DNA from: a virus
Length of the DNA stretch: 58,995 bases
Direction: 5' to 3' (one strand)
Virus record (IMG/VR): IMGVR_UViG_3300025536_000017
Location: 1 to 58,995 of that record
The notes beneath the pieces are model-generated. The model saw only the letters and a program-made list of their open reading frames with translations. It was not told where the DNA came from and searched no databases. Below are positions 1 to 58,995 of the stretch, one piece after another. The first letter of the stretch is position 1, and each line of letters starts with the position of its first letter. Made by a program: the position numbers and the translations under genes.

Positions 1-216
1 CAGGCGACCACCGAGATCGCCTTCGTTCCAACGCAGACGGACCCAATAGCCGGTCTGCTCGGGAACTTCCCCGACGACATTAAGGAACCAAGAGCCGCTG
101 GAGTTAGGCCAGCGACCAGTTGTGGCGATGTTTCCGTCAACGTCGGTGAACCCGAGCGCCTGAGCGGCAGCTTGGAACGTAGCGAGGTTAGGCGCATTGC
201 CGATGAAGTCGGTCAT
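1..216 (-). CDS. 5' part of a fibre-adjacent gene, cut by the window edge
   Basis: Seventy-two codons are open from the ATG at 216 to the window edge, so the C-terminus is missing. The start overlaps the stop of the tail-fibre gene by one base (TAATG), which indicates translational coupling and membership of the late leftward operon. The visible residues begin MTDFIGNAPN and later contain WVRLRWNE. I do not recognise a family. A gene directly after a receptor-binding fibre is often another fibre or chaperone component, but that is inference. Continuing the frame into the other end of the window gives a stop after about 35 unrelated codons, so the two ends do not simply join. Confidence 0.6.
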   Translation of the reverse strand, partial: MTDFIGNAPNLATFQAAAQALGFTDVDGNIATTGRWPNSSGSWFLNVVGEVPEQTGYWVRLRWNEGDLGGRL

Positions 217-1133
217 TAGTAGCTCCCATCAACTGTGAGTTTCGAAGCGAGTTGGGCGTCGCTGAGGTTCTGGTTGTAGAAGGCGAGGGATTGGACCAGC
301 ATGAAGTTAATACCAGTAGTTCCATTAGTAGAGCCAAGCCACTGGTTTGCACTAAGGGTTTGTGCAGTAGCGCTACTCTGTAAGGCGCCTCCTGTGAGTT
401 GAAGCCTCCGACTAGGTGTCAAAGTATCCCACGCAAAAGCGGCACGCTTAAATGCTCCGACTGTGCTAACACCAGAAACCAATGATGTCGCCCCATTATG
501 TGACGCAACTTGATTGGTAGAACTTGAAAGTAGGGTCTGATCATTAAGATTGTCTCCACTAACAATAGCCAGATTTCCAGCCGGAATAGCGATTGTTTTC
601 GCCTGAACAATCACAGCCCCATAATCGCTACCAAATACCGACAGGGCTGCTCCAGCGATCTGACAAATATCGCTTGCGCGGGCGACGGCGGCGGTCGTAA
701 CCCAGATTGGCGAGGAAGAGAAGATTCCATTCTCATTCTGGACAAAATCAATCGCAATAGCGTCTCCGCTTGTGGCTAGCCTAAAGCCCCAAGCCGGATT
801 AGCGATCGTCTGCGTCGGGATTGAAACTTTCGTCCAGTTGCTGGTGACAGTAATAGCTGTCCACGTAGTCCCGTTATCCATGGTCATTTCGACCACGCTT
901 GAACCTGTGATGCGCTTGACATAGGCGGATTGAGCGCGGGTAATCGATACCTGTGTGAGGGACTGGATGATGGTCCCATTATTAGCCGTTGCTGTGATCT
1001 TCGACGCCGAGTTTGCTACACCGTCAATGCCGGTTTGGTCTTTAAGAGGCGTGATGTTGGTATTTGTCCATACCGCGTTTGTTAGATCGCGGTTCCATCT
1101 AACATAATTAGTCTTAGCTCCCTCAAGCAGCAA
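216..1133 (-). CDS. Tail fibre / receptor-binding protein, C-terminal part (out of frame with N-terminal part)
   Basis: A 305-codon frame starting MLLEGAKTNYVRW. Its open frame continues upstream to about 1310 without a start codon and reads GTLTLTVSGSV, then RFDYDPATLAPLGLLLEGAKTN. Those are hallmarks of a widespread phage fibre and adhesin family with a lectin-like beta-sandwich. In complete members these motifs follow an N-terminal part just like the separate frame at 1280-1639. The likely biological unit is therefore one protein of about 470 residues, encoded in two frames. The remainder is Thr/Ser/Asn-rich and beta-prone, as expected of a host-binding domain. It ends in a one-base overlap with the next gene. 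Whether the internal ATG at 1133 is used on its own is unclear. Confidence 0.7.
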   Translation of the reverse strand: MLLEGAKTNYVRWNRDLTNAVWTNTNITPLKDQTGIDGVANSASKITATANNGTIIQSLTQVSITRAQSAYVKRITGSSVVEMTMDNGTTWTAITVTSNWTKVSIPTQTIANPAWGFRLATSGDAIAIDFVQNENGIFSSSPIWVTTAAVARASDICQIAGAALSVFGSDYGAVIVQAKTIAIPAGNLAIVSGDNLNDQTLLSSSTNQVASHNGATSLVSGVSTVGAFKRAAFAWDTLTPSRRLQLTGGALQSSATAQTLSANQWLGSTNGTTGINFMLVQSLAFYNQNLSDAQLASKLTVDGSY

Positions 1134-1279
1134 CCCAAGCGGAGCGAGCGTCGCCGGGTCATAGTCGAAGCGTGGGCCGTAGTAAGCGGCGGAAGTCGTG
1201 GGGTTGTAGGTGCGCGGGGTAGTTTCGTAGGTGACGCGCTCAATCTGAGCTAATGTAACACTACCACTGACAGTGAGAG

Positions 1280-1639
1280 TTAGCGTCCCGGCTGTCGGGT
1301 AAACTTTAAATAAACCCTATCTCCTACTCCAGTCCCCACAAGAGGGCCATCAGTAGACGTTCCCGATAGAGTAATAGTTCCTGTGCCAGTGAAGGAGACA
1401 ATGTAGTTGGTGACAATTGTCGTAATGTTCTGCGTCGAGAGTGTATCTGAATTGAGAAGGAGATTCTCAGGAGCCCACGTCAGCTTCCCCGTGCTGTCGA
1501 ACATCATCGCGCCACCAGCGCGGGAATGCGTCAGGAAGGATGGGAGCGCTGTTGAGCCGAGCAGCAACGCCATGGCGGCCGGGCCGGCGCGCTTATGCAC
1601 AGCCGCGAACCATGGTGATGCTCCCAATCCAAGAGACAT
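1280..1639 (-). CDS. Tail fibre, N-terminal part, ended by a frame break
   Basis: A 119-codon frame from ATG 1639. Its C-terminal half carries family-typical FDSTGKLTWAPENLLLNSD, then a Ser/Thr/Gly beta-rich stretch. After LKFT the frame runs off-family (RQPGR) into a TAA. One base back, the sequence continues as PTAGTLTLTVSGSV, the expected family continuation. The break is seen directly in the sequence. It could be programmed -1 frameshifting at TTTAAAG (1304-1310), a real inactivating deletion in the CCC run at 1297-1299, or a sequencing error. The gene lies nine bases downstream of the spike-base gene in the direction of transcription. Confidence 0.65.
   Translation of the reverse strand: MSLGLGASPWFAAVHKRAGPAAMALLLGSTALPSFLTHSRAGGAMMFDSTGKLTWAPENLLLNSDTLSTQNITTIVTNYIVSFTGTGTITLSGTSTDGPLVGTGVGDRVYLKFTRQPGR
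1297..1310 (-). other. Candidate -1 frameshift site in the fibre gene
   Basis: On the coding strand the 0-frame codons are TAT TTA AAG TTT ACC CGA, so T TTA AAG forms a canonical X-XXY-YYZ slippery heptamer at 1310-1304. Slipping back one base there leads into the long downstream fibre frame. Five bases further is a CCC run. Adding one C there would give LKFTPTAGTLTLTVSG, an even closer match to the family, so a one-base deletion or a base-calling error is the competing explanation. I did not identify a convincing pseudoknot downstream. Confidence 0.5.
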
Positions 1640-1648
1640 GCGCGTTCC

Positions 1649-1915
1649 TCAGTAATAAGGCCAAATGTCGTCGGCCGTGCCGCCGGTTTTCACGATCTTG
1701 ATGTTGCGAAGCGGGTTGTATCCCTGCTGTAGCGGCACGTTCTCTCGCGTGTTATCATCTGTGTCGATGAGATTTACGGTCCCTGCCGTTCCGACAAGAA
1801 ATCCTCGCGGAGCGCCTTCAGGTATAAGATTACTGTCGTTTTTCGTGATCTTCGCTCCCAAACGACCTGGGCTATCATATTGAATCGGATATTCAGCGAA
1901 CTCGCCCTTGGCCAT
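1649..1915 (-). CDS. Spike base protein, RCAP_Rcc01079-like
   Basis: An 88-residue protein. The pattern of an early aromatic/proline stretch, AKITKNDSNLIPEGAPRGFLVGTAGTV in two steps, then a valine-rich middle and a TGGTADDIWPYY end matches the small spike-base family (tRaLyVGtaG ... TGTTAtdI) known from Rhodobacter gene transfer agents and alphaproteobacterial phages. Such proteins seat a fibre or spike on the virion. Its place directly before the tail-fibre gene fits that role. Recognition is by motif recall, without alignment. Confidence 0.6.
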   Translation of the reverse strand: MAKGEFAEYPIQYDSPGRLGAKITKNDSNLIPEGAPRGFLVGTAGTVNLIDTDDNTRENVPLQQGYNPLRNIKIVKTGGTADDIWPYY

Positions 1916-1971
1916 CGTCTTTCTCCTACTTTAGAATTTCAGGCTTCAAGCCAATTCCCGCAAGCCAGTGG

Positions 1972-2241
1972 TTAGTTATCTTCAGTCGGACGCCTTAACC
2001 GCTCTTTGGATATCTGCATCCAGACCAAGATAGTTTTTGATGCAACGAAAATCGCGGCGAGTGGCGGTCCGAGCCAAATAGCGGCGCTGTTAATCCCGTG
2101 AAGATAATCCGCCAAGACCGGCGCGCTCGTCAGACCACCGGCGGCAACCCAGGCGAGCTTGTCGGATGTGGTTTGAAACATGCTATCCACGATCATTCTG
2201 GAGAGGCTGTGACAAGTCGACGTTGGCATTGTGTGGCTCAT
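1972..2241 (-). CDS. Probable holin
   Basis: An 89-residue protein whose C-terminal half contains a hydrophobic helix (INSAAIWLGPPLAAIFVASKT region, residues about 49-72) and a weaker helix at about 29-44. It ends in a charged tail (KERLRRPTED). This is the size and layout of a class II-like phage holin, which permeabilises the inner membrane so the endolysin can act. An internal start at Met16 or Met21 would give a tighter holin-like protein. The first ATG overlaps the end of the Rz1-like gene. Position at the end of the endolysin-Rz-Rz1 group supports the call, but no family-specific motif was recognised. Confidence 0.5.
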   Translation of the reverse strand: MSHTMPTSTCHSLSRMIVDSMFQTTSDKLAWVAAGGLTSAPVLADYLHGINSAAIWLGPPLAAIFVASKTILVWMQISKERLRRPTEDN

Positions 2242-2639
2242 TTATCAGTTGCGGGAGCGCCGAATAGACCGGCGATCGGGTTGATAAATGTTGACTCAAT
2301 GGGAGCTGGTTCTTCCGGCTCTTTTGGCGACTCCGGTAACGCCTGACCAGCAAGCCTGGCGTCCCGATTCCTACGCCAAGCGATCAGCGCGCCGTGTCGC
2401 GCCCCGCATTCGACCAGGGAAACGCGATCGCGTCCCCAATGGCGCTCTACAGCCCCGGCACTCAATGGCTTGCTGGTGAGTCGCACAGGCGCGGCGCACG
2501 GCCTTTCCAGCCCGGTGGTAGGTTGCGCGGCGGGCGTGGCCAGCTCACTTGGCCTTTTTGCGTCGAGCGCCGATTTTGTCGAGGCGCATGACGCCAGCAG
2601 CATCGATGCAAGGACTATGGTCATTGGCCTTCGAAGCAT
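2238..2639 (-). CDS. Outer-membrane spanin lipoprotein (Rz1-like)
   Basis: From ATG 2639 the protein starts MLRRPMTIVLASMLLASCAS: a short basic N-terminus, a hydrophobic stretch and a lipobox LASC, i.e. a type II signal peptide. GGAG lies seven bases before this ATG, so I prefer it to the far-upstream start of the same frame and to Met53-equivalent ATG 2624. The remaining ~110 residues are proline- and alanine-rich. The 5' end overlaps the Rz-like gene by 95 bases in another frame, the classical overlapped arrangement of phage spanins. It would link to the Rz partner across the periplasm to disrupt the outer membrane. Confidence 0.7.
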   Translation of the reverse strand: MLRRPMTIVLASMLLASCASTKSALDAKRPSELATPAAQPTTGLERPCAAPVRLTSKPLSAGAVERHWGRDRVSLVECGARHGALIAWRRNRDARLAGQALPESPKEPEEPAPIESTFINPIAGLFGAPATDK

Positions 2640-3027
2640 CCTCGATCTCCCGCTGGAACCTTGCGTGTTCTTCCTGCTGCGATTTAAGCGCGATCTCCGC
2701 CAGCTCGGCCTCGCGGCGCGCTTTGGCGATCTCGTCATTGCGCCGTGCGTGCTCGATAAGCCCCAGGCGCACGCGCTCATTCTCGGCTACCGCCCATGCC
2801 TCGCGATCGATCGCCGCGCGATGAGAGTAGCCCCAATCAAAGCAGCCAAGGGCAACGGCGGCGACAAGCAGCAATTTCGCCGTCTGCGCGCCGACGGCCG
2901 GCAGATAGGCCCACGCAGCAACAGCAGCGACTAGCAACAAAACGGCGATCGATCCGTAGCGATGATCGCCGATGAAATGAAACAGCGGCAGGAGCGGCGC
3001 AAAAATCTTGGTGAGAAGCCAGATCAT
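2545..3027 (-). CDS. Inner-membrane spanin (Rz-like)
   Basis: A 160-residue protein with two hydrophobic segments near the N-terminus (about 25-45 and 51-64), followed by a long charged coiled coil (about 70-135, rich in E, R, K, A and Q). This is the architecture of an i-spanin. Classical Rz has a single N-terminal helix, so the second helix is a variation. It starts four bases inside the endolysin end (ATGA-type overlap) and overlaps the lipoprotein gene at its 3' end, as Rz/Rz1 pairs do. Role: spans the periplasm with Rz1 in the last step of lysis. Confidence 0.7.
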   Translation of the reverse strand: MIWLLTKIFAPLLPLFHFIGDHRYGSIAVLLLVAAVAAWAYLPAVGAQTAKLLLVAAVALGCFDWGYSHRAAIDREAWAVAENERVRLGLIEHARRNDEIAKARREAELAEIALKSQQEEHARFQREIEDASKANDHSPCIDAAGVMRLDKIGARRKKAK

Positions 3028-3905
3028 TGCGCTTCCTCAAAGGCACCGCCAGCATCGTCTTCGAAGATCGCAAGCGCCTCATTCGTATCTTCTACCTTAG
3101 CGCGCGTGATGCGCCTCGCGCCGTCCCATGCGCGCCAGATGAAGTAGGCGCAGGCGCACACGAGAATCGCGATCACGATCCATTCCCAATGCGTCGTCAG
3201 CGTCGCCCACATGTCGGGAGCGGCCTGCGCCGCGTCGTGAATGTTCTTGGCCTGCTCTGCCGCGTCGCTCACCCTGGAAATGACATCGGACGGATCAACG
3301 CCTTTGTCGATAGCCGCCGTAACACCTACGCCAACGCCAGTTGTAATACCGCCAATGACACCTTTTTTGACATCGTCCGCCCCCGCCATCGTGTTCGAGC
3401 CGGCATTGCGAATGTCCTTTGCGGTCAGTTTATCTGGCGCGCCAGCCTCGCGCTTGCGCTCCGCGATCTGCGCATAGGTGGCTTGGATGAATTGCTGTTG
3501 CTCGCTACGTCGCCGTCCGATGATCGCTGGCGGCTTCTTGTAAAGCATAATCGCCCGTGCAGCGCCGGCGTAGTCGCGCTTATTTAGACACTTAACGATC
3601 GTTGATTTCGGCGACAATGCAACTTCGACATTGAAGCAAATCGACACGAGCGCATCAAATTGGCCCTGAGTCAGAGGCACACGCACATTGCGATTAACGA
3701 TGTTTTCATAGCGCACGAGATCGCGCGTGAAAATTTCTATCGCCTCTGCGCGCGTAATAGTCATGCCGGCGACAGGATGCGGTAGACCGGCGTTCTTGGT
3801 GTGACCAACGCCAATAGTCCACACGCCGACAGAATCCTTATAGGCCGTCGTTTTAAGGCCCTCGCGCTGGATTAGCTTCGCGCGGCCGTCAGCGCTCATT
3901 TTCAT
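3024..3905 (-). CDS. Endolysin, GH24 (T4-type) lysozyme with C-terminal membrane anchor
   Basis: Residues 1-150 form a glycoside hydrolase family 24 domain with the catalytic triad visible: E15, D24 and T30 in the E-x8-D-x5-T spacing, then IGVGHT and LTQGQFDALVSICFN. It cuts the MurNAc-GlcNAc bond of peptidoglycan. Unusually, the protein continues to 293 residues. A linker with a Gly/Val-rich, weakly hydrophobic stretch (about 182-200) leads to a strong transmembrane helix (WIVIAILVCACAYFIW, about 241-256) and an acidic tail. So the enzyme may be tethered to the membrane by its C-terminus. It starts four bases inside the preceding small gene (ATGA). Confidence 0.85.
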   Translation of the reverse strand: MKMSADGRAKLIQREGLKTTAYKDSVGVWTIGVGHTKNAGLPHPVAGMTITRAEAIEIFTRDLVRYENIVNRNVRVPLTQGQFDALVSICFNVEVALSPKSTIVKCLNKRDYAGAARAIMLYKKPPAIIGRRRSEQQQFIQATYAQIAERKREAGAPDKLTAKDIRNAGSNTMAGADDVKKGVIGGITTGVGVGVTAAIDKGVDPSDVISRVSDAAEQAKNIHDAAQAAPDMWATLTTHWEWIVIAILVCACAYFIWRAWDGARRITRAKVEDTNEALAIFEDDAGGAFEEAQ

Positions 3906-4141
3906 CCGAACACCTGCTCAATAAATGAAGGGAGCTCGTCACCGTAGCAACGAGCGCCCCATAATGGGGCTAAGCCAGCGCGCCCGCCCGATCGCCAATA
4001 AGCACGTTCTCTCAGGCGGGCAGCGTCGTCATGCCGGCGTTTGCTGATTTTCTGATTCGGAAAATCGACATGTGCGGCAGCGACAAACCCGAGATAAAAC
4101 ATGCAAATAGCGACCATTTGGCGCACGGCGAGAGCCTCCAT
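3902..4141 (-). CDS. Small protein with N-terminal hydrophobic segment, lysis operon
   Basis: A 79-residue frame starting MEALAVRQMVAICMFYLGFVAAAH: a hydrophobic segment that could be a signal peptide or membrane anchor, then a basic, Trp/Arg/Gly-rich region. The stop overlaps the endolysin start as ATGA. No family recognised. A perfect copy of the dispersed palindrome lies 15 bases upstream of its ATG, making it the likely first gene of the lysis unit. It may act as a lysis accessory protein (holin or antiholin), but this is inference from position. Confidence 0.5.
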   Translation of the reverse strand: MEALAVRQMVAICMFYLGFVAAAHVDFPNQKISKRRHDDAARLRERAYWRSGGRAGLAPLWGARCYGDELPSFIEQVFG

Positions 4142-4156
4142 TCGCCGAGCATAGCA

Positions 4157-4170
4157 TCAGAGAAATCTGA
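4157..4170. promoter_or_regulatory. Palindrome TCAGA-GAAA-TCTGA
   Basis: Exact copy of the 14-bp dispersed element, in the short gap between the polyvalent gene and the lysis unit, 15 bp upstream of ATG 4141. Likely an operator or leader element for the lysis genes. Confidence 0.6.
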
Positions 4171-4177
4171 CGAGCAA

Positions 4178-7100
4178 TCAGTAAATCGTGCCGGATGTTG
4201 TTTCCTTGATAAGCGGCGCGAGTTTTGGGTTGAGATCGACGCCAAATTCCATGCGCCTACTGCGCGCATTTCTAGCCTTTACAGACTGAGTAATCGTCTT
4301 CCCGGTAATTCTGAATGACGGATATTTTTCATTGAAGGCGTCAACCTTACGACGCGCTGCGTCATCATCGCCTTGTCCCATGCGCGCTCTCGCCGCAGCA
4401 GCGAGAGCTTGTGAGCGCTCATTGGTGATGCGGCGCTGCTTGTTTCGCTGAGAATTGTTGCGGTCCATGCGCTCTTTGATCTGCGCTGGGCCTAACCCCA
4501 TAGCTTGCTTTATAATGTCTTCGATTGGAACATACTCGACGATCGGATTGCCGTCCTTGTCGGTTACGCCTTGCGCAGCATAGCGATATGCCTTCAGGAG
4601 ATTGCGGATGAATGCTGGAGCGACTCTTTCTCCAAGCCGCACGTCCTTTCCTTCGGCATAATCATTCGCGGCAACAAAACCTTGATGTAAGATACCAACT
4701 CCTGGGCCGCCGAGTTGGTCAATCAAATACATCCATTTCTGGTCTGGATTCATGTCGCGATCAACGCTTCGGAACCACATATCCGCCATGCCGATTCGAT
4801 CCGAAAGCGCCGTCCCTGTCACGTATCCCGGAACGCCATCAAGCAGCATTCCCGCAACCGCTAGAGAAAGCATGTTGTCGCCGGCCGCGTCTACGATCGC
4901 CTTGCGCAGCTTTTCATCAAGATCATCGTCATCTCCACCCGCAAGACCATAAAGGAAGCTCGCAATCGCCATAACCGTTGAATATGCGAACATTCCCCTA
5001 ACGCCAGCCATAGGTAGCGACATTAGAACCATCGTCGTGAAGCGACCTAGCGCCATCTTTCTTTCTTCTGGCGTCGCTCCTTTGATCGATTGATTAAAGT
5101 CCCAAAATGCACGGAAAAGCACATTCGCCTGATAGCTCTTTAGCGCAAATGCAACGCGAGCAAGATTACCGCGCATAAATCGTGGTTTGGCGCTTGATTG
5201 CGTTTCGTAATGCGTTGCAAACGTCAGATCGGACGCTTTCACGAAAGCATTTGCGTCATTCATTCCGGCCTTCTTGGCAAGGCGGAATGCCGCAAGGAAT
5301 GTCACTTCTCGGTTGAAGCGCTCCGTGTGGTGCATTGGAAGGCCAGCGACCTTCATTACAGATTGCCACATTGGGCTGTAGCCAACGCCGCTTTCTGCAA
5401 TCGCGGCAAGTTCGTGCGCCTGCGTTCTATCGATGACGCCGCTATCATATCCCTTGGCGATAGCATCGCGCTCAGCATCGGTAAGATTCGACGAGTCTGA
5501 AATCCTTCCCTTACCGCGCATGAAGTCGGCGGTCGCCTTAGCGAGTTCGCTAGCGGCGTTTTTGATGCCGGCATTGGTTTCCAGATCAAATGCGAGAATG
5601 CCAAGTCCCTTGCTGATGGTCTGATCGATGTTGACCAAGGCGCTAGATAAATTGAAAGCCATCGTCCAAAGGAACGACATACTCGATGCGTTATATGACC
5701 AAGCCTTGCCGTCAGGATTCATTGCATATTCGTGCGCAAAGTTCATTTCATTGTGCAGAGCTGCGGCGCGCTTCTTATCTGGCGCATCCTTAGCCTCTCT
5801 GGCAATATTTTCCATGTGCTCAGTTAGGTCGAGTCCATATTTGAGTCTGGCCATCTGATGGCCAGCATGAAACATCTGCTTGGCGAACGCGCGCATCGCA
5901 TCCTTGTTGAATCCGGCTGTTCCCTTACGATGAATGCTATGCTTACGGATCGACAAGTCAGGGAGCGTTCGCAGATAGCTCTGCCAGATTTGATCGCGGA
6001 CGCCATCGCCGATATTGTTGTCGGTAAGGATGTCGTCCAGCCCAACGATAAAGTTGGGGTCAATCTGGTCCTTCCATTCCTTGTCGTTGAGATCGTGGCC
6101 CTCGCTAACGTCAAGATTCGGGTCGGCGCTCATTTCCTTTGCAAATTTGCTAGACTCCGACGACCTCTCGAACTTAGAGAACGACACGATAGCTTTCGAC
6201 GCCTTGTCGCGCACAATGACGTAATAGCTACCAAAGCGAGCGAGCGGGAAATATGGCTCCTGAATCTTGTTGCTCTCGAATTGCTGGCGAAGGCGACGAA
6301 GACGTGCGCCTTTAGTGCGATTAGCTCGTCCGCGAACGCTACTGAGCTTCTTATCGGCAGCATCTATCGCTCTTTCGCGCTCATCACCCTCAAGTCCGTC
6401 GTCATTAATTCTCTGCATTTCATCAGCATGTGCGCGCTCAGCCCTCGTAATTGCAGCCTGCATCGCGCGGGCAACATTGTCGATCACAAGCTCCTGAGCC
6501 TCGTCATACATTTTCTTGTAGTAGTCACGCACCTCTCGATAAAGCTCCTGCGCAATCTGCGGCATGGCGTCGTAACGCTTCTTTAGATCACCATAGGCTG
6601 CGCGCCGCGTTTGGTCTCGCGCTTGGCGCTCGGCCGCAATCTGATATTGCCTCGATGACGGGTCAGCATCAGCAAGCGCTTCATGATCTCCCGGCGTCAT
6701 GATCTGCTTAAATGGCATGCTAGGATCAACGCCTACAAGCGTCGTTTCGTGCATCATGTCCATAAGATTTTTGTTCGCATCGCGGTTTGCGCGACGCGGC
6801 GTTGCGCCTTGAATCTTGACCTTGTTTGCCCATTTGAACCACTTCTGCAAAATGGCGTCTGTCGATATCGCCATATCATTGCGCATCGTATCCATAAGGC
6901 CCTTGGTCGCAAGATACCTACGCGCAGATGGCAACCCCTTCGCCATTTCGAGAAACAGCGGTCGAACAGGAACGAAAGCCAAAATACTGCGCGACGGCTC
7001 GGCAAACTTCGATCCGGTCATGAAGTCTGTGATGTGATCCGACATCCAATTTCGTGCGCTCTCAACATGTCCCTTCGCGTCATTGGCGAGCGAGAAGCGG

Positions 7101-10100
7101 TAGCCGCCAGAGCCGCCATCGGTCGGCGGGGATGGCATATTAGCGTCGCGGAGCGCCGCAAGCGCGAGCGCGCGGACCTCGCCAGGAGTGACCGCGCCGA
7201 ACTGCCGCCCGAAGAAGCGCAGCGCCCATGCCTTCACAGCGCCAAGGATGTTGTCGACGATCTCCCGAATGCCCGCAGGAGCCTGCTCACGGTTCTCAAT
7301 GGCGTAGGCGGCCACTTCCTCCGCCGACGGCGCTCCCGCCTCTCCAGCCCGCCTTAGAGCCTCCGCCCACCATCCAGACTTGTCGCCCCTGTCGATCGCG
7401 GCCTCGGTCGCGCCCTGGATGCGGCCAAGCAGCGCCTCAAACTGACGAGAGCCAATCAGCGGCTCGACCGCAGAGTGAAATGCCTCGTGAAGCAGAACGG
7501 CGCGAGCGTTCGCTGGCGTCAAATTGGCGGCAACAAGATGAATGACACCATCTGGCGTCGTTACACCCTGAATCCGCATGCCATCTGGTGCCGATGGCGC
7601 TCCGGCTGGAATTGTGCTCGCGTCGTCGTGAATCACGACGCGGCCGGAGCTTATTGCGCTATCAATAATGTCGCTGTCTTTACCGACAGACATGCGCTTT
7701 TTCAGCGCCGCTGCCGTCATTCCGAGATTGCCAGAACCCATGGACGCCTTTGGCGCGTCCTGCTCGATGACGCCGCGAGCGGCACTTTGCTCTTTCGTCG
7801 TCTCGAAAATAGCGTCCACAGACATGAGCGCTTCGACGAGACGTTGCGCAAGCGCTCTGTCGTCAATCCTCGCGACCATCATTCCTTGGCGTTTTTCCCA
7901 TGAATCATAAACCGCGCGAACACGGTGATCGGCGTAATATTTGCCGCCAGTCCTCTTTGATCCCATGGCCGTGAAGATGTAGCCATGATAGCTCTTGTTT
8001 ACAGAAACTATACCATCAGATGATTTGAGCGATGGTTGATGCGCTACATCAAGAAACTTCATGACTTGCGATCCGGTTTTGAACCTAACCGACATTTTTG
8101 CCATAAAGTCTTTCGGAGCGAACTTGCGACCCATGAGGATAGCCGGCCGAACGCTTCCATCCTCCATAGAGTGGTTGATAATCTGGCCGCCGCCCTTCAC
8201 CTGATCGAACGCCGCAAGAATGTTGCCTGTGAACATATAGCGAGTCTCGCGACCCTCGGCGCGCGCCTTCTCGAATTGTTCGGCGATCTGCTCCTGCGTA
8301 ATGCGCATGCCGCCGGAATTTCTCTGCACAAGAGAAGCGCCAGCCTTTGCTGTTGTATCGTTCTCTGTCTTCAACCACGTAAACGACTGCTGAACCGTGC
8401 GGCGACTATCTGGAAGCGCAAACACAGCCGCCCATTTTGAAAGAGCAATGGGGCTACCAGACTTTCCGCCAACATCCCTGACATCCAAAACAATCGCCGG
8501 AGTCATCTCACCGTCATCAAGTTCGATATGAACGATTTGGCCTGGAGAAAGAATGTCGACAAGCGAGCGCCAACGGCGCATGTTGTTTTCAAATTCCTCC
8601 CTGTGGCGCTGCTTCGCGCCATCATCCTTAAGAAGGCTCCAAACCGTATTGTTGTATGCCCTAGCGCTCTCTGTGATTTTTTCAATTCTCTCGCTTGTCT
8701 CTTTTCGAGCCTCATCGGCCATATCAGATAGATTGTCGCTGGTCACGCGCGCAGCCGGCGACCATTTCTTAATCTGCTCGACGATATCGCCAATCGTCAT
8801 GGCGCGACCTTGCGACTTGACCGATACCTTTTCGAGATTCACGGCGCTCTCAAATGGCGACAGACCTGTTCCGGGCTTCGTCACCTGAGATTCAAGCGTG
8901 CGCGCCTGTAGATCGACGTATTTTGCCTCAAGATCGTTCTTGCCTTCGGCGTCAAGTTTTTCAATGAGCGCCTTATAGCGACCAACGATATTGTCAATGA
9001 ACTCTTGCTGCTCCGCTGGCTCAAGAAGTGTCAGACGACCCGTGACCTTGGCGGCATATCCATGCGGAATTTCATCGCCTGGAATTTCGACATTCAAAAG
9101 GTCAGCGATATCGGCGCTCTCGTTCAAAACATCGGCAACAACATCATCGCCATACTTATTCATGAAGTCCACGGCGTCGGCCGAGAACTTGCTTTTCGCT
9201 GAGCCTGTCGTGTTGGCGTTAAGCGACGCCATTTTGCGCATTAGAACTGCGGTAGGACGCACGGTCGCAGGAATATCGGCGACAAGTTGCGAATAATTTG
9301 GCGTGACTACCTGTCCGGTGCGATGCACGCGGCCGAGCATCTGCATGTGCGTGTCGATATTTGGGTCCGCCTCGACAAGAATCATGCGACGACGGCGCTT
9401 GTCCTTCACCTTCGGGTCTTTCGAGGCGTGCATTGATACGCCGGTAGAGCCAGACCTGTTCAAGATAAGCACGTCAAGTTCGCCATTATTGAACTTGCGA
9501 ATGCTCACCTTCTTGCCGGCCGGTCCGCGCTCGGTCTTCGGGCGCTGCGAAAGCGTTGCTGACTTTTGCGAGTAATCAAGCATGATGTCACGGCCAGTGA
9601 CCTCAGCTACCGAGTATCCTGCCTTTTGTATTTCGTTGCGAATTGCGTCGATTGGCGAAATCGGAAGATCGCCAAGGTTTAATTGATTCAGGAAGCTCAT
9701 AGCCTCATTGTATTTGGCGACAGTCTCCGGGTCCATTTGATTGAAGTCGATCATAATTCGATGCTTCGTTTCCTTATCGATCTTCACGGTAATGCGGCGA
9801 GTCCGCTCCAGATACCGCTTGAGCATATCGACAAAGGAAAGATCGACAATATCGCCGACCTTCAAACCTTCCGAATCCACAAAGTCAGAAAGAAACGCCT
9901 CGTTAGTTTTTGACAGCGCAATAACCGGGCGCTCGCCGGCTTTGATGGCTGCAATAGCGCGCTTTCCGGCCTCTTGCGACGTAATCGACAAAATCATCTG
10001 CCCAATGATGTTGTGCATGACTGATGAAAATGTCGTAGAAGAAGCCCCGCCTTCACCTACGCTTCCGTCTCTCTGACTACCGGCTCCCATCTCTGCGGCG

Positions 10101-13100
10101 ATATCATCAGCAATTTCTGATCGCTCTTTCGCAAAAGCTCGATCAAAGTCAAAAACCGCGCGTAGCCCTTTGGTGAAATTACCGTAAGCAGCCTCGTCAA
10201 CTGCAACCGGCTCCATATCGTAGTTGACGCCTTCGAAGGACCGCTCGCGGCGCAAATACTGGCCTGCGGCTGCAAGCATGTTCGACACGACTTGCTGTAG
10301 AGGAATGCCGCCGCGCTGAATAAGCTCCGGCAACTGCGACGGCTTATCAACGGCCTTGGCGATATCAGTTCGCGAAAACAACGTCATGACGCGCGGCGAC
10401 TTGGCGTATGTGGCCGATGAATAGACGACTGCGCGCACCTTATCTGCCTGCCCAGGCAGACCGATTACCTCACGGAACAGCTCAGAGCGCGGCGGAGCCT
10501 TGTCCTTTTCCTCGAACATCGGCTCGCTTTCGCCAGCCGCTCCGCCTGCATTATGCGTCTCGTCCATAATGAGGAACGCTTTTGGCGCAATGCGACGAAG
10601 GAAATTGCGACGCGGCGTCTCCTGTCCTTTAACGCTATTCATCTGATCGTATGTCGTGAAAACAACATCCGGCTCAGAATCGCCATTGACGATTGCATTA
10701 AGGTTTGCGGTAGCCTTCTCTAAATTCTGCGCCTTAGAGAACGCACCATATCTTTCTGGAGGCTTTTCACCAATCTCGTTCGCTGCGTCGCGCTCCGCAA
10801 CCCACGTCACAGCGTCATCATCAAGCGGAACACTAACGCCAGAATTGGTCATCGCCATATTGATCGGGCGACCAAGCTGCTTGTCCCAACCAATATCATG
10901 AAGATCGCGCCACATATCGCCGTAAAGATCGGGCTTTTCGGTCACAAAGACAGGGATTGCGCCGTTCTTTTTGGCGTAGGTGATAAAGGCGGCAACGCAG
11001 TTGTGCGTCACAATGAAATCATCGGTAACGTAAAGATGAGCAGGATCGTCAACCGTAACACATTGACATTCCTCACGCCCGACAAATTTGATGCTCTTGA
11101 TGTAACGAGTAGGTGGATATTTGGCCCACTCTTTAACTCGCCCAGACTTACGGGAAAGCCTGAACGGCGAAACTCCTGATGGCATTCTTATAAATACGAC
11201 ATGGCAATCCTTATGAGTGGTTTTCTTAATCGACCTAGTTGCGGTCCCCCCAAGCGACCTAACTATAAACACAACATCGTCAGCCAGCGACGATGAAACA
11301 GAATAATAAACACTAGCTCCACTCTTATTAATGGTCCCGTCGGTATCCATTAGACCCTGGAGAACAGCCAATCGCACATTTGTAGAATTCCACTTATAAA
11401 TCTCTGGCACAAACTTGTTATCTGCTACAACTCCAGCCAAGCCAATTGAGCGCATTTTGGCAGGAATCGCATCAGGTTGATTCCTGCGGCCAGTTCTAAC
11501 TTCGCGAACTATATTTCTATGCGTATCTCGACCAGATTTACGCAACACAAATCCTACAGGAATTGCCGCCTCAACAAGATCGGCCATTTCTTGTTCGGCT
11601 ACAACTATCTGCGTGTCTCCATTCTTCCTGATATGTCCATCTCCGAGGCACGCTCCAACAAGGTATGGATCAAGAGGAGTATCGCGATGTGGAATCGAAA
11701 TAGGACTAACAAGCGGAACAGAATAAATGCGCGTGATGTTTTTTGCTATTTCACTCGTCGTCAGAATCTTATAGTCAGCATAAATGCTCCACGGAGTATG
11801 TTTTGCTGCATATCTTGAATTGCGTGTGCGAGTAGCCCACAGATGATCTGCCGACGCTCTTGTTTTGCTACCGTCGCTAAATTCAATCTCAAATACGTCA
11901 ATTACGCCTTGCGGATGCAGATGCGTAACTTTAGTTGGGCGACCATTGAGAGCAATAACTTCATCTCCTATCCTAATATCCCCCATCAGAGTCCATCCGT
12001 TCGGAGTTAAAAGTTTAGCACTTAACGGCTGACTCCTTCCTTTCCCAATACCAGTTTGATCGCCAATGATAAATCCGTCGCCCTTCTCAATATTCCAGAT
12101 ACCCATTGCGATAGCGTCGATCTGCTCACCAGAAAAATATTTACCTAGTTCTTCCGGCTTACGATCAAGCGCCCGCGCAACATATTCGTCTATGTCTCCG
12201 ACCTCTTGCTGAATGCGCCCAAACGCACTGTAAATCGCATCCTTCAAATTGGCTGGAACAAGCGTATTCAACGAATCGCCTTCGCGAGACGCCGGCTCGT
12301 AGGATGACTGTCCGTCCTGATTGCGTTCTACAGTCCGCTTTCCATTGGAATCAGCGCGAGTATCAGCTCGCTTACGCTGTCCGCTCTCCACGGTTGGCTT
12401 TCGTGGTTCAGCGCCCACGGAAGGCCCTCCTGTAGCAGATTCGCGTTGTCCGCTATCAGGCTTTGCGCCCACATCTTTGGGTTGCTGCGGCTTGGCTTCG
12501 ACATTGGGCCGAGACTCGCTTGTTCCAGTTGATCCTCTGCCCACATCATCGTTTGTTGCGGGTTTGGATCGCGCTGAAGTAGCGTTTCCAGTCGGAGCGC
12601 CACCTTCTGTAGAAGCTGCTTGTGTGACGCCATTTAGTTTATCTCCTATTTCACTCCACGACTGAAGCAGCGTCGGCGGCGTTTTAGTTAGCGGATCACG
12701 CTTGCCCCATGGCTCGCCAGATGTATTCTTTCCATCGATAACCACAACGTCAACCGGCCACTGAGCGCCCTGTTTTGCATACAGCTTGCCGTCAACGGTA
12801 AACACGTCTGTCACATTATATTGTGTGAACAGCTTGTGATAGAAAGACCTCTTTGCGGGAGCGGTATATCCCTTGGCGCGCTCTTTCGGGTCCATGCCCT
12901 TGACGCCGCCGAGAATAAGCACGGCGCGGCCATCTGGAGCCATCGCCTTCAGCGCATTCAGCGCAATGGCATGGTCAATTTGATCTGTGCGGTAGCCGTC
13001 AATCTTCCACGACTTCTTTCTGCCGCCATCGGTCACCGTTCCAAATGGCGGATTGGCGATGACGGCCGCCATCTTTCCGACTTGCTGCTTGAACATCTCC

Positions 13101-16100
13101 GGCTTTGTGGCGTCATCCATAATCGGCGAGAAACCAAGATCGTCGAGCGCCTTGGCGCGCGTCGGATTGATCTCGGCAACTGTAGCGTTGTCTGGTTCAA
13201 CGTCAATCAGTAGCATGCCGTTGCCGGCTGACGGCTCCAGAACATCAGCTCTCGGCTCAATACCGGCGAGGCGCGAGGCGACATAGGCAAGCGGGGCAGG
13301 GGTAGAATAGGCTTGCTCAGAAATGCTTGCCGACGTGCGCGCAGACAGGTTTGGCTGCTTATTGTAGAGCCGAACAAGCTGCTCAAATGTCGCTACTGAC
13401 GACTCGCCAGCCTCACGATTGATTGCAACGATGTTACGGGCGCTTTGCACGACGGCGCGCTCGACAAGCTCATCGACAAATTTATTGAACGGGACACCTT
13501 CGGGCGCTTTAGCACCTACCTCATCAGCGAGCTTTCGCGCCTCCATAATATTGCGGAATGCCTTTTGATCACTATCGCCTTCAAGCATGCCGCGCACATG
13601 CGCGATGAATGCGGAGTCGCCTTTGGTTGAGTCTGGCGCTTGCGTGGTGTTGTTTGGCTCCGCAGCGGGCTTCTCATTCTTCGAAAGATTATTGGCGATA
13701 AGGTCTTCGATGATCGCCACATTCACTTCGTGCTGCTTAAGTGTTTGCCGCAATCCAATTAAGGCAATAGAAGCCTCACCAAGCCGCCTATCCTTAACTT
13801 GTGGGTCGTAACCAAGCTCCAGCGTCTTCTCGATGCGCTTCTTCATGCGCTCGACGGCCTCCTTAGCTTTCGGAAGCTGCGATTCGTATTCCTCCCGATA
13901 GCGGCGCTTGTTCAACTCACCGAGCGCGTTGCGCGAACCATCGATGTAATGATCATCAAACCGCTCGATTTTCTCCGAAGCCTCGGCCGGCTTCTTATCT
14001 TCCGTCGCCTTCGTGCCAGACTCACTCGCCGCAACCTCATCGGCCGTCTTGTATTCAGGATGCAAGTCGCGGTTTGTCGAAATTCCCATGCCGCCGCGAG
14101 ATGGAACCATTCCGACCGGCTCTGTTTTTACAATGCCGTCTTCCTTGATACTGCGGACGCCGCGAGAGTCTTCCCAAAGGTCTTTGCCTTCGGCGTTCTG
14201 CCCGACAAGTTTACGACCCTTGGCGTCACTTACACCGCCATCCGATTCATCGGCAGGCTTTGAATCAGGAACAGCTTTTGCGCCATCGGAACTAGCCTCT
14301 GAGGAACCGTCGCGTTCTCCAACAGAAGTGCCTCGAACGCTTCCCTGTCCACCTGCGGCGTCTCCGGCTCCAGGCGATACAGCTCCAGCAGCGCTTCCCA
14401 CCCCGTCATTAGAAACAGATGGTCTGCTGGCAGATACATCGGGTTGTTGCTCGACATTATCGCCACCCTTCGGAACGATCTGAAATTTGCGGTCTTTTGT
14501 ATTTTTGACTTCATGGGTTTCAGCAAGCCATGTGTTCTGCCTCATGTAGGAGTTTGCAGCCGCCGCAGCTCCCCAAAAATTGTTTTTGATATGAGCTAGA
14601 ACTTGCTTGCGCTTCTCGTCGCTCGGCTGATTGACGTTTTCTGTCGCCGCAGTCGGAGCCTCTTGCTTTGTTGGCTTCTGCGGCGCACTTGGCGCGGGCG
14701 CTTGCGTGGCATTAGCTGGAGCCTTGTTGATGGCCGCGAAAAGATTGTCTCTTTCTTCCTTGCGCAGATACGGCCACGGAGTATTAACGCGCTCGGGATC
14801 AACGCCGGCTTCCTTGGCGTATCCAATCTTGTCTGCGATCGTCAGATCATTCCAGAATTTGGTTGTTTCGCTGATTTTAGGTGTCGCTGTCTGCGCTTCT
14901 TCTTTCGTATCAGCGCTATAGATTCCTCCTACATTCAACTTACCCGGCTTAGCGTCGCGCGCTTGCGCCTTGATAGCGTCTCGGACCTTCGCGCCATGCG
15001 CGCGCACCTGATCCTCGCTCATGCCGGTAGCATCAGAAACAAACTTCACATAATCAGAGTCGCGCTTCGATGGCGTCTTTTGCGCAGCGATATATGCTGC
15101 CTTGTCGATATCGTTATCGAACGAAAGATCGAACTGCTTTGCGCCGAACGAATAGCGCGGCTTCGCGCCAGCAAGGTCTGCGCCAAGTGATTTAGGTTTC
15201 TCCGTTGACTTTTGAACCTTTGGTTCTTCCGCCTTTGTGGCATTGGCAAACTCAGGATCACCATTCGCAAATCGACGAAGATCATCCGGTGACTTAATTC
15301 TTCCAGTGTCGAAAAGCGGCTTAGCCGCCTTCAAAACCGGGTCATCAACGCCCGCGAACTTCGTCTTTCCATCCGAAAGCGCCTTAAAGAGACCGTCGTA
15401 GAGATTGCCGGTAATAGCTTTGCCAATTTCGCCACCAGCCCCAGACAAGCCGGTAGCTGACGGTTCCTTGACACCGCGCCTCGCAAGCTCATCATCGATA
15501 CGCGCGATCTGTTGCCAAATCTTCGGAGCGATGTTCTCGGAAGCGCGGCGCGCTTGCGCAACAAGATCGGCGCGACGCTTGACAAGCAAGTCGTCTTCCT
15601 GATCTTCGAGCGCCGGCGGTCCGGGCTTCGGCTTCCGCGTGACCGTCTGTTGCGCCGCCTCAGAAAGCGATTCAGCCTGCGCAGGAGCGCCCGTTCTCGG
15701 CTGTGGCGCTTCAACACCACCCTGTTGAGCGTCCTGCGCAGTCGGCTCGACCGCCCCCATAGCTGCCGGCGAAGGTTCCTCGGATTGGGGAGGGGCTGCT
15801 ACGGGAGCGGTCGATTGCGTCGGCGCATCGAGAAGCTCGACCGCGCCAGATGTGACATCTTGATTGGTGATGAGCATTTCCTGCCCATCATCCGTTTTGA
15901 ACACGAAGTCGTCGGCGGTTTGCTCGACAACAGTTCCTTCAACCTCACCATCATCGTCTCGAACGACAATGCGCTTGCCGCCCAACTCAGCGAGAGAACC
16001 GCCGGCCGGCGATCCAGCGCGCAGCGCGCCTGTCAGACCGCCGCCCTGCGGCGTCGGAGGCGTCTCTGGACCACGCGGAGGAGGCTGCGGAGCTGGCGGA

Positions 16101-17743
16101 GCGCCGGTGTCATCAAGCGTCGTGACGCTACCATGAATATCGCCGTCGGCTGGCTGCACTACATCAGACGCAGGCGGCGCGCCTGCGTCTTCAGCCTGCG
16201 GAGGCATTCCAGCGGGCGCGGCGCTGCCGGCGGTATCGACGCGGTAATCAGGCGGAGCCTCCAACATGGGCTTCTGTGCGGCCTTGGCGTCAGCGACGAA
16301 TTGATCGATCTTAGCGGTCGATGACGGCCCCTGACGCTGCATCGCGCCGCCGGCGGCGGCCGGCGCGCCGCCGCCCATAGCGCCAGCAATGAAGTCGCCG
16401 AAAGTCTGCTCGGCAACGTCAGTCTGCGCGCCGGTCGCCTGATTCAGGCCAGCGCGCTGCGTGACGCCTTCGGCCGCTTCCTGTGTTCCTTCTTCAAGTG
16501 CGCCGAGCGATCCACGACCAAGCACGCGACCGGGTAGGCCGCTGCGCTCCAAAATGCCGCTCGCAGGAGATACGAGCTTCGAAGTGGCCGCGCCACCAAG
16601 CGCAGACACAGGCAGCGTGAACAGAAACGCCATACGACCAGCGGCGCTCTTTGTGATCCGCAACGCCTGATCTGGCGTCTTTCCTTCCTTGATGGCCTCT
16701 TTATAGATAGGGAGCTGCTCGCGCTCTTGCGGCGACATGGCGTCAATCGTCTTGCGCGCATCGTCTGCGGCAGCACCGCCACCCTGCAATCCACCAATTG
16801 CAGCGCCAGCGATCGCCGACCCGCGCGAAGCAACGCCGCCAGCGACAACAGGAAGCATCTGCCCGAAGATATCGAGACCGAGATACGCATAACCGCGCAG
16901 CGACGGATTCTTGCCGAGCGTCCATGTGCCCGGCTTCAAAATATTCCCGCCAGGAGACGAATCAGCAATTGCCTGCTTTGTTTCAGGTGAGACACCTTCT
17001 TGAACGCCGGCTCCCCATTTATTGAAAGCCTCGGCGAGCGCATCGCCCATAGAGCGATATTCAGGAATGCCGGCGGCATGTCTTACTGCTTGCGAGACCT
17101 CGGCAGCGCCCTGAATCGTTGCGCCGGCACCCTTTGCTGCGCCGCCAACGACTTGCAGACCTACATCACCAATTTCGCTATTTTGCTGCGCTGCTTGCGG
17201 CGCATCCTGAGATGGCGCTACCGACGGATCGACAGGATAATATTGATCCGCCAAGCGCTTCGAGCGCGACAAAATATCCTGCAAATATTCGTCGGTCTGC
17301 GGTCCCCACTGACCCCTATCCGGCCCGCCGACATACGCCTTAATGGCGTCGTCAACAGATAGCCCTTGATCCATGTAGTTCTTGATCTTTTTAGCGGCGC
17401 TATCAATGGCTTGCGATGGAATGTAGGGGTTGATGCCGTCGCGCGCAACGTCGTCATCAGACATTGCGATGATGCCACGGCGACGCGATCCGACGCCTTG
17501 CGATCTCGCAAGAGGATTGAAGTTCGAATCCTTCTCGGCCATGCCGAGAAGGACATCGACCGGCACGCCGTATTTGTCGGCCGCACCCTCGAACATCGAG
17601 AGTCGCTTAGCGTCCGCTGATGGCTGCGATGGCGGCGCGACTGATGGCGATTCTGGCCTTCCGCTATTGGCAAACTCGATCGCCGCATTCAGGCGATCTT
17701 GAGCGTTTAATTTCGCGTATTCGCCTAAATCAGGGCCAGCCAT
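4178..17743 (-). CDS. Giant polyvalent virion protein: degenerate lysozyme, methyltransferase, DarB/Strawberry-notch helicase (intein), zincin, PLxRFG
   Basis: One uninterrupted 4521-residue frame. Domains in order: residues ~50-165 lysozyme/transglycosylase-like (DSNFNP at 72-77, AYVGGP at 136-141); ~190-470 Ala/Gly-rich hydrophobic segments; Pro-rich linkers; ~1480-1700 N6-adenine-type methyltransferase fold (LEPSAGNG at 1502-1509, NPPF near 1564); ~1830-2850 SF2 helicase of Strawberry-notch/DarB type (Walker A ending GIGKGR at 1903, DETH near 2394, GRVHRTGQ near 2800) split by an intein at 1904-2248; HEAFH zincin motif at 3419-3423; PLxRFG motif near 3830; hydrophobic segments ~4230-4320. 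Phage P1 DarB, with methyltransferase and helicase domains, is injected and shields DNA from type I restriction. PLxRFG giants belong to the polyvalent proteins of phages and conjugative elements. Neighbouring internal virion genes suggest packaging and ejection with the genome. After splicing the product would have 4176 residues. Confidence 0.85.
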   Translation of the reverse strand: MAGPDLGEYAKLNAQDRLNAAIEFANSGRPESPSVAPPSQPSADAKRLSMFEGAADKYGVPVDVLLGMAEKDSNFNPLARSQGVGSRRRGIIAMSDDDVARDGINPYIPSQAIDSAAKKIKNYMDQGLSVDDAIKAYVGGPDRGQWGPQTDEYLQDILSRSKRLADQYYPVDPSVAPSQDAPQAAQQNSEIGDVGLQVVGGAAKGAGATIQGAAEVSQAVRHAAGIPEYRSMGDALAEAFNKWGAGVQEGVSPETKQAIADSSPGGNILKPGTWTLGKNPSLRGYAYLGLDIFGQMLPVVAGGVASRGSAIAGAAIGGLQGGGAAADDARKTIDAMSPQEREQLPIYKEAIKEGKTPDQALRITKSAAGRMAFLFTLPVSALGGAATSKLVSPASGILERSGLPGRVLGRGSLGALEEGTQEAAEGVTQRAGLNQATGAQTDVAEQTFGDFIAGAMGGGAPAAAGGAMQRQGPSSTAKIDQFVADAKAAQKPMLEAPPDYRVDTAGSAAPAGMPPQAEDAGAPPASDVVQPADGDIHGSVTTLDDTGAPPAPQPPPRGPETPPTPQGGGLTGALRAGSPAGGSLAELGGKRIVVRDDDGEVEGTVVEQTADDFVFKTDDGQEMLITNQDVTSGAVELLDAPTQSTAPVAAPPQSEEPSPAAMGAVEPTAQDAQQGGVEAPQPRTGAPAQAESLSEAAQQTVTRKPKPGPPALEDQEDDLLVKRRADLVAQARRASENIAPKIWQQIARIDDELARRGVKEPSATGLSGAGGEIGKAITGNLYDGLFKALSDGKTKFAGVDDPVLKAAKPLFDTGRIKSPDDLRRFANGDPEFANATKAEEPKVQKSTEKPKSLGADLAGAKPRYSFGAKQFDLSFDNDIDKAAYIAAQKTPSKRDSDYVKFVSDATGMSEDQVRAHGAKVRDAIKAQARDAKPGKLNVGGIYSADTKEEAQTATPKISETTKFWNDLTIADKIGYAKEAGVDPERVNTPWPYLRKEERDNLFAAINKAPANATQAPAPSAPQKPTKQEAPTAATENVNQPSDEKRKQVLAHIKNNFWGAAAAANSYMRQNTWLAETHEVKNTKDRKFQIVPKGGDNVEQQPDVSASRPSVSNDGVGSAAGAVSPGAGDAAGGQGSVRGTSVGERDGSSEASSDGAKAVPDSKPADESDGGVSDAKGRKLVGQNAEGKDLWEDSRGVRSIKEDGIVKTEPVGMVPSRGGMGISTNRDLHPEYKTADEVAASESGTKATEDKKPAEASEKIERFDDHYIDGSRNALGELNKRRYREEYESQLPKAKEAVERMKKRIEKTLELGYDPQVKDRRLGEASIALIGLRQTLKQHEVNVAIIEDLIANNLSKNEKPAAEPNNTTQAPDSTKGDSAFIAHVRGMLEGDSDQKAFRNIMEARKLADEVGAKAPEGVPFNKFVDELVERAVVQSARNIVAINREAGESSVATFEQLVRLYNKQPNLSARTSASISEQAYSTPAPLAYVASRLAGIEPRADVLEPSAGNGMLLIDVEPDNATVAEINPTRAKALDDLGFSPIMDDATKPEMFKQQVGKMAAVIANPPFGTVTDGGRKKSWKIDGYRTDQIDHAIALNALKAMAPDGRAVLILGGVKGMDPKERAKGYTAPAKRSFYHKLFTQYNVTDVFTVDGKLYAKQGAQWPVDVVVIDGKNTSGEPWGKRDPLTKTPPTLLQSWSEIGDKLNGVTQAASTEGGAPTGNATSARSKPATNDDVGRGSTGTSESRPNVEAKPQQPKDVGAKPDSGQRESATGGPSVGAEPRKPTVESGQRKRADTRADSNGKRTVERNQDGQSSYEPASREGDSLNTLVPANLKDAIYSAFGRIQQEVGDIDEYVARALDRKPEELGKYFSGEQIDAIAMGIWNIEKGDGFIIGDQTGIGKGRSQPLSAKLLTPNGWTLMGDIRIGDEVIALNGRPTKVTHLHPQGVIDVFEIEFSDGSKTRASADHLWATRTRNSRYAAKHTPWSIYADYKILTTSEIAKNITRIYSVPLVSPISIPHRDTPLDPYLVGACLGDGHIRKNGDTQIVVAEQEMADLVEAAIPVGFVLRKSGRDTHRNIVREVRTGRRNQPDAIPAKMRSIGLAGVVADNKFVPEIYKWNSTNVRLAVLQGLMDTDGTINKSGASVYYSVSSSLADDVVFIVRSLGGTATRSIKKTTHKDCHVVFIRMPSGVSPFRLSRKSGRVKEWAKYPPTRYIKSIKFVGREECQCVTVDDPAHLYVTDDFIVTHNCVAAFITYAKKNGAIPVFVTEKPDLYGDMWRDLHDIGWDKQLGRPINMAMTNSGVSVPLDDDAVTWVAERDAANEIGEKPPERYGAFSKAQNLEKATANLNAIVNGDSEPDVVFTTYDQMNSVKGQETPRRNFLRRIAPKAFLIMDETHNAGGAAGESEPMFEEKDKAPPRSELFREVIGLPGQADKVRAVVYSSATYAKSPRVMTLFSRTDIAKAVDKPSQLPELIQRGGIPLQQVVSNMLAAAGQYLRRERSFEGVNYDMEPVAVDEAAYGNFTKGLRAVFDFDRAFAKERSEIADDIAAEMGAGSQRDGSVGEGGASSTTFSSVMHNIIGQMILSITSQEAGKRAIAAIKAGERPVIALSKTNEAFLSDFVDSEGLKVGDIVDLSFVDMLKRYLERTRRITVKIDKETKHRIMIDFNQMDPETVAKYNEAMSFLNQLNLGDLPISPIDAIRNEIQKAGYSVAEVTGRDIMLDYSQKSATLSQRPKTERGPAGKKVSIRKFNNGELDVLILNRSGSTGVSMHASKDPKVKDKRRRRMILVEADPNIDTHMQMLGRVHRTGQVVTPNYSQLVADIPATVRPTAVLMRKMASLNANTTGSAKSKFSADAVDFMNKYGDDVVADVLNESADIADLLNVEIPGDEIPHGYAAKVTGRLTLLEPAEQQEFIDNIVGRYKALIEKLDAEGKNDLEAKYVDLQARTLESQVTKPGTGLSPFESAVNLEKVSVKSQGRAMTIGDIVEQIKKWSPAARVTSDNLSDMADEARKETSERIEKITESARAYNNTVWSLLKDDGAKQRHREEFENNMRRWRSLVDILSPGQIVHIELDDGEMTPAIVLDVRDVGGKSGSPIALSKWAAVFALPDSRRTVQQSFTWLKTENDTTAKAGASLVQRNSGGMRITQEQIAEQFEKARAEGRETRYMFTGNILAAFDQVKGGGQIINHSMEDGSVRPAILMGRKFAPKDFMAKMSVRFKTGSQVMKFLDVAHQPSLKSSDGIVSVNKSYHGYIFTAMGSKRTGGKYYADHRVRAVYDSWEKRQGMMVARIDDRALAQRLVEALMSVDAIFETTKEQSAARGVIEQDAPKASMGSGNLGMTAAALKKRMSVGKDSDIIDSAISSGRVVIHDDASTIPAGAPSAPDGMRIQGVTTPDGVIHLVAANLTPANARAVLLHEAFHSAVEPLIGSRQFEALLGRIQGATEAAIDRGDKSGWWAEALRRAGEAGAPSAEEVAAYAIENREQAPAGIREIVDNILGAVKAWALRFFGRQFGAVTPGEVRALALAALRDANMPSPPTDGGSGGYRFSLANDAKGHVESARNWMSDHITDFMTGSKFAEPSRSILAFVPVRPLFLEMAKGLPSARRYLATKGLMDTMRNDMAISTDAILQKWFKWANKVKIQGATPRRANRDANKNLMDMMHETTLVGVDPSMPFKQIMTPGDHEALADADPSSRQYQIAAERQARDQTRRAAYGDLKKRYDAMPQIAQELYREVRDYYKKMYDEAQELVIDNVARAMQAAITRAERAHADEMQRINDDGLEGDERERAIDAADKKLSSVRGRANRTKGARLRRLRQQFESNKIQEPYFPLARFGSYYVIVRDKASKAIVSFSKFERSSESSKFAKEMSADPNLDVSEGHDLNDKEWKDQIDPNFIVGLDDILTDNNIGDGVRDQIWQSYLRTLPDLSIRKHSIHRKGTAGFNKDAMRAFAKQMFHAGHQMARLKYGLDLTEHMENIAREAKDAPDKKRAAALHNEMNFAHEYAMNPDGKAWSYNASSMSFLWTMAFNLSSALVNIDQTISKGLGILAFDLETNAGIKNAASELAKATADFMRGKGRISDSSNLTDAERDAIAKGYDSGVIDRTQAHELAAIAESGVGYSPMWQSVMKVAGLPMHHTERFNREVTFLAAFRLAKKAGMNDANAFVKASDLTFATHYETQSSAKPRFMRGNLARVAFALKSYQANVLFRAFWDFNQSIKGATPEERKMALGRFTTMVLMSLPMAGVRGMFAYSTVMAIASFLYGLAGGDDDDLDEKLRKAIVDAAGDNMLSLAVAGMLLDGVPGYVTGTALSDRIGMADMWFRSVDRDMNPDQKWMYLIDQLGGPGVGILHQGFVAANDYAEGKDVRLGERVAPAFIRNLLKAYRYAAQGVTDKDGNPIVEYVPIEDIIKQAMGLGPAQIKERMDRNNSQRNKQRRITNERSQALAAAARARMGQGDDDAARRKVDAFNEKYPSFRITGKTITQSVKARNARSRRMEFGVDLNPKLAPLIKETTSGTIY
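11000..12034 (-). mobile_element. Intein with LAGLIDADG endonuclease in the polyvalent helicase P-loop
   Basis: 345 codons inserted between GDQTGIGKGR and VAAFITYA. The first residue is Ser (SQPLSAKLLTPNGW, block A), followed by GDEVIALNG and a DGS..DHLW block B region. Endonuclease motifs YLVGACLGDG and LAVLQGLMDTDG mark a two-motif DOD homing endonuclease. The end is LYVTDDFIVTHN, then Cys as the +1 residue. All residues needed for splicing (S1, penultimate H, terminal N, C+1) are present. Splicing would restore GKGR-C in the Walker A region. Base composition is visibly more AT-rich than the flanking helicase, which suggests separate acquisition. Confidence 0.92.
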
Positions 17744-17760
17744 TCCCGCCTCGCGTCCTG

Positions 17761-17774
17761 TCAGAATCGTCTGA
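17761..17774. promoter_or_regulatory. Palindrome TCAGA-ATCG-TCTGA
   Basis: Exact copy of the dispersed element, 17 bp upstream of the polyvalent protein ATG. A looser relative (TCAGA, 8-base spacer, TCTCA) lies at 17793-17810 at the end of the next gene. Confidence 0.6.
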
Positions 17775-17807
17775 TCTTATAAACCCAAAGCGTCAGAAAA
17801 TAAAATC

Positions 17808-19046
17808 TCACATCGCGCGAGAGATGCCGGGATTAAACGGCTTCACTGGCTGAGCACCCATATCACGCCGAAGCACGCGACCTGGATTAACCATACCGCC
17901 CTGCGGCGTTGATCCAGTAGCGGCGCTTTGCTGATTGGAGATACTGCGCCTTGTTTCGATCACCTTATCGGTAGCGAGGCGCAGCGCTTCACCTCCGCTT
18001 GGCGGAACAATCTTGCCATCCTTGCCTCTCGTTCCAAGAATAGGATTGCCATTCTCCATATCTGTCTTTAGGAGATTAAGTGCTTGGTTGGTAACTTCCT
18101 TTGGATCGAACCCATCGCGCTTCGCGCTTTCTTCTATAATTTTAAGCGCTGAATCCTGCTCTCGCTCATCCATTTTATAATGTGAGCGCATCCTGTCGAG
18201 AACGATATCGTTCGCGAGCTTGCTGGTTGACTTGTTGGTTTCCGCCTGTTCAGCAACCTTGCGATCGTAGGCGCTCTTAGCAAACTCATACGCCGTATGG
18301 GGCGAAAGCATTGACATGCTTTTAACGGAAGCGTCGCCCGCGTCCGTAATATCAGCTCCGCCGGTTTTGTTGCCGTCTGGACTGGTTGACGTGAAGCGCA
18401 TTCCAACAGTCTTGCCATCCTTGTCCTTCACAGGCTCGGCGGCGCGCTTCCATCCCGTATCGAAAATATAATCCTTATTATTAAACGTTGAATTGATATT
18501 ATTTATAGCCTTATCCCAATCGCCAACGGTAAGGGCTTGACTGATTCCGCCAACTGTTTTCACAGCGTCCTTAACTTCTTTCTTATCGGTCCATGCCGTA
18601 AAAGCATCAGCATTCGCTGTGTCTCCCTTAGACAGATAGAATTGCCTGACCTTTGGGACGTAAACAGAATTAAAGGCTTCATCGAAGTTGTTGTTATATT
18701 TTGCTGGATTCTCACTGAATGCCTTATTGGCCTCCGCTCCAGCGGACTTCTTGGCTTCCTTTTCCGCCTCAACGTCAGCAAGCCCACTCAAAATGGACCT
18801 ACTCTGCGCAGCAATAACCGGCGTCTTAATAGCGCGGTCTTCAGCCGCCCATTGGCGATCCTGAGCGTCATTCGCCGCGTCGCGAGCGTCCTTGGACTCT
18901 GCTCGCTTGTTGGCGCTTTCAAGAATACCAAGCTGCCGCTCTTTAAACCTTTGTTCCTGATCCTGCTTATCCCACTGGCGAGCGACATTAGCGCCACTGG
19001 CAAGACCATTGATGAAAGCACCGATGCCTGCGCCGTATGAAGCCAT
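17808..19046 (-). CDS. Internal virion protein, coiled-coil
   Basis: 412 residues from ATG 19046, chosen because AGAGG stands seven bases upstream; a longer frame would need a TTG start. The N-terminus MASYGAGIGAFINGLASG is a Gly/Ala amphipathic segment resembling that of the next gene's product (GGGIGAFMEGAFGG). A long charged helix (about 25-110) follows, then a Lys/Asp/Asn-rich globular part. It lies between the polyvalent protein and the virion lysozyme. Proteins like this in podoviruses form the internal core or ejected channel. No named family recognised; the shared N-terminus suggests a common packaging or membrane-insertion signal. Confidence 0.6.
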   Translation of the reverse strand: MASYGAGIGAFINGLASGANVARQWDKQDQEQRFKERQLGILESANKRAESKDARDAANDAQDRQWAAEDRAIKTPVIAAQSRSILSGLADVEAEKEAKKSAGAEANKAFSENPAKYNNNFDEAFNSVYVPKVRQFYLSKGDTANADAFTAWTDKKEVKDAVKTVGGISQALTVGDWDKAINNINSTFNNKDYIFDTGWKRAAEPVKDKDGKTVGMRFTSTSPDGNKTGGADITDAGDASVKSMSMLSPHTAYEFAKSAYDRKVAEQAETNKSTSKLANDIVLDRMRSHYKMDEREQDSALKIIEESAKRDGFDPKEVTNQALNLLKTDMENGNPILGTRGKDGKIVPPSGGEALRLATDKVIETRRSISNQQSAATGSTPQGGMVNPGRVLRRDMGAQPVKPFNPGISRAM

Positions 19047-19047
19047 G

Positions 19048-19167
19048 TCAAGTCCTCTTTCGCGAAAGTCGCTTGTCGTATTCAACGCATTCAGAAATCA
19101 CAACCGTCACCAAACCAAGAATGACGACTGCGCATAGCTGAAGGATTCCAAAATCATCAACTCTCAT
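19048..19167 (-). CDS. 39-residue single-span membrane peptide
   Basis: ATG 19167 to TGA 19048 encodes a short acidic start (MRVDDFG), one hydrophobic helix (ILQLCAVVILGLVTVVIS, 8-25) and a basic tail (DKRLSRKRT). It is separated by a single C from the stop before it and from the start after it: both junctions read TGACATG, i.e. tight translational coupling. Topology is N-out/C-in by the positive-inside rule. Function unknown; one of several micro-genes of this type in the late operon. Confidence 0.55.
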   Translation of the reverse strand: MRVDDFGILQLCAVVILGLVTVVISECVEYDKRLSRKRT

Positions 19168-19168
19168 G

Positions 19169-19921
19169 TCACAGCCCCCTTGGAATCGGAAACCTCGAAC
19201 TCATGAAGTCCATGATGCCATCAGACCGCATGCCATTCTGTGGGCGCGTCACAACACGCTCGATCGACGGCAGGAATCCGGTGCGCTTTGCGATAGCTTG
19301 CCGCGCGTCCTTTGGCTTTTCGAATTGCTCAACGAATCCGGCCGTCGCCTCTGATCCGTCTTTATATTTGGTCCCGAGATACTTCTGCGTTTCGCGTTCA
19401 CCAAGCGCATAATCAATCTGGCCCTTCCAGTTCGTTTTCCAATCTGGAACGGCTTTCTCCATTGCCGACAGTCGGCCCTTGTGATGCTGGAACAGCCCGC
19501 CAGATGGTGCGCCAAGATCGTTTGGATTATATGCAGCGGGATTGAATCCGCTTTCGCCTTGCATGTTCGTAATCATGCCAAGCGCGTGCTCGTGACTAAC
19601 GCCCCTTGAAACGATGTAGTCATACATCTCTTTCGCTGCGTTCGGATTCGACACGGCACGCGACGTAATTGCTGGCCCTGGCGTTGTCGGCGCGATGACT
19701 CCGCGTGGCGTCATCGGCGTTGCTGATGCTTGAGTCGTTGCAGAAGGAATAGCCGCCGGCGTCGTCGGTCCTGGCGTAGCCACCGGAGTCGTCGCAGGGT
19801 TGGAGATAGAACGCCCACTCAAGAGCTTGTCTATCTCGGCCTGCCTGTCGATCTGACGCGCGGCGCTGTAACCACCGAACGCGCCTTCCATGAAGGCTCC
19901 AATTCCACCGCCGGTGCTCAC
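19169..19921 (-). CDS. Virion-associated peptidoglycan hydrolase (phage tail lysozyme type)
   Basis: 250 residues from GTG 19921. Residues 1-20 are Gly/Ala-rich, 40-85 a Pro/Thr/Ala linker. Residues ~95-180 match the phage tail lysozyme family: AKEMYDYIVSRGVSHEHALGMI, then GESGFNP with the likely catalytic E123, and GGLFQHHKGR. It would open the peptidoglycan during DNA entry. The start overlaps the upstream HNH gene by four bases (GTGA). Its Gly-rich N-terminus resembles that of the neighbouring internal protein, consistent with both residing in the virion. Confidence 0.75.
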   Translation of the reverse strand: MSTGGGIGAFMEGAFGGYSAARQIDRQAEIDKLLSGRSISNPATTPVATPGPTTPAAIPSATTQASATPMTPRGVIAPTTPGPAITSRAVSNPNAAKEMYDYIVSRGVSHEHALGMITNMQGESGFNPAAYNPNDLGAPSGGLFQHHKGRLSAMEKAVPDWKTNWKGQIDYALGERETQKYLGTKYKDGSEATAGFVEQFEKPKDARQAIAKRTGFLPSIERVVTRPQNGMRSDGIMDFMSSRFPIPRGL

Positions 19922-20469
19922 GCCGCAACCCCATCAAAACGAGCGAACTCTCCATAAAATTCAATTGCCGCCTTCTTGTATGCTAATGCGGCCTCGGCCT
20001 TGGTAATGAAATATCCCAAGTGCCTGTAAGAGCCATCTACCTGGATTCTTGCGTGCCACTTTTTTGTTTGGCGAAACCAGTAAACGCCTTTGATTCCAGA
20101 AGTGTTGTTGCGCTGCGCCATCCTATTTGCACCGTTTTGAGAATGGGATGCCTCGCGTAAGTTAATCCAACGATTGTCTGATCCATCTAAGTTGTAATGG
20201 TCAACTATTCGATTTGGCCACTCACCAATCATGTATATCCATGCAATACGCTGCGCTAAATAATAGCGATAATCTATGCAAATATGGATATAACCATCAT
20301 TTCTCAATGATCCAGCACAACGCCCGCAAAATCGCGCATTCCAAGCCTTACATGCTCGATCACTCTTAAAATGCTCGCAAGGGCGGAGCTTCCATATGAA
20401 CGCGCCTGTCTCAACATTATAGTCAAGACATTCGCGAACATAGGCCGCTGTCAATTCTATTCTGCTCAT
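19918..20469 (-). CDS. Free-standing HNH homing endonuclease with AP2 domain
   Basis: 183 residues. Residues ~70-110 form an HNH_3-like nuclease (AQRIAWIYMIGEWPNRIVDH, then LDGSDNRWINLREA). Residues ~122-178 form an AP2 DNA-binding domain (TSGIKGVYWFRQTKKWHARI, then YRHLGYF and AALAYKKAA). The first catalytic His expected in the HR motif is Gln73 here, so activity is uncertain. It sits between two internal virion genes, is AT-richer than both, and ends in a four-base overlap with the lysozyme start. Such genes insert next to conserved genes and cut intron- or gene-less alleles. Confidence 0.8.
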   Translation of the reverse strand: MSRIELTAAYVRECLDYNVETGAFIWKLRPCEHFKSDRACKAWNARFCGRCAGSLRNDGYIHICIDYRYYLAQRIAWIYMIGEWPNRIVDHYNLDGSDNRWINLREASHSQNGANRMAQRNNTSGIKGVYWFRQTKKWHARIQVDGSYRHLGYFITKAEAALAYKKAAIEFYGEFARFDGVAA

Positions 20470-20470
20470 A

Positions 20471-21637
20471 TCAGGCGGCCTTTTTCATGATGCTACGTGG
20501 TTGCAGACGACGCGCGGCTTTCTTGCCGCTATCGAGAGATTCGACCTTCTCGGCAAGCTCCTTCACCGCACCCATCGTGATGCCAATTGCGCTGATCGCA
20601 TCAATTGATTTACCATCACCAAGCCCGGTTGCCGCATTCCAATCTTGCGCCATCGGCCCCACATGAACCTCGCGATCCGGTCCTTCGCCTTCCTTGTAGC
20701 GCCAAGATTCAATCGGTATTTTCTTGATCGCGTCGAGAACTCCGCGAGCTTCTTTGCGGTCCTCTTTAGCATCACGATCGCTCTTGTAGATGCCGAAACC
20801 AAGCCCAACTGCGCTGCCAAGACCGCCGAGAAGCGCGTTTTGATTAGCAGCGTTCGTCTGATTTTGCTGGTTAATAAGACCAACCTGACTGTTGTAGATG
20901 TTGCCCCATTGCTGACCGGCCTGACCATAGAGACCGCCAGCACCCTGGTAGCCAGTGTTCATGATATTTTGGTTTGCGAGCCAGCTGTTCTGCGCGCCGA
21001 GCGCGTTGCCGGCGGCGCTCGATCCAGCCCCAACGCCAGCGCCGAGCGCCGAGAGCGACTGGCTCGGAAGGTTAGCGCCGATATTGAGCGCGTCGCCCTG
21101 CAACCCCATAGCCTGCGTGCGGAGCGTGCTGCGAGCGTTATTGGCCGCTCCAGCGGCCCCTAGCGCGGTCTGCGTCGCCTGAGCGCGGTCGATGCCATGA
21201 TATGCCCCCGACGCCGGATTGATGCCCCTGGCGGCCATGCTGCGGTCTGTGGCGGCCTTCTGGATCGCCGCATTGCTGAGCACGTCGGCGCGGGCTTCTT
21301 CCGCAGCCTTCGCCTGCGACGCGGCGCTGTCCCAATTATTGGCCTTGTCGATATATTTGTCTTGGAGCGGCTGGAAAACGCTCTTGTAGCGCGCGCGATC
21401 TTCGCTCGCCCACTGGCTCGCCTGAGTCATCGAATCAAGCTGCGCCTGCGTCACCTTGCCGGTCAGTTCATCGATGCCGGCTTGACGCTCATTCCCGACG
21501 GCGAATTGCTCTTTGGCGAAATTGAGCCAATCCTGCCCGAGTGCGGTTTGCTGCTGAGCGGCCTGCGCCTGCTGCATCGCCGAGAACATAGCGAACGGGT
21601 CGCTTGAAGCTGAGGAACTACCGCCGAAAAGTGACAT
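20471..21637 (-). CDS. Internal virion protein with C-terminal S74-like chaperone domain
   Basis: 388 residues. Residues 1-290 are Ala/Gln/Asn/Gly-rich and helical to disordered (QQAQAAQQQTALG; LYGQAGQQWGNIYNSQ). Residues ~285-375 resemble an intramolecular chaperone of the peptidase S74 type: SDRDAKED (family SDxxxKxx), IPIESWRYKEGEGP, VGPMAQDW and ISAIGITMGAVKEL. Such domains help trimerise fibre or internal proteins and can self-cleave at the Ser. AGAGGA lies upstream of ATG 21637, inside an exact copy of the dispersed palindrome. Confidence 0.65.
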   Translation of the reverse strand: MSLFGGSSSASSDPFAMFSAMQQAQAAQQQTALGQDWLNFAKEQFAVGNERQAGIDELTGKVTQAQLDSMTQASQWASEDRARYKSVFQPLQDKYIDKANNWDSAASQAKAAEEARADVLSNAAIQKAATDRSMAARGINPASGAYHGIDRAQATQTALGAAGAANNARSTLRTQAMGLQGDALNIGANLPSQSLSALGAGVGAGSSAAGNALGAQNSWLANQNIMNTGYQGAGGLYGQAGQQWGNIYNSQVGLINQQNQTNAANQNALLGGLGSAVGLGFGIYKSDRDAKEDRKEARGVLDAIKKIPIESWRYKEGEGPDREVHVGPMAQDWNAATGLGDGKSIDAISAIGITMGAVKELAEKVESLDSGKKAARRLQPRSIMKKAA

Positions 21638-21638
21638 A

Positions 21639-21652
21639 TCAGAATCCTCTGA
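21639..21652. promoter_or_regulatory. Palindrome TCAGA-ATCC-TCTGA covering the ribosome binding site
   Basis: Exact copy of the dispersed element, one base upstream of ATG 21637. Read on the coding strand it is TCAGAGGATTCTGA, so the Shine-Dalgarno AGAGGA lies within it. Pairing of its arms would hide the ribosome binding site. Confidence 0.6.
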
Positions 21653-21699
21653 GCTTCGTCTGATTTTTACCTTACATCATCAGAAATTCTACGACAACG

Positions 21700-21951
21700 C
21701 TACAGCGCCGAGAGGATAGCCACGAGCACGCGCCTGAGAGCCGCCACGTCAGCCACCAAAGCATCGTGCTCCGCCGCTGTTGGGTTGGCTCCAGCCGCAT
21801 TCGCCGCCGTGATTTCTGGAACTAAAATCCGCCTGATCGCATCGAAGTCAGACCGCAAGAGCGCCCGGCGCGCGCCGTTCGCGCGCTCCCCGGTCAGCCT
21901 TTCCAGCTTCTCAATGGCAAGGCCAATTCTACGCTCTGCTGCGGTCGTCAC
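21700..21951 (-). CDS. Small Ala-rich helical protein between nozzle and internal protein
   Basis: 83 residues, almost wholly alpha-helical by composition (Ala, Arg, Leu, Glu) with heptad-like spacing. The start overlaps the nozzle-like gene end as ATGA. It is followed by about 60 non-coding bases containing the dispersed palindrome. No family recognised; in such positions a small assembly or chaperone protein is usual. Confidence 0.55.
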   Translation of the reverse strand: MTTAAERRIGLAIEKLERLTGERANGARRALLRSDFDAIRRILVPEITAANAAGANPTAAEHDALVADVAALRRVLVAILSAL

Positions 21952-23975
21952 TTGATCTCACCCTGCATAAGTTCGCTCGGCGACATGGCCAGATAAATTG
22001 CGTCGATCTGCCTTTGTCCCTCGATCTGTATTTCCCATTTGCGCGCCAAGAATCCAGACGGCAAGCGAGCAACTTGATTGAAGTCTGTCAATGTTCGTTT
22101 CAGCGCACTGTCTGAATAGACCTTGCACTGAAATGGCGTAACGGAACCAGGAGACGACGCTTCGCTACCAACTACCGTAGATGAGAATGCGGCGTTAACG
22201 AGCGTTGCATCCTCGACCATAACAAACGGCGGCGAAGAACTATCCAGTCCATCATCAAGAACCTCGCCATCAACCCGGATAGCGCCGTAATTTGAATCTG
22301 CTGGCAACATGAACGGTTTAGATTTCCATGTCATGGACATGAATTGCTGGCGATCGGAATCCCATTCCTGCGCCATATGGTCATCGTTAAGCACGTATAG
22401 CTTACCAGCTCCAATCTCAAAGAACATGAAATCATATTTCAAATCAGTTCGACTTAAAAATGGCTGCTCGCCGGTAAGGTCGATAATAAGCGTTCCTTCT
22501 TGGGTTTCACCAGACGTATCCTCGTATGAATACGAAGCAATATATCGTCCATCGTATTGCGCAGAAACCCACGTCTCCGGCGACATTTCGCGCCACTGGT
22601 CGATCGTCCAAAGATTACGCGAGACCATTTGCGCGCCACCTGAGCCTATCACGGCAAGGCCATTTGGCGACGGATACGCAACCGAATAGCCAAGATCAAC
22701 AATCCCATACTTATTGATGCACGGTAGGTTGAACTCCAAGCGCTCAAGCGTCATCGAGTCAGGAGATATTCCTGTGCAAACATATGGCTGACCTTCGGTC
22801 ATGATGGCGATTGATGAGCCGAATGCGCCAAGGCCGACGATATCAAAATCGACAGTCTGGACATACTTCTCGGGCCAAGCATGAGGAATCCACGGCTCGG
22901 TAAGATATAGCTTCTTGCCGACAAACCCGGCCAGCATGCCATTGGGTAGCGCGATGATGCCGCTTAGATCGTCCGGCGGCGGATTATAATCAGTCGATGG
23001 AATCACCTCCTGAATTGGGTTGTCTGCTAGGACATCCTCCCAACTCGGCGTCGGAACCGGTAGCGCCTGTTCGTTGATTAAGAAAAGCTCGGTAACCCCA
23101 AGCGCGCTTGTTTGTGAGCGATAAATACGAATGCGATTGTAGTTGCGATCTGTCGGCGGATCGACGAAATTGCTCAACGTAATATTTAGTGTTGGATCGG
23201 TAAGAACTTCATCGCTAACCGGGGACGGCTCAGATTCCTCGTCATATGCAGTTACATAAGTGTAGACATATATGACTGAATATTGTGTTTGCGGATTTGG
23301 TTCTTCGCCAATGGATAGTTTGAACGTCCCGCCGGTAGGCGTGCCACTGATGGTTAAATCCTGCTCGTCATTGGCGGAGATTGTTCCTGGCGTCGTGTGG
23401 GCAACTGAAACATCAGGACTCGTCCCGCCAGTGAGCGCGTTCGCGCCTTTGGTGAGCTTGGCGACATATCGCAGTGCGAGATCGTTCGTAAATTCGATGT
23501 TGATCGGCGTGCCTGGCAGCGGCCCGCCAGTGCAGACGACATTGCCGGAACCGATGCTAGATAGCGATTCAAGCGCTGTTTGAACTTCTCCAGCGGTGGC
23601 GTCGAAATCAAGATTCCCAGTCGTCTGTATCGCTGTCGCTACAAGTTGGTCGACAGGCGCGGCGACTTTAAGCGGATAAACCGTTGAAGTGTCCACTACG
23701 ATCTTGGGAACGCCGTCGCCGGTCATATAAAGGCGATCCTCGGCGATAGGGGCCGGAACTACATCGACAACTACGTTCCATTCAAGCCATGTCGCGCCAC
23801 GCTTGTAAAACATCACATCGCCATCGGCGAGAGCGCGATAGTCATTCGGATAGCGCAATGGAATAATTGAGCCATCTTGCAGCTTGCAATTGCTCGCGAT
23901 CTGCGCGGCCCCATTAGGAAGCAGGCGCGGCGTTATTTTCGGAATTTCTCCAGCAAAGCCCATAAGTGATATCAT
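21948..23975 (-). CDS. Tail nozzle / tubular-B-like structural protein
   Basis: 675 residues, beta-rich. The middle and C-terminal region has features of podovirus nozzle-type proteins: IALPNGMLAGFVGKKLYLTE, PHAWPEKYVQTVDFDIVGLG, YPSPNGLAVIGSGG and YDGRYIASY. This suggests a propeller-like core at the tail tip that DNA passes through. Residues ~122-205 contain a separate module found in many phage proteins (VQTALESLSSIGSGNV, TGGPLPGTPI, LTGGTSP), seemingly inserted. GAGGA stands six bases upstream of ATG 23975. Confidence 0.65.
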   Translation of the reverse strand: MISLMGFAGEIPKITPRLLPNGAAQIASNCKLQDGSIIPLRYPNDYRALADGDVMFYKRGATWLEWNVVVDVVPAPIAEDRLYMTGDGVPKIVVDTSTVYPLKVAAPVDQLVATAIQTTGNLDFDATAGEVQTALESLSSIGSGNVVCTGGPLPGTPINIEFTNDLALRYVAKLTKGANALTGGTSPDVSVAHTTPGTISANDEQDLTISGTPTGGTFKLSIGEEPNPQTQYSVIYVYTYVTAYDEESEPSPVSDEVLTDPTLNITLSNFVDPPTDRNYNRIRIYRSQTSALGVTELFLINEQALPVPTPSWEDVLADNPIQEVIPSTDYNPPPDDLSGIIALPNGMLAGFVGKKLYLTEPWIPHAWPEKYVQTVDFDIVGLGAFGSSIAIMTEGQPYVCTGISPDSMTLERLEFNLPCINKYGIVDLGYSVAYPSPNGLAVIGSGGAQMVSRNLWTIDQWREMSPETWVSAQYDGRYIASYSYEDTSGETQEGTLIIDLTGEQPFLSRTDLKYDFMFFEIGAGKLYVLNDDHMAQEWDSDRQQFMSMTWKSKPFMLPADSNYGAIRVDGEVLDDGLDSSSPPFVMVEDATLVNAAFSSTVVGSEASSPGSVTPFQCKVYSDSALKRTLTDFNQVARLPSGFLARKWEIQIEGQRQIDAIYLAMSPSELMQGEIK

Positions 23976-23984
23976 GATCGGTCC

Positions 23985-24788
23985 TCAGAACTGAATTGTC
24001 GTCGAACCGACGAATCCGGATTTTGCTGTATCATATGCTGGCGTATAGAGATTATATTTTGTTGTCACATTTGATGCGGCCGTATCAGCGGCGCTCTGAG
24101 CGCTGTTTTTTGCAGTTAATGAGTTGTCCTTAGCTGTCTGCGCGTCGTTTTTTGCGGTAGTTGCTCTATTAACCCAATCCTGATCCGCGTTTTTTTGATC
24201 GTTCCATGTATTATAATTACTCAAATCAGACATAGCAGCAGCATAATACGCTGGATTTTTTGTCAAATAATAAGCCGCAAGATTATTATTATAACTATTC
24301 CAATAGTTATTTGTATTAGTTGTCGATGTATTTAGAGCCGCATTTGCGTTGTTCAGATCGGTAGTTGCCGCATCGTATGCCGCCACAGCATTATTGTAAG
24401 CAGTTGTTGCTGATGATAAAGCTGAATCTGCTGAAGCTTTGGTGGATAGCGCATCTTCATAATCGTTGAGCTTGCTTTGCGCATCAGCAACAAGCGCAAC
24501 TAGTGCGTTGTCAGCTTTAATCTCGCATCGCGCAAAATTAGCCGTAGTCAGTTTCGCATTGATGGGATTCGACATCTTCAGTTTGAAGAACAGCGAGCGA
24601 TCAGATACCGCATGAACAGTTACATTGACTGATTTTGTAACTTCACTAGGCGCATAATGTAGCGTCCCTAGCGCTTGTGAAAAATCACTACCAGACTTCG
24701 CCGATTCATTGACCGTCTGATAACTAACATACACGTCTTCAGCGCTCTCTTGCGTGAGGTTGACGACGAATGTAGCTGTTCTGCTCAT
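23985..24788 (-). CDS. Calx-beta domain plus long Ala/Asn/Thr coiled coil, tail appendage
   Basis: 267 residues. Residues 1-95 form a Calx-beta-like sandwich (VYVSYQTVNESAKSGSDF, then GTLHYAPSEVTKSV). Residues ~95-250 are a low-complexity helix of Ala, Asn, Thr, Asp and Ser with few hydrophobics (NAALNTSTTNTNNYWNS; AKDNSLTAKNSAQSAAD), suggesting a long fibrous stalk. ATGA overlap with the next Calx-beta gene. Probably a short fibre or collar. Its first domain resembles the whole of the neighbouring 112-residue protein, pointing to tandem duplication. Confidence 0.55.
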   Translation of the reverse strand: MSRTATFVVNLTQESAEDVYVSYQTVNESAKSGSDFSQALGTLHYAPSEVTKSVNVTVHAVSDRSLFFKLKMSNPINAKLTTANFARCEIKADNALVALVADAQSKLNDYEDALSTKASADSALSSATTAYNNAVAAYDAATTDLNNANAALNTSTTNTNNYWNSYNNNLAAYYLTKNPAYYAAAMSDLSNYNTWNDQKNADQDWVNRATTAKNDAQTAKDNSLTAKNSAQSAADTAASNVTTKYNLYTPAYDTAKSGFVGSTTIQF

Positions 24789-25123
24789 GCCGATAGCACC
24801 ACTATGTTTTCAACCACGACAGAAGGCTCAGAATCAACCGCCACCTCAGACAACTCACACAGTCCGGTATCGCGACGTATCGAGCAAGAGACTGTGGATG
24901 ATAAAACAAGCTTAAATTGTTCAGCAGAACTGCCTGGAATATCGTCTCTCACAGGAACAATTATCTGCTTAACCGTCTCTCCTGGCGCAAATATTAGTGT
25001 TCCAGATACAGAAGTGTAATCGCCTGGCTCGGTAGCCGAATCGTCAATAGTCGCATAGTCGACTTGCACGGCAACATCGCTTGGCCGCGATAATGGAACA
25101 CGAAAGACCGCCGACCTTGCCAT
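24785..25123 (-). CDS. Single Calx-beta domain protein
   Basis: 112 residues, all one Calx-beta-like unit: VAVQVDYATIDDSATEPGDYTSVSG in two strands, GTLIFAPGETVKQIIVPV and DIPGSSAEQFKLVLSS. The glycine and acidic positions of the Calx-beta consensus are present, so Ca2+ binding is possible. ATG 25123 follows GAGGCTTGAT. It starts two bases from the stop of the glycine-rich adhesin and overlaps the following paralogue. Role in the tail tip or fibre collar is inferred. Confidence 0.55.
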   Translation of the reverse strand: MARSAVFRVPLSRPSDVAVQVDYATIDDSATEPGDYTSVSGTLIFAPGETVKQIIVPVRDDIPGSSAEQFKLVLSSTVSCSIRRDTGLCELSEVAVDSEPSVVVENIVVLSA

Positions 25124-25124
25124 A

Positions 25125-25892
25125 TCAAGCCTCTGTATACCAAGTCAAAACGATAAGACCTTGCGCGCCGTTGCCGCCAGTAGAGCCGCCAGACCCTCCA
25201 GCGCCGCCGCCGCCGCCATATAAACCGCCATCTCCGCCAGTTGACGCGACATTATCTAAAGCGCGCGATCCTCCGCCTCCGCCGCATCCATGCGACGCAT
25301 CGTATTCTGCCCCAGGGGAGCCATCGGTAGGTGTTGCTAGATCACCACCAACCCCGCCGAAACCAGCATCGCCATTACCGCCTTGAACACTCGAAGAATC
25401 GAACGCAGCGTCACCGCCATCTCCATATGGGCCTCCAGCTCCGCCGCCGCCGCCGTAATAAGCTTCGCCACCACTGTATTTAACATCGCCGATACCAGAC
25501 GCAGCGTCTCCACCTAGACGTTTAAATAATCCACCTTCGCCACCCTTTGCTCCGCAAAATGAAGACCCATAGTCAGAACCACCAAACCATGTATCTCCAC
25601 CGCCATTCTTAGATGAACCGTTAGTTCCTGCGCCTCCGGCGCCAATGCCGTAGTTTACGGAGCTAGATGGTGTTAATGTGACGTTATTCTTTTTAGAATA
25701 CCCACCACCTCCACCACCATATGCAAGTTGGGTTCCACCTCCAGCTCCGCCACCAATGCATTCGATGGTGTTATTTGCACTGTTCCACGTCGCATCAACC
25801 GACCAAGATGATCTAGACACAAGGAAGACGCGATTCAGCGTGAGCGATGAGAAGCTCGCCATCATCAGCGGATTGAACATTCCGGGGAGCAT
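25125..25892 (-). CDS. Glycine-rich adhesin, tail tip
   Basis: 255 residues. After an N-terminal ~45-residue region (MFNPLMMASFSSLTLN) the protein is dominated by GGGG and GGxGG tracts separated by short aromatic or polar blocks (YGGGGGGYSK, GGEAYYGGGGGAGG, GCGGGGGSRAL), ending GLIVLTWYTEA. This pattern resembles polyglycine-II sandwich adhesins of the T-even gp38 kind and other glycine-rich phage tail proteins that bind receptors. The start overlaps the collagen-like fibre stop by one base (TAATG). Confidence 0.65.
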   Translation of the reverse strand: MLPGMFNPLMMASFSSLTLNRVFLVSRSSWSVDATWNSANNTIECIGGGAGGGTQLAYGGGGGGYSKKNNVTLTPSSSVNYGIGAGGAGTNGSSKNGGGDTWFGGSDYGSSFCGAKGGEGGLFKRLGGDAASGIGDVKYSGGEAYYGGGGGAGGPYGDGGDAAFDSSSVQGGNGDAGFGGVGGDLATPTDGSPGAEYDASHGCGGGGGSRALDNVASTGGDGGLYGGGGGAGGSGGSTGGNGAQGLIVLTWYTEA

Positions 25893-27706
25893 TACGCAAC
25901 CGCCTTTGATAGCGAATATTCAATCATCGTCGACGTGATGACCTTGTAGTGCATCAGGTCGGTTGAGTTTCCCGCAGTCGAAAGTGGCGTCGCCGAGCCT
26001 CCACCCGCCTTCTTCCAGTTGCTTCCGAGCGTCCATGTGCGACCGCCGGTCGCGTCCTGTACGATGCGGATCGTGCCCGCTTGTCCAACCTTCGCGTTTG
26101 TTGGGTTCGCTAAAGTGAAGTTGCCAGTCTGCGTCGTGCCGAGAATGAAATTGCTTCCGAGCGCGAAGTTCGGTGTATATGTCGTCGTCGATATCGTGAC
26201 GGTCTTTTCTTCAGCATCCGCCCATACGGCGGCAGGCGTTAGTAGTTTACTCGCCGTGTTAGCGATGAACTCGCCCGACGCCGTGAAGGCGGCAGTTGCC
26301 ATCTTGGCGAAGGTGATGACGCTATTGGCAATCGAAGTAGCAACCTCTCCCTCAGAAGTCGTCACGTCGCCAGTGAGATTCGGCATACGTGCGTCTGGAA
26401 GAATGCCGGTCGAAAGATTGGCCGCAGATGCTGATGTAGCGACGGTAGCGAGTCCCAATAGTGTCCGCACCTGTGATGCAGTCAAGGCAAGCGGAGTCGC
26501 CGGTGATCCGGTGTTATTGCCAATGATGCTGTTCGCCGCAAGGTTCGCCATCTTGGCGAGACTGACGGCGGCATTGGCTATGGTTGTCGCCACCGCTCTT
26601 TCTGAAGTTGTCACATCGCCGGTGAGCGCCGGCATACGTCCAGCCGGAAGCGTGCCCGTCGATAAATCGGCGGCTGATGCCGACGCCGCGACTGCGGCCA
26701 GTCCAAGATTCGTTCGCGCTGTTGATGCGCTGGCAAGATCGGAAAGATTGCTCGCCTTCTGCGCCGCGCCGGTGATGCGTGAGTCGTCGCCAGCCGCCAA
26801 CGTGCCGGCCGTGGTTCCGGTGTTCTTTACCGCCGCGTCGCCGAGACCTGATACGTCGGAGGCAGCGCCGGTTGATGCAACCGCAACAAGTCCTAAATTG
26901 CTACGCGCTGTAGTGGCGCTGGTTATTTCAGAAAGATTGTTGGCCCCAACCATATCGCCGGCACCAAGGCCGTCTGCGCCCTTCTGAGCAATCTTGGTGA
27001 ACTTGCTCGCGTCGAACGCCCCACCAGATGTGTGCGGCGTGTGGCAAACAAATGTCTCACCGTTATTGGTGACAACGTCGGCGGGAGCAACATTCGTGTA
27101 ATCTGTCGCCGGAGCCCATGCGGCAACCGGACCCCACGCAGCGGGTCCAACATCTCCTTCTGGTCCAGGGTCGCCTTGATCGCCCTGATACCCCTGATCC
27201 CCCTGTAATCCAGTTGGTCCAGAAGGTAGAACAAGATTCAAAACCTGATTAGGAGCGTCGCCGGTGATTTCCGCCTCTGCAAGCGATCCTGGCGCGCCTG
27301 TCTCAACGGTCCCTATCGACAGTTCATTCCAAATAGATTCAAACGCCGCCGATGGCGAGGCGCTGCCAACACTCAACCTTAGCGTATCGATCTTTACCTG
27401 ACCGTTGCTCGTCGTAATCTCGATACGAATTTCATATCGAGAACCTTCTCTGCCTTCGCTGACCTTGAATAGAACCTTATTGTCGTCGAGCAGCTCATCG
27501 GCTGAAATCACAAGGTCTGGCGTTGTCGCGTCGCTATGTGTCACAACAGCAGATGAAATGGTTTCATCGACCGCCAGCCACCTCGAATAGTCCACAAGAT
27601 AGGCGACTTCCTCCAACGCACTCTGCTTGACGCGACCGATATCATCGCCTCCAACTTCGGAGGCCCACATATATTGGTCGCTATTGCGATTTACAGCGAG
27701 AGGCAT
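25892..27706 (-). CDS. Long tail fibre with collagen-like segment and triple-helix repeats
   Basis: 604 residues. Residues 1-130 form an N-terminal virion-binding part. Residues ~160-188 are a collagen-like Gly-X-Y run (GPTGLQGDQGYQGDQGDPGP). Residues ~255-480 are degenerate repeats of the fibre-shaft type (SNLSDLASASTARTNLGLAAV; LTGDVTTSE, repeated; LPAGRMPALTGDV and LPDARMPNLTGDV). The end is a beta-rich tip. The repeats are typical of trimeric phage fibres. It is the first gene after the adaptor pair in the tail module. Confidence 0.75.
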   Translation of the reverse strand: MPLAVNRNSDQYMWASEVGGDDIGRVKQSALEEVAYLVDYSRWLAVDETISSAVVTHSDATTPDLVISADELLDDNKVLFKVSEGREGSRYEIRIEITTSNGQVKIDTLRLSVGSASPSAAFESIWNELSIGTVETGAPGSLAEAEITGDAPNQVLNLVLPSGPTGLQGDQGYQGDQGDPGPEGDVGPAAWGPVAAWAPATDYTNVAPADVVTNNGETFVCHTPHTSGGAFDASKFTKIAQKGADGLGAGDMVGANNLSEITSATTARSNLGLVAVASTGAASDVSGLGDAAVKNTGTTAGTLAAGDDSRITGAAQKASNLSDLASASTARTNLGLAAVAASASAADLSTGTLPAGRMPALTGDVTTSERAVATTIANAAVSLAKMANLAANSIIGNNTGSPATPLALTASQVRTLLGLATVATSASAANLSTGILPDARMPNLTGDVTTSEGEVATSIANSVITFAKMATAAFTASGEFIANTASKLLTPAAVWADAEEKTVTISTTTYTPNFALGSNFILGTTQTGNFTLANPTNAKVGQAGTIRIVQDATGGRTWTLGSNWKKAGGGSATPLSTAGNSTDLMHYKVITSTMIEYSLSKAVA

Positions 27707-27718
27707 TGTTCCGCCCTA

Positions 27719-28363
27719 TCAAAGAAACGACGAGCGCGTTCTTACTCGCGCTCTTTGCTGACCACGCATGTTCTGATTAAACTTCGCGTCGCAGATTGCC
27801 TTAAACATCGCCTCTTTCGCAACGCCGAGATTTGGATTCGTGTATGGCTGACCAGGGGTCAGAAGCAAGCCAGCTAGTGCGCCATCAGCAATGTCCTGCG
27901 CATAGTTTTCAAACAAAAAATCATCACAGTCCTCGGCCGTGTGCGACGGCGTAAGGAACATGCTGATGCGCAGCGTTCCTGTCGCGAGTGGGACAATGAT
28001 GATTTTGTCGTGGCTGATTTGCGAAATATATTCAGGCGGAGACGTGCCGGGAGTGTCGCCTTCCTGTGGAAGATCGTTAGGTTCAATCTCTTTGAACGGA
28101 ACGCGCTTCAGCTTATTTCCCCATCGCTCCGCATCAGTTAGCTTAAACCAAGCCTCTTCGATTTCGAAAAGAGAAGACTGAGCAGGAACAGGAACAATCT
28201 CGTATTCATCTCCTACAACGTCTATTTCCTCCAAGCGCCGCCATGAGCGCGTTCTCTCGCAAAACTCAATTGCAGCGTTGCGCAACGCCTGGATTGCAAG
28301 CGGCTCTGGTACAGACGGCGCTGACGGGAGCACATAGGAGAGGAAGTCAGTGAACGGCGTCAC
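27719..28363 (-). CDS. Tail tubular-A / adaptor-like protein
   Basis: 214 residues. The start MTPFTDFLSYVLPSAPSVPEPLAIQALRNAAIEFCERT in the N-terminal helices and the C-terminal FENYAQDIADGALAGLLLTPGQPYTNP are patterns I associate with podoviral head-to-tail or tail-tube proteins. These place a helical bundle against the portal and a beta-part in the tube. It overlaps the upstream 239-residue protein by four bases (ATGA), forming an adaptor pair. The basic tail ends RARVRTRSSFL. Confidence 0.55.
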   Translation of the reverse strand: MTPFTDFLSYVLPSAPSVPEPLAIQALRNAAIEFCERTRSWRRLEEIDVVGDEYEIVPVPAQSSLFEIEEAWFKLTDAERWGNKLKRVPFKEIEPNDLPQEGDTPGTSPPEYISQISHDKIIIVPLATGTLRISMFLTPSHTAEDCDDFLFENYAQDIADGALAGLLLTPGQPYTNPNLGVAKEAMFKAICDAKFNQNMRGQQRARVRTRSSFL

Positions 28364-29079
28364 GCTGCATTCTCCTGTTCCGTAGACGGCTTGACGTTGG
28401 GATTCTTCATCCCGTCATTGGTGAGCATGACGCCGATAGAGCCTGCGAATTGCTGAAAATATGCCGCCGCCTTCTGTCCGCTTCCGGCATATTCAGCATC
28501 CTTGGAAAATGCTCGATACGCCACGTAATCGACTATGGCGTTTGTATAGATATCCGATCCGCTGATATTCACATCGTAGCTATTGATATCGTCCTCATTG
28601 GACGCTGGAATTGGAATGCCTGACGGAACTTGCGAAACGACGACCTCGACGATTCCGGTTCCATCGTTTGGCGGGTAGACCCAAAAAATGTTCTTTTCTT
28701 TTGCGTCGAACGCAGCATTTCGAACGATCTTAGCCGCCTGAGTCAGTGACGTGTCGTGCCAATAAATATTTGATGCGTCCAACATTTCCATATCGACAGT
28801 GCGAACCGCCTGCGCGCCGAGACGTGGAGATTCGCCTGTCGTCTTTAGGTTGCGCGTGATCTTCAGGAAATGAGGATATGTCGCCGGAATCGCTTGCCGC
28901 GTTCCGACAGCCAGCGCCAGAACAATCGATGTTGAAAAGGCGGTTGGCTTTAGAGCGACAATCTCGCGAAGCGCGTCATTAAACCAGAGTCGCAATTCAG
29001 GAAGCGTCCATCGAACGCTTTCTTCGTCCTGAAGGACGATACGAACTCTTTCAAGAACACCCTTTGCTGCGATTGGCAT
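28360..29079 (-). CDS. Head-to-tail adaptor-like protein
   Basis: 239 residues. An N-terminal helical region (VRIVLQDEESVRWTLPELRLWFNDALREI) and a C-terminal helix (DIYTNAIVDYVAYRAFSKDAEYAG, then AAAYFQQFAGSIG) are characteristic of a phage adaptor family found beside N4-gp56 capsid genes. It would sit under the portal. It overlaps the 108-residue gene before it by one base and the tube protein after it by four bases, so the three are probably made in fixed ratio. Confidence 0.6.
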   Translation of the reverse strand: MPIAAKGVLERVRIVLQDEESVRWTLPELRLWFNDALREIVALKPTAFSTSIVLALAVGTRQAIPATYPHFLKITRNLKTTGESPRLGAQAVRTVDMEMLDASNIYWHDTSLTQAAKIVRNAAFDAKEKNIFWVYPPNDGTGIVEVVVSQVPSGIPIPASNEDDINSYDVNISGSDIYTNAIVDYVAYRAFSKDAEYAGSGQKAAAYFQQFAGSIGVMLTNDGMKNPNVKPSTEQENAA

Positions 29080-29405
29080 TATTCACCCCGAACAACCTTC
29101 GGCCGAAATTTCGACTTGCTCAGACTAACAGCGCGCAGCACTACGGCACCCTGCACATCTTTCTGCATTGGACTAGGCATGCCATTGGGGGGTAGCGGCG
29201 CTGGCGCGGGCTGCGCTTCAACCACCCTCGGCTGGACCTTGTAGATTCGAAACGTGCTGACGTTCAGAAACCAATCGATATGGTCCAGGTTCACAACCTC
29301 GGCGACGTGATCGCCAGATTCGTTCGGCATGAAGTGATACACGGTTCCGTCCATCATCTTCGGATGCGAACCATTGGGCCGCTTGATTGTGTGCTCGATG
29401 ATCAT
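29079..29405 (-). CDS. Small protein of the head-completion cluster
   Basis: 108 residues. Residues 1-55 form a compact alpha/beta part (IIEHTIKRPNGSHPKMMDGTVYHF, DHVAEV, HIDWFL). Residues 60-85 are proline-rich, and the tail is basic. GAGGACAAG precedes ATG 29405. It is the first gene after a terminator-like hairpin downstream of the capsid genes and overlaps the adaptor by one base. No family recognised. Confidence 0.55.
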   Translation of the reverse strand: MIIEHTIKRPNGSHPKMMDGTVYHFMPNESGDHVAEVVNLDHIDWFLNVSTFRIYKVQPRVVEAQPAPAPLPPNGMPSPMQKDVQGAVVLRAVSLSKSKFRPKVVRGE

Positions 29406-29424
29406 CTTGTCCTCACATAAAATA

Positions 29425-29449
29425 GGCGTGGCACATGTAGCGCCACGCC
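29425..29449 (-). terminator. Rho-independent terminator, leftward
   Basis: On the minus strand GGCGTGGC, a 9-base loop and GCCACGCC form an 8-bp GC-rich stem followed by TATTTTATG (29415-29424). It lies between the capsid-associated gene and the adaptor cluster, so it probably lowers expression of the tail genes relative to the capsid. Confidence 0.65.
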
Positions 29450-29465
29450 ATAATCATGCAGACGA

Positions 29466-29936
29466 TTACTCGCCAGCGTTCATGCGATACCAGACGCCAA
29501 GATGGATGATCTTGCCGGCTCCGACTTCGATATCGGTTCCAACTTCAAGACCGATTGAACGATCGGATTCGCTTGCCGCGATCTTCAAGCCGGTAACAAG
29601 CGCGCCGCGCACAATGCTGGTTTCGCCAGTGTCGATTGACGCGGCGCTGAACAGTTCAGTGCCGAGCACTCGCACACTAACATCGTCGCCAATTTCGCCA
29701 GCAAGAATGCCGGCCGTGAGCGTGATGTTTCCAACGTCAGCCTCGCACCACGCATACCAATCAACGATCTCGCAGCGCGCCGGAAGAATGCCGATGTCAA
29801 CGATATCGTCAGCGTCAAGCCGCTCGCCGACAACCGAATACCAGAAGTCGGCAAACATAATCTCGCCAGAGCAATGCGGCATGGGAGTCGGACGACGATG
29901 TGAAAGCTTCGTCCATTCAGAAAGTTTGGTAGCCAT
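29466..29936 (-). CDS. Capsid-associated (decoration or head) protein
   Basis: 156 residues, beta-rich and acidic. The pattern FADFWYSVVGERLDADDIVDIGILPARCEIVDWYAWCEAD is met in small proteins coded right after N4-gp56-type capsid genes, presumed to decorate or complete the head. It is bracketed by two hairpins (29425-29449 and 29971-29993), so its transcript may be relatively abundant. Assignment is by position and recall, not alignment. Confidence 0.5.
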   Translation of the reverse strand: MATKLSEWTKLSHRRPTPMPHCSGEIMFADFWYSVVGERLDADDIVDIGILPARCEIVDWYAWCEADVGNITLTAGILAGEIGDDVSVRVLGTELFSAASIDTGETSIVRGALVTGLKIAASESDRSIGLEVGTDIEVGAGKIIHLGVWYRMNAGE

Positions 29937-29970
29937 TTTCGTGCCTCTCTATGAGAGCGAGAAGAATGAT

Positions 29971-29993
29971 GCGCGCCGCTTAGAGCGGCGCGC
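29971..29993 (-). terminator. Strong hairpin at the major capsid gene end
   Basis: A perfect 10-bp stem (GCGCGCCGCT / AGCGGCGCGC) with a 3-base loop overlaps the capsid stop codon. On the minus strand it is followed by ATCATTCTTCTC, which is T-rich but not a run. It could be a partial terminator or a 3' hairpin that stabilises the capsid mRNA. Confidence 0.55.
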
Positions 29994-31068
29994 TCGCGGT
30001 ATCGATGGCGATTACGCCGAAGTCCTTGGAGTTGAACCGCGTCTTCTTCACACCGATGATGGTGCCGGAGCCGAAAATCGGCTCGTTTTTGAAGTCGATC
30101 AGCTCCTCCTCCCAGGGGAAGGTGAGGCCGCCAGCCATTCCGAAGGCGACGACGCCTGCCTGCTTGCCAAGGAACAGCGCGCGCGCCGCCTCAACCGCGC
30201 CAGCGCCGTAATCGTTGAAGCGGATGACGCTTTCGTGCGAGTGCAGGATGACGTTGTTGATCATCCCCAAGCCTCCCTTGAAGATCGGGTTGTCGCGACC
30301 CTCGGCCGAAGCAGCCGCCTTCTGGATTTCGAGCCAACCAGCCGAGTCAGAAACACGCAGATCGCGCTCCTGATGCGGCGTCATGACCAGAACATAACGA
30401 CCCTCGCCAGATGTCATAACCGGGCACATATTGGCCGTGCTCGGGTCGAGGGAGCGCATCATGCGCGCCTCGGCGACGATGTTCTCGATGTTGTTCCGCG
30501 TCAGCTTGTCGCCGGTGTCAACGTCCGACTTCTGCGTGGCGTTGCCGCCGTAGAATAGATGGCCGGTATCGGGAGCCGTGATCGCGTTGCCAGCGTGACC
30601 AGTCCAACTCGTCGGCTCAAGGAAGTCCTCGTTGATGCCGCGCGCGCCGGAGAGGTAGATGAAAAACAGCTCGTCCATATACTGCTTCCAGTAATCGGAC
30701 AGGCGTGCCAGCGCGACCTCGCGAAGATTGTGCAGCGTGCGCTTGCGAGTCATTTTGCCGCCGGCCGACACGCTCTTGCGGGTCTGGTCGATGTAGACCT
30801 CATCGGTGAAGAAGCGCAGATTTTCCTCATTGCCGAGCAGGCGATCGTCGCCGACGGTCGGCCGGCCGCGCAGCGTCACGGAAAGGTCGAACGAAACCTT
30901 GTCGCCCGCGTCGCCTTCCAGGTCGCTCTTGCGCTGAATGATGGAATTTTCGTCCTCGCCGATGAACTTACGGGCGAAATAGGACTTCTTCTGAACCTCG
31001 GTAACGAGCTTGGCAGACCAGCGCTTTACGGCTTTGGCGTCTGACGTGGTGATGACGGTGCGAGTCAT
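29980..31068 (-). CDS. Major capsid protein, N4-gp56 family
   Basis: 362 residues. Recognised by VKRWSAKLVTEVQKKSYFARKFIGE near the N-terminus, SVSAGGKMTRKRTLHNLREVAL, the DYWKQYMDELFFIYLSGARG helix, VLVMTPHQERDL and MINNVILHSHESVIRF. This is the HK97-fold family represented by phage N4 gp56. It forms the icosahedral shell. The scaffold-like gene lies three small genes upstream, and a hairpin with a 17-bp direct repeat occupies its leader. Codon use is strikingly GC-rich compared with later tail genes, as expected for the most abundant product. Confidence 0.88.
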   Translation of the reverse strand: MTRTVITTSDAKAVKRWSAKLVTEVQKKSYFARKFIGEDENSIIQRKSDLEGDAGDKVSFDLSVTLRGRPTVGDDRLLGNEENLRFFTDEVYIDQTRKSVSAGGKMTRKRTLHNLREVALARLSDYWKQYMDELFFIYLSGARGINEDFLEPTSWTGHAGNAITAPDTGHLFYGGNATQKSDVDTGDKLTRNNIENIVAEARMMRSLDPSTANMCPVMTSGEGRYVLVMTPHQERDLRVSDSAGWLEIQKAAASAEGRDNPIFKGGLGMINNVILHSHESVIRFNDYGAGAVEAARALFLGKQAGVVAFGMAGGLTFPWEEELIDFKNEPIFGSGTIIGVKKTRFNSKDFGVIAIDTASAPL

Positions 31069-31081
31069 GGTCGCAATTCTC

Positions 31082-31107
31082 CTGATGGTGAAAAATCACA
31101 GCATCAG
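31082..31107 (-). promoter_or_regulatory. Leader hairpin of the capsid gene
   Basis: CTGATG-GTGA, loop AAAA, then TCAC-AG-CATCAG. A 10-bp stem with a two-base bulge, ending 13 bases before ATG 31068. Possible 5' stabiliser or translational control element. Confidence 0.45.
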
Positions 31108-31108
31108 G

Positions 31109-31166
31109 CACGTGCAGCGCCGTCAGACTTGGATATGCTTAGCCTCGGACACGTGCAGCGTCGTCA
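31109..31166. repeat. 17-bp direct repeat in the capsid leader
   Basis: CACGTGCAGCGCCGTCA (31109-31125) recurs as CACGTGCAGCGTCGTCA (31150-31166) with one mismatch, start-to-start 41 bp. Each begins with the palindromic hexamer CACGTG. About four helical turns separate the copies, as expected for paired protein-binding sites upstream of the capsid gene. Confidence 0.55.
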
Positions 31167-31175
31167 CTATCGGAA

Positions 31176-31189
31176 TCAGTAATATCTGA
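31176..31189. promoter_or_regulatory. Variant palindrome TCAGT-AATA-TCTGA
   Basis: One mismatch from the dispersed element. It lies between the CsrA-like gene and the capsid leader. Confidence 0.4.
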
Positions 31190-31196
31190 TTGCTAC

Positions 31197-31394
31197 CTAG
31201 CCCGCAAGTGGAGGGAATATCGATTTTTCGCGCGCCTTGCTCAAAGCTACATCTACGGCGCGGATGGCCTCAACCGACTTGCTGGATGGCTTGTCGATCG
31301 CGATACGAGCCTTCACCCCTTTTTTCACCTTAAGGGTAAAAGACACGTCGCCCACGACAACCTTATCGCCGACAGCAAGATCAATGATAAACAT
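31197..31394 (-). CDS. CsrA-like RNA-binding protein (divergent)
   Basis: 65 residues. The order MFII, then AVGDKVVVGD, then VKARIAIDKPSSKSV parallels CsrA (MLIL, kvGEsixIGD, VRIGIxAPxxVxV) over almost the whole length. The critical HREE-type arginine is only loosely matched (EAIRAVD), so RNA binding cannot be assumed. CsrA dimers block or stabilise mRNAs at GGA hairpins, and phages can use copies to alter host metabolism or time late expression. It lies between a lipoprotein gene and the capsid leader. Confidence 0.5.
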   Translation of the reverse strand: MFIIDLAVGDKVVVGDVSFTLKVKKGVKARIAIDKPSSKSVEAIRAVDVALSKAREKSIFPPLAG

Positions 31395-31441
31395 CCGCGC
31401 TATCTCTCTACCAGTTTGTGCAAAACCGCCGCGCGACGAGT

Positions 31442-31552
31442 TCAGTTGCAGCGGTTAGAATGCACGACGCATTTCGCGACAGAGCACCCTGAAAGCGTCG
31501 CAGCGCCGACAAGGACCGCCAGCATGGACGCGACGAAGATCAGCGCGCGCAT
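31442..31552 (-). CDS. 36-residue lipoprotein
   Basis: ATG 31552 to TGA 31442. The sequence starts MRALIFVASMLAVLVGAATL and continues SGCSVAKC: a type II signal peptide with lipobox LSGC and a mature part of only about 14 residues with a second Cys. The start is three bases after the stop of the 105-residue gene. Tiny phage lipoproteins often act in superinfection exclusion by blocking receptors; that is only a suggestion here. Confidence 0.55.
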   Translation of the reverse strand: MRALIFVASMLAVLVGAATLSGCSVAKCVVHSNRCN

Positions 31553-31554
31553 TT

Positions 31555-31872
31555 TTATAGCCCATCCAATGTTTTTCGAAGATCGTGCAGGGCCGCGTTT
31601 GCATCGTTTATGTTTCTGGGCAGATCAACAAGCGCCCACGCGCATTCAACGCGGCACCAGCGGCGACTAGACGAGAAGATAACAAATTCTCTGCCCGCAA
31701 GCGTTCGCCTCTCACCAGCCACCGGATGAAGCCACTGGTGAGATCTGAGCTGCGCGCCGAATCCTCCAATCCATGTGTAGAGCCGTCCAGAGAGCCAATA
31801 GAAATGACTGTCATGATAAGGCGACTTCATTCCATTGCCGTTGCCGAAGATGATATGGTCAATTTCAAACAT
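31555..31872 (-). CDS. Hypothetical 105-residue protein
   Basis: Starts MFEIDHIIFGNGNGMKSPYHD. Trp-rich middle (FYWLSGRLYTWIGGF, SHQWLHP) and a charged helical end. Coupled to the lipoprotein that follows. ATG 31872 is preceded by GAGGGTCAGCA. No family recognised. Being between scaffold and capsid genes, it is transcribed late. Confidence 0.5.
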   Translation of the reverse strand: MFEIDHIIFGNGNGMKSPYHDSHFYWLSGRLYTWIGGFGAQLRSHQWLHPVAGERRTLAGREFVIFSSSRRWCRVECAWALVDLPRNINDANAALHDLRKTLDGL

Positions 31873-31898
31873 TGCTGACCCTCATAGTGTTGCGCGCA

Positions 31899-31979
31899 TC
31901 ATTCGCCTATCCAACGCATAAACGCATCGATGATGTGCAGCGCGATGAAGATCAGCGCGATGTATAGAAACAGTTCCAT
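31899..31979 (-). CDS. 26-residue membrane peptide
   Basis: Starts MELFLYIALIFIALHIID and ends FMRWIGE. Nearly all one transmembrane helix. A strong GGGAGG stands nine bases upstream of ATG 31979, just after the scaffold stop. Much shorter than usual gene cut-offs, but start signals and hydrophobicity are convincing. Confidence 0.5.
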   Translation of the reverse strand: MELFLYIALIFIALHIIDAFMRWIGE

Positions 31980-31998
31980 CGCGCCGCCCTCCCTGGGT

Positions 31999-32928
31999 TT
32001 AATTAGCTTCGAGATACGCCTGCTGCTGCGACGCCGACAGCTTGGCGAACGCCTTCTCGAACTTAACTGGGTTCGATTCGGCCAAGCGGTCGAGCGCGGC
32101 GAACTCGCCGCCGTCTGCGGACTCAATCTCCGCTGAAGGCACATTGGCGAGCGTAGGAGGGGCCTGGACGCGGCGAGGCTGTTTCCCGGCCTCCTTCGTC
32201 GTCCCTGACTTCTGCGGCGCTTCCTTGCCGCCCGTCAGCGCGGCGATGTCGCTCGTGAAAATCCGATGCGCCTTATCGAGCATCTGCCGATCCGAAAGGT
32301 TCTGATTGTTGGCGTCGGCCGTGACCTTACGAACAACGGAATCAAACGCGAGCTTCATGCTCTCGGATGCAGTAATCGCCTTTCCGGGTCCGTTCATGAA
32401 GCGGCCGACTTCCGCAAACCATGCGTTGTCGCGGGCCTGCGCCGTCATCTCCTCGGCCAGCTCGTTCTTGCGCATCTGCCATTCGATCTCGCCGCGATTC
32501 TTGGCGATCTCCTTCAGGCCGCTCGCAAGTTCGCCGGAAGTGATATCTCCCTCGTCAAACCTCGTCTGTAGATCGGCTTCCTTGTCGTCGAGCACGGCGA
32601 GCGCCGCCTTCGCTTGATCGACTGGCGCGGCCCGCAGCGGAGCGTCTACGACCGTAGGGCCTTCTCCACCGTCGTCATCGCCGGCTCCCGCATCATCGCC
32701 AGAACCGTTTCCGTCGTCGCCAGCGTCGGCGTTGGCGCTTGCATCAGTATTTTCTGACGAAGCAGACGCAGGCTTTCCGTCCTGTGCGCTCTCTGCATCA
32801 TCATCATCGCCAGCTTCGATGTCCCCATCATCGCCTTCGTCCGCACCATCGTCATCTCCTTCAAGAGCGGCGCGTTCCTCGTCCGACAGTATCGGCTCGA
32901 ACTTGTCGTCATCTTTTTCATCGGCCAT
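31999..32928 (-). CDS. Probable scaffolding protein
   Basis: 309 residues. Residues 1-95 are extremely acidic and low-complexity (Asp/Glu/Gly/Ala). Residues ~100-240 are helical and charged (DKEADLQTRFDEGDITSGELASGLKEI), then a basic linker and a helical C-terminus (KFEKAFAKLSASQQQAYLEAN) as scaffolds use to contact capsid. It lies upstream of the major capsid gene, the normal place. AGGAG stands nine bases before ATG 32928. No protease gene was seen, so the scaffold is presumably released rather than cut. Confidence 0.65.
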   Translation of the reverse strand: MADEKDDDKFEPILSDEERAALEGDDDGADEGDDGDIEAGDDDDAESAQDGKPASASSENTDASANADAGDDGNGSGDDAGAGDDDGGEGPTVVDAPLRAAPVDQAKAALAVLDDKEADLQTRFDEGDITSGELASGLKEIAKNRGEIEWQMRKNELAEEMTAQARDNAWFAEVGRFMNGPGKAITASESMKLAFDSVVRKVTADANNQNLSDRQMLDKAHRIFTSDIAALTGGKEAPQKSGTTKEAGKQPRRVQAPPTLANVPSAEIESADGGEFAALDRLAESNPVKFEKAFAKLSASQQQAYLEAN

Positions 32929-33271
32929 TGATATTCTCCTTCTCCTGTAGTTCTTCGATCAATAGAAATCCAGCCGACGCATAAACGATGATGCCCAACA
33001 TCTCCGCTTTCGCCGCCTCGAACTCATTTCGAGAAGCCATCGATGTGGCTTCCTGCGCTTTCTTGCACACCTGGTAGGTGTGGCCGCCGAGCCCGACCAT
33101 GCGGGCAATTTCCATGATCGGCTGCTCAAGGAACGGCTTGTTGTTCGCGTGCCGCTCGCGGCCCTTGCCGCTGGCGGATTGCGAGAAGGCCGACCCAAGC
33201 ACGCGCCGGAGCGGCCCATAGAGATCGCCGTCTAAAGGCTCGCCGTCGTGGATGAGCTTGTGGGGCGTCAT
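32918..33271 (-). CDS. Hypothetical 117-residue protein upstream of scaffold
   Basis: ATG 33271 overlaps the previous stop (TGATG), which decides the start against a longer frame. Residues 1-60 are basic and polar (TPHKLIHDGEPLDGDLYGPLR). A predicted helix with a hydrophobic stretch (EMLGIIVYASAGFLLIEEL) lies near the C-terminus. No family recognised. It overlaps the scaffold start by 11 bases. Confidence 0.55.
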   Translation of the reverse strand: MTPHKLIHDGEPLDGDLYGPLRRVLGSAFSQSASGKGRERHANNKPFLEQPIMEIARMVGLGGHTYQVCKKAQEATSMASRNEFEAAKAEMLGIIVYASAGFLLIEELQEKENINGR

Positions 33272-33501
33272 CAAACGCGCTCCGGCCAAGCCCAATAACG
33301 GCCAAGGCAATCATCCTTGTGTGAGACACTACCCTCGTCATAGACGCCGCCCCAATGCAGCACCTTTAGGTTTACATAAGGACCGTCAAAGCATTGCGTG
33401 ACGATCGCCGGATAAGGTCCGATGCCCTGTCCATTGAAATGCTTCGATGTATCTTCCGTGTAGAAGTGGACGATGCGTCCAACGCTCGGTTTCTGGATCA
33501 T
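33271..33501 (-). CDS. Small conserved phage protein, SH3-like
   Basis: 76 residues: MIQKPSVGRIVHFYTED, GPYPAIVTQCFDGPYVNLKVL and a SVSHKDDC end. I recognise this layout (GRxVxF, AAIVT, VNLxV) from many phage genomes as a small beta-barrel of unknown role. Coupled to the next gene. The 33502-33504 gap is three bases. Confidence 0.6.
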   Translation of the reverse strand: MIQKPSVGRIVHFYTEDTSKHFNGQGIGPYPAIVTQCFDGPYVNLKVLHWGGVYDEGSVSHKDDCLGRYWAWPERV

Positions 33502-33504
33502 TTG

Positions 33505-33753
33505 CTATGCTCCGCCTTCTGCTCGTTTCTTTTGGCTCGCCGTATCAACGATGGAATGCTTGAATTTTCCTCTAATGTTTTGTCCAAAGAATTTTCCTTG
33601 GCTTTCCGACTTGTCGAAGTCGTCGTAGAGCGCCTGCGTCGTTTCGAAATAGACATAGTGCTTTCCGTTCTTGAACTTCACATGCAGCGCCTGCGCCGCA
33701 TTGTCGTAGCCGATTGACTCAATGAGCGACGACTTGATCGATTTAAGAATCAT
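33505..33753 (-). CDS. KTSC-domain protein
   Basis: 82 residues. SIKSSLIESIGYDNAAQALHV, FKNGKHYVYFETTQALYDDF and ESQGKFFGQNIRGKF match the KTSC family (S.GYD...L.V.F..G..Y.Y..V....f..a.S.G.ff...Ir). In phages it is often near lysyl-tRNA-like or structural genes; function is unproven. It is a compact single-domain protein without membrane segments. Confidence 0.75.
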   Translation of the reverse strand: MILKSIKSSLIESIGYDNAAQALHVKFKNGKHYVYFETTQALYDDFDKSESQGKFFGQNIRGKFKHSIVDTASQKKRAEGGA

Positions 33754-33761
33754 GTTTCATC

Positions 33762-33878
33762 CTACAGTGAATGCCAGACCAACCTGACGATGCGCACCGC
33801 AAATACAGAGGCGCAAATCACCACGCCCCACATAATTGCGCGTCTCACAAGATCGTATTGGTCTGGCGGGAACATCAT
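33762..33878 (-). CDS. 38-residue single-span membrane peptide
   Basis: Starts MMFPPDQYDLVRRA, then one helix (IMWGVVICASVFAVRIV) and ends RLVWHSL. It fills the gap between the 185-residue head protein and the KTSC gene, with eight bases on each side. Size and layout resemble the micro-proteins flanking the large terminase. Confidence 0.5.
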   Translation of the reverse strand: MMFPPDQYDLVRRAIMWGVVICASVFAVRIVRLVWHSL

Positions 33879-33886
33879 TCGACAAA

Positions 33887-34444
33887 TTATCCGTAGTTGG
33901 CCGCAGCGAGCGTCGCGAGAACAACGGCCTTGCCGTTGATCGAGGCACAGACCTTGAACGCAGTCTTTGCGGAGTCGGTGATCTCCAGAATGAAGATACC
34001 CGTCTTGAGCGTCTGCACGCGGATGGCCTTTTTGGCAGAGTAAATCTGAAGCACCGTTCCAGACGCCGATTTATTAGTGACGGTTCCCGACGCAGACGTG
34101 GCGGTAAGACCCTGGCCATCCGCATCATCGGAAAGCCAAACGTCCAGGTGATGCACCTTCGCAACAGCGTCGCCGTTTTCATCGGTCACAGTGATCGTGA
34201 CTTCAGACACGTTCGCAGCCGCGTCGGCCGCAACGCCGGTGACGTTGCGCGCCTCGCCGCCGGGTCCGCTCATCGCAGCGCCTTCAGCAACCAGACCGTC
34301 GGTCGTGATGCCGCGAACAGCGCCAAGATTGTTCTCGTCCATATCGACCATGACGCCCAACAGCGGAACGGGCGATGAGTTGACCTCGATCGTCCAGCCG
34401 GGAGGGGCCGAAACGAGCTGGTTGTTTTCCGGTAGAGCCGACAT
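33887..34444 (-). CDS. Head-associated protein with Ig-like region
   Basis: 185 residues. Residues ~76-130 are beta-rich with an Ig-like pattern (VSEVTITVTDENGDAVAKVHHL, DVWLSDDADG). The C-terminus (KTGIFILEITDSAKTAFKV) is also beta. Alanine-rich elsewhere. It lies directly after the portal, a frequent place for head fibres or decoration. No specific family recognised. Confidence 0.5.
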   Translation of the reverse strand: MSALPENNQLVSAPPGWTIEVNSSPVPLLGVMVDMDENNLGAVRGITTDGLVAEGAAMSGPGGEARNVTGVAADAAANVSEVTITVTDENGDAVAKVHHLDVWLSDDADGQGLTATSASGTVTNKSASGTVLQIYSAKKAIRVQTLKTGIFILEITDSAKTAFKVCASINGKAVVLATLAAANYG

Positions 34445-34445
34445 A

Positions 34446-36773
34446 TCAAATCACTCCCATGGGTTGAGCAGTCGGCGCTGAACCTTCTGCTGCTTGCTGT
34501 GCGGCTTGCTGCTCTTGCATAGCCGCTTCTTCTTGCAGCGCTTGCTGCTCGAACTCTTGCGTTTGCATCTGTCTGGCTTCTTCAAACGCCTCATCATCCT
34601 CATGCTCTGTGCGGCTCTTGAATCCAGCTTCATGCAGCACGCCATCTGCTACTGGAACCGCAGGCGGAGCGGACAACATGGCGATAGCTGTTTCGAGCGC
34701 AGCCTTTTGCGCGGCGACATTTTGGTTCGCGATCTCGGCGAGGATTTTGCGCGCGGCGTTCTTGGCGTCGCCGTCCGCCTTTGCTGCCTGCGCGCCCTTT
34801 AGAGCCGCGCTGGCTTGCTTTTCGGCGATCTCGGCCCGCTGTAGCGCCTTGGCCATTTCGGCCTGCTCCTGGGCCTCCTGCGCCTTGGCGATCTCCTGCG
34901 GCGTCGGCTCCTCTGCATCCGGGTCTCGCATGCCAGTTTGTTGCCGGATGCGGTTCACGATCTCGTCGCGGTTTGGAATATCCATTCCTTCGACAAGCAG
35001 ATCGAGCATGATGATAGCCATCTGCGGCGCGACAGGCGCGAGCTGCTGCAACAACTGCAACAGCTCCTCGCTCTGCGCTTGCCGCACGGATGCGCGCCAG
35101 TCGTCTTCCGATATGACGTAATCCGCCTTGGTGCGAATGATATCGTTCTCTGGAAGTCCGTCATTGACCGTGATGTATTCCGGCGTGCCGCGCATATTGG
35201 TTATGCGAAAGCTTTTTTCCTCAGTGAAAAACTGCTCGATGAGAGACAGCTTCTTTTCGCCATGGACCTGCTTCGCGTAGCGCAAATTGTCGAACACATT
35301 GGCGAGCGCTGTGGTTGACTGCTCCTGCCGCTTGCCAATGGCGACGCCGCTATTGGCGTTGGTTTGCCGACCCATGTATTCGTCTGTGACGCCCGACACC
35401 GATTGAATCATCGCGATGTTGCGACTCATCAATTCAAGATGCGCGGGCGCAAGCTCTCGGTCGGCATTCAGTTCAAGACTCTTGTTGGCTTTTTTGACGA
35501 TGATTGCGTTAGGATTCGCAACTTCTTCCGCCAGTTCATCCAGGTCATCAACAGCGCCTTCGTCCATAATGACCTTGTTGGACGACAAGATCGCCAGCGC
35601 CTTCGAAGCGCGCTTGTTGATATCGACCTGAATGTCGCGCAGCACGCGAATAATGCCGTATGGCAGGCCGTTCTTGCCGCGCCTGTTGCACCAGATTGGC
35701 GTGAAGGGGAACTTGTTGTGCCGATATGGAGACTGCGAAATGTAGAGTAGACCCTTCACGCACATGATTGCGACATGCACGCGCATATCTACCTTTTCGA
35801 CAATCGCAGCGCGACCAGCTCTAATTTCATCCTCGTGCGCTTCGTGGCCTTCCTCATAGGCTTGGCCGCTAAAGTCGCCGCCGCGTAGTTTCTTGACCTT
35901 GGTTGGATGGCGGAACCAGATTTCAATCAGTCGCACGCGGCGACGATTGTATTCAAACTCAACGTCCGATCGATCGAATACACCTCCCTCGAACATCTCG
36001 ATAGAGTCCATCGGCTCATCGCCGTAAATTCCATCGACCAACAAGCTATCGGTTTCGTAGGCGGCAAGCTGGATCAATTTGGCGCGCTGCGGGAACATCG
36101 CCTCGGCGATATCCTCATCAACCCATTTAGTTCGAATCTGGTAGCGGCCGTCCTCAAGAGCGCGATGCGTCGATGCTGAGTCCCAAAGCATATTGCGCCA
36201 GGATTCATGTCGATCATAGACCGGCTCGCCGTCATCGCCTTCGCTAAGCCCGCACTCCAACCAGCCGACGCCGACCTTAATCGCATCCTCGAACGCCGAC
36301 GACGTTGCGAACTGCGACATGTTCACATCGTCAATGTATTTCATTAGCTGCGTTTTGCGCTCTGCCGGCTTCGATCCATCCTTGCGGCGAGGCAGAATGC
36401 GGAAATCAGAACGCGCACGTTTCTCCGTGCCTGTGATTACATCGAGCGTCGGCTTGAGAACGTTGTAGACGATCGGAATCTGGCCTCTATCAGTGAGAAT
36501 TTCGGCGTCCGTCGTATCCCATTGGATGTTGTCGTAGTTGTCTTCGTCAATGTCCATTTCTCGGCGATTGTCGCTCTGTCGTCCAAGTTCACGGCGACAC
36601 ATGCCCATGAGTTTCTTGAAAAGCGCTCGGTTTTTATCGTTGTCCAACTCGCTGCGCTGCGGTTTAGCCGTGGCCTTTTCTGCGGTCGGAAGCCTGTTAA
36701 TTGCTGCCTCAGTCGTGCGACGGCCTTCGTTCAAATCCATGCCGGAGTGATCGGGATAATCGTCAGGTATCAT
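34446..36773 (-). CDS. Portal protein, P22-like
   Basis: 775 residues from ATG 36773 (a GTG lies one codon before). NRREMDIDEDNYDNIQWD, GQIPIVYNVLKPTLDVITG, VGVGWLECGLSEGDDGEPVYDRHESW and NMLWDSAS form the N-terminal clip and wing of P22-type portals. SVSGVTDEYMGRQTNANSG and KRQEQSTTALANVFDNLRYA form the later core. The C-terminal ~150 residues are Glu/Ala/Gln coiled coil (barrel). It forms the dodecameric DNA channel and binds the terminase coded two genes before. It overlaps the 145-residue gene before it by 11 bases. Confidence 0.85.
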   Translation of the reverse strand: MIPDDYPDHSGMDLNEGRRTTEAAINRLPTAEKATAKPQRSELDNDKNRALFKKLMGMCRRELGRQSDNRREMDIDEDNYDNIQWDTTDAEILTDRGQIPIVYNVLKPTLDVITGTEKRARSDFRILPRRKDGSKPAERKTQLMKYIDDVNMSQFATSSAFEDAIKVGVGWLECGLSEGDDGEPVYDRHESWRNMLWDSASTHRALEDGRYQIRTKWVDEDIAEAMFPQRAKLIQLAAYETDSLLVDGIYGDEPMDSIEMFEGGVFDRSDVEFEYNRRRVRLIEIWFRHPTKVKKLRGGDFSGQAYEEGHEAHEDEIRAGRAAIVEKVDMRVHVAIMCVKGLLYISQSPYRHNKFPFTPIWCNRRGKNGLPYGIIRVLRDIQVDINKRASKALAILSSNKVIMDEGAVDDLDELAEEVANPNAIIVKKANKSLELNADRELAPAHLELMSRNIAMIQSVSGVTDEYMGRQTNANSGVAIGKRQEQSTTALANVFDNLRYAKQVHGEKKLSLIEQFFTEEKSFRITNMRGTPEYITVNDGLPENDIIRTKADYVISEDDWRASVRQAQSEELLQLLQQLAPVAPQMAIIMLDLLVEGMDIPNRDEIVNRIRQQTGMRDPDAEEPTPQEIAKAQEAQEQAEMAKALQRAEIAEKQASAALKGAQAAKADGDAKNAARKILAEIANQNVAAQKAALETAIAMLSAPPAVPVADGVLHEAGFKSRTEHEDDEAFEEARQMQTQEFEQQALQEEAAMQEQQAAQQAAEGSAPTAQPMGVI

Positions 36774-37200
36774 CACGAATCTCCGCGTGTTTCTGCTTGC
36801 CGTGCTCGTCGGTCATAACCAAATCCGCCAGAACGCGCTGCTCAGACTTTTCTGACCTCATAGGCGGAATTGCGAGCAGATCGCCGATGTGATCCTGAAT
36901 CAGAAAGCTGATCTTTACCACATTGCGTGGATTTCTCACATCTAGCCCCAAACATTCGCAGGCTTTTGCCGATTGCTCCACGATATGCGCCGGGTCTGCG
37001 TGCTCATCTGACCAGAGATAGGCGTTATCGATATGGACGACAAACGGAATCGTCCGCTTGCCAATGATCTGGAAGCGCGAGAGCAGGGCGAGACACGGCC
37101 GCTTGTCGGGTCCGCACCACGCGCCGTAAATCCTCACGTCGCCAATGGTTCGAACGAAGTGGTATTTATTCAAGTCAAGAAATGGTTTTTCGACCTGCAT
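36763..37200 (-). CDS. Hypothetical 145-residue protein before portal
   Basis: ATG 37200 is chosen over a TTG two codons earlier; GGGGGTTGAGG precedes it. Contains FVRTIGDVRIYGAWCGPDKRP, FVVHIDNAYLWSDEHADP and SAKACECLGLDVRNPRNV: an alpha/beta protein with several Cys, no membrane segment. No family recognised. An exact copy of the dispersed palindrome lies inside it, 68 bp before the portal start. Confidence 0.5.
   Translation of the reverse strand: MQVEKPFLDLNKYHFVRTIGDVRIYGAWCGPDKRPCLALLSRFQIIGKRTIPFVVHIDNAYLWSDEHADPAHIVEQSAKACECLGLDVRNPRNVVKISFLIQDHIGDLLAIPPMRSEKSEQRVLADLVMTDEHGKQKHAEIRDDT
36842..36855. promoter_or_regulatory. Palindrome TCAGA-CTTT-TCTGA
   Basis: Exact copy of the dispersed element inside the gene before the portal; encodes S-E-K-S-E there. 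Confidence 0.5.
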
Positions 37201-37447
37201 CCTCAACCCCCTGCGCGCGGCTCTGAAATTCTTCGCGGCTCATGCCGTCGATCACGTAGTAAACGCGCCATGTCAACGATCCTGTGCCGGCGTCAACCCA
37301 TATCGTCTTGCGCTTGTAGACGGCGTTGACGCCTTGATCATTCATCAGAGCTATCTGATCGAACACACGACCAAATTCAAATTGAACATCATCGCCATCG
37401 CGCGGTCCTCCGATGATTCGATATTGCACTGAATTAGGCTCCATCAT
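37175..37447 (-). CDS. Hypothetical 90-residue beta-rich protein
   Basis: ATG 37447 lies inside the end of the previous gene (about 14-base overlap). Contains VQYRIIGGPRDGDDVQFEFGR and AVYKRKTIWVDAGTGSLTWRVYYV, a small beta-barrel pattern of the IxGGPxDG type common in phage. The longer upstream start has no ribosome site. Function unknown. Confidence 0.5.
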   Translation of the reverse strand: MMEPNSVQYRIIGGPRDGDDVQFEFGRVFDQIALMNDQGVNAVYKRKTIWVDAGTGSLTWRVYYVIDGMSREEFQSRAQGVEDAGRKTIS

Positions 37448-37730
37448 CCAAGCCTTCGTCGCCTTCTTCTCCGCTATCGACAATCTCTCGTGCGATACGA
37501 TGTTGAAGCATCATCACTCCGCTTGCGATATCGTGCTTATAATCACCAGGATCATACCATTGCGTCCCAACATTATGGTTTGCGCCAACTGTAACGATCG
37601 CGAACGCGACAATCTCTCCGCTCCCTACTTTCTCAAAATGATGCGCCATTAGCTTAACGCAACCTTCAATCGGTTCTTGGCCAGTTACGATTGCGTCGCC
37701 GTGTAGGCTCACGATCTTGTTGTCACTCAT
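37434..37730 (-). CDS. Hypothetical 98-residue protein
   Basis: ATG 37730 overlaps the stop of the micro-gene before it (ATGA), deciding the start. Contains EGCVKLMAHHFEKVGSGEIVAFAIVTVGANHNVGTQWYDPGDY and an acidic C-terminus (SGEEGDEGLDDGA). Compact alpha/beta fold. I do not recognise a named family. Confidence 0.55.
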   Translation of the reverse strand: MSDNKIVSLHGDAIVTGQEPIEGCVKLMAHHFEKVGSGEIVAFAIVTVGANHNVGTQWYDPGDYKHDIASGVMMLQHRIAREIVDSGEEGDEGLDDGA

Positions 37731-37837
37731 TGCTGCACACTCGTCAGCATCGCGCCAGCCGCAGCGAGCGCACCAATGAAATGAATCGCGCATCCAATAA
37801 TGATGATGCGCACTAATCCATCTGGTAGATTCTTCAT
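37727..37837 (-). CDS. 36-residue membrane peptide after large terminase
   Basis: Starts MKNLPDGLVR, then IIIIGCAIHFIGALAAAGAM and ends LTSVQQ. Both ends overlap neighbours by ATGA, so translation is coupled on both sides. The LPDG-x-x-R start is shared with the micro-protein on the other side of terminase (39420-39536). The helix is long enough to span the inner membrane. Confidence 0.6.
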   Translation of the reverse strand: MKNLPDGLVRIIIIGCAIHFIGALAAAGAMLTSVQQ

Positions 37838-39441
37838 ATCGACATTCCAGTCCTGCGAACGCGCTTCGACGGACGCCGCAAGCCATATTGTGGGTTCATC
37901 AGCACAGCTCCGAAGCGGTCAACGTCTTCGAATGCCTGGGCGAACTGGCGCAGCGCGTCTGCTGCTTCTGAGTGCTCATCATGTCGTGGCTGGTCTTTCC
38001 AAACGCCGAGCCGATCATTCCATTCACGGCGATACATTGACAGATGCGCTAGACCTTCCTTGCAGTTGGTTTCGTCAAACCAAAGCTGCGAGAATATCGA
38101 GCGCACACGTTCAATGCCGTGTTGAATCTCCTGCACGCGATCAACGGTTTCAAACCGCCATTGCGGCGCAAGCTCTTGCAGCATTTCGAGCGGCGAGGCG
38201 ACGCGATGCTCTTGCTGGCGCTTATGCAGCGCATCATGTGGTAGATAGTGACGGCCGAAGATGTATTGCGTCTCGGTCAGCGCGCGAATGAAATATTCAT
38301 ACGGCTCGAACCACGCTTCGATGTAGCCAATGAAACGATGCTCTTTGCCTATCTGCTGATGCAACCAAATGCCTGTCCCGTCGCGATTGCCAATATCCCA
38401 AAAGGTGTTGACTGGCACATTCGATACATGAGGAACATTTCCAATATGTCCAGCCTTCCGCGCTGCCGCCAACTGCTTCGCATAGAATGTCCCCTCCATC
38501 GATTGCTGAAAGGCTTCGCTTGGCGTTGACGGATATTCCTGCCACATGCGCTCCGCATCGCCGATCATTTCGCCTTCGCGCGTCGCGATATACCAAGCGC
38601 GCTTTCGCAACGACAGCTTGCGGCTTGTCTCGCCTTCGATCTTGTCGAAATACTCATGATCGGTCGGCGTAATCACGACGCCTTGCGGGTCCATCTCGTA
38701 TTCATTGTTGTCGTGCCACGCATAGAAATGAAATGCGTAGTCGCGCTTCGTCAACGTCTTGTTCTGCTCGAACAACTCCTGGGCGCGCTTCGTCATCTTG
38801 TAGAAGTCGCCGCTTTGGCCTTCAGCCGTCGATTCAATGATCGTGATGCCGTCGATTGGCACAGCCTGCAACGATCCGGTGACGACCTCTCGCGCCTTAT
38901 CTGGATATTTGGCGCATATCTTCCCAAACTCAGAGACATGCAACCGATTGATCGTGCCAGATCGCATAGATGTTGCAACGCGGATCGACGAATTGTTGTG
39001 ACCGAATAGCAGCTCATCTGCACTCTCGCGATGCAACGGCATTGTCACGCGAATCTCATCGGGAATATTCTCGTAGGCGAACTTCACCTTGTCGCGAAAG
39101 ATCACAGCCGCCGAATCGCGATCATGCGCGACGATGCCGCAACGCTGGTTTGGATTGAACAACGCATGGTCGAGCCACATGATGCAGATGAGCGTCGAGA
39201 ATCCTAGCTGACGCGCCTTGAGGATGATGTTGCGATTGTGCAGTCGCTTGAGCAACCGACGCTGCGCGCGATTGGGAACAAACGGAACGACCGAATGTTC
39301 GCTCTCGCGCTGTGGCGACTTGATGATGATCTTGTAGAGGTGGCCTGAGCAGATGCGCGCAACAGGATCGGCGAGCAGCGCATTCCATTCAGCGGCGCAT
39401 GTTGGGATTGGATATTGGCTCAAGCTGTCACCGCAAGCCAT
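37834..39441 (-). CDS. terL: Terminase large subunit
   Basis: 535 residues. ATPase half: NIILKARQLGFSTL (Walker A-like, 71-84), HVSEFGK (Walker B, Glu at 171) and IIESTAEGQSGDF (motif III). Nuclease half: NTFWDIGNRDGTGIW with D349 and D354, and HDEHSEAADALRQ (~497-509). It packages DNA and cuts concatemers. Its 5' end overlaps the micro-gene by 22 bases, its 3' end the next one by four. The ATPase catalytic pattern is that of terminases with the ARQLGFS form. Confidence 0.9.
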   Translation of the reverse strand: MACGDSLSQYPIPTCAAEWNALLADPVARICSGHLYKIIIKSPQRESEHSVVPFVPNRAQRRLLKRLHNRNIILKARQLGFSTLICIMWLDHALFNPNQRCGIVAHDRDSAAVIFRDKVKFAYENIPDEIRVTMPLHRESADELLFGHNNSSIRVATSMRSGTINRLHVSEFGKICAKYPDKAREVVTGSLQAVPIDGITIIESTAEGQSGDFYKMTKRAQELFEQNKTLTKRDYAFHFYAWHDNNEYEMDPQGVVITPTDHEYFDKIEGETSRKLSLRKRAWYIATREGEMIGDAERMWQEYPSTPSEAFQQSMEGTFYAKQLAAARKAGHIGNVPHVSNVPVNTFWDIGNRDGTGIWLHQQIGKEHRFIGYIEAWFEPYEYFIRALTETQYIFGRHYLPHDALHKRQQEHRVASPLEMLQELAPQWRFETVDRVQEIQHGIERVRSIFSQLWFDETNCKEGLAHLSMYRREWNDRLGVWKDQPRHDEHSEAADALRQFAQAFEDVDRFGAVLMNPQYGLRRPSKRVRRTGMSI

Positions 39442-39536
39442 AGTCTGCGCGCCCCATGGGCGACGACTCGTACGGCGACAAAAACCGCGAGCGCGACGAG
39501 CAGGGCGCGCGAAAATCCGTCTGGAAGACTACTCAT
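39420..39536 (-). CDS. 38-residue membrane peptide before large terminase
   Basis: Starts MSSLPDGFSR, then ALLVALAVFVAVRVVAHGA and ends RRLWLAVTA. ATG 39536 overlaps the small-terminase stop and the stop overlaps the large-terminase start. Same LPDG-x-x-R start and layout as 37727-37837, so the two are likely paralogues. Confidence 0.6.
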   Translation of the reverse strand: MSSLPDGFSRALLVALAVFVAVRVVAHGARRLWLAVTA

Positions 39537-40233
39537 CGTCGATTTCCGAGAAATCCCCATCAATAACCGAGTCAGGAGCGTCACTGGCTGCGTTTTTAGG
39601 GTCGGGTAGGGCCTTGGTAGTCGGGCGCAGCGCATAGCCCTGGGCGCGCTCCACAATGGCCGCAAACGGGTTGACCTCGATCTTGGCGTCCAAGTCGACT
39701 TTGATCGACGCCTTGCAGCCGATCGCGCCAGCCATTTGGTCGAGCGCTGCGAGCCGCGATGGAATTTCCACCTGAGTCTTGGTTTCGACGTGACAACCGT
39801 CCTTGTCGTAGCGCTGCGTGACGATGACCTTCTGAACGATGCGGCGCGCCGACTCAGGCATGTCAATCACAGGCAGCGGATTGCCAACATCGTCGAACAA
39901 TTCGGCGATGTCGAAGAATGCGATCTTGGCGTAGTGCTCGACAATCGCATCCTTGCGCGCACCAACTCGTTCCAGGCGATGCTCGCGTTCCTCGATGATG
40001 CGCTTCTTGATGGCCGGCGAGGCGAGCATGGAGTTGCCATGCCAAAGCGCGTCGGTGTGACGACAGCCGGCATGGATCGCCGCCTTACGCACGTCGCCAT
40101 AGATCGCGTAGTGCTCGATGAAAGCCTCTTGCCGAGCCTTGATCGTCCATCGCCGATTGCCAGACCGCATCTTGCCGCCAAACGAATGCGGCGTAATGCG
40201 CTGCTCGGGACCAAAATCAGAATCCATCGTCAT
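39529..40233 (-). CDS. terS: Terminase small subunit
   Basis: 234 residues from ATG 40233 (a second ATG two codons later). Residues ~24-90 hold a helix-turn-helix-like DNA-binding part: WTIKARQEAFIEHYAIYGDVRKAAIHAGC, then LASPAIKKRIIEE. This is typical of terminase small subunits, which bind pac or cos and stimulate the large subunit. The centre has SARRIVQKVIV; the tail is acidic (SEIDDE). It is the first gene of the leftward late operon, with an exact copy of the dispersed palindrome 13 bp upstream. Confidence 0.75.
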   Translation of the reverse strand: MTMDSDFGPEQRITPHSFGGKMRSGNRRWTIKARQEAFIEHYAIYGDVRKAAIHAGCRHTDALWHGNSMLASPAIKKRIIEEREHRLERVGARKDAIVEHYAKIAFFDIAELFDDVGNPLPVIDMPESARRIVQKVIVTQRYDKDGCHVETKTQVEIPSRLAALDQMAGAIGCKASIKVDLDAKIEVNPFAAIVERAQGYALRPTTKALPDPKNAASDAPDSVIDGDFSEIDDE

Positions 40234-40246
40234 GCAGCAGAAGCTA

Positions 40247-40260
40247 TCAGATAAATCTGA
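40247..40260. promoter_or_regulatory. Palindrome TCAGA-TAAA-TCTGA
   Basis: Exact copy of the dispersed element, 13 bp upstream of the small-terminase ATG, at the head of the entire late operon. Best candidate for the late control site. Confidence 0.65.
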
Positions 40261-40845
40261 TTCAACAAGCGGCGAGAGGGAACATCCATAGGTTGTATTT
40301 TTGGAGCACAACCAAAAAATCGCAAATTCGACGTTTTACGTTAAGCGTAAGCCCTAGCGTCCTAAATAAGCTAGTTGGTCAGGAAATGGGGTCTGAGGGG
40401 GTATATAAATCTACGAACCCACGGTATTAAATATATATAATCATTACGTTTTATTGTCGAATTTAGGCATGATTGTAACTATTCCCAAATCGGGAATCTT
40501 TTAAAAACAATAACTTGTCCTAATTAGAAATTCCACACCGATTGCAGTTTAATTTCAAATTATGGCTTCTGAGCACGTTTCGCGCAAAAGTTAATAACAC
40601 ATGTTTCAGTGGGTAAATTAAACTTTCCCAGACGCCACAATCACAATTCAAACTCAGAACTTTTTTGAAAACCCCTCTCTATAAATTACAATGAGTTATG
40701 AATAGCCGGAATCGCTAGAAAACGAATTTTTTTCCTGATTTTGCTCTCGATGTTCAGATCGACAGATTTTCAAAAACAGGGATTTAAAACAGTAAAATCT
40801 GTGCTATATCACCTAAAGCAGAAAATTCTGATGGAGGTTTATGCC
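40261..40845. promoter_or_regulatory. AT-rich divergent control region, possible origin
   Basis: No convincing gene. It separates the leftward late operon from the rightward small-gene operon, so promoters for both should lie here. Visible features: inverted repeat GGTTGT/ACAACC (about 40291-40313), TTACG-TTAAG-CGTAA (about 40337), a TATATATA-rich stretch near 40430, hairpin ATTCCC-AAATC-GGGAAT followed by CTTTT (40481-40501), and many A/T runs. Exact promoters cannot be fixed by eye. The AT-richness in an otherwise GC-rich genome also fits a replication origin. Confidence 0.5.
40818..40831. promoter_or_regulatory. Variant palindrome GCAGA-AAAT-TCTGA
   Basis: One mismatch from the dispersed element, 14 bp upstream of ATG 40846 and just before GGAGG. 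It mirrors the exact copy at the head of the divergent late operon. Confidence 0.5.
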
Positions 40846-41352
40846 ATGCCTAGGTTTCTAAAGCGCAAAATGCGCAATCTGGCCGTCAAATATCACAACG
40901 GAACATACAATCTTTCATGTGATTATGAAGGATCAAGATACACGGCATGGGTAGATGAGAATCTAAACAATGATAATTATTTCATTTACAAAAACACCAT
41001 TGCCGATGGTCGCGGCAATCCAAAGACGCGCAAGATTGATACGTCATGCTTATTCGGCGGATCATTGTTCGAGGCGATGAAATCCGAGGCCAGCAAGAAT
41101 CTTATGATGTTTAAAGCGCGACGCGCTAATGCTGAGCTGCTAGATGAGAGAAGGATAAAGATCGCCAAGCTATCCATGGCTTGCGATCTTTATGACATGG
41201 CCATGTGGATGGTCCACAAGATCAAGAACGGCGGCGTGTTTAGCGCCGACGAGATTGCATCAATCGACACGATATTAAACATTGCGAACGGCAATCAAAA
41301 AATGCCGATTGCAAAGTCAGAAAATTCTGATAGTGTCGTTACTGAGCAATGA
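40846..41352 (+). CDS. First gene of rightward operon, unknown 168-residue protein
   Basis: ATG 40846 has GGAGG eight bases upstream; in-frame ATG 40831 precedes the ribosome site and is less likely. Basic start (MPRFLKRKMRN), a beta-rich part (VKYHNGTYNLSCDYEGSRYTAWVDEN), then helices (LLDERRIKIAKLSMACDLYDMAMWMV). No family recognised. As the first gene beside the divergent control region it may be an immediate-early regulator or host-takeover protein; inferred from position. Confidence 0.6.
   Translation: MPRFLKRKMRNLAVKYHNGTYNLSCDYEGSRYTAWVDENLNNDNYFIYKNTIADGRGNPKTRKIDTSCLFGGSLFEAMKSEASKNLMMFKARRANAELLDERRIKIAKLSMACDLYDMAMWMVHKIKNGGVFSADEIASIDTILNIANGNQKMPIAKSENSDSVVTEQ
41317..41330. promoter_or_regulatory. 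Palindrome TCAGA-AAAT-TCTGA
   Basis: Exact copy near the 3' end of the first rightward gene (encodes S-E-N-S-D), 18 bp before the ATG that overlaps its stop. Confidence 0.55.
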
Positions 41353-41372
41353 AGCTCATGGAGCTAATGCAC

Positions 41373-41498
41373 ATGAAACAATATCGCTTCTATGCCAGCA
41401 ATGGCGACTACCTAGGGCGCTACACGTTTCGACCCGATCAGGTTCGGCTGCTGTTTCAGTTTGCGGCTGTGAAGCGTGGTAGTGTGTATCTGGTTTGA
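41373..41498 (+). CDS. 41-residue protein
   Basis: Starts MKQYRFYASNGDYLGRYTF, continues RPDQVRLLFQFAAVKRGSVYLV. GGAG lies nine bases upstream of ATG 41373, but in-frame ATGs at 41349 (overlapping the previous stop), 41358 and 41367 are possible. A short beta-helix-beta arrangement. Function unknown. The leader GGAGCTAATGCA recurs before ATG 42324. Confidence 0.5.
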   Translation: MKQYRFYASNGDYLGRYTFRPDQVRLLFQFAAVKRGSVYLV

Positions 41499-41557
41499 CC
41501 GCTGCTTTATGCGCGTCGCGAGGCGCGCATATTGGAACGATCACAGGAGCAACAGCG

Positions 41558-41701
41558 ATGATCTTCTATTCAATCTTATGGAACGGCCAGGGATATGGCG
41601 TCACAACGTATGTTTTGCCACACCAGATAGGCCGCGAGCATTACTATGCAGAAGATCGGTCGTGGTGGCTGATTCCAGGCACGTTCGATCTTAACGCTTG
41701 A
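41558..41701 (+). CDS. 47-residue protein
   Basis: ATG 41558 has AGGAG eight bases upstream. Sequence begins MIFYSILWNGQGYGVTTYV, with HYYAEDRSWWLIPG near the end; many aromatic residues. Small beta-rich protein, no family recognised. Confidence 0.5.
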   Translation: MIFYSILWNGQGYGVTTYVLPHQIGREHYYAEDRSWWLIPGTFDLNA

Positions 41702-41709
41702 CACCAAAA

Positions 41710-41723
41710 TCAGAAAAATCTAA
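41710..41723. promoter_or_regulatory. Variant palindrome TCAGA-AAAA-TCTAA
   Basis: One mismatch from the dispersed element, 24 bp upstream of ATG 41748. Confidence 0.45.
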
Positions 41724-41747
41724 TTTCCCCCTGACTAGGAAACCGAC

Positions 41748-42008
41748 ATGAATGACGCAATGCGCTACGACTATCTGAAAATCTACGACGCGGCCATGAA
41801 AGCCGACGCGGCGTGGCAGGCTGAGCTTGTGCGCCTCTTTGGCAAGAAGGCCGGCGACGTGCGCTACCAGCCAGCAGGGAAGGGCCAGGAAGGCTCCGAG
41901 TTGCGCCGGCTGTATCTCGAATTTCGCCGCACGAGCGACGCGCTCCAGGCGGCGTGGGAGGCGGTGTGGGACGAGGCGCGCGCGAAGCGCAAGGCTGGAG
42001 CGCTCTAA
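41748..42008 (+). CDS. Hypothetical 86-residue helical protein
   Basis: Starts MNDAMRYDYLKIYDAAMKADAAWQAEL. Almost all alpha-helix, rich in Ala, Arg and Trp. Contains ELRRLYLEFRRTSDALQAAWEAVWDEA. Net charge near neutral. Its stop is one base before the next ATG. No family recognised. Confidence 0.55.
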   Translation: MNDAMRYDYLKIYDAAMKADAAWQAELVRLFGKKAGDVRYQPAGKGQEGSELRRLYLEFRRTSDALQAAWEAVWDEARAKRKAGAL

Positions 42009-42009
42009 C

Positions 42010-42294
42010 ATGGCTTGCAAACTCAAGATCGGCGACACAGTCGCCTACACGGCAAAATTCTTGAAAAATACCGGCCAGTTTACCGGCAACGCTGGATTCC
42101 GGCGCGGCGAGTTGCTTTCATTCGACCATCAATACGCACGCGTGCGTTGGAATGATTGGAGCGAATCATATCGCGCCGCGTTGGCTGATCGATATGGAGA
42201 GGACTACGCCGAAGACGCAGAGAAAAATGGGCAGATGGTGGCGCTGGTAAATATCTGCGCCGCTAGACCCTCAACGCAATTCTGCGCCTGCTGA
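42010..42294 (+). CDS. Hypothetical 94-residue SH3-like protein
   Basis: ATG 42010 follows the previous stop by one base, with GGAG about 11 bases upstream. MACKLKIGDTVAYTAKFLKN, GFRRGELLSFDHQYARVRWND: a small beta-barrel of the kind that follows GDxVxY. The C-terminal helix has DRYGEDYAEDAEK. No specific family. Confidence 0.55.
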   Translation: MACKLKIGDTVAYTAKFLKNTGQFTGNAGFRRGELLSFDHQYARVRWNDWSESYRAALADRYGEDYAEDAEKNGQMVALVNICAARPSTQFCAC

Positions 42295-42295
42295 A

Positions 42296-42309
42296 TCAGA
42301 AATATCTAA
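42296..42309. promoter_or_regulatory. Variant palindrome TCAGA-AATA-TCTAA
   Basis: One mismatch from the dispersed element, 14 bp upstream of ATG 42324 and immediately 5' of GGAG. Confidence 0.45.
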
Positions 42310-42323
42310 CCGGAGCTAATGCA

Positions 42324-42869
42324 ATGACGATCACCACAACACTGAATCGCATCCGCGAGCATGGCCCCTGCGAAGACGGCTGGCGCAAACTGCTTGCCGG
42401 CCTTGGTAAGACCCAAGCCGACGACGAGCCGCTGCCATACGCGCGCATTGTCGAGATCAACGGTATCAATGATGCGCTTTGGGCGTGCCGCGCTGAGCCG
42501 CAGCATGCCAAGGAATGGCGGCTGTTCGCCGTGTGGTGTGCGCGACAAGTCGAACATCTGATGGAAGACGATCGCTCTTGCGCGGCGCTGAACGTCGCCG
42601 AACGATACGCTAACGGGCAAGCGACAGACGAAGAATTGGCTGCTGCGAGGGCTGCTGCGTGGGATGCTGCGTGGGATGCTGCGAGGGCTGCTGCGAGGGC
42701 TGCTGCGGGGGCTGCTGCGTGGGATGCTGCGAGGGCTGCTGCGTGGGATGCTGCGAGGGCTGCTGCGTGGGATGCTGCGTGGGATGCTGCGTGGGCTGCT
42801 GCGAGGGCTGCTGCGTGGGATGCTGCGGGGGCCGCGCAAACCAAAAAGTTTCTCGAAATTGTTGGGTGA
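42324..42869 (+). CDS. Protein with AAxD-repeat tail, putative-immunity-protein-like
   Basis: 181 residues. Residues 1-100 (GPCEDGWRKLLAGLGK, INDALWACRAEP, EWRLFAVWCARQVEHLMED, AERYANGQATDEELAAA) resemble a helical domain common in phages and often annotated putative immunity protein. Residues 106-169 are 16 four-residue units, AAAR, AAAW, DAAW or DAAR, coded by 12-bp repeats. The tail probably forms a long amphipathic Ala helix. GGAG stands eight bases upstream. Function is unproven. Confidence 0.65.
   Translation: MTITTTLNRIREHGPCEDGWRKLLAGLGKTQADDEPLPYARIVEINGINDALWACRAEPQHAKEWRLFAVWCARQVEHLMEDDRSCAALNVAERYANGQATDEELAAARAAAWDAAWDAARAAARAAAGAAAWDAARAAAWDAARAAAWDAAWDAAWAAARAAAWDAAGAAQTKKFLEIVG
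42639..42830 (+). repeat. Sixteen 12-bp tandem repeats, G(C/A)T-GCT-GCG-NGG
   Basis: Units differ only at the first codon (GCT/GAT, Ala/Asp) and last codon (AGG, TGG, GGG). All units keep the reading frame, so copy gain or loss changes length without disrupting the protein. Because 12 is a multiple of three, all other frames also stay open, producing spurious overlapping frames on both strands. Confidence 0.9.
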
Positions 42870-42873
42870 CACA

Positions 42874-43143
42874 ATGTCCACAATACTATTCGACACTAAG
42901 ACGTTTCGCCTCATCAGCTACGGGCATGGCATGGCCTATGCGCTACGTCATAAGGCCAATGAAGCTACCGCCTTTATGCAGGGCGACGACGCCACACAAT
43001 TCGACAACGATCTTGAAAGCGCCTCACTCGCCAATCCAAAGGAGGGGCCAGAACAATGGTTGCGCCGCTTGTGGTGCGACTATGAATATTGCCTCGCCGC
43101 TCAACGCGACGACGACGTAGCTGCTTTAGGGGAGGAAGTGTAA
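42874..43143 (+). CDS. Hypothetical 89-residue protein
   Basis: ATG 42874 lies four bases after the repeat gene's stop. Sequence begins MSTILFDTKTFRLISYGHGMAYALRHK, continues acidic (QGDDATQFDND, QRDDDVAALGEEV). Stop overlaps the next start (TAATG). No family recognised. Confidence 0.55.
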   Translation: MSTILFDTKTFRLISYGHGMAYALRHKANEATAFMQGDDATQFDNDLESASLANPKEGPEQWLRRLWCDYEYCLAAQRDDDVAALGEEV

Positions 43144-43373
43144 TGACACGCGGCGCGCGCCAACTCTACCGAGCAATCCGCTGGCGACTTCCGTTTAGAG
43201 AATGGCCTCTCCCAGGCCGATGCAATTGCTGCGGCGCGTGGACGCTCCTGCGGACCAATGAGAGGCCGGCCTATTCAGCCTACGACGGAGCCTATCTGTG
43301 CGAGCCATGCGCTGAGCAGAACGACAAAGAGACGGAAATTGCGTGGCAGGAATATTATCGTGGGCTCCTATGA
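43143..43373 (+). CDS. Small zinc-ribbon protein
   Basis: 76 residues, start decided by TAATG overlap. Basic N-terminus (MTRGARQLYRAIRWRLPF), then CNCCGAWTLL and YLCEPCAEQND: two CxxC pairs about 28 residues apart, consistent with one zinc site. Likely binds nucleic acid or protein. Stop overlaps the membrane peptide start. Confidence 0.6.
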   Translation: MTRGARQLYRAIRWRLPFREWPLPGRCNCCGAWTLLRTNERPAYSAYDGAYLCEPCAEQNDKETEIAWQEYYRGLL

Positions 43374-43465
43374 ACGACATCATCGAAATCATTGCGACAT
43401 GCGCTTGTGCAGTTGTCGCTGGAGCCGCAATCGCAGCTTCCGCTGCATGGATTATTTTCTCTTAG
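43370..43465 (+). CDS. 31-residue membrane peptide
   Basis: Starts MNDIIEIIATCACAVVAG and ends AAIAASAAWIIFS, essentially one helix. ATGA overlap with the preceding gene supports translation. The only micro-membrane gene found in the rightward block. Confidence 0.5.
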   Translation: MNDIIEIIATCACAVVAGAAIAASAAWIIFS

Positions 43466-43474
43466 GAGAGAGCC

Positions 43475-43735
43475 ATGTCTTTGCATGACGGTTACACGCC
43501 TCGCCGCCGACCGCCTCGCACAAGCGACGAGGCGCGAGCCTTCACGCTGGAGCGCATATCGCGGCGAAGATTTGCACAAGAGCTAATGAGCCGCGCAGCG
43601 TCGCGCCATGGCAGTCAGAAAAAGCTGATAGCGGCGCGCGCCACGCAAACAAAGCGCAACAATGCCAATCGCGGAAAGGTGACGCTGCCAACCCTTTCGT
43701 TTCTACAAGGCGCAGCAATGGAGAGTGATGAATGA
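43475..43735 (+). CDS. Hypothetical basic 86-residue protein
   Basis: ATG 43475 follows GGAGAG. Very rich in Arg, Lys and Ala (YTPRRRPPRTSDEARAF, ERISRRRFAQEL, QTKRNNANRGKVTLP); probably binds nucleic acid. No family recognised. A one-mismatch relative of the palindrome lies inside at 43615. Stop overlaps next start. Confidence 0.5.
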   Translation: MSLHDGYTPRRRPPRTSDEARAFTLERISRRRFAQELMSRAASRHGSQKKLIAARATQTKRNNANRGKVTLPTLSFLQGAAMESDE

Positions 43736-43920
43736 GTAATTTTGATTTTGTGACTATCGTGTTTCTGATTCCTGGCGCAGTTGGAGCGCTCGTGATTCAG
43801 AACATCGCCATGCGATCCGATGCTGCGCTGGCGCTACGCAAGGCGACGCGACCAGTATTCAATGTCGAATTTCGCATTGTTGGCGACAACGCGCCGTGGT
43901 GGAAATTTTGGGGTAGCTGA
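43732..43920 (+). CDS. 62-residue membrane protein
   Basis: N-terminal helix (VTIVFLIPGAVGALVIQNIAM), then RSDAALALRKATRPVFNVEF and an aromatic end (PWWKFWGS). Overlaps neighbours at both ends (ATGA, then TGATG). Function unknown. Confidence 0.5.
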   Translation: MSNFDFVTIVFLIPGAVGALVIQNIAMRSDAALALRKATRPVFNVEFRIVGDNAPWWKFWGS

Positions 43921-44222
43921 TGAGCGAATATCCGCCACCGGGATTCGTTAGTGAGGCTTTCCGCCTCGCTAACCCCAACACAAATGAGTTTGTGTTGATC
44001 GCAATCGAGTCGATAGCTACGCGCGATCGATCGGCGCAGGCTATCCACGACGATCCAATGAACGAGGAATGGTCGTTGGTGAACGCGATTATTACCGAAT
44101 GGGATTGTAACGGAGAAATTGAAGGCGGAGACGGGTGGGGAATGTGGTTCTCAGAATACGAATGGTATGGCCAAACATCGATCTGTGTCAGTGGAATGGA
44201 GGAAGATGACGATGATTACTGA
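43920..44222 (+). CDS. Hypothetical acidic 100-residue protein
   Basis: Strongly acidic (EEWSLVNAIITEWDCNGEIEGGDGWGMWF; ends GMEEDDDDY). Such small acidic phage proteins sometimes mimic DNA to inhibit host enzymes; only composition supports that here. The start overlaps the preceding stop by one base. Confidence 0.5.
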   Translation: MSEYPPPGFVSEAFRLANPNTNEFVLIAIESIATRDRSAQAIHDDPMNEEWSLVNAIITEWDCNGEIEGGDGWGMWFSEYEWYGQTSICVSGMEEDDDDY

Positions 44223-44529
44223 AATCGGACTAGCGGCACTGGCTGTGTCGCCTGTTATTGGGCTGATGATCTCTGGTGAAATCAGAACAAAGAAAGACGC
44301 CTACGAATCCGCGTTTCGAGAAGGTGAAAAATGCGGATCGGAGTTGGCGATGCTGACGGCGCGCATCACGATAAAATCTCTCCAAAGGAAAAACAAAAAT
44401 CTGGTTGATGAACTCGATGGAGTGCAATCGCGACTTGATGATTTGCAGATGGAGCTGAACGAGTTGCACAAACCGTATCCTACCGCCGAAGCCTACATGG
44501 CTTGCATGAATTGGGGAGCGCGCCAGTGA
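44212..44529 (+). CDS. Membrane-anchored coiled-coil protein
   Basis: 105 residues from ATG 44212, with GGAGG nine bases upstream. Hydrophobic N-terminus (EIGLAALAVSPVIGLMISG), then a coiled coil (ITIKSLQRKNKNLVDELDGVQSRLDDLQMELNELH). Spanin-like in shape, but far from the lysis genes, so I leave it unnamed. Overlaps ThyX start. Confidence 0.5.
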   Translation: MITEIGLAALAVSPVIGLMISGEIRTKKDAYESAFREGEKCGSELAMLTARITIKSLQRKNKNLVDELDGVQSRLDDLQMELNELHKPYPTAEAYMACMNWGARQ

Positions 44530-45527
44530 CAACGATTTCGGCGACAAGTATCCTCGCGTCGAAGCACGCGATCACCGGCGACCGTATCGACACGCTGCTG
44601 CTGCGCTATCCGCGCTGGATTCACGCCGAAGGGCGCACGCATCGTCTGATGAAGATCGGCGAGGGTGTCGAGATATTGGTTCCGACGCCGAGCCTGATGG
44701 AAGACGAAAACCTTTCACGCAACGCCTCGTCGTCACGCGCTATCCCCGTCGAAAAGCTGATCCAAGACGTTCTCGACGATCCGGCCGTGCCGTTGTTCTG
44801 GGGCGCGAACCAGAAGGGGATGCAGGCCGACGAGGAGTGCGATAGCACCGTTTTAATTGCGGAGGGCGACGACGATCTGAATGGTGAACCCTTGGTTATG
44901 GACCGTGACGAAGCCTGGCATGCAGCTATGGAGGACGCCGTCGAGTGGGCGAAGCGGTTTTCCAGCGCCGGCTATCATAAGCAGATCGTCAACCGGCTGC
45001 TCGAACCGTTCTCGCATATCACCGTCGTTGCGACCGCGACGAACTGGTCAAACTTCCTGGCGCTGCGCGATCACCCCGACGCCGAGCCGCACATTCAAAT
45101 GTTGGCGGCGGAGATTCGGACAGCGCTCGACGACGCGATTGTGCAAGAGTTGCAGCCAGGCGAGTGGCATCTGCCGTTTGTAACAAGCGAAGATTGGAGA
45201 TGCTTTCCGCAAGACCTTGTCGTGGGCGGAGACGGATATTCCCACGACGAAGCAATCGATAGCTTGATGAAGGTTTCCGCCGCACGCTGCGCCAGCGCGT
45301 CCTACAAGACGGTCGACGGCTTCGACATGACGATCGAACGTGCGGTGGCGCTCGTCGACAAGCTGATCGGATCAACGCCGCTCCACGCCAGTCCGTTTGA
45401 ACACGTCGCGCAGGCTGACCGCATCTCGGAAATTCGCGGGTGGAGAGAATACGAGCACCACAAGCAGCACGGGAATTTCACTGGATTTCGTCAATGGCGG
45501 AAGATGTTGCCTAACGAGTGCCAGTAA
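44526..45527 (+). CDS. thyX: Flavin-dependent thymidylate synthase
   Basis: 333 residues from GTG 44526, which overlaps the preceding TGA (GTGA) and has GGGAG upstream. The phage ThyX pattern is clear: YPRWIHAEGRTHRLMK, NLSRNASSSRAIPVEK (the dUMP/FAD-binding signature), PLFWGANQKGMQ, HKQIVNRLLEPFSHITVVATATNWSNF in two steps and GEWHLPF. It converts dUMP to dTMP using methylene-tetrahydrofolate, NADPH and FAD in the cytoplasm, so the phage supplies its own thymidylate. GC-rich like the core genes. Confidence 0.85.
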   Translation: MTTISATSILASKHAITGDRIDTLLLRYPRWIHAEGRTHRLMKIGEGVEILVPTPSLMEDENLSRNASSSRAIPVEKLIQDVLDDPAVPLFWGANQKGMQADEECDSTVLIAEGDDDLNGEPLVMDRDEAWHAAMEDAVEWAKRFSSAGYHKQIVNRLLEPFSHITVVATATNWSNFLALRDHPDAEPHIQMLAAEIRTALDDAIVQELQPGEWHLPFVTSEDWRCFPQDLVVGGDGYSHDEAIDSLMKVSAARCASASYKTVDGFDMTIERAVALVDKLIGSTPLHASPFEHVAQADRISEIRGWREYEHHKQHGNFTGFRQWRKMLPNECQ

Positions 45528-45549
45528 TCAGATTGCGACGGTTGACAAG

Positions 45550-45563
45550 TCAGAAAAATCTGA
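45550..45563. promoter_or_regulatory. Palindrome TCAGA-AAAA-TCTGA
   Basis: Exact copy in the gap after thyX, 41 bp before the HNH gene. Confidence 0.55.
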
Positions 45564-45604
45564 CTTTAATTAGCCGTCGCAATCTTGCGAATCAACCAAG
45601 GCCA

Positions 45605-46099
45605 ATGCAGATGCAAATGTGGGTTCAGGCTTATGGGTGGCCAAAATACGAGGTTAGCAATCTTGGCTCTGTGCGTAGAAAATCCAGCGGTCGAATCCTA
45701 AAACCAACCTTTGATAAAGGATATCCAAGGGTTTGCCTATGTGAGAATTGCAAATCAAAAATGGTTTTTGTTCATGTTATTGTTTGCAGAACATTTCACG
45801 GCCCACCACCGTCTGATTTACACGAGGTAGCCCATAACGATGGCGACCGTGAAAATCCATCCGCCGACAATCTTCGATGGGCTACTCGCTCAGAAAACCA
45901 CGCAGACAAGAAGTTGCACGGAACATCTCAACATGGGACCGCAAATGGATCGTCTGTATTGACGGATGAAGATGTTATCACAATTAGGGCTGAGTATATT
46001 CCGCGTAAAAACAGCATGGATAAATTGGCCAAGAAATTCGGTGTCAATAAGAGAACGATTCATAAGATCATCAACAACAAGTTGTGGAGGCACATATGA
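45605..46099 (+). CDS. HNH homing endonuclease with NUMOD4-like and HTH parts
   Basis: 164 residues from ATG 45605. NUMOD4-like start (WVQAYGWPKYEVSNLGSVRRKSSG), HNH core (FVHVIVCRTFHGPP, HEVAHNDGDRENPSADNLRWATRSEN) and a C-terminal helix-turn-helix (SMDKLAKKFGVNKRTIHKIINNKLW). All HNH residues appear present. AT-richer than thyX before it. Free-standing, likely mobile; ends in an ATGA-type overlap with a short GC-rich remnant. Confidence 0.82.
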   Translation: MQMQMWVQAYGWPKYEVSNLGSVRRKSSGRILKPTFDKGYPRVCLCENCKSKMVFVHVIVCRTFHGPPPSDLHEVAHNDGDRENPSADNLRWATRSENHADKKLHGTSQHGTANGSSVLTDEDVITIRAEYIPRKNSMDKLAKKFGVNKRTIHKIINNKLWRHI

Positions 46100-46194
46100 C
46101 CAGCGCCGACGCTGGCAGGGCCGCCGGCGACCGCGCGAGCTTCTCCAGGCCGGTTGGTGGGTCGAACGGAATTGGCGGCCTGTTGGGGCGCTAA
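46096..46194 (+). pseudogene. Possible remnant frame after HNH insertion
   Basis: A 32-codon GC-rich frame (MTSADAGRAAGDRASF, then SRPVGGSNGIGGLLGR) overlaps the HNH stop. Codon use resembles core genes and differs sharply from the AT-rich genes on either side. It may be the tail of a gene displaced by the endonuclease, or a real micro-gene. Confidence 0.3.
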
Positions 46195-46233
46195 CGCGAA
46201 AGAAAGTCACAAACAATAGATAGCGAGAATAAA

Positions 46234-47166
46234 ATGAACAACGCAATCAACGAAACACACAACACCAAACATCCAACTAAAGAATTAACATCACCAATAC
46301 GTTGTGAGATTAACAGTATACAAAAACTTATTCTTAATAGATTTAAGCTGCAAGGGCTAACATCTGAGGTTGTAAGGATTACTCCGGCGATGGCGGAATA
46401 TATCCTTTTTAATTATAATGATGGAAACAGACCAAGAACTAAGAATCATGTTGATCGTCTCGCGAAAATTATAAAAAGCGGGGAGTTTATTACAACATCT
46501 CAAGGTATCTCATTTTCATCTAATAGAAAACTATTAGATGGGCAGCATCGCTTAGCTGCAATTGCTCAATCAGGTGTCGCTGTTGAAATTTACGTTACGT
46601 TTGGAGTGCATCCAAGTGCGTTTTCTGTCTATGACACTGGAAAAAAACGCGGCGCAGCAGATGCTTTTCATATTGCAGGACTAAAGAACACAAAACCACT
46701 CGCCGCAGCCGCGCGCCTATTGGAGGCGGTTGAACTAGGAAAGTGCAATGGTGATTTAACAATATCAAATCAAAGAGCGTTAGAGATTGTTTCAGAGCAT
46801 CCATACTTGGATGAAGCGGCATCTATTGGTGGGGCGATTGCAAAAAAACTAAAATTTCAGGAATCCGCTGCAATTGTTGGTATTTATTCGATACTGCATC
46901 ACTCAAAAATAGCCAATAAACTTGATGAATTTGTTGGTAAGTTAACCGTTGGGGATAATCTCGAAAAAAATTCTCCAATTTTAACCCTCAGAAACGGACT
47001 TATTGGCATTAAGGGACGACGCTCGTTTGAGGGTGACTTACGCGGCGGTATCCCGCGAGCCGCGTCTACGGCGGCTCATATAATCTTAGCATGGAACGCT
47101 TGGGTTAATGGGAGAAAAACATTCATTAAATGGAATCACACTAACGATTTCCCTGAAGCTGAGTAA
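46234..47166 (+). CDS. DGQHR / ParB-like domain protein
   Basis: 310 residues. TKNHVDRLAKIIKSGEFITTSQGISF and KLLDGQHRLAAIAQSGVAVEIYV match the ParB/DGQHR superfamily core, seen in DndB-type and phage proteins. The rest is helical (AAARLLEAVELGKCNG) with a C-terminal part (AASTAAHIILAWNAWVNGRK). ParB-like members bind DNA or hydrolyse CTP/NTP. The role here is unknown. Much more AT-rich than neighbouring core genes, suggesting recent transfer. Confidence 0.65.
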   Translation: MNNAINETHNTKHPTKELTSPIRCEINSIQKLILNRFKLQGLTSEVVRITPAMAEYILFNYNDGNRPRTKNHVDRLAKIIKSGEFITTSQGISFSSNRKLLDGQHRLAAIAQSGVAVEIYVTFGVHPSAFSVYDTGKKRGAADAFHIAGLKNTKPLAAAARLLEAVELGKCNGDLTISNQRALEIVSEHPYLDEAASIGGAIAKKLKFQESAAIVGIYSILHHSKIANKLDEFVGKLTVGDNLEKNSPILTLRNGLIGIKGRRSFEGDLRGGIPRAASTAAHIILAWNAWVNGRKTFIKWNHTNDFPEAE

Positions 47167-47223
47167 TGTTAAGGGCTACCACTACCCCCGATGGCTTGCA
47201 TTTGTGAAATAGAGGGAAACCAA

Positions 47224-47760
47224 ATGAACATCATGCTTGATCTTGAAACACTATCATCGCGGCACGATGCGGCTATCGTCGCGATTGGAGCGTGCACCTT
47301 TGATAAGTATATTGAAGGTTGGTATATGCACAGAGCAACATTCTACATTCCGGTGATTCCATCTAGCTCGCAGGCGCTTGGGTTCCACGTTGATGCTAAG
47401 ACTGTGCAATGGTGGGTTAAGCAGTCTGACGAGGCGCGAGCTGTTCTCAACGATTCTGAAGCTGTTACGTTGGTGGAAGCCCTAGAAAAATTTGCTTCCT
47501 TCTGCCACGCAAACGGCCCGGCGGTTGTATGGGGGAACGGCGCTACCTTCGACAATGTGATATTGCGCAACGCTTACGATCGCGCCGGGATCGCAGCTCC
47601 GTGGTCCTATCGTAGCGACATGTGCTACCGCACGCTGAAGAACCTGCGGCCCGACATCTCTTTCGAGCCGCATGGAACAGCACACAACGCGCTCGACGAC
47701 GCAGTAGCTCAGGCGCGCCACGCCGAGCGCATTGTGGCAGCTATGAACAACCAAGGATAA
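47224..47760 (+). CDS. DEDD 3'-5' exonuclease (Rv2179c-like)
   Basis: 178 residues from ATG 47224, after AGGG. Exonuclease motifs: MLDLETLS (D and E), VWGNGATFDNVILRNAY (D) and HNALDDAVAQARH (H and D), giving a DEDDh active site. Belongs to the RNase T/Rv2179c-like group often carried by phages. It would trim single-stranded nucleic acid, with two metal ions. A longer start at 47191 lacks a ribosome site. Confidence 0.8.
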   Translation: MNIMLDLETLSSRHDAAIVAIGACTFDKYIEGWYMHRATFYIPVIPSSSQALGFHVDAKTVQWWVKQSDEARAVLNDSEAVTLVEALEKFASFCHANGPAVVWGNGATFDNVILRNAYDRAGIAAPWSYRSDMCYRTLKNLRPDISFEPHGTAHNALDDAVAQARHAERIVAAMNNQG

Positions 47761-47827
47761 CGCCTCCCTGCATTTGAGGGCGACGTGGGGAATCCCAACA
47801 ACGGCAAGCTAGGATCGGTGGGAGGCG
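47761..47827 (+). ncRNA. Possible structured leader, inverted repeat CGCCTCCC/GGGAGGCG
   Basis: The outer 8-bp arms are 51 bases apart, enclosing a small TGGG-GAAT-CCCA hairpin. It lies right after the exonuclease stop in a 189-base gap. Outline recalls a tRNA-size element, but no anticodon or T-loop is present. Confidence 0.3.
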
Positions 47828-47949
47828 GGCGCACCAAACCGCGTCGAATGTTGAACCGCACAATCCATAAGCGATCCCCACAATAAACTTATAGGTGAAT
47901 CAGATGAAAAAGTTTCGCGAAAATACAAGCAGAATGAAAGGAAAAACAA

Positions 47950-48345
47950 ATGAGTGACTTCACAGTTACAACATATGCGAAAACCAAGGACGAGCTTGGA
48001 CGACTCGTCGCCACGCTAGCGAGCGACGGATTCAGTTTCGTCGTGGAGGCAAATGGCAGCAAGTCTGGAGCTGCCTTTGTCGAGCCGGTGAAGGCAAAGC
48101 GCTATGACGTGGAAAAGAATGGTCATTGCGTCTACAAGAGCGAGCCTAAACCAGACGCTAAGCACACATTCAATGCGTTTCGAAACACGTTTGGAATCGG
48201 AAACAGCTTCACGCTTCACGATTTTGTCAAAGCCTTGGAGGCAAATGGCTACAAGGCTTCGTCGGCGTCGCCGTCGCTCTCGCGACTGAGGTTCGGAGGC
48301 TATATCATCGCCAACGACCAGGGGAGCTACACGCGCGTCAAGTGA
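47950..48345 (+). CDS. Winged-helix-like 131-residue protein
   Basis: N-terminal half: TVTTYAKTKDELGRLVATLASDGFSF. C-terminal half: FGIGNSFTLHDFVKALEANGYKASSASPSLSRLRFGGYI in two helices and a wing, then ANDQGSYTRVK. The second half reads like a winged helix that could bind DNA. It is a candidate regulator for the dispersed palindrome, though nothing proves it. No named family. A 17-codon frame (ATG 47904) overlaps its start and may be a leader peptide. Confidence 0.5.
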   Translation: MSDFTVTTYAKTKDELGRLVATLASDGFSFVVEANGSKSGAAFVEPVKAKRYDVEKNGHCVYKSEPKPDAKHTFNAFRNTFGIGNSFTLHDFVKALEANGYKASSASPSLSRLRFGGYIIANDQGSYTRVK

Positions 48346-48381
48346 TGTGCTACCATGAGGCGTTAGATAGGAGACAATGCC

Positions 48382-48648
48382 ATGACAAAGGGTGATAAAA
48401 ATTTAGTGTTTGTTCTTGCTGTAATCGCGATCAACGTCGCGATCATCATCGCCGGCGCTATTGCTCAAATGGCTCGTGCGGAAGACTACAACTCGCAGAC
48501 ATTTGGCAACCAGACGTATTACAACGGCAGCGACGGCTATAGTGGCAACTCGCAGACGTTCGGCAACCAAACATATTACCACGACAACCAAGGAAACAAC
48601 TGCACGACATCAAGATATGGAAGCACGTCCTACACGAATTGCGACTGA
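48382..48648 (+). CDS. Small exported protein with NSQTFGNQTYY repeats
   Basis: 88 residues. A hydrophobic segment (LVFVLAVIAINVAIIIAGAIA) and AEDYNS suggest a signal peptide or anchor. The mature part has two copies of NSQTFGNQTYY and ends with a Cys-containing SRYGSTSYTNCD. Similar small secreted proteins are seen in alphaproteobacterial genomes, so it may be host-derived. GATAGGAG precedes ATG 48382. Confidence 0.55.
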   Translation: MTKGDKNLVFVLAVIAINVAIIIAGAIAQMARAEDYNSQTFGNQTYYNGSDGYSGNSQTFGNQTYYHDNQGNNCTTSRYGSTSYTNCD

Positions 48649-48668
48649 ATGCGTCGATCTCAACAAGC

Positions 48669-48695
48669 AAGCCGGCCTAGCGCCGGCTTTTTTTT
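48669..48695 (+). terminator. Rho-independent terminator between convergent operons
   Basis: AAGCCGGC, loop CTAGC, GCCGGCTT, then T8 on the plus strand. Strong end for the rightward operon. It also overlaps the stop of the leftward primase gene at 48694. Confidence 0.85.
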
Positions 48696-51210
48696 ATTTC
48701 GCTCCGTCCCATTTCAACCCACGACCGTAAACTCGTTTAACTCGATGATTGCCTTTCCTAGCTTCTTCCTTCTCCTTGTCGCTTGTGCAGTCGCGGATGA
48801 TCTCTGCGTCAACCGCGCTACAGATCGCGTCGTCGATCTCGCGCGGCCGATATTTCTTATTGTTCCTCTGAATCTCGGCCCTAGAGATGCGACCTCTCTG
48901 CCCCTTCATTCCTAATTGCTCAACGATTCGGTTGATTAAAGCCTCGTGCTGGCTTCCAGAGATGTGTTTGCTTGCGCCGCTGTAAAGCGCTTGGGCTGAG
49001 TAGTTTGCAACACCAATGCCCCACAACATGTCCTCGCGAGAAACCTTCAGGCGACCGCAGCTAATGGCCATAATGGCGGCAAGTCGAACCGCCTGCTCTG
49101 GCGTGCGCTTAACGTATTCCTCAATCTTTGGGTGATCGGAAACATAATCAGCAATCATATTGCAATGCTTATTATATGTATTTAGCACCTCATCATCTTC
49201 CCAATCAACCAATATTGGATTTGCAATATCTTTATTGTCACTTGGACCATTGAGCCCAGGCAAATGTTCCGCACCAAATTCGCCGATATTAGTTAGCTGC
49301 TCTACTATGCTGTCACGCGGAATTGGAATCATGGTTGATTTACGATTTGCAATACTCTCGTTCTCATTCTTGCGGGTGATGTTAGACGGCATTTGAATTA
49401 CGAGAAATCGGTTTGCAAATCCGCTCTTGATATCAATACCAGAAAATGCGCTCCAAAATTTATCATGCGTAGACAATCCAACAATGCTAACTGCCGGGTG
49501 CTTGATTGTTGACGCCTCACCTTTGCCGACATCATCGACATATGCCGTCGCCTCATACTTTCCTGTGTTAATTCCCCACAAATCCATCAATATGGTTGAA
49601 ATCAATCTCATGTGCTCGGACGAGCGCGGTCCATTGAATGTTGATATAATGTCGCCGATCTCATCCATAAACAACATAGAGGCAGCGCCGCCTGTTTTAA
49701 TATGCCTTTCCAGTGTGCTTGCAGATGTATAGCGACCCGGCTTGATTCGTGACTTGAATTTATTATTCGCCTTTCTACCTTTTGGCGGATTGTCACAAAC
49801 ATAATCAGTGATCTCACGAATCCATCTATGGATGGAAGCCTTGCCTGAACCGGTGCCACCAAGAAACGCTATGTATGCGTGTAGCCCTGTGCCAGTCTCG
49901 CTCGGCCCGATGAAATGGCGTGCGGTAAAGTTTATCATTACGCCCAATGCGATCACGAATGCCGATGTTCGATTTGGCGTAAGCTTTTTTTCGAGCAACC
50001 AATCGATAATGTCGCCCATGACGCCGTATTGAATATCCGTCAGGTCTGACGGAAACGGTAATAGGCCCTCCACCTCGCTCAGATCGAACAGCCCTGGGAG
50101 AGGTTGCTGCTGCGGCTCTGCGGGCGTCGCCTGTGCGGACTCGGCTAGGGACTGGCCATCCGTGGGTCGATCTTCCTTTGGCGAATCCTGGGCGCTCTCT
50201 GCGGCGCGCTCCACCTCCTCGTCGCTGATCGGCGCAGGATCGTAATGGCGATCGTCGAGCGGGCCTCGTGGCGCTAGCCGACCCTTGCGCAGGCCGGAGC
50301 GGATCGACTTCCGGCATTGCGTCGGTCCGTCATCCTTCCATAAGCCGTTCTGGCGGCACGCGCCCTCGAACGCCGCAAAGATCGGCGCTTCCTCGATCCA
50401 ACCAGCTCCGACCATCGTTCCAAGATGATATGCCTTCGCATTTAGGAAGTTGTTTCGCATCTCCCTCTGTGCGGCGACTTCATCAGCGGCCTTGGTCAAC
50501 GATTCAAGCGCGTATTCGCGTTCGCGCTTTGTGATATCCGTCTTCGTCTTTGGTGGTTCGTTGTTTGGAACCCTCTCTGCGAACTCGGCTTCGAGAGTCC
50601 AGGCCTTGCGCTCATCTACCGTCGCCAGTTCCTCGCCGCGCCTGAATAGCGCCGCCATCAATATAGGAGCTGGATTTATGTCGTCAGATGAACCAGCGAC
50701 TTGTTTCCCAGTGACAGAAAAGTATCGCCTGCCGCGATAAATCTCGATGCGTGCGCCCTTGAAGATTCGCGAGCGCTTGCCGCCTAAGTCCCATTTTCCT
50801 TCGCACAGAAAGTGCAGCCCCTTGTTGCTCGGCGTGATCTCGCAATAGGTCTCCGCGAGCAGTGGCAAAATCCATTCATCGATCTCGCCTTTGTCATTGA
50901 TGCAGCCGTCGATATCGACTGCGGTTATGCCATCGCTCGTAACTCCGCACTCGGGATCGTCGTCTGTGAACGCATAGCCGAGTCCAGCAAGCTCGTTGAA
51001 GTGCGCGCGATAAAAATCCTTGGCAAATTCGTAGCTCGCCCATGAGGCCGGATCACTAGAGCTTCCAGCCCTGCCGGTGAACGGATTGATCGGAACCTTG
51101 CGCGCCTTCTTACCGTCGCCGGCATCGCGAAACTCCCACGCAAGCCATTGGGGGCGGCGCGCAAGTCTCTCAAGCGCCGGGGGTAGGCGCTGTTCATTTG
51201 AATCTGGCAT
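48694..51210 (-). CDS. Primase-polymerase/helicase (NrS-1-like)
   Basis: 838 residues. N-terminal archaeo-eukaryotic-type primase core: VDIDGC with D99 and D101, SNKGLHF (128-134), IEIYRGRRYFSVTG (155-168) and a start RPQWLAWEFRD. This pattern is that of phage NrS-1 primase-polymerase and relatives. Residues ~310-370 are a low-complexity linker. C-terminal ring-helicase-like ATPase: GGTGSGKAS (~450, with Ala where GKT/S is usual), SMLFMDEIGD and IKSGFANRFLVIQ. It would prime and unwind, and may polymerise. No other DNA polymerase is visible. An exact palindrome lies 19 bp upstream. Confidence 0.75.
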   Translation of the reverse strand: MPDSNEQRLPPALERLARRPQWLAWEFRDAGDGKKARKVPINPFTGRAGSSSDPASWASYEFAKDFYRAHFNELAGLGYAFTDDDPECGVTSDGITAVDIDGCINDKGEIDEWILPLLAETYCEITPSNKGLHFLCEGKWDLGGKRSRIFKGARIEIYRGRRYFSVTGKQVAGSSDDINPAPILMAALFRRGEELATVDERKAWTLEAEFAERVPNNEPPKTKTDITKREREYALESLTKAADEVAAQREMRNNFLNAKAYHLGTMVGAGWIEEAPIFAAFEGACRQNGLWKDDGPTQCRKSIRSGLRKGRLAPRGPLDDRHYDPAPISDEEVERAAESAQDSPKEDRPTDGQSLAESAQATPAEPQQQPLPGLFDLSEVEGLLPFPSDLTDIQYGVMGDIIDWLLEKKLTPNRTSAFVIALGVMINFTARHFIGPSETGTGLHAYIAFLGGTGSGKASIHRWIREITDYVCDNPPKGRKANNKFKSRIKPGRYTSASTLERHIKTGGAASMLFMDEIGDIISTFNGPRSSEHMRLISTILMDLWGINTGKYEATAYVDDVGKGEASTIKHPAVSIVGLSTHDKFWSAFSGIDIKSGFANRFLVIQMPSNITRKNENESIANRKSTMIPIPRDSIVEQLTNIGEFGAEHLPGLNGPSDNKDIANPILVDWEDDEVLNTYNKHCNMIADYVSDHPKIEEYVKRTPEQAVRLAAIMAISCGRLKVSREDMLWGIGVANYSAQALYSGASKHISGSQHEALINRIVEQLGMKGQRGRISRAEIQRNNKKYRPREIDDAICSAVDAEIIRDCTSDKEKEEARKGNHRVKRVYGRGLKWDGAK

Positions 51211-51229
51211 GTTCCGCCGGTGATGGGAG

Positions 51230-51243
51230 TCAGAAAGTTCTGA
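51230..51243. promoter_or_regulatory. Palindrome TCAGA-AAGT-TCTGA
   Basis: Exact copy in the gap between the primase gene and the gene before it, 19 bp upstream of ATG 51210; its last base abuts the neighbouring stop. Confidence 0.6.
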
Positions 51244-51627
51244 TTATCGGCCCGCGACCATAGGGCGCGTCAATCTCTTTTCTAGGTCCAAGCCGAATCC
51301 ATCGATAACCTCTTGTAAAAACTTAATCCACTGGTCGCGATCAAGCGCGGCAAGATCGGTTTTTCCGATGCGGTCGAGGTAAGCCCCGGCGCGATCTCCT
51401 GCGGCGATGAGCGCGTCCTGTTCTTGTTTTTCCCACTCTCTTGGGTGCATGCCTACAGCCTCCACCAGATGTTGTGTGTGCGCCTCGCAAGCCCAAGCGA
51501 TTCGCTTTACGCGCGGCGCGACGTGTCGCCCGAACGGCCCGGAGATGCGCCGGCAAACGCAGCAGATCGCAGTCGCCGTGCGATTTTCGGGGAACGATTT
51601 GAGTTTCGTGTTGGTGAGCTGACTCAA
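51244..51627 (-). CDS. DUF6511-like small Cys protein
   Basis: 127 residues. CCVCRRISGPFGRHVAP and ACEAHTQHL near the N-terminus may form a zinc site (two CxxC-like groups and His). The C-terminal part (DLAALDRDQWIKFLQEVIDGFG) is helical. I recall this pattern from alphaproteobacterial phages, annotated only as a DUF. ATGA overlap with the helicase, so it belongs to the replication operon. Confidence 0.6.
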   Translation of the reverse strand: MSQLTNTKLKSFPENRTATAICCVCRRISGPFGRHVAPRVKRIAWACEAHTQHLVEAVGMHPREWEKQEQDALIAAGDRAGAYLDRIGKTDLAALDRDQWIKFLQEVIDGFGLDLEKRLTRPMVAGR

Positions 51628-54572
51628 AACGGAATGTCCTCGTCCATCGTGTAGTAGGATCGGCCAACTTGCTCGTCTGTGATGCGATACTCGCGTTGAA
51701 TCTTTCGCGCCATCGCCATCGCCGATTCGGCCTCAGATGGCGTGCATCCATTGGCGACGGTCTTCAGGCGCAATGCTCGAACGTGATCTATTTTCTTCCC
51801 GCGCTCTGCCTCATATGATGCATTCGGCGGCTCATAAACATAGCTGTCGCGATCATCTGGATAATCTCCCATTTCGACAGAAACCACCTGAGGGTATTTG
51901 CCGTTCATGTGAATGAGCACGCCGGTAACGATTCTCAGCTCGTGCGGCGCGCGCGCAATTCCCTCAGCGACCGTCTTCGGCGCTGGCATTTTGCCGCCGC
52001 GCTGCTTCCACCACATGACGGCTTTGTTTTTGGCGTAGCCTGTATGCTCGAAGCACACCCATTCGCTTGCGCATGTGAAGCCATAGAAATATTCAGCGCG
52101 CATTGAATCGGTGCCGCCGCCAGTTTTGGCGTGGCGCGTGTAGATGGTTTTCGTTATCTGCTTAAATTTCGATTGAGTTTTTTCATTCGACAGGATCGGC
52201 GCGTCTTCGTCCGCGCGCGCTTCGTGTTTAGCTGGATCGTGTGGATAGACATAATTGCATTCAGGACACTCTCTGAGGCGTGACTGAATGTAGCTACGGC
52301 ACTGTGGGCATACCTTGTAGGTTGGCTCCACATCTTCCTGCTTTGATGATCCTGCCTTCTGACCGCGCTTAGGTTTAATCGCGTCTAGCGGACCATGTCG
52401 CGCAACATTTCCAGAGAAATCGAGAATGAGCGCATTCGGCTTTGGCCCTGCCGCAATAGCTGCATGACGGCCTTCCTCGGTCGACAGATCATATCCATCA
52501 GCATAGACGGGCCTGAACGCGCGACCAGTCATTTGCGCATACAGTGATGCAGATAGTGTAGGGCGAAGGTGTGCGAGTAGATCGACATGCGGCGCGTTAA
52601 ATCCGGTTGTGAGAACGCCGACGCTCGTTAGTGCTCGAATGTGACGCGCTTTGAATCCATTTATGAAGCTCGCGCGATCAGAATCGGAAATTCGGCTGTG
52701 GACACATTCACATGAGACGTTGTGGCGTTTGATCTCATCTCGAACCTGTTCGGCATGGTCGATACTAACGCAAAAGATGAGCCAACCTTGCCGGCTGTGC
52801 CCATATTCAACGATCTCCTTAACCGCAGCCTCTACGACCGTTGGGATGCGCGCGCGCTCGTCTAGCTGTTCTTCGTTGAACTCTCCACCTCGCTTGCCGA
52901 TACCGGCCGTGTCAATTTGCGTTAGTGTCGCCTTCGAAATTAGCGGCGACAGGTATCCTTGATTGATTAAGTCAAGCACATTGGCGTCGTAAACGATGTC
53001 ATTAAAGATCGCATCGTCACCTTTTACCAGCGAGCCTGAGTCCAGGCGGAACGGCGTCGCCGTGAATCCGGCGACACGCATATCTGGAACGGCGGTTTTA
53101 CACTCAGAGATGAAGCGCCCATACATGGTTTGCGAGCTGCGAGGAATCAAATGACACTCATCGACCAAGAGAAGATCGAAGCCACCAAGCATACTGACCT
53201 TTTTATAAACGCTTTGAATTGACATAAATAAAATTTGCGATTGACGATCGCGGCGATTAAGTCCAGCGGAGTAAATTCCAGCCGGAGCCTGATTCCATAC
53301 TGAAAAAAGTTCTGCAATATTCTGTCCAACCAGCTCTTTTACATGGGTTACTATCCCGATGCGAATATCAGGAAACGCCTCGATAAGTTCTTTACACAAT
53401 GAAGCGATAACTAAAGACTTTCCGCTGTTGTGGTGAACAACAAAATCCGATGTAAGATAAAGATGATCTCCATCAAGCTCGAATCCAAAAAAATCATCTT
53501 CTCCGATAGGGGATATATCGAATCCAGTAACAAGCGGATTCTTCTTTTGTTGCCTAGGTGACGCTTTTTTTCTTTTGACGCGAGTTGGTATTTGATCTAT
53601 ATCCCCGGATATATGAACGCGATAATATACACCACCAGCGCCAGTTTGGCAGAATTTTTCACACTCAGATACCGATCCAAACATACCAAGACTTCTAACG
53701 ATAAATACAACGTCTTCAGACAATGTTTTTGATTTTGAGATAAAATCGAAACCCTTTCCGTCATAATGCCCATCAGTATCCAATAGTCCGGCCAGAATTT
53801 CCAGTCGCGTGTAGCGCGATCCGGTCTTATATTCGTTAGGAACAAATTTATGCTCAGACCTACAGCCCCATATACCGAGAATCCTCAAGTCAGTTGTCAA
53901 CCTATTTGAACCATTAATCTTATTTGGATCAGAAAAATGAACAGTCCATGCTTTGTTGTCTGAATCCTTTGTTACTCGGTATCTCAGACCAATGCTTTCT
54001 GCATAGTCGCACACTTCATCTAAAACCTCAGCGTCAGCTTTTGTTATTGATGGCTGACCGTTAGTTAGACTGCCATCACCAATCAACGCACCCAATATCC
54101 ACGCCGGTATTATCGGTTCGTCTTTAGGTGAGAAGTTAACCGCAGATCGCCATAATTTACGTAGATGCTTCCAGCTCCTTGACTTACGAAGATAATCGTT
54201 AACAGATATTGATTCTATTCCGCCGGCTTTGGTTGATGATTGAAAATTCTTGCCTTCATTGGTTGTCTTTAGTGATAATATATGACCTTCATTTACAACA
54301 AATTGTTCTCCCTTCTTAGGAGAGATTCTATACATCATTTCTCGTCCACGATGAAGGCGATTAACTACTCTCGGTAGACTGTCTGGCCCAACAAGAGTAT
54401 CTCCAATAACAACGTCTTCAACAAGTTTTGTTGACCCATCAAGCATAATTACGCGAGTTCCTGGCGCGTGGCACCCGGTAGGAAGAACTAAAAGCCCATT
54501 CTTTCCACCATCACTCCAGTATGAGTAAAGCGCATCGATAGCGTCGCGCTGATACTGTCGGCACTGTTTCAT
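51624..54572 (-). CDS. SF2 helicase (DEAD/DEAH type) split by an intein, with zinc ribbon
   Basis: 982 residues. N-terminus MKQCRQYQRDAIDAL and LLVLPTG (27-33), intein 34-382, then SGKSLVIASL completing Walker A (LPTG-SGKS). Next come LLLVDECHLIP (~466-476), VAGFTATPFRLD, and the C-terminal ATPase (VGVLTTGFNAPHVDLLAHLRPT, QMTGRAFRP). A zinc ribbon (CPQCRSY, CPECNYVYP) lies near 755-772, and an acidic end (DEDIPF) could bind partner proteins. It probably acts in replication or recombination. Splicing gives 633 residues. ATGA overlap at both ends. Confidence 0.85.
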   Translation of the reverse strand: MKQCRQYQRDAIDALYSYWSDGGKNGLLVLPTGCHAPGTRVIMLDGSTKLVEDVVIGDTLVGPDSLPRVVNRLHRGREMMYRISPKKGEQFVVNEGHILSLKTTNEGKNFQSSTKAGGIESISVNDYLRKSRSWKHLRKLWRSAVNFSPKDEPIIPAWILGALIGDGSLTNGQPSITKADAEVLDEVCDYAESIGLRYRVTKDSDNKAWTVHFSDPNKINGSNRLTTDLRILGIWGCRSEHKFVPNEYKTGSRYTRLEILAGLLDTDGHYDGKGFDFISKSKTLSEDVVFIVRSLGMFGSVSECEKFCQTGAGGVYYRVHISGDIDQIPTRVKRKKASPRQQKKNPLVTGFDISPIGEDDFFGFELDGDHLYLTSDFVVHHNSGKSLVIASLCKELIEAFPDIRIGIVTHVKELVGQNIAELFSVWNQAPAGIYSAGLNRRDRQSQILFMSIQSVYKKVSMLGGFDLLLVDECHLIPRSSQTMYGRFISECKTAVPDMRVAGFTATPFRLDSGSLVKGDDAIFNDIVYDANVLDLINQGYLSPLISKATLTQIDTAGIGKRGGEFNEEQLDERARIPTVVEAAVKEIVEYGHSRQGWLIFCVSIDHAEQVRDEIKRHNVSCECVHSRISDSDRASFINGFKARHIRALTSVGVLTTGFNAPHVDLLAHLRPTLSASLYAQMTGRAFRPVYADGYDLSTEEGRHAAIAAGPKPNALILDFSGNVARHGPLDAIKPKRGQKAGSSKQEDVEPTYKVCPQCRSYIQSRLRECPECNYVYPHDPAKHEARADEDAPILSNEKTQSKFKQITKTIYTRHAKTGGGTDSMRAEYFYGFTCASEWVCFEHTGYAKNKAVMWWKQRGGKMPAPKTVAEGIARAPHELRIVTGVLIHMNGKYPQVVSVEMGDYPDDRDSYVYEPPNASYEAERGKKIDHVRALRLKTVANGCTPSEAESAMAMARKIQREYRITDEQVGRSYYTMDEDIPF
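53427..54473 (-). mobile_element. Intein with LAGLIDADG endonuclease in the SF2 helicase P-loop
   Basis: 349 codons between LPTG and SGKS. Cys1 (CHAPGTRVIMLDGSTK), VVIGDTLVGPD, block B near NEGHILSLKT, endonuclease motifs WILGALIGDGSL and LEILAGLLDTDG, and the end LYLTSDFVVHHN followed by Ser as +1. All splicing residues (C1, HN, S+1) are present. AT-richer than the helicase. It shares DVVFIVRSLG with the intein in the polyvalent protein but is otherwise divergent, so they are distinct insertions. Confidence 0.93.
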
Positions 54573-55090
54573 CTATATGCCTTCTTCAGCAAACGCTTAT
54601 CCATACCAGGTGTGGGTCTGTAAGCGACGCGCATGTGATATTTACAATACGGCAGGCCAATACTCGCAACATCGCATCCGCAAAAGGCGAAGTCTTCGCT
54701 CCTTGGGTCTCCAATCGGATAGTGGCAGTGCTGTGTTTGAAGATCGGCCAACACGATCATTTTTGGATTTTCATCCGGTAATTCATGGCTTTCTATTACA
54801 TCACAGCGCATTGAATAGCAATCAGAAAAATCTGATTTGAGCGGCGCGTTTTTTTTCAGAATTTTCTTGTTTGAATTAGCCTTTGCTGGCGGATGGCCGT
54901 TGCCTTTTCCGGTTAGCGAAACGTCAAACCCATGCCGGCGCAGCATGTGAACCTTGCCTATAATGGCGTTGCGGGACACACCTAAGCGCTCCACGCAATC
55001 GCTCGTTTTTGTTCCATCGTTCAGCAATCTAATTAGCTCATCGACCTTCTTCCTTGGCCATGATTTCGAATACGGATTACCTTCTCTCAT
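54569..55090 (-). CDS. gcrA: GcrA-like cell-cycle regulator
   Basis: 173 residues from ATG 55090. N-terminal HTH: PYSKSWPRKKVDELIRLLNDG, RLGVSRNAIIGKVHMLRRHG. C-terminal GcrA signature: HCHYPIGDPRSEDFAFCGC, GLPYCKYHMRVAYRP. GcrA, found in Alphaproteobacteria, binds sigma-70 and activates promoters with methylated GANTC. A phage copy could redirect host transcription. It overlaps the nuclease gene before it by 14 bases and the helicase by four. It contains an exact copy of the palindrome. A longer start upstream (ATG 55108) is possible. Confidence 0.87.
   Translation of the reverse strand: MREGNPYSKSWPRKKVDELIRLLNDGTKTSDCVERLGVSRNAIIGKVHMLRRHGFDVSLTGKGNGHPPAKANSNKKILKKNAPLKSDFSDCYSMRCDVIESHELPDENPKMIVLADLQTQHCHYPIGDPRSEDFAFCGCDVASIGLPYCKYHMRVAYRPTPGMDKRLLKKAYR
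54822..54835. promoter_or_regulatory. Palindrome TCAGA-AAAA-TCTGA inside gcrA
   Basis: Exact copy of the dispersed element, identical in spacer to that at 45550; encodes K-S-D-F-S-D. Confidence 0.5.
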
Positions 55091-56021
55091 TGATCCACGT
55101 CGCTCCATTGTGCATACGGTAGGTGACTTTGTAAGCGGATTCGTCGGCATCGATCTGCTCACCAGGAATCAGAGCTGAAATGAAAAGGTGGTCATTGCAA
55201 GCCTCCTTCTGCTCATCTCTTGATATAGGCTTGCTGTGTTTATCGCAGACCCACTCGCCGCCACCGTTTTTTGTCGGCCTCGACCACATGCACGTTCTGC
55301 AATTGCGCTCAGGCATGCCGTTGTTGTGGCATATATCCTTGTGCTTGCACCAGCCGCAGACAAACGCCATCTTGCTGTTGACGTTCTCATGCAGCTTTGC
55401 CGGCGGATGCTCGGCGAATATGATTCGCTCAGCTTTGACGATTAGGCTTATAGAAAATGTCATGTCGTATTGGATGCGAGAGCAATCAATTTCATCGTCG
55501 TTTTTGTTGTGCATCATATAATAACCGCGATCCATGCCGAATAGGTGCATTCCTATTTGGATCTGACCGAAATGTTTTGGCTGTGCAATCTGAACGCCGT
55601 GTTTCTTGACGGCTCTAAAATTCTTTTCGTTGTGCGTCTTACACTCAACGATATGCGGCTTGTTCGGCGCTTCAGGCAATCCCTGCACAACACCGTCGAG
55701 GCGACACACGAAATGGCCTTCGACTTCGGTTTCCTCGAATTGCTTGCCGTTGTCGTCTTTAGTCCAGACATTCATTCCGGCATTGCGTAGATCATCCATC
55801 ATGCGATCTTCCTCGCGATCGCCCGTCTTGAATAATCGAAGCTTGCGGCCGTCAAAAACCTCCGGCGGCGAAACCCATCGAAAATCATAATAGAGTTTGC
55901 GCCAGCAATCCTCTGCGATCGTAGATGCGCCAAGCCGAACCGTGAAAGATGGTCGACGCGATTTCTCGTATGTTCGATAGATCGCCTTGATTGATTGTGG
56001 CGTTAGATCAATTGGAGCCAT
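55077..56021 (-). CDS. PD-(D/E)XK nuclease with C-terminal Cys cluster
   Basis: 314 residues. Core: FVCRLDGVV with D109, then HIVECKTHN with E126 and K128, GQIQIGMHLFGM. This is the Cas4/RecB-like exonuclease pattern of phages. C-terminal cysteines (CGWCKHKDICHNNG, CRTCMW) could hold an iron-sulphur cluster, as in Cas4/AddB relatives. It likely resects ends in replication or recombination, next to the helicase. ATGA-like overlap with gcrA. Confidence 0.8.
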   Translation of the reverse strand: MAPIDLTPQSIKAIYRTYEKSRRPSFTVRLGASTIAEDCWRKLYYDFRWVSPPEVFDGRKLRLFKTGDREEDRMMDDLRNAGMNVWTKDDNGKQFEETEVEGHFVCRLDGVVQGLPEAPNKPHIVECKTHNEKNFRAVKKHGVQIAQPKHFGQIQIGMHLFGMDRGYYMMHNKNDDEIDCSRIQYDMTFSISLIVKAERIIFAEHPPAKLHENVNSKMAFVCGWCKHKDICHNNGMPERNCRTCMWSRPTKNGGGEWVCDKHSKPISRDEQKEACNDHLFISALIPGEQIDADESAYKVTYRMHNGATWINERR

Positions 56022-56022
56022 G

Positions 56023-56067
56023 TCATGTCCTATCGCTGATCTGCCACGGCTTTGTCGGCTCGATCAT
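56023..56067 (-). CDS. Possible 14-residue leader peptide
   Basis: ATG 56067 with AGGAG upstream encodes MIEPTKPWQISDRT and ends in TGACATG, one base before the nuclease start. Too short for confidence. Confidence 0.2.
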   Translation of the reverse strand: MIEPTKPWQISDRT

Positions 56068-56068
56068 T

Positions 56069-56599
56069 TCACGCTCCTGAGTAGTTGTCCTCAACCGCAT
56101 CATCGCTGATATGCGTCTGCTGCGCTGGCGCGTCGGCGGAGAGTTCTGAGAGCGAGTCATAGATCGTTCGTGTCGCAATTACGCGGTTGCCTTCACCAAG
56201 CTGAGTCCCGGCTCGCCGCAGCGCCTCTTTCGCTCTGTCGTTCTCGCGCAGCAGCGCATTCCTGTGGACGTTAATCCCAGCAAGAACCTTCTCCAACCTC
56301 TCCACCTCCGCCCCATAGAACGCGACGACTTCCTTCACGCTCGGGAAGCCGCTTGTCCGACCAGTTTCTGCGAAGATCGCCTTTGCGGCGCGCTGGTCTG
56401 CGGCGAAGCGATCGTCGAGGGCCTTTTGCAGCGTCGCGACGCGGCCTTGGAGGCGGGTGAGTTCGGTGGATTGGGATTCGAGAGCGTCGGCAAGAGACAG
56501 AATAAAGTCATAGTCGAACACGCTCATGTAGACGCTTTTGCCATAGTTTTGGTCTATATGCGCCGCATCGCGCAGTCGCTTCACAAGATTGTCACTCAC
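56069..56599 (-). CDS. Hypothetical 176-residue coiled-coil protein
   Basis: GTG 56599 has AAGGAG seven bases upstream and overlaps the previous stop, deciding the start. Residues ~35-125 form a coiled coil (ADALESQSTELTRLQGRVATLQKAL, YGAEVERLEKVLAG). The tail is acidic (DDAVEDNYSGA). No family recognised; in the replication operon. Confidence 0.55.
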   Translation of the reverse strand: MSDNLVKRLRDAAHIDQNYGKSVYMSVFDYDFILSLADALESQSTELTRLQGRVATLQKALDDRFAADQRAAKAIFAETGRTSGFPSVKEVVAFYGAEVERLEKVLAGINVHRNALLRENDRAKEALRRAGTQLGEGNRVIATRTIYDSLSELSADAPAQQTHISDDAVEDNYSGA

Positions 56600-56804
56600 T
56601 ATCGTTCTCCTTCTTGCTGTCGGCGAGAGGCAACAACTCGACACCAATGATTTCTCGCCCACCGAATTGAGGCTTGTTTGCTCGCATAAAAGCTTCTAAC
56701 TCGGCGGCCTCAATATCGAATGTCTGAAGCCCTTGTTCGACAGGAGCGTTAACGTGCGCGGCGGCGCTTGCATCAAATGTTCGGACAATTACGCGCAGCG
56801 TCAT
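56592..56804 (-). CDS. Hypothetical 70-residue protein
   Basis: ATG 56804 overlaps the previous stop (TGATG). Begins MTLRVIVRTFDASAAAHVNAPVE, with FDIEAAELEAFMRANK. Small alpha/beta; no family recognised. Confidence 0.5.
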   Translation of the reverse strand: MTLRVIVRTFDASAAAHVNAPVEQGLQTFDIEAAELEAFMRANKPQFGGREIIGVELLPLADSKKENDSE

Positions 56805-57109
56805 CACTCCCCCTCCACAATATCCTTCAACGCGGCGATGATGGCGGCGCATGCAAGTTTCCCATGAACGCGCGATGCGTGCGCACATTGCTTTGGTTTA
56901 TTTCCTAAGCTATCCATGCAAATCATCGCACAGCGTCCTTCTCCGGTTTCGAATTTTCCGCTTTGACAAATCGAAAACGCCGCCTTCTCCACCGCGCTCT
57001 CAGGCAAGTCGCTCGCCAGCGCGAGGATGACGCGGCGGGCGCGAAGTTCTGGACTACAAGCGAAATCGTTCTTCTCCGCCGCTTTGATGCAGACTTCAGG
57101 AATGCTCAT
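56804..57109 (-). CDS. Hypothetical 101-residue Cys-rich protein
   Basis: ATG 57109 overlaps the preceding stop (ATGA). Contains VCIKAAEKNDFACSPEL, FSICQSGKFETGEGRCAMICMDSLG and QCAHASRVHGKLACAA; eight Cys in the C-terminal two thirds and several His suggest metal binding. No family recognised. Confidence 0.5.
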   Translation of the reverse strand: MSIPEVCIKAAEKNDFACSPELRARRVILALASDLPESAVEKAAFSICQSGKFETGEGRCAMICMDSLGNKPKQCAHASRVHGKLACAAIIAALKDIVEGE

Positions 57110-57297
57110 TGCCGATTCCTCTGTTCCCATGCCCGCCGCCCGAGCGCCTCGTAAAACCCTGGAGACCAGCTCGGCTTGTCGTGATCCCACTTCGCGCGCA
57201 CCGGCCTGTATCCTGCGGGCGTCGTGTTGTAGAGCGCCGTGCCGACGCTCGTAAGCGCACGACCGATAGTCAGGAGAAGCTGCGCAAGGTAGAGCAT
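57106..57297 (-). CDS. Hypothetical 63-residue protein
   Basis: Hydrophobic N-terminus (MLYLAQLLLTIGRALTSVGTALYN) and a polar, Trp-rich end (WDHDKPSWSPGFYEALGRRAW). May associate with the membrane. AGG lies about eight bases upstream; stop overlaps the next start. Confidence 0.45.
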   Translation of the reverse strand: MLYLAQLLLTIGRALTSVGTALYNTTPAGYRPVRAKWDHDKPSWSPGFYEALGRRAWEQRNRQ

Positions 57298-57305
57298 CTA
57301 ACTGC

Positions 57306-58073
57306 CTAAATCTTCCGCTCCATCGATCGTACTACGCCAGCCGGCAATTCACCATGCTCTTTGCGATATTCACGCGCAAGCGTGCAAAGCAGATCATCGA
57401 TTCGTGACGGCAAAAGCCCACCATTAGCGTTGCAGAGGACGCCAATAGCGAGCATCCAATCTTCAACGTGGAGAACCTCCACATTCCGCAAGCCAGTGTT
57501 GCGACCTCCGCCAGAAACCTTCACATTGGCCGCGGCCTCGGCAGCCTTCTCTTGCTCGCGGAACTTCTCAAACTCAGCGAAAGCCGTATCGGCATTGCGC
57601 GTAGCTGCGCCAACATTGGTAAACTCACCATCAGAAGCGCCAGCAATGGCTTGTTGTTCAGCCAGTTCAGCAGCACGCGCCGCAGCTTCGGCTTTCTCGC
57701 TCGCTATTCTGGCAAGCTCTAATTTATACAATCGATCATGTTCTTCTTTTACCAAGAACGCCTGTAATCGCTCCTTAATGCGATCGATAAGTTTTTCGAG
57801 AGGCGTTCGCGCCGCCTTGAACTCGTCATTTGTCTTCTTGACGATATCATTCCACGGCCCGACCGCCGCCTTGCGCTCATCCTCTGCGGCCTTGATGATA
57901 TCCTTCGCAGCATCAAGATATTGCTTCGCCGATTCTGCGGCGTCTTTATTCTCAATGACGGGATACATGTTTAGAAAATCAGTAAGAGCGTCAAACGCCT
58001 CACGACATTCGTTGAGCGAATTGTAATTAGATTCAACTGGTGGTTTGTTGTCACCAATCTGCGCGTCGGTCAT
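57306..58073 (-). CDS. Coiled-coil protein of the replication operon
   Basis: 255 residues. Long helix (~55-175): AAESAKQYLDAAKDIIKAAEDERKAAV, EKLIDRIKERLQAFLVKEEHDRLYKLELARIASEKAEAAARAAEL. It resembles phage proteins near ssDNA-binding and recombination genes. The C-terminal ~55 residues are compact (EVLHVEDWMLAIGVLCNA). Function unknown. Confidence 0.55.
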   Translation of the reverse strand: MTDAQIGDNKPPVESNYNSLNECREAFDALTDFLNMYPVIENKDAAESAKQYLDAAKDIIKAAEDERKAAVGPWNDIVKKTNDEFKAARTPLEKLIDRIKERLQAFLVKEEHDRLYKLELARIASEKAEAAARAAELAEQQAIAGASDGEFTNVGAATRNADTAFAEFEKFREQEKAAEAAANVKVSGGGRNTGLRNVEVLHVEDWMLAIGVLCNANGGLLPSRIDDLLCTLAREYRKEHGELPAGVVRSMERKI

Positions 58074-58337
58074 TGCGCCAATCCTTTCGCGATTATGCTG
58101 GGAAATGGCTAGAGCGCCTTCGACCTCGCTCTAGCCGCCAGTTGCCGTCTCTCCGCGCTGTCACGTCAGCGGCCGTCCCAGGGTTTCGCCTGCACGACGG
58201 TCTGTTACTCGCTAGTCTCTTTGGTCGACGTTCACCTAGTCATTCCACCTAGCGCCATGGCCCCGTCCTCTCGACCCCTTGCTAAGACGGGAATTGGAGC
58301 GGAGCCTTGCGGCAACGGGCCTCCCAAGAAGCTCACA
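58074..58337. other. 264-base gap with long hairpin, no gene seen
   Basis: No credible coding frame. GGCTAGAGCG / CGCTCTAGCC (58107-58136) form a perfect 10-bp stem with a 10-base loop; CCCGTC/GACGGG (about 58263-58292) form a second. The first has no clear T-run on either side. It could be a terminator, an RNA processing site or a small RNA between the ssDNA-binding and coiled-coil genes. Confidence 0.4.
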
Positions 58338-58985
58338 TCAGGCGCTGCGCTGCGCTCCCCACGGACGCGACTTGCCGGCAAATGTGCCGGCAGGGCCGCT
58401 TGCGGCGGCGCGCTGCGATAGTGGGCGCTCGTCCTGCGGAGCGCCACGAACGGCGCTCTGCGCCCCGCCGTTGAATGTGCTGCGCGCCGTCGAACGGTCT
58501 GGCTGTTGCTCGACCTGCTTCATTTCCGTCTGTCCGCCGTTCTTTTCGTCAAATTCAGCGACAGATAGATAGGCGAGCTTACCTGGAATATTGTTCTGAT
58601 CGAAGCCCATTTTCTTCTCGCCAGTTCTGGCGTCAGTATATTCTGATCCAGGCTGCACGGTGACATGCGCATAGAACGGAATGCCGATAATCTGATCAAC
58701 ATCTTCGTATTGAGGATATCCGCAGGCGCGACCCAACGCGCGGAGATCGGCTAGGGCAAATTCGCGGACATTCGGTTTTTCATGTGCGAAGTTGTAGTTG
58801 ATGCTCAATTCGCAGCCTTCATACTCGCCAGCGGCAACCTGATAATCAACTTTCATGAAATCGTTGCCAGCTTTCGACTGCTTGATTTCAGAACTCACGA
58901 CGACGAGCAAATACCAATCGTCGGGAATAGCCCCGCCCTTGTCGTTTGCCGCGCTCGTATCGAGCACAAATCCAAATCCAGCCAT
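58338..58985 (-). CDS. Single-stranded DNA-binding-like protein (DUF669)
   Basis: 215 residues. GFGFVLDTSAANDKGGAIPDDWYLLVVVSSEIKQSKAGND, then VDYQVAAGEYEGCELSINYNF and REFALADLRALGRACGY, match the DUF669 family found in phage replication modules. C-terminal part is disordered, with RPWG near the end as in relatives. It probably coats ssDNA for the primase-helicase. ATG 58985 lies 10 bases from the window edge, so upstream genes of the operon are missing. Confidence 0.72.
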   Translation of the reverse strand: MAGFGFVLDTSAANDKGGAIPDDWYLLVVVSSEIKQSKAGNDFMKVDYQVAAGEYEGCELSINYNFAHEKPNVREFALADLRALGRACGYPQYEDVDQIIGIPFYAHVTVQPGSEYTDARTGEKKMGFDQNNIPGKLAYLSVAEFDEKNGGQTEMKQVEQQPDRSTARSTFNGGAQSAVRGAPQDERPLSQRAAASGPAGTFAGKSRPWGAQRSA

Positions 58986-58995
58986 AACAGTTCTC

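Follow-up and report, generated by a model that had tools for sequence, protein, structure and literature searches.

A predicted class 3 intein within the helicase ATP-binding motif of a giant DarB-like phage protein

We found that a phage gene very probably encodes a giant DarB-like virion protein of the Bcep22-like type, with a mobile class 3 intein that has inserted itself into helicase motif I and splices. The gene lies in a linear virus record of 58,995 bases (the whole stretch of DNA analyzed, hereafter the window), which has no terminal repeats, is known here as a sequence contig and may be incomplete. The initial annotation had described one polyvalent protein with lysozyme-like, methyltransferase, helicase and protease motifs; the main feature, an intein interrupting the helicase ATP-binding motif, was absent from it. 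The broad protein type was already known.

The gene was confirmed as a single uninterrupted open reading frame (ORF) of 4521 codons with an ATG start and a TGA stop (Table 1). Shuffling the bases of the gene 50 times gave stop-free runs of 261 codons at most, which rules out a chance ORF. Because residues 1904-2248 represent the intein, the 4521-residue chain would be a precursor, and the predicted mature protein should comprise 4176 aa (451 kDa). The ORF falls in the 3,700-5,400-residue class and carries an SLT head, an N6-methylase, a conserved HEXXH domain and polyvalent C-terminal domains, which is the size and domain composition of the Bcep22-like proteins. As had been stated in the initial annotation, it is surrounded by internal virion genes; a lysis module is also adjacent, and the phage has a P22-like portal. 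A separate tail-lysozyme-like gene was observed at 19169-19921.

Table 1. Positions in the window of the giant gene, its predicted domains and neighboring genes (residues are those of the precursor)
Feature	Position	Strand	Match
Giant DarB-like polyvalent protein gene, precursor 4521 codons (489 kDa)	4178..17743	-	
SLT transglycosylase-like head, residues 50-146	17306..17596	-	Pfam PF01464 E 2.9e-5
N6-adenine methyltransferase domain, residues 1440-1720, NPPF 1564-1567	12584..13426	-	PHROG DNA methyltransferase matches
Strawberry-notch helicase, N-extein part, motif I GDQTGIGKGR, residues 1850-1903	12035..12196	-	
Class 3 LAGLIDADG intein (predicted), 345 aa, residues 1904-2248	11000..12034	-	
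LAGLIDADG motif 1 (LVGACLGDG)	11636..11662	-	
LAGLIDADG motif 2 (LQGLMDTDG)	11336..11362	-	
Strawberry-notch helicase, C-extein part, motif II DETH, motif VI QMLGRVHRTGQ, residues 2249-2910	9014..10999	-	
HEXXH (HEAFH) domain, putative zinc peptidase, residues 3380-3560	7064..7606	-	phrog_10089
LPD39 large polyvalent protein associated domain, residues 3571-3790	6374..7033	-	Pfam PF18858 E 1e-48
PLxRFG 'tail-700' C-terminal domain, residues 3830-4508	4220..6256	-	NCBIfam NF032893 E 3e-183
Endolysin	3024-3905		
Internal virion protein	21948-23975		
Capsid	29980-31068		
Portal	34446-36776		

The intein region, which starts with SQPLSAKLLTPNGW and ends with DDFIVTHN, gave a LAGLIDADG_3 Pfam match and a TIGR01443 (intein C-terminus) match below the cut-off, and it matched intein-bearing terminase and primase PHROGs as well as, by sequence, solved DnaB inteins. 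Its AlphaFold model (pLDDT 90.8, pTM 0.91) matched PI-SceI (E 2e-18) and the class 3 DnaB inteins 6rix and 6bs8 in the PDB. The key residues are Ser1, W66, C325, T343, H344 and N345, followed by Cys2249 as the +1 residue of the extein. Thus, the block B Trp, block F Cys and block G Thr of class 3 inteins (WCT; Trp67, Cys118 and Thr137 in Msm DnaBi1, PMC6195587) and the His-Asn end are all present. Trp, Cys and Thr occupied the class 3 positions in 81 of 83 homologous inteins, the window intein included, and H64, W66, C325, T343, H344, N345 and the LAGLIDADG acids were among the invariant residues of a 34-row alignment.

Textbook class 3 inteins carry neither Ser1 nor Cys1, whereas residue 1 is Ser here. 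Six of the 83 family members have Ser1, all with the block F Cys, and Ser1 inteins carrying the WCT motif were reportedly described by Tori and Perler in 2011. A residue-1 nucleophile is not required in class 3 inteins (PMC5222942). Cys at +1 was found in just 2 of the 83 members, and one other intein was named in 2016 as the sole known class 3 case with Cys+1 (PMC5222942). Residues 1904-2248 are thus assigned to class 3 by WCT, and a class 1 mechanism using Ser1 may be an alternative. The GC content of the intein was 45.2%, compared with 55.1% in the exteins, and was the lowest among equal-size windows of the gene, while its codon usage was among the most deviant. Both the low GC and the integrity of the endonuclease motifs suggest a selfish element of recent acquisition.

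The insertion lies exactly in helicase motif I (Walker A), as GDQTGIGKGR / 345 aa / CVAAFITYAKK. The corresponding site was empty in all 18 of the first related loci examined (GFIIGDQTG[I/V]GKGR-VVAAM and variants), with zero residues lost or gained. All 134 motif-I sites in loci L003-L186 were uninterrupted; among 45 loci without the strict motif, 43 aligned straight through and two were truncated before the site. Viral-contig sites with a possible intein-start residue after GKGR (34 + 2 pattern matches) were likewise uninterrupted, and in tblastn the helicase match ran unbroken in each of three phage records and in the top 30 plasmid records. In total, the sample exceeded 200 motif-I sites, in which certain contigs were counted repeatedly and the records nearest to the window were left out. 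No second intein at the GKGR site was detected in three pattern scans of viral contigs, in tblastn against phages and plasmids, or in profile scans of viral and genome contigs, each limited to the 80 top loci out of about 320; the site patterns covered A, C, G, S or T directly after GKGR, and with both limits divergent inteins could escape detection. The element therefore combines an intein fold, a two-motif endonuclease of predicted DNA-cutting activity and empty alleles in relatives, as a LAGLIDADG homing intein does.

Nearly all of the 82 homologous inteins are inserted in a P-loop, with Lys before and Thr/Ser after them. L223 and L224 are nearest in identity (about 43%), and L229 has 38%; all three inteins reside in helicases of the SNF2 or SNF2-like type. 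In the environmental phage contigs L223 and L229, an N6-methylase lies within the same open frame as the intein-bearing SNF2-type helicase, indicating that these hosts are DarB-like proteins too, whereas the methylase of L224 lies outside its frame. An origin of the window intein from such SNF2 hosts was considered and not adopted, as the tree leaves its place unresolved; a clade of the window intein with L223, L224 and L229 was neither rejected nor shown by the AU test (p 0.82). Class 3 inteins have been reported in SNF2 and DnaB helicases, with a phage origin proposed (PMC4031507, PMC7664689), and P-loop inteins occur in mycobacteriophage terminases (PMC5050341). In the literature that we found, the usual hosts of phage inteins were terminases, replication helicases, primases and proteins of a similar kind. 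A related intein was also observed in L236 (1409-3616), where it has Ser1 preceded by Arg (GLGR-SQPL...THN-T) and sits in an apparent portal-like protein, not in a P-loop. In RefSeq, intein-bearing terminases or helicases are named 'DarB-like antirestriction' (NC_054727; NC_048709, our L383; NC_070936); this seems to be an annotation error, perhaps arising from intein sequence that they share. These names suggested that PHROG 10089 might hold an intein; the idea was rejected because the intein by itself gives no match to it.

Outside the intein, the protein matched the family phrog_10089 (E 2e-272), and most of the motifs previously noted were recovered. The methyltransferase gave a PHROG DNA methyltransferase match over residues 1474-1569 (E 1.5e-7) that includes NPPF at 1564, the HEAFH motif begins at residue 3419, and the PLxRFG end is among the listed domains. 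Pfam placed the helicase in the Strawberry-notch family (AAA_34 and Helicase_C_4, E 1e-14 and 7e-24), as had been claimed, but the accompanying label 'DarB-type' needs qualifying because the P1 DarB helicase, like that of phage DC1, is of the SNF2 type. The lysozyme-like head stood as an SLT domain; however, it reads KDSNFNP, with Asp72 at the position of the catalytic Glu in ES.FNP (Parlo, QESSFNP; Skulduggery, KESGFNP), and its enzymatic activity is therefore doubtful. Membrane-like ends were not supported, since no 19-residue Kyte-Doolittle window over the giant protein exceeded 1.6. In the HEXXH domain, H40, E41, H44, E96, E97, E104 and a Tyr were invariant in 40 of 40 aligned relatives; the motif with its downstream conserved acidic ligand fits a metal peptidase, and zincin-like peptidases have been proposed to process polyvalent proteins (Iyer and colleagues, PMC5512222). 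Structure prediction by domain, suggested in the initial annotation, yielded PDB matches for the intein but none at E <= 0.001 for the HEXXH model (pLDDT 77), so that fold support for a zincin was not obtained.

By its sequence, the window protein belongs with the giant DarB-like polyvalent proteins found in Bcep22-like podophages. It has SLT, HEXXH, LPD39 and PLxRFG modules in common with those of Parlo and Skulduggery at 34-45% identity, in both of which a helicase was undetected, and HEXXH, LPD39 and PLxRFG modules in common with POI1126. The HEXXH domain is also common to DC1, whose SLT, methylase, SNF2-type helicase and LPD38 are its own. The methylase-helicase core of the window protein instead resembles those of environmental phages and of Bacteroides phage BS-TP4. 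In the latter (L021), a hypothetical protein of ~5,390 residues with a methylase and Strawberry-notch core, without intein, adjoins the portal gene. Another Strawberry-notch helicase (L016, 7945-8216) has ~90 extra residues late in the helicase, at query residue ~566. Among 50 other contigs sharing the HEXXH domain, no Strawberry-notch helicase was found above the Pfam cut-off, and seven gave weak matches. We infer from these comparisons that the core has been exchanged while the head and tail shell was kept; non-orthologous helicase families would thus have been swapped in the core as the outer modules stayed.

A relative, JC1 gp69 (4515 aa), was detected with 51 unique peptides by mass spectrometry of purified virions (PMC9144972), and by analogy the window protein is probably carried in the virion. 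The initial annotation had proposed an ejected machine that crosses the wall and guards the DNA. Ejection and guarding fit the gene neighborhood, the presence of JC1 gp69 in virions and the published polyvalent-protein framework (PMC5512222), while wall crossing is doubtful given Asp72. The idea of a virion-borne, ejected DNA guard is not new, as it has been published for this protein family (PMC10269572, PMC9144972). It is possible, though on balance rather unlikely, that the giant acts in ejection or as a structural component, with enzymatic domains that serve mostly for entry or host takeover and not for antirestriction, the DarB label being given by analogy. The retention of the head and tail modules in Parlo and Skulduggery despite no detectable helicase, the difference in helicase family from P1 DarB, and the lack of detectable DarA-system partner homologues in CSP3 or Lessieviruses (PMC10269572, PMC9144972) would all agree with that. 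Against it, the methylase-helicase dyad is a recurrent polyvalent theme linked to incoming-DNA protection (PMC5512222). An antirestriction assay of any protein with a Strawberry-notch core was not found in the literature. This alternative bears on the host protein and does not conflict with the intein reading.

Because the intein splits motif I, ATP binding would be abnormal and the helicase inactive in the precursor; ATPase function is disrupted by the P-loop intein of RadA, as cited in PMC6195587. We propose that the ATP-binding loop is split in the folded 489-kDa precursor, that intein Cys325 (block F) would attack the Arg1903-Ser1904 bond, and that the N-extein would then be transferred to Cys2249. 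Intein Asn345 would cyclize, and the exteins would be joined into the mature chain with an intact GxGKGR motif. The free 38-kDa LAGLIDADG endonuclease would cut intein-less copies of the site in co-infecting phages, and repair of the cut site would copy the intein in (homing). Splicing most likely precedes packaging, and we place it soon after translation in the producing cell because relatives live without the intein and the element looks recently acquired. The mature protein would then be packaged and ejected with the DNA, and in the new cell the methylase-helicase pair would move along the incoming genome and protect it, as proposed for DarB.

The intein could conversely be a conditional switch or timer: the precursor, lacking ATPase activity, would enter the virion unspliced and undergo splicing only once it had been ejected into the reducing cytoplasm of a new host, so that the helicase is kept off DNA in the producing cell and in the head and the translocase is turned on at entry. 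The splitting of motif I is in line with this, and Msm DnaBi1, a class 3 intein in a P-loop, is under redox control that acts through the block F Cys (PMC6195587). In the window intein, another Cys does stand two positions ahead of the catalytic Cys (C323-Q-C325), but the DnaBi1 partner Cys48 has no evident counterpart among the Cys residues there. Furthermore, the sampled relatives all do without such a switch, and the composition and endonuclease motifs argue for a selfish element, which makes a timer very unlikely. Least likely of all is a loss of splicing, which would leave the chain uncut or broken at the junctions and this phage with an inactive helicase half. SxxH replaces the usual block B Thr, Ser stands at position 1 and splicing itself is predicted; on the other side, a block B Thr is generally missing from class 3 inteins (PMC6195587), motifs II and VI of the helicase have been preserved, and all residues common to the homologous inteins are intact, including W, C, T, His-Asn and Cys at +1.

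An intein in the motor motif of a giant, probably packaged and ejected protein raises the question of when splicing occurs relative to packaging. If splicing comes first, as we favor, the intein would be a selfish element on a large, conserved ATPase target. If it comes afterward, a virion cargo enzyme would be activated at entry by protein splicing, of which we know of no example. The freed endonuclease, whose activity is predicted, should bias co-infections of related phages. Other mobile elements were observed in the window. A second LAGLIDADG intein (349 aa, 53427-54473, within gene 51624-54572 on the minus strand) interrupts a different SF2 helicase at its Walker A motif (LPTG / SGKS) and is 29% identical to the first; it looks like class 1 because it begins with Cys and has neither the Trp nor the block F Cys of class 3. 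A free-standing HNH endonuclease with an AP2-like domain (19918-20469, minus strand), a third homing-type element, lies between virion protein genes.

Compared with known systems, the window protein resembles Bcep22 gp75, JC1 gp69, DC1 gp67, CSP3 orf43, Parlo (3764 aa), Skulduggery and POI1126 in its length class, transglycosylase-like head, methylase, HEAFH/HEMFH domain and PLxRFG-type tail, and in its late-gene place beside internal virion and lysis genes. The Strawberry-notch helicase, the motif I intein and the Asp at the SLT catalytic position are its own. P1 DarB likewise has an N6-methylase followed by an SF2 helicase in one chain, which is virion-associated in DarB, and the two methylases match weakly (24% over 190 aa, pairwise E 0.004). 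However, P1 DarB has 2255 aa, no intein and an SNF2-related helicase (PF00176), in contrast to AAA_34/Helicase_C_4 of the window; similarity between the two helicases was undetected by BLASTP, and in the strict sense the helicase is not that of P1 DarB. The intein hosts of L223 and L229 are alike in having a Walker A insertion in a helicase joined to a methylase, but their helicase is SNF2-type, the site is GLGK-T or GAGK-T, and the intein starts with Ala1. Class 3 P-loop inteins, such as Msm/Mch DnaB intein 1, the Deinococcus Snf2 intein and phage terminase/helicase inteins, share with the window intein WCT, the His-Asn end, the common Hedgehog/intein fold and insertion in an ATP-binding loop. 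The window intein differs from these in its GKGR-C site, two residues past the usual GK-T/S site, in Ser1 and Cys+1, and in the family of its host protein.
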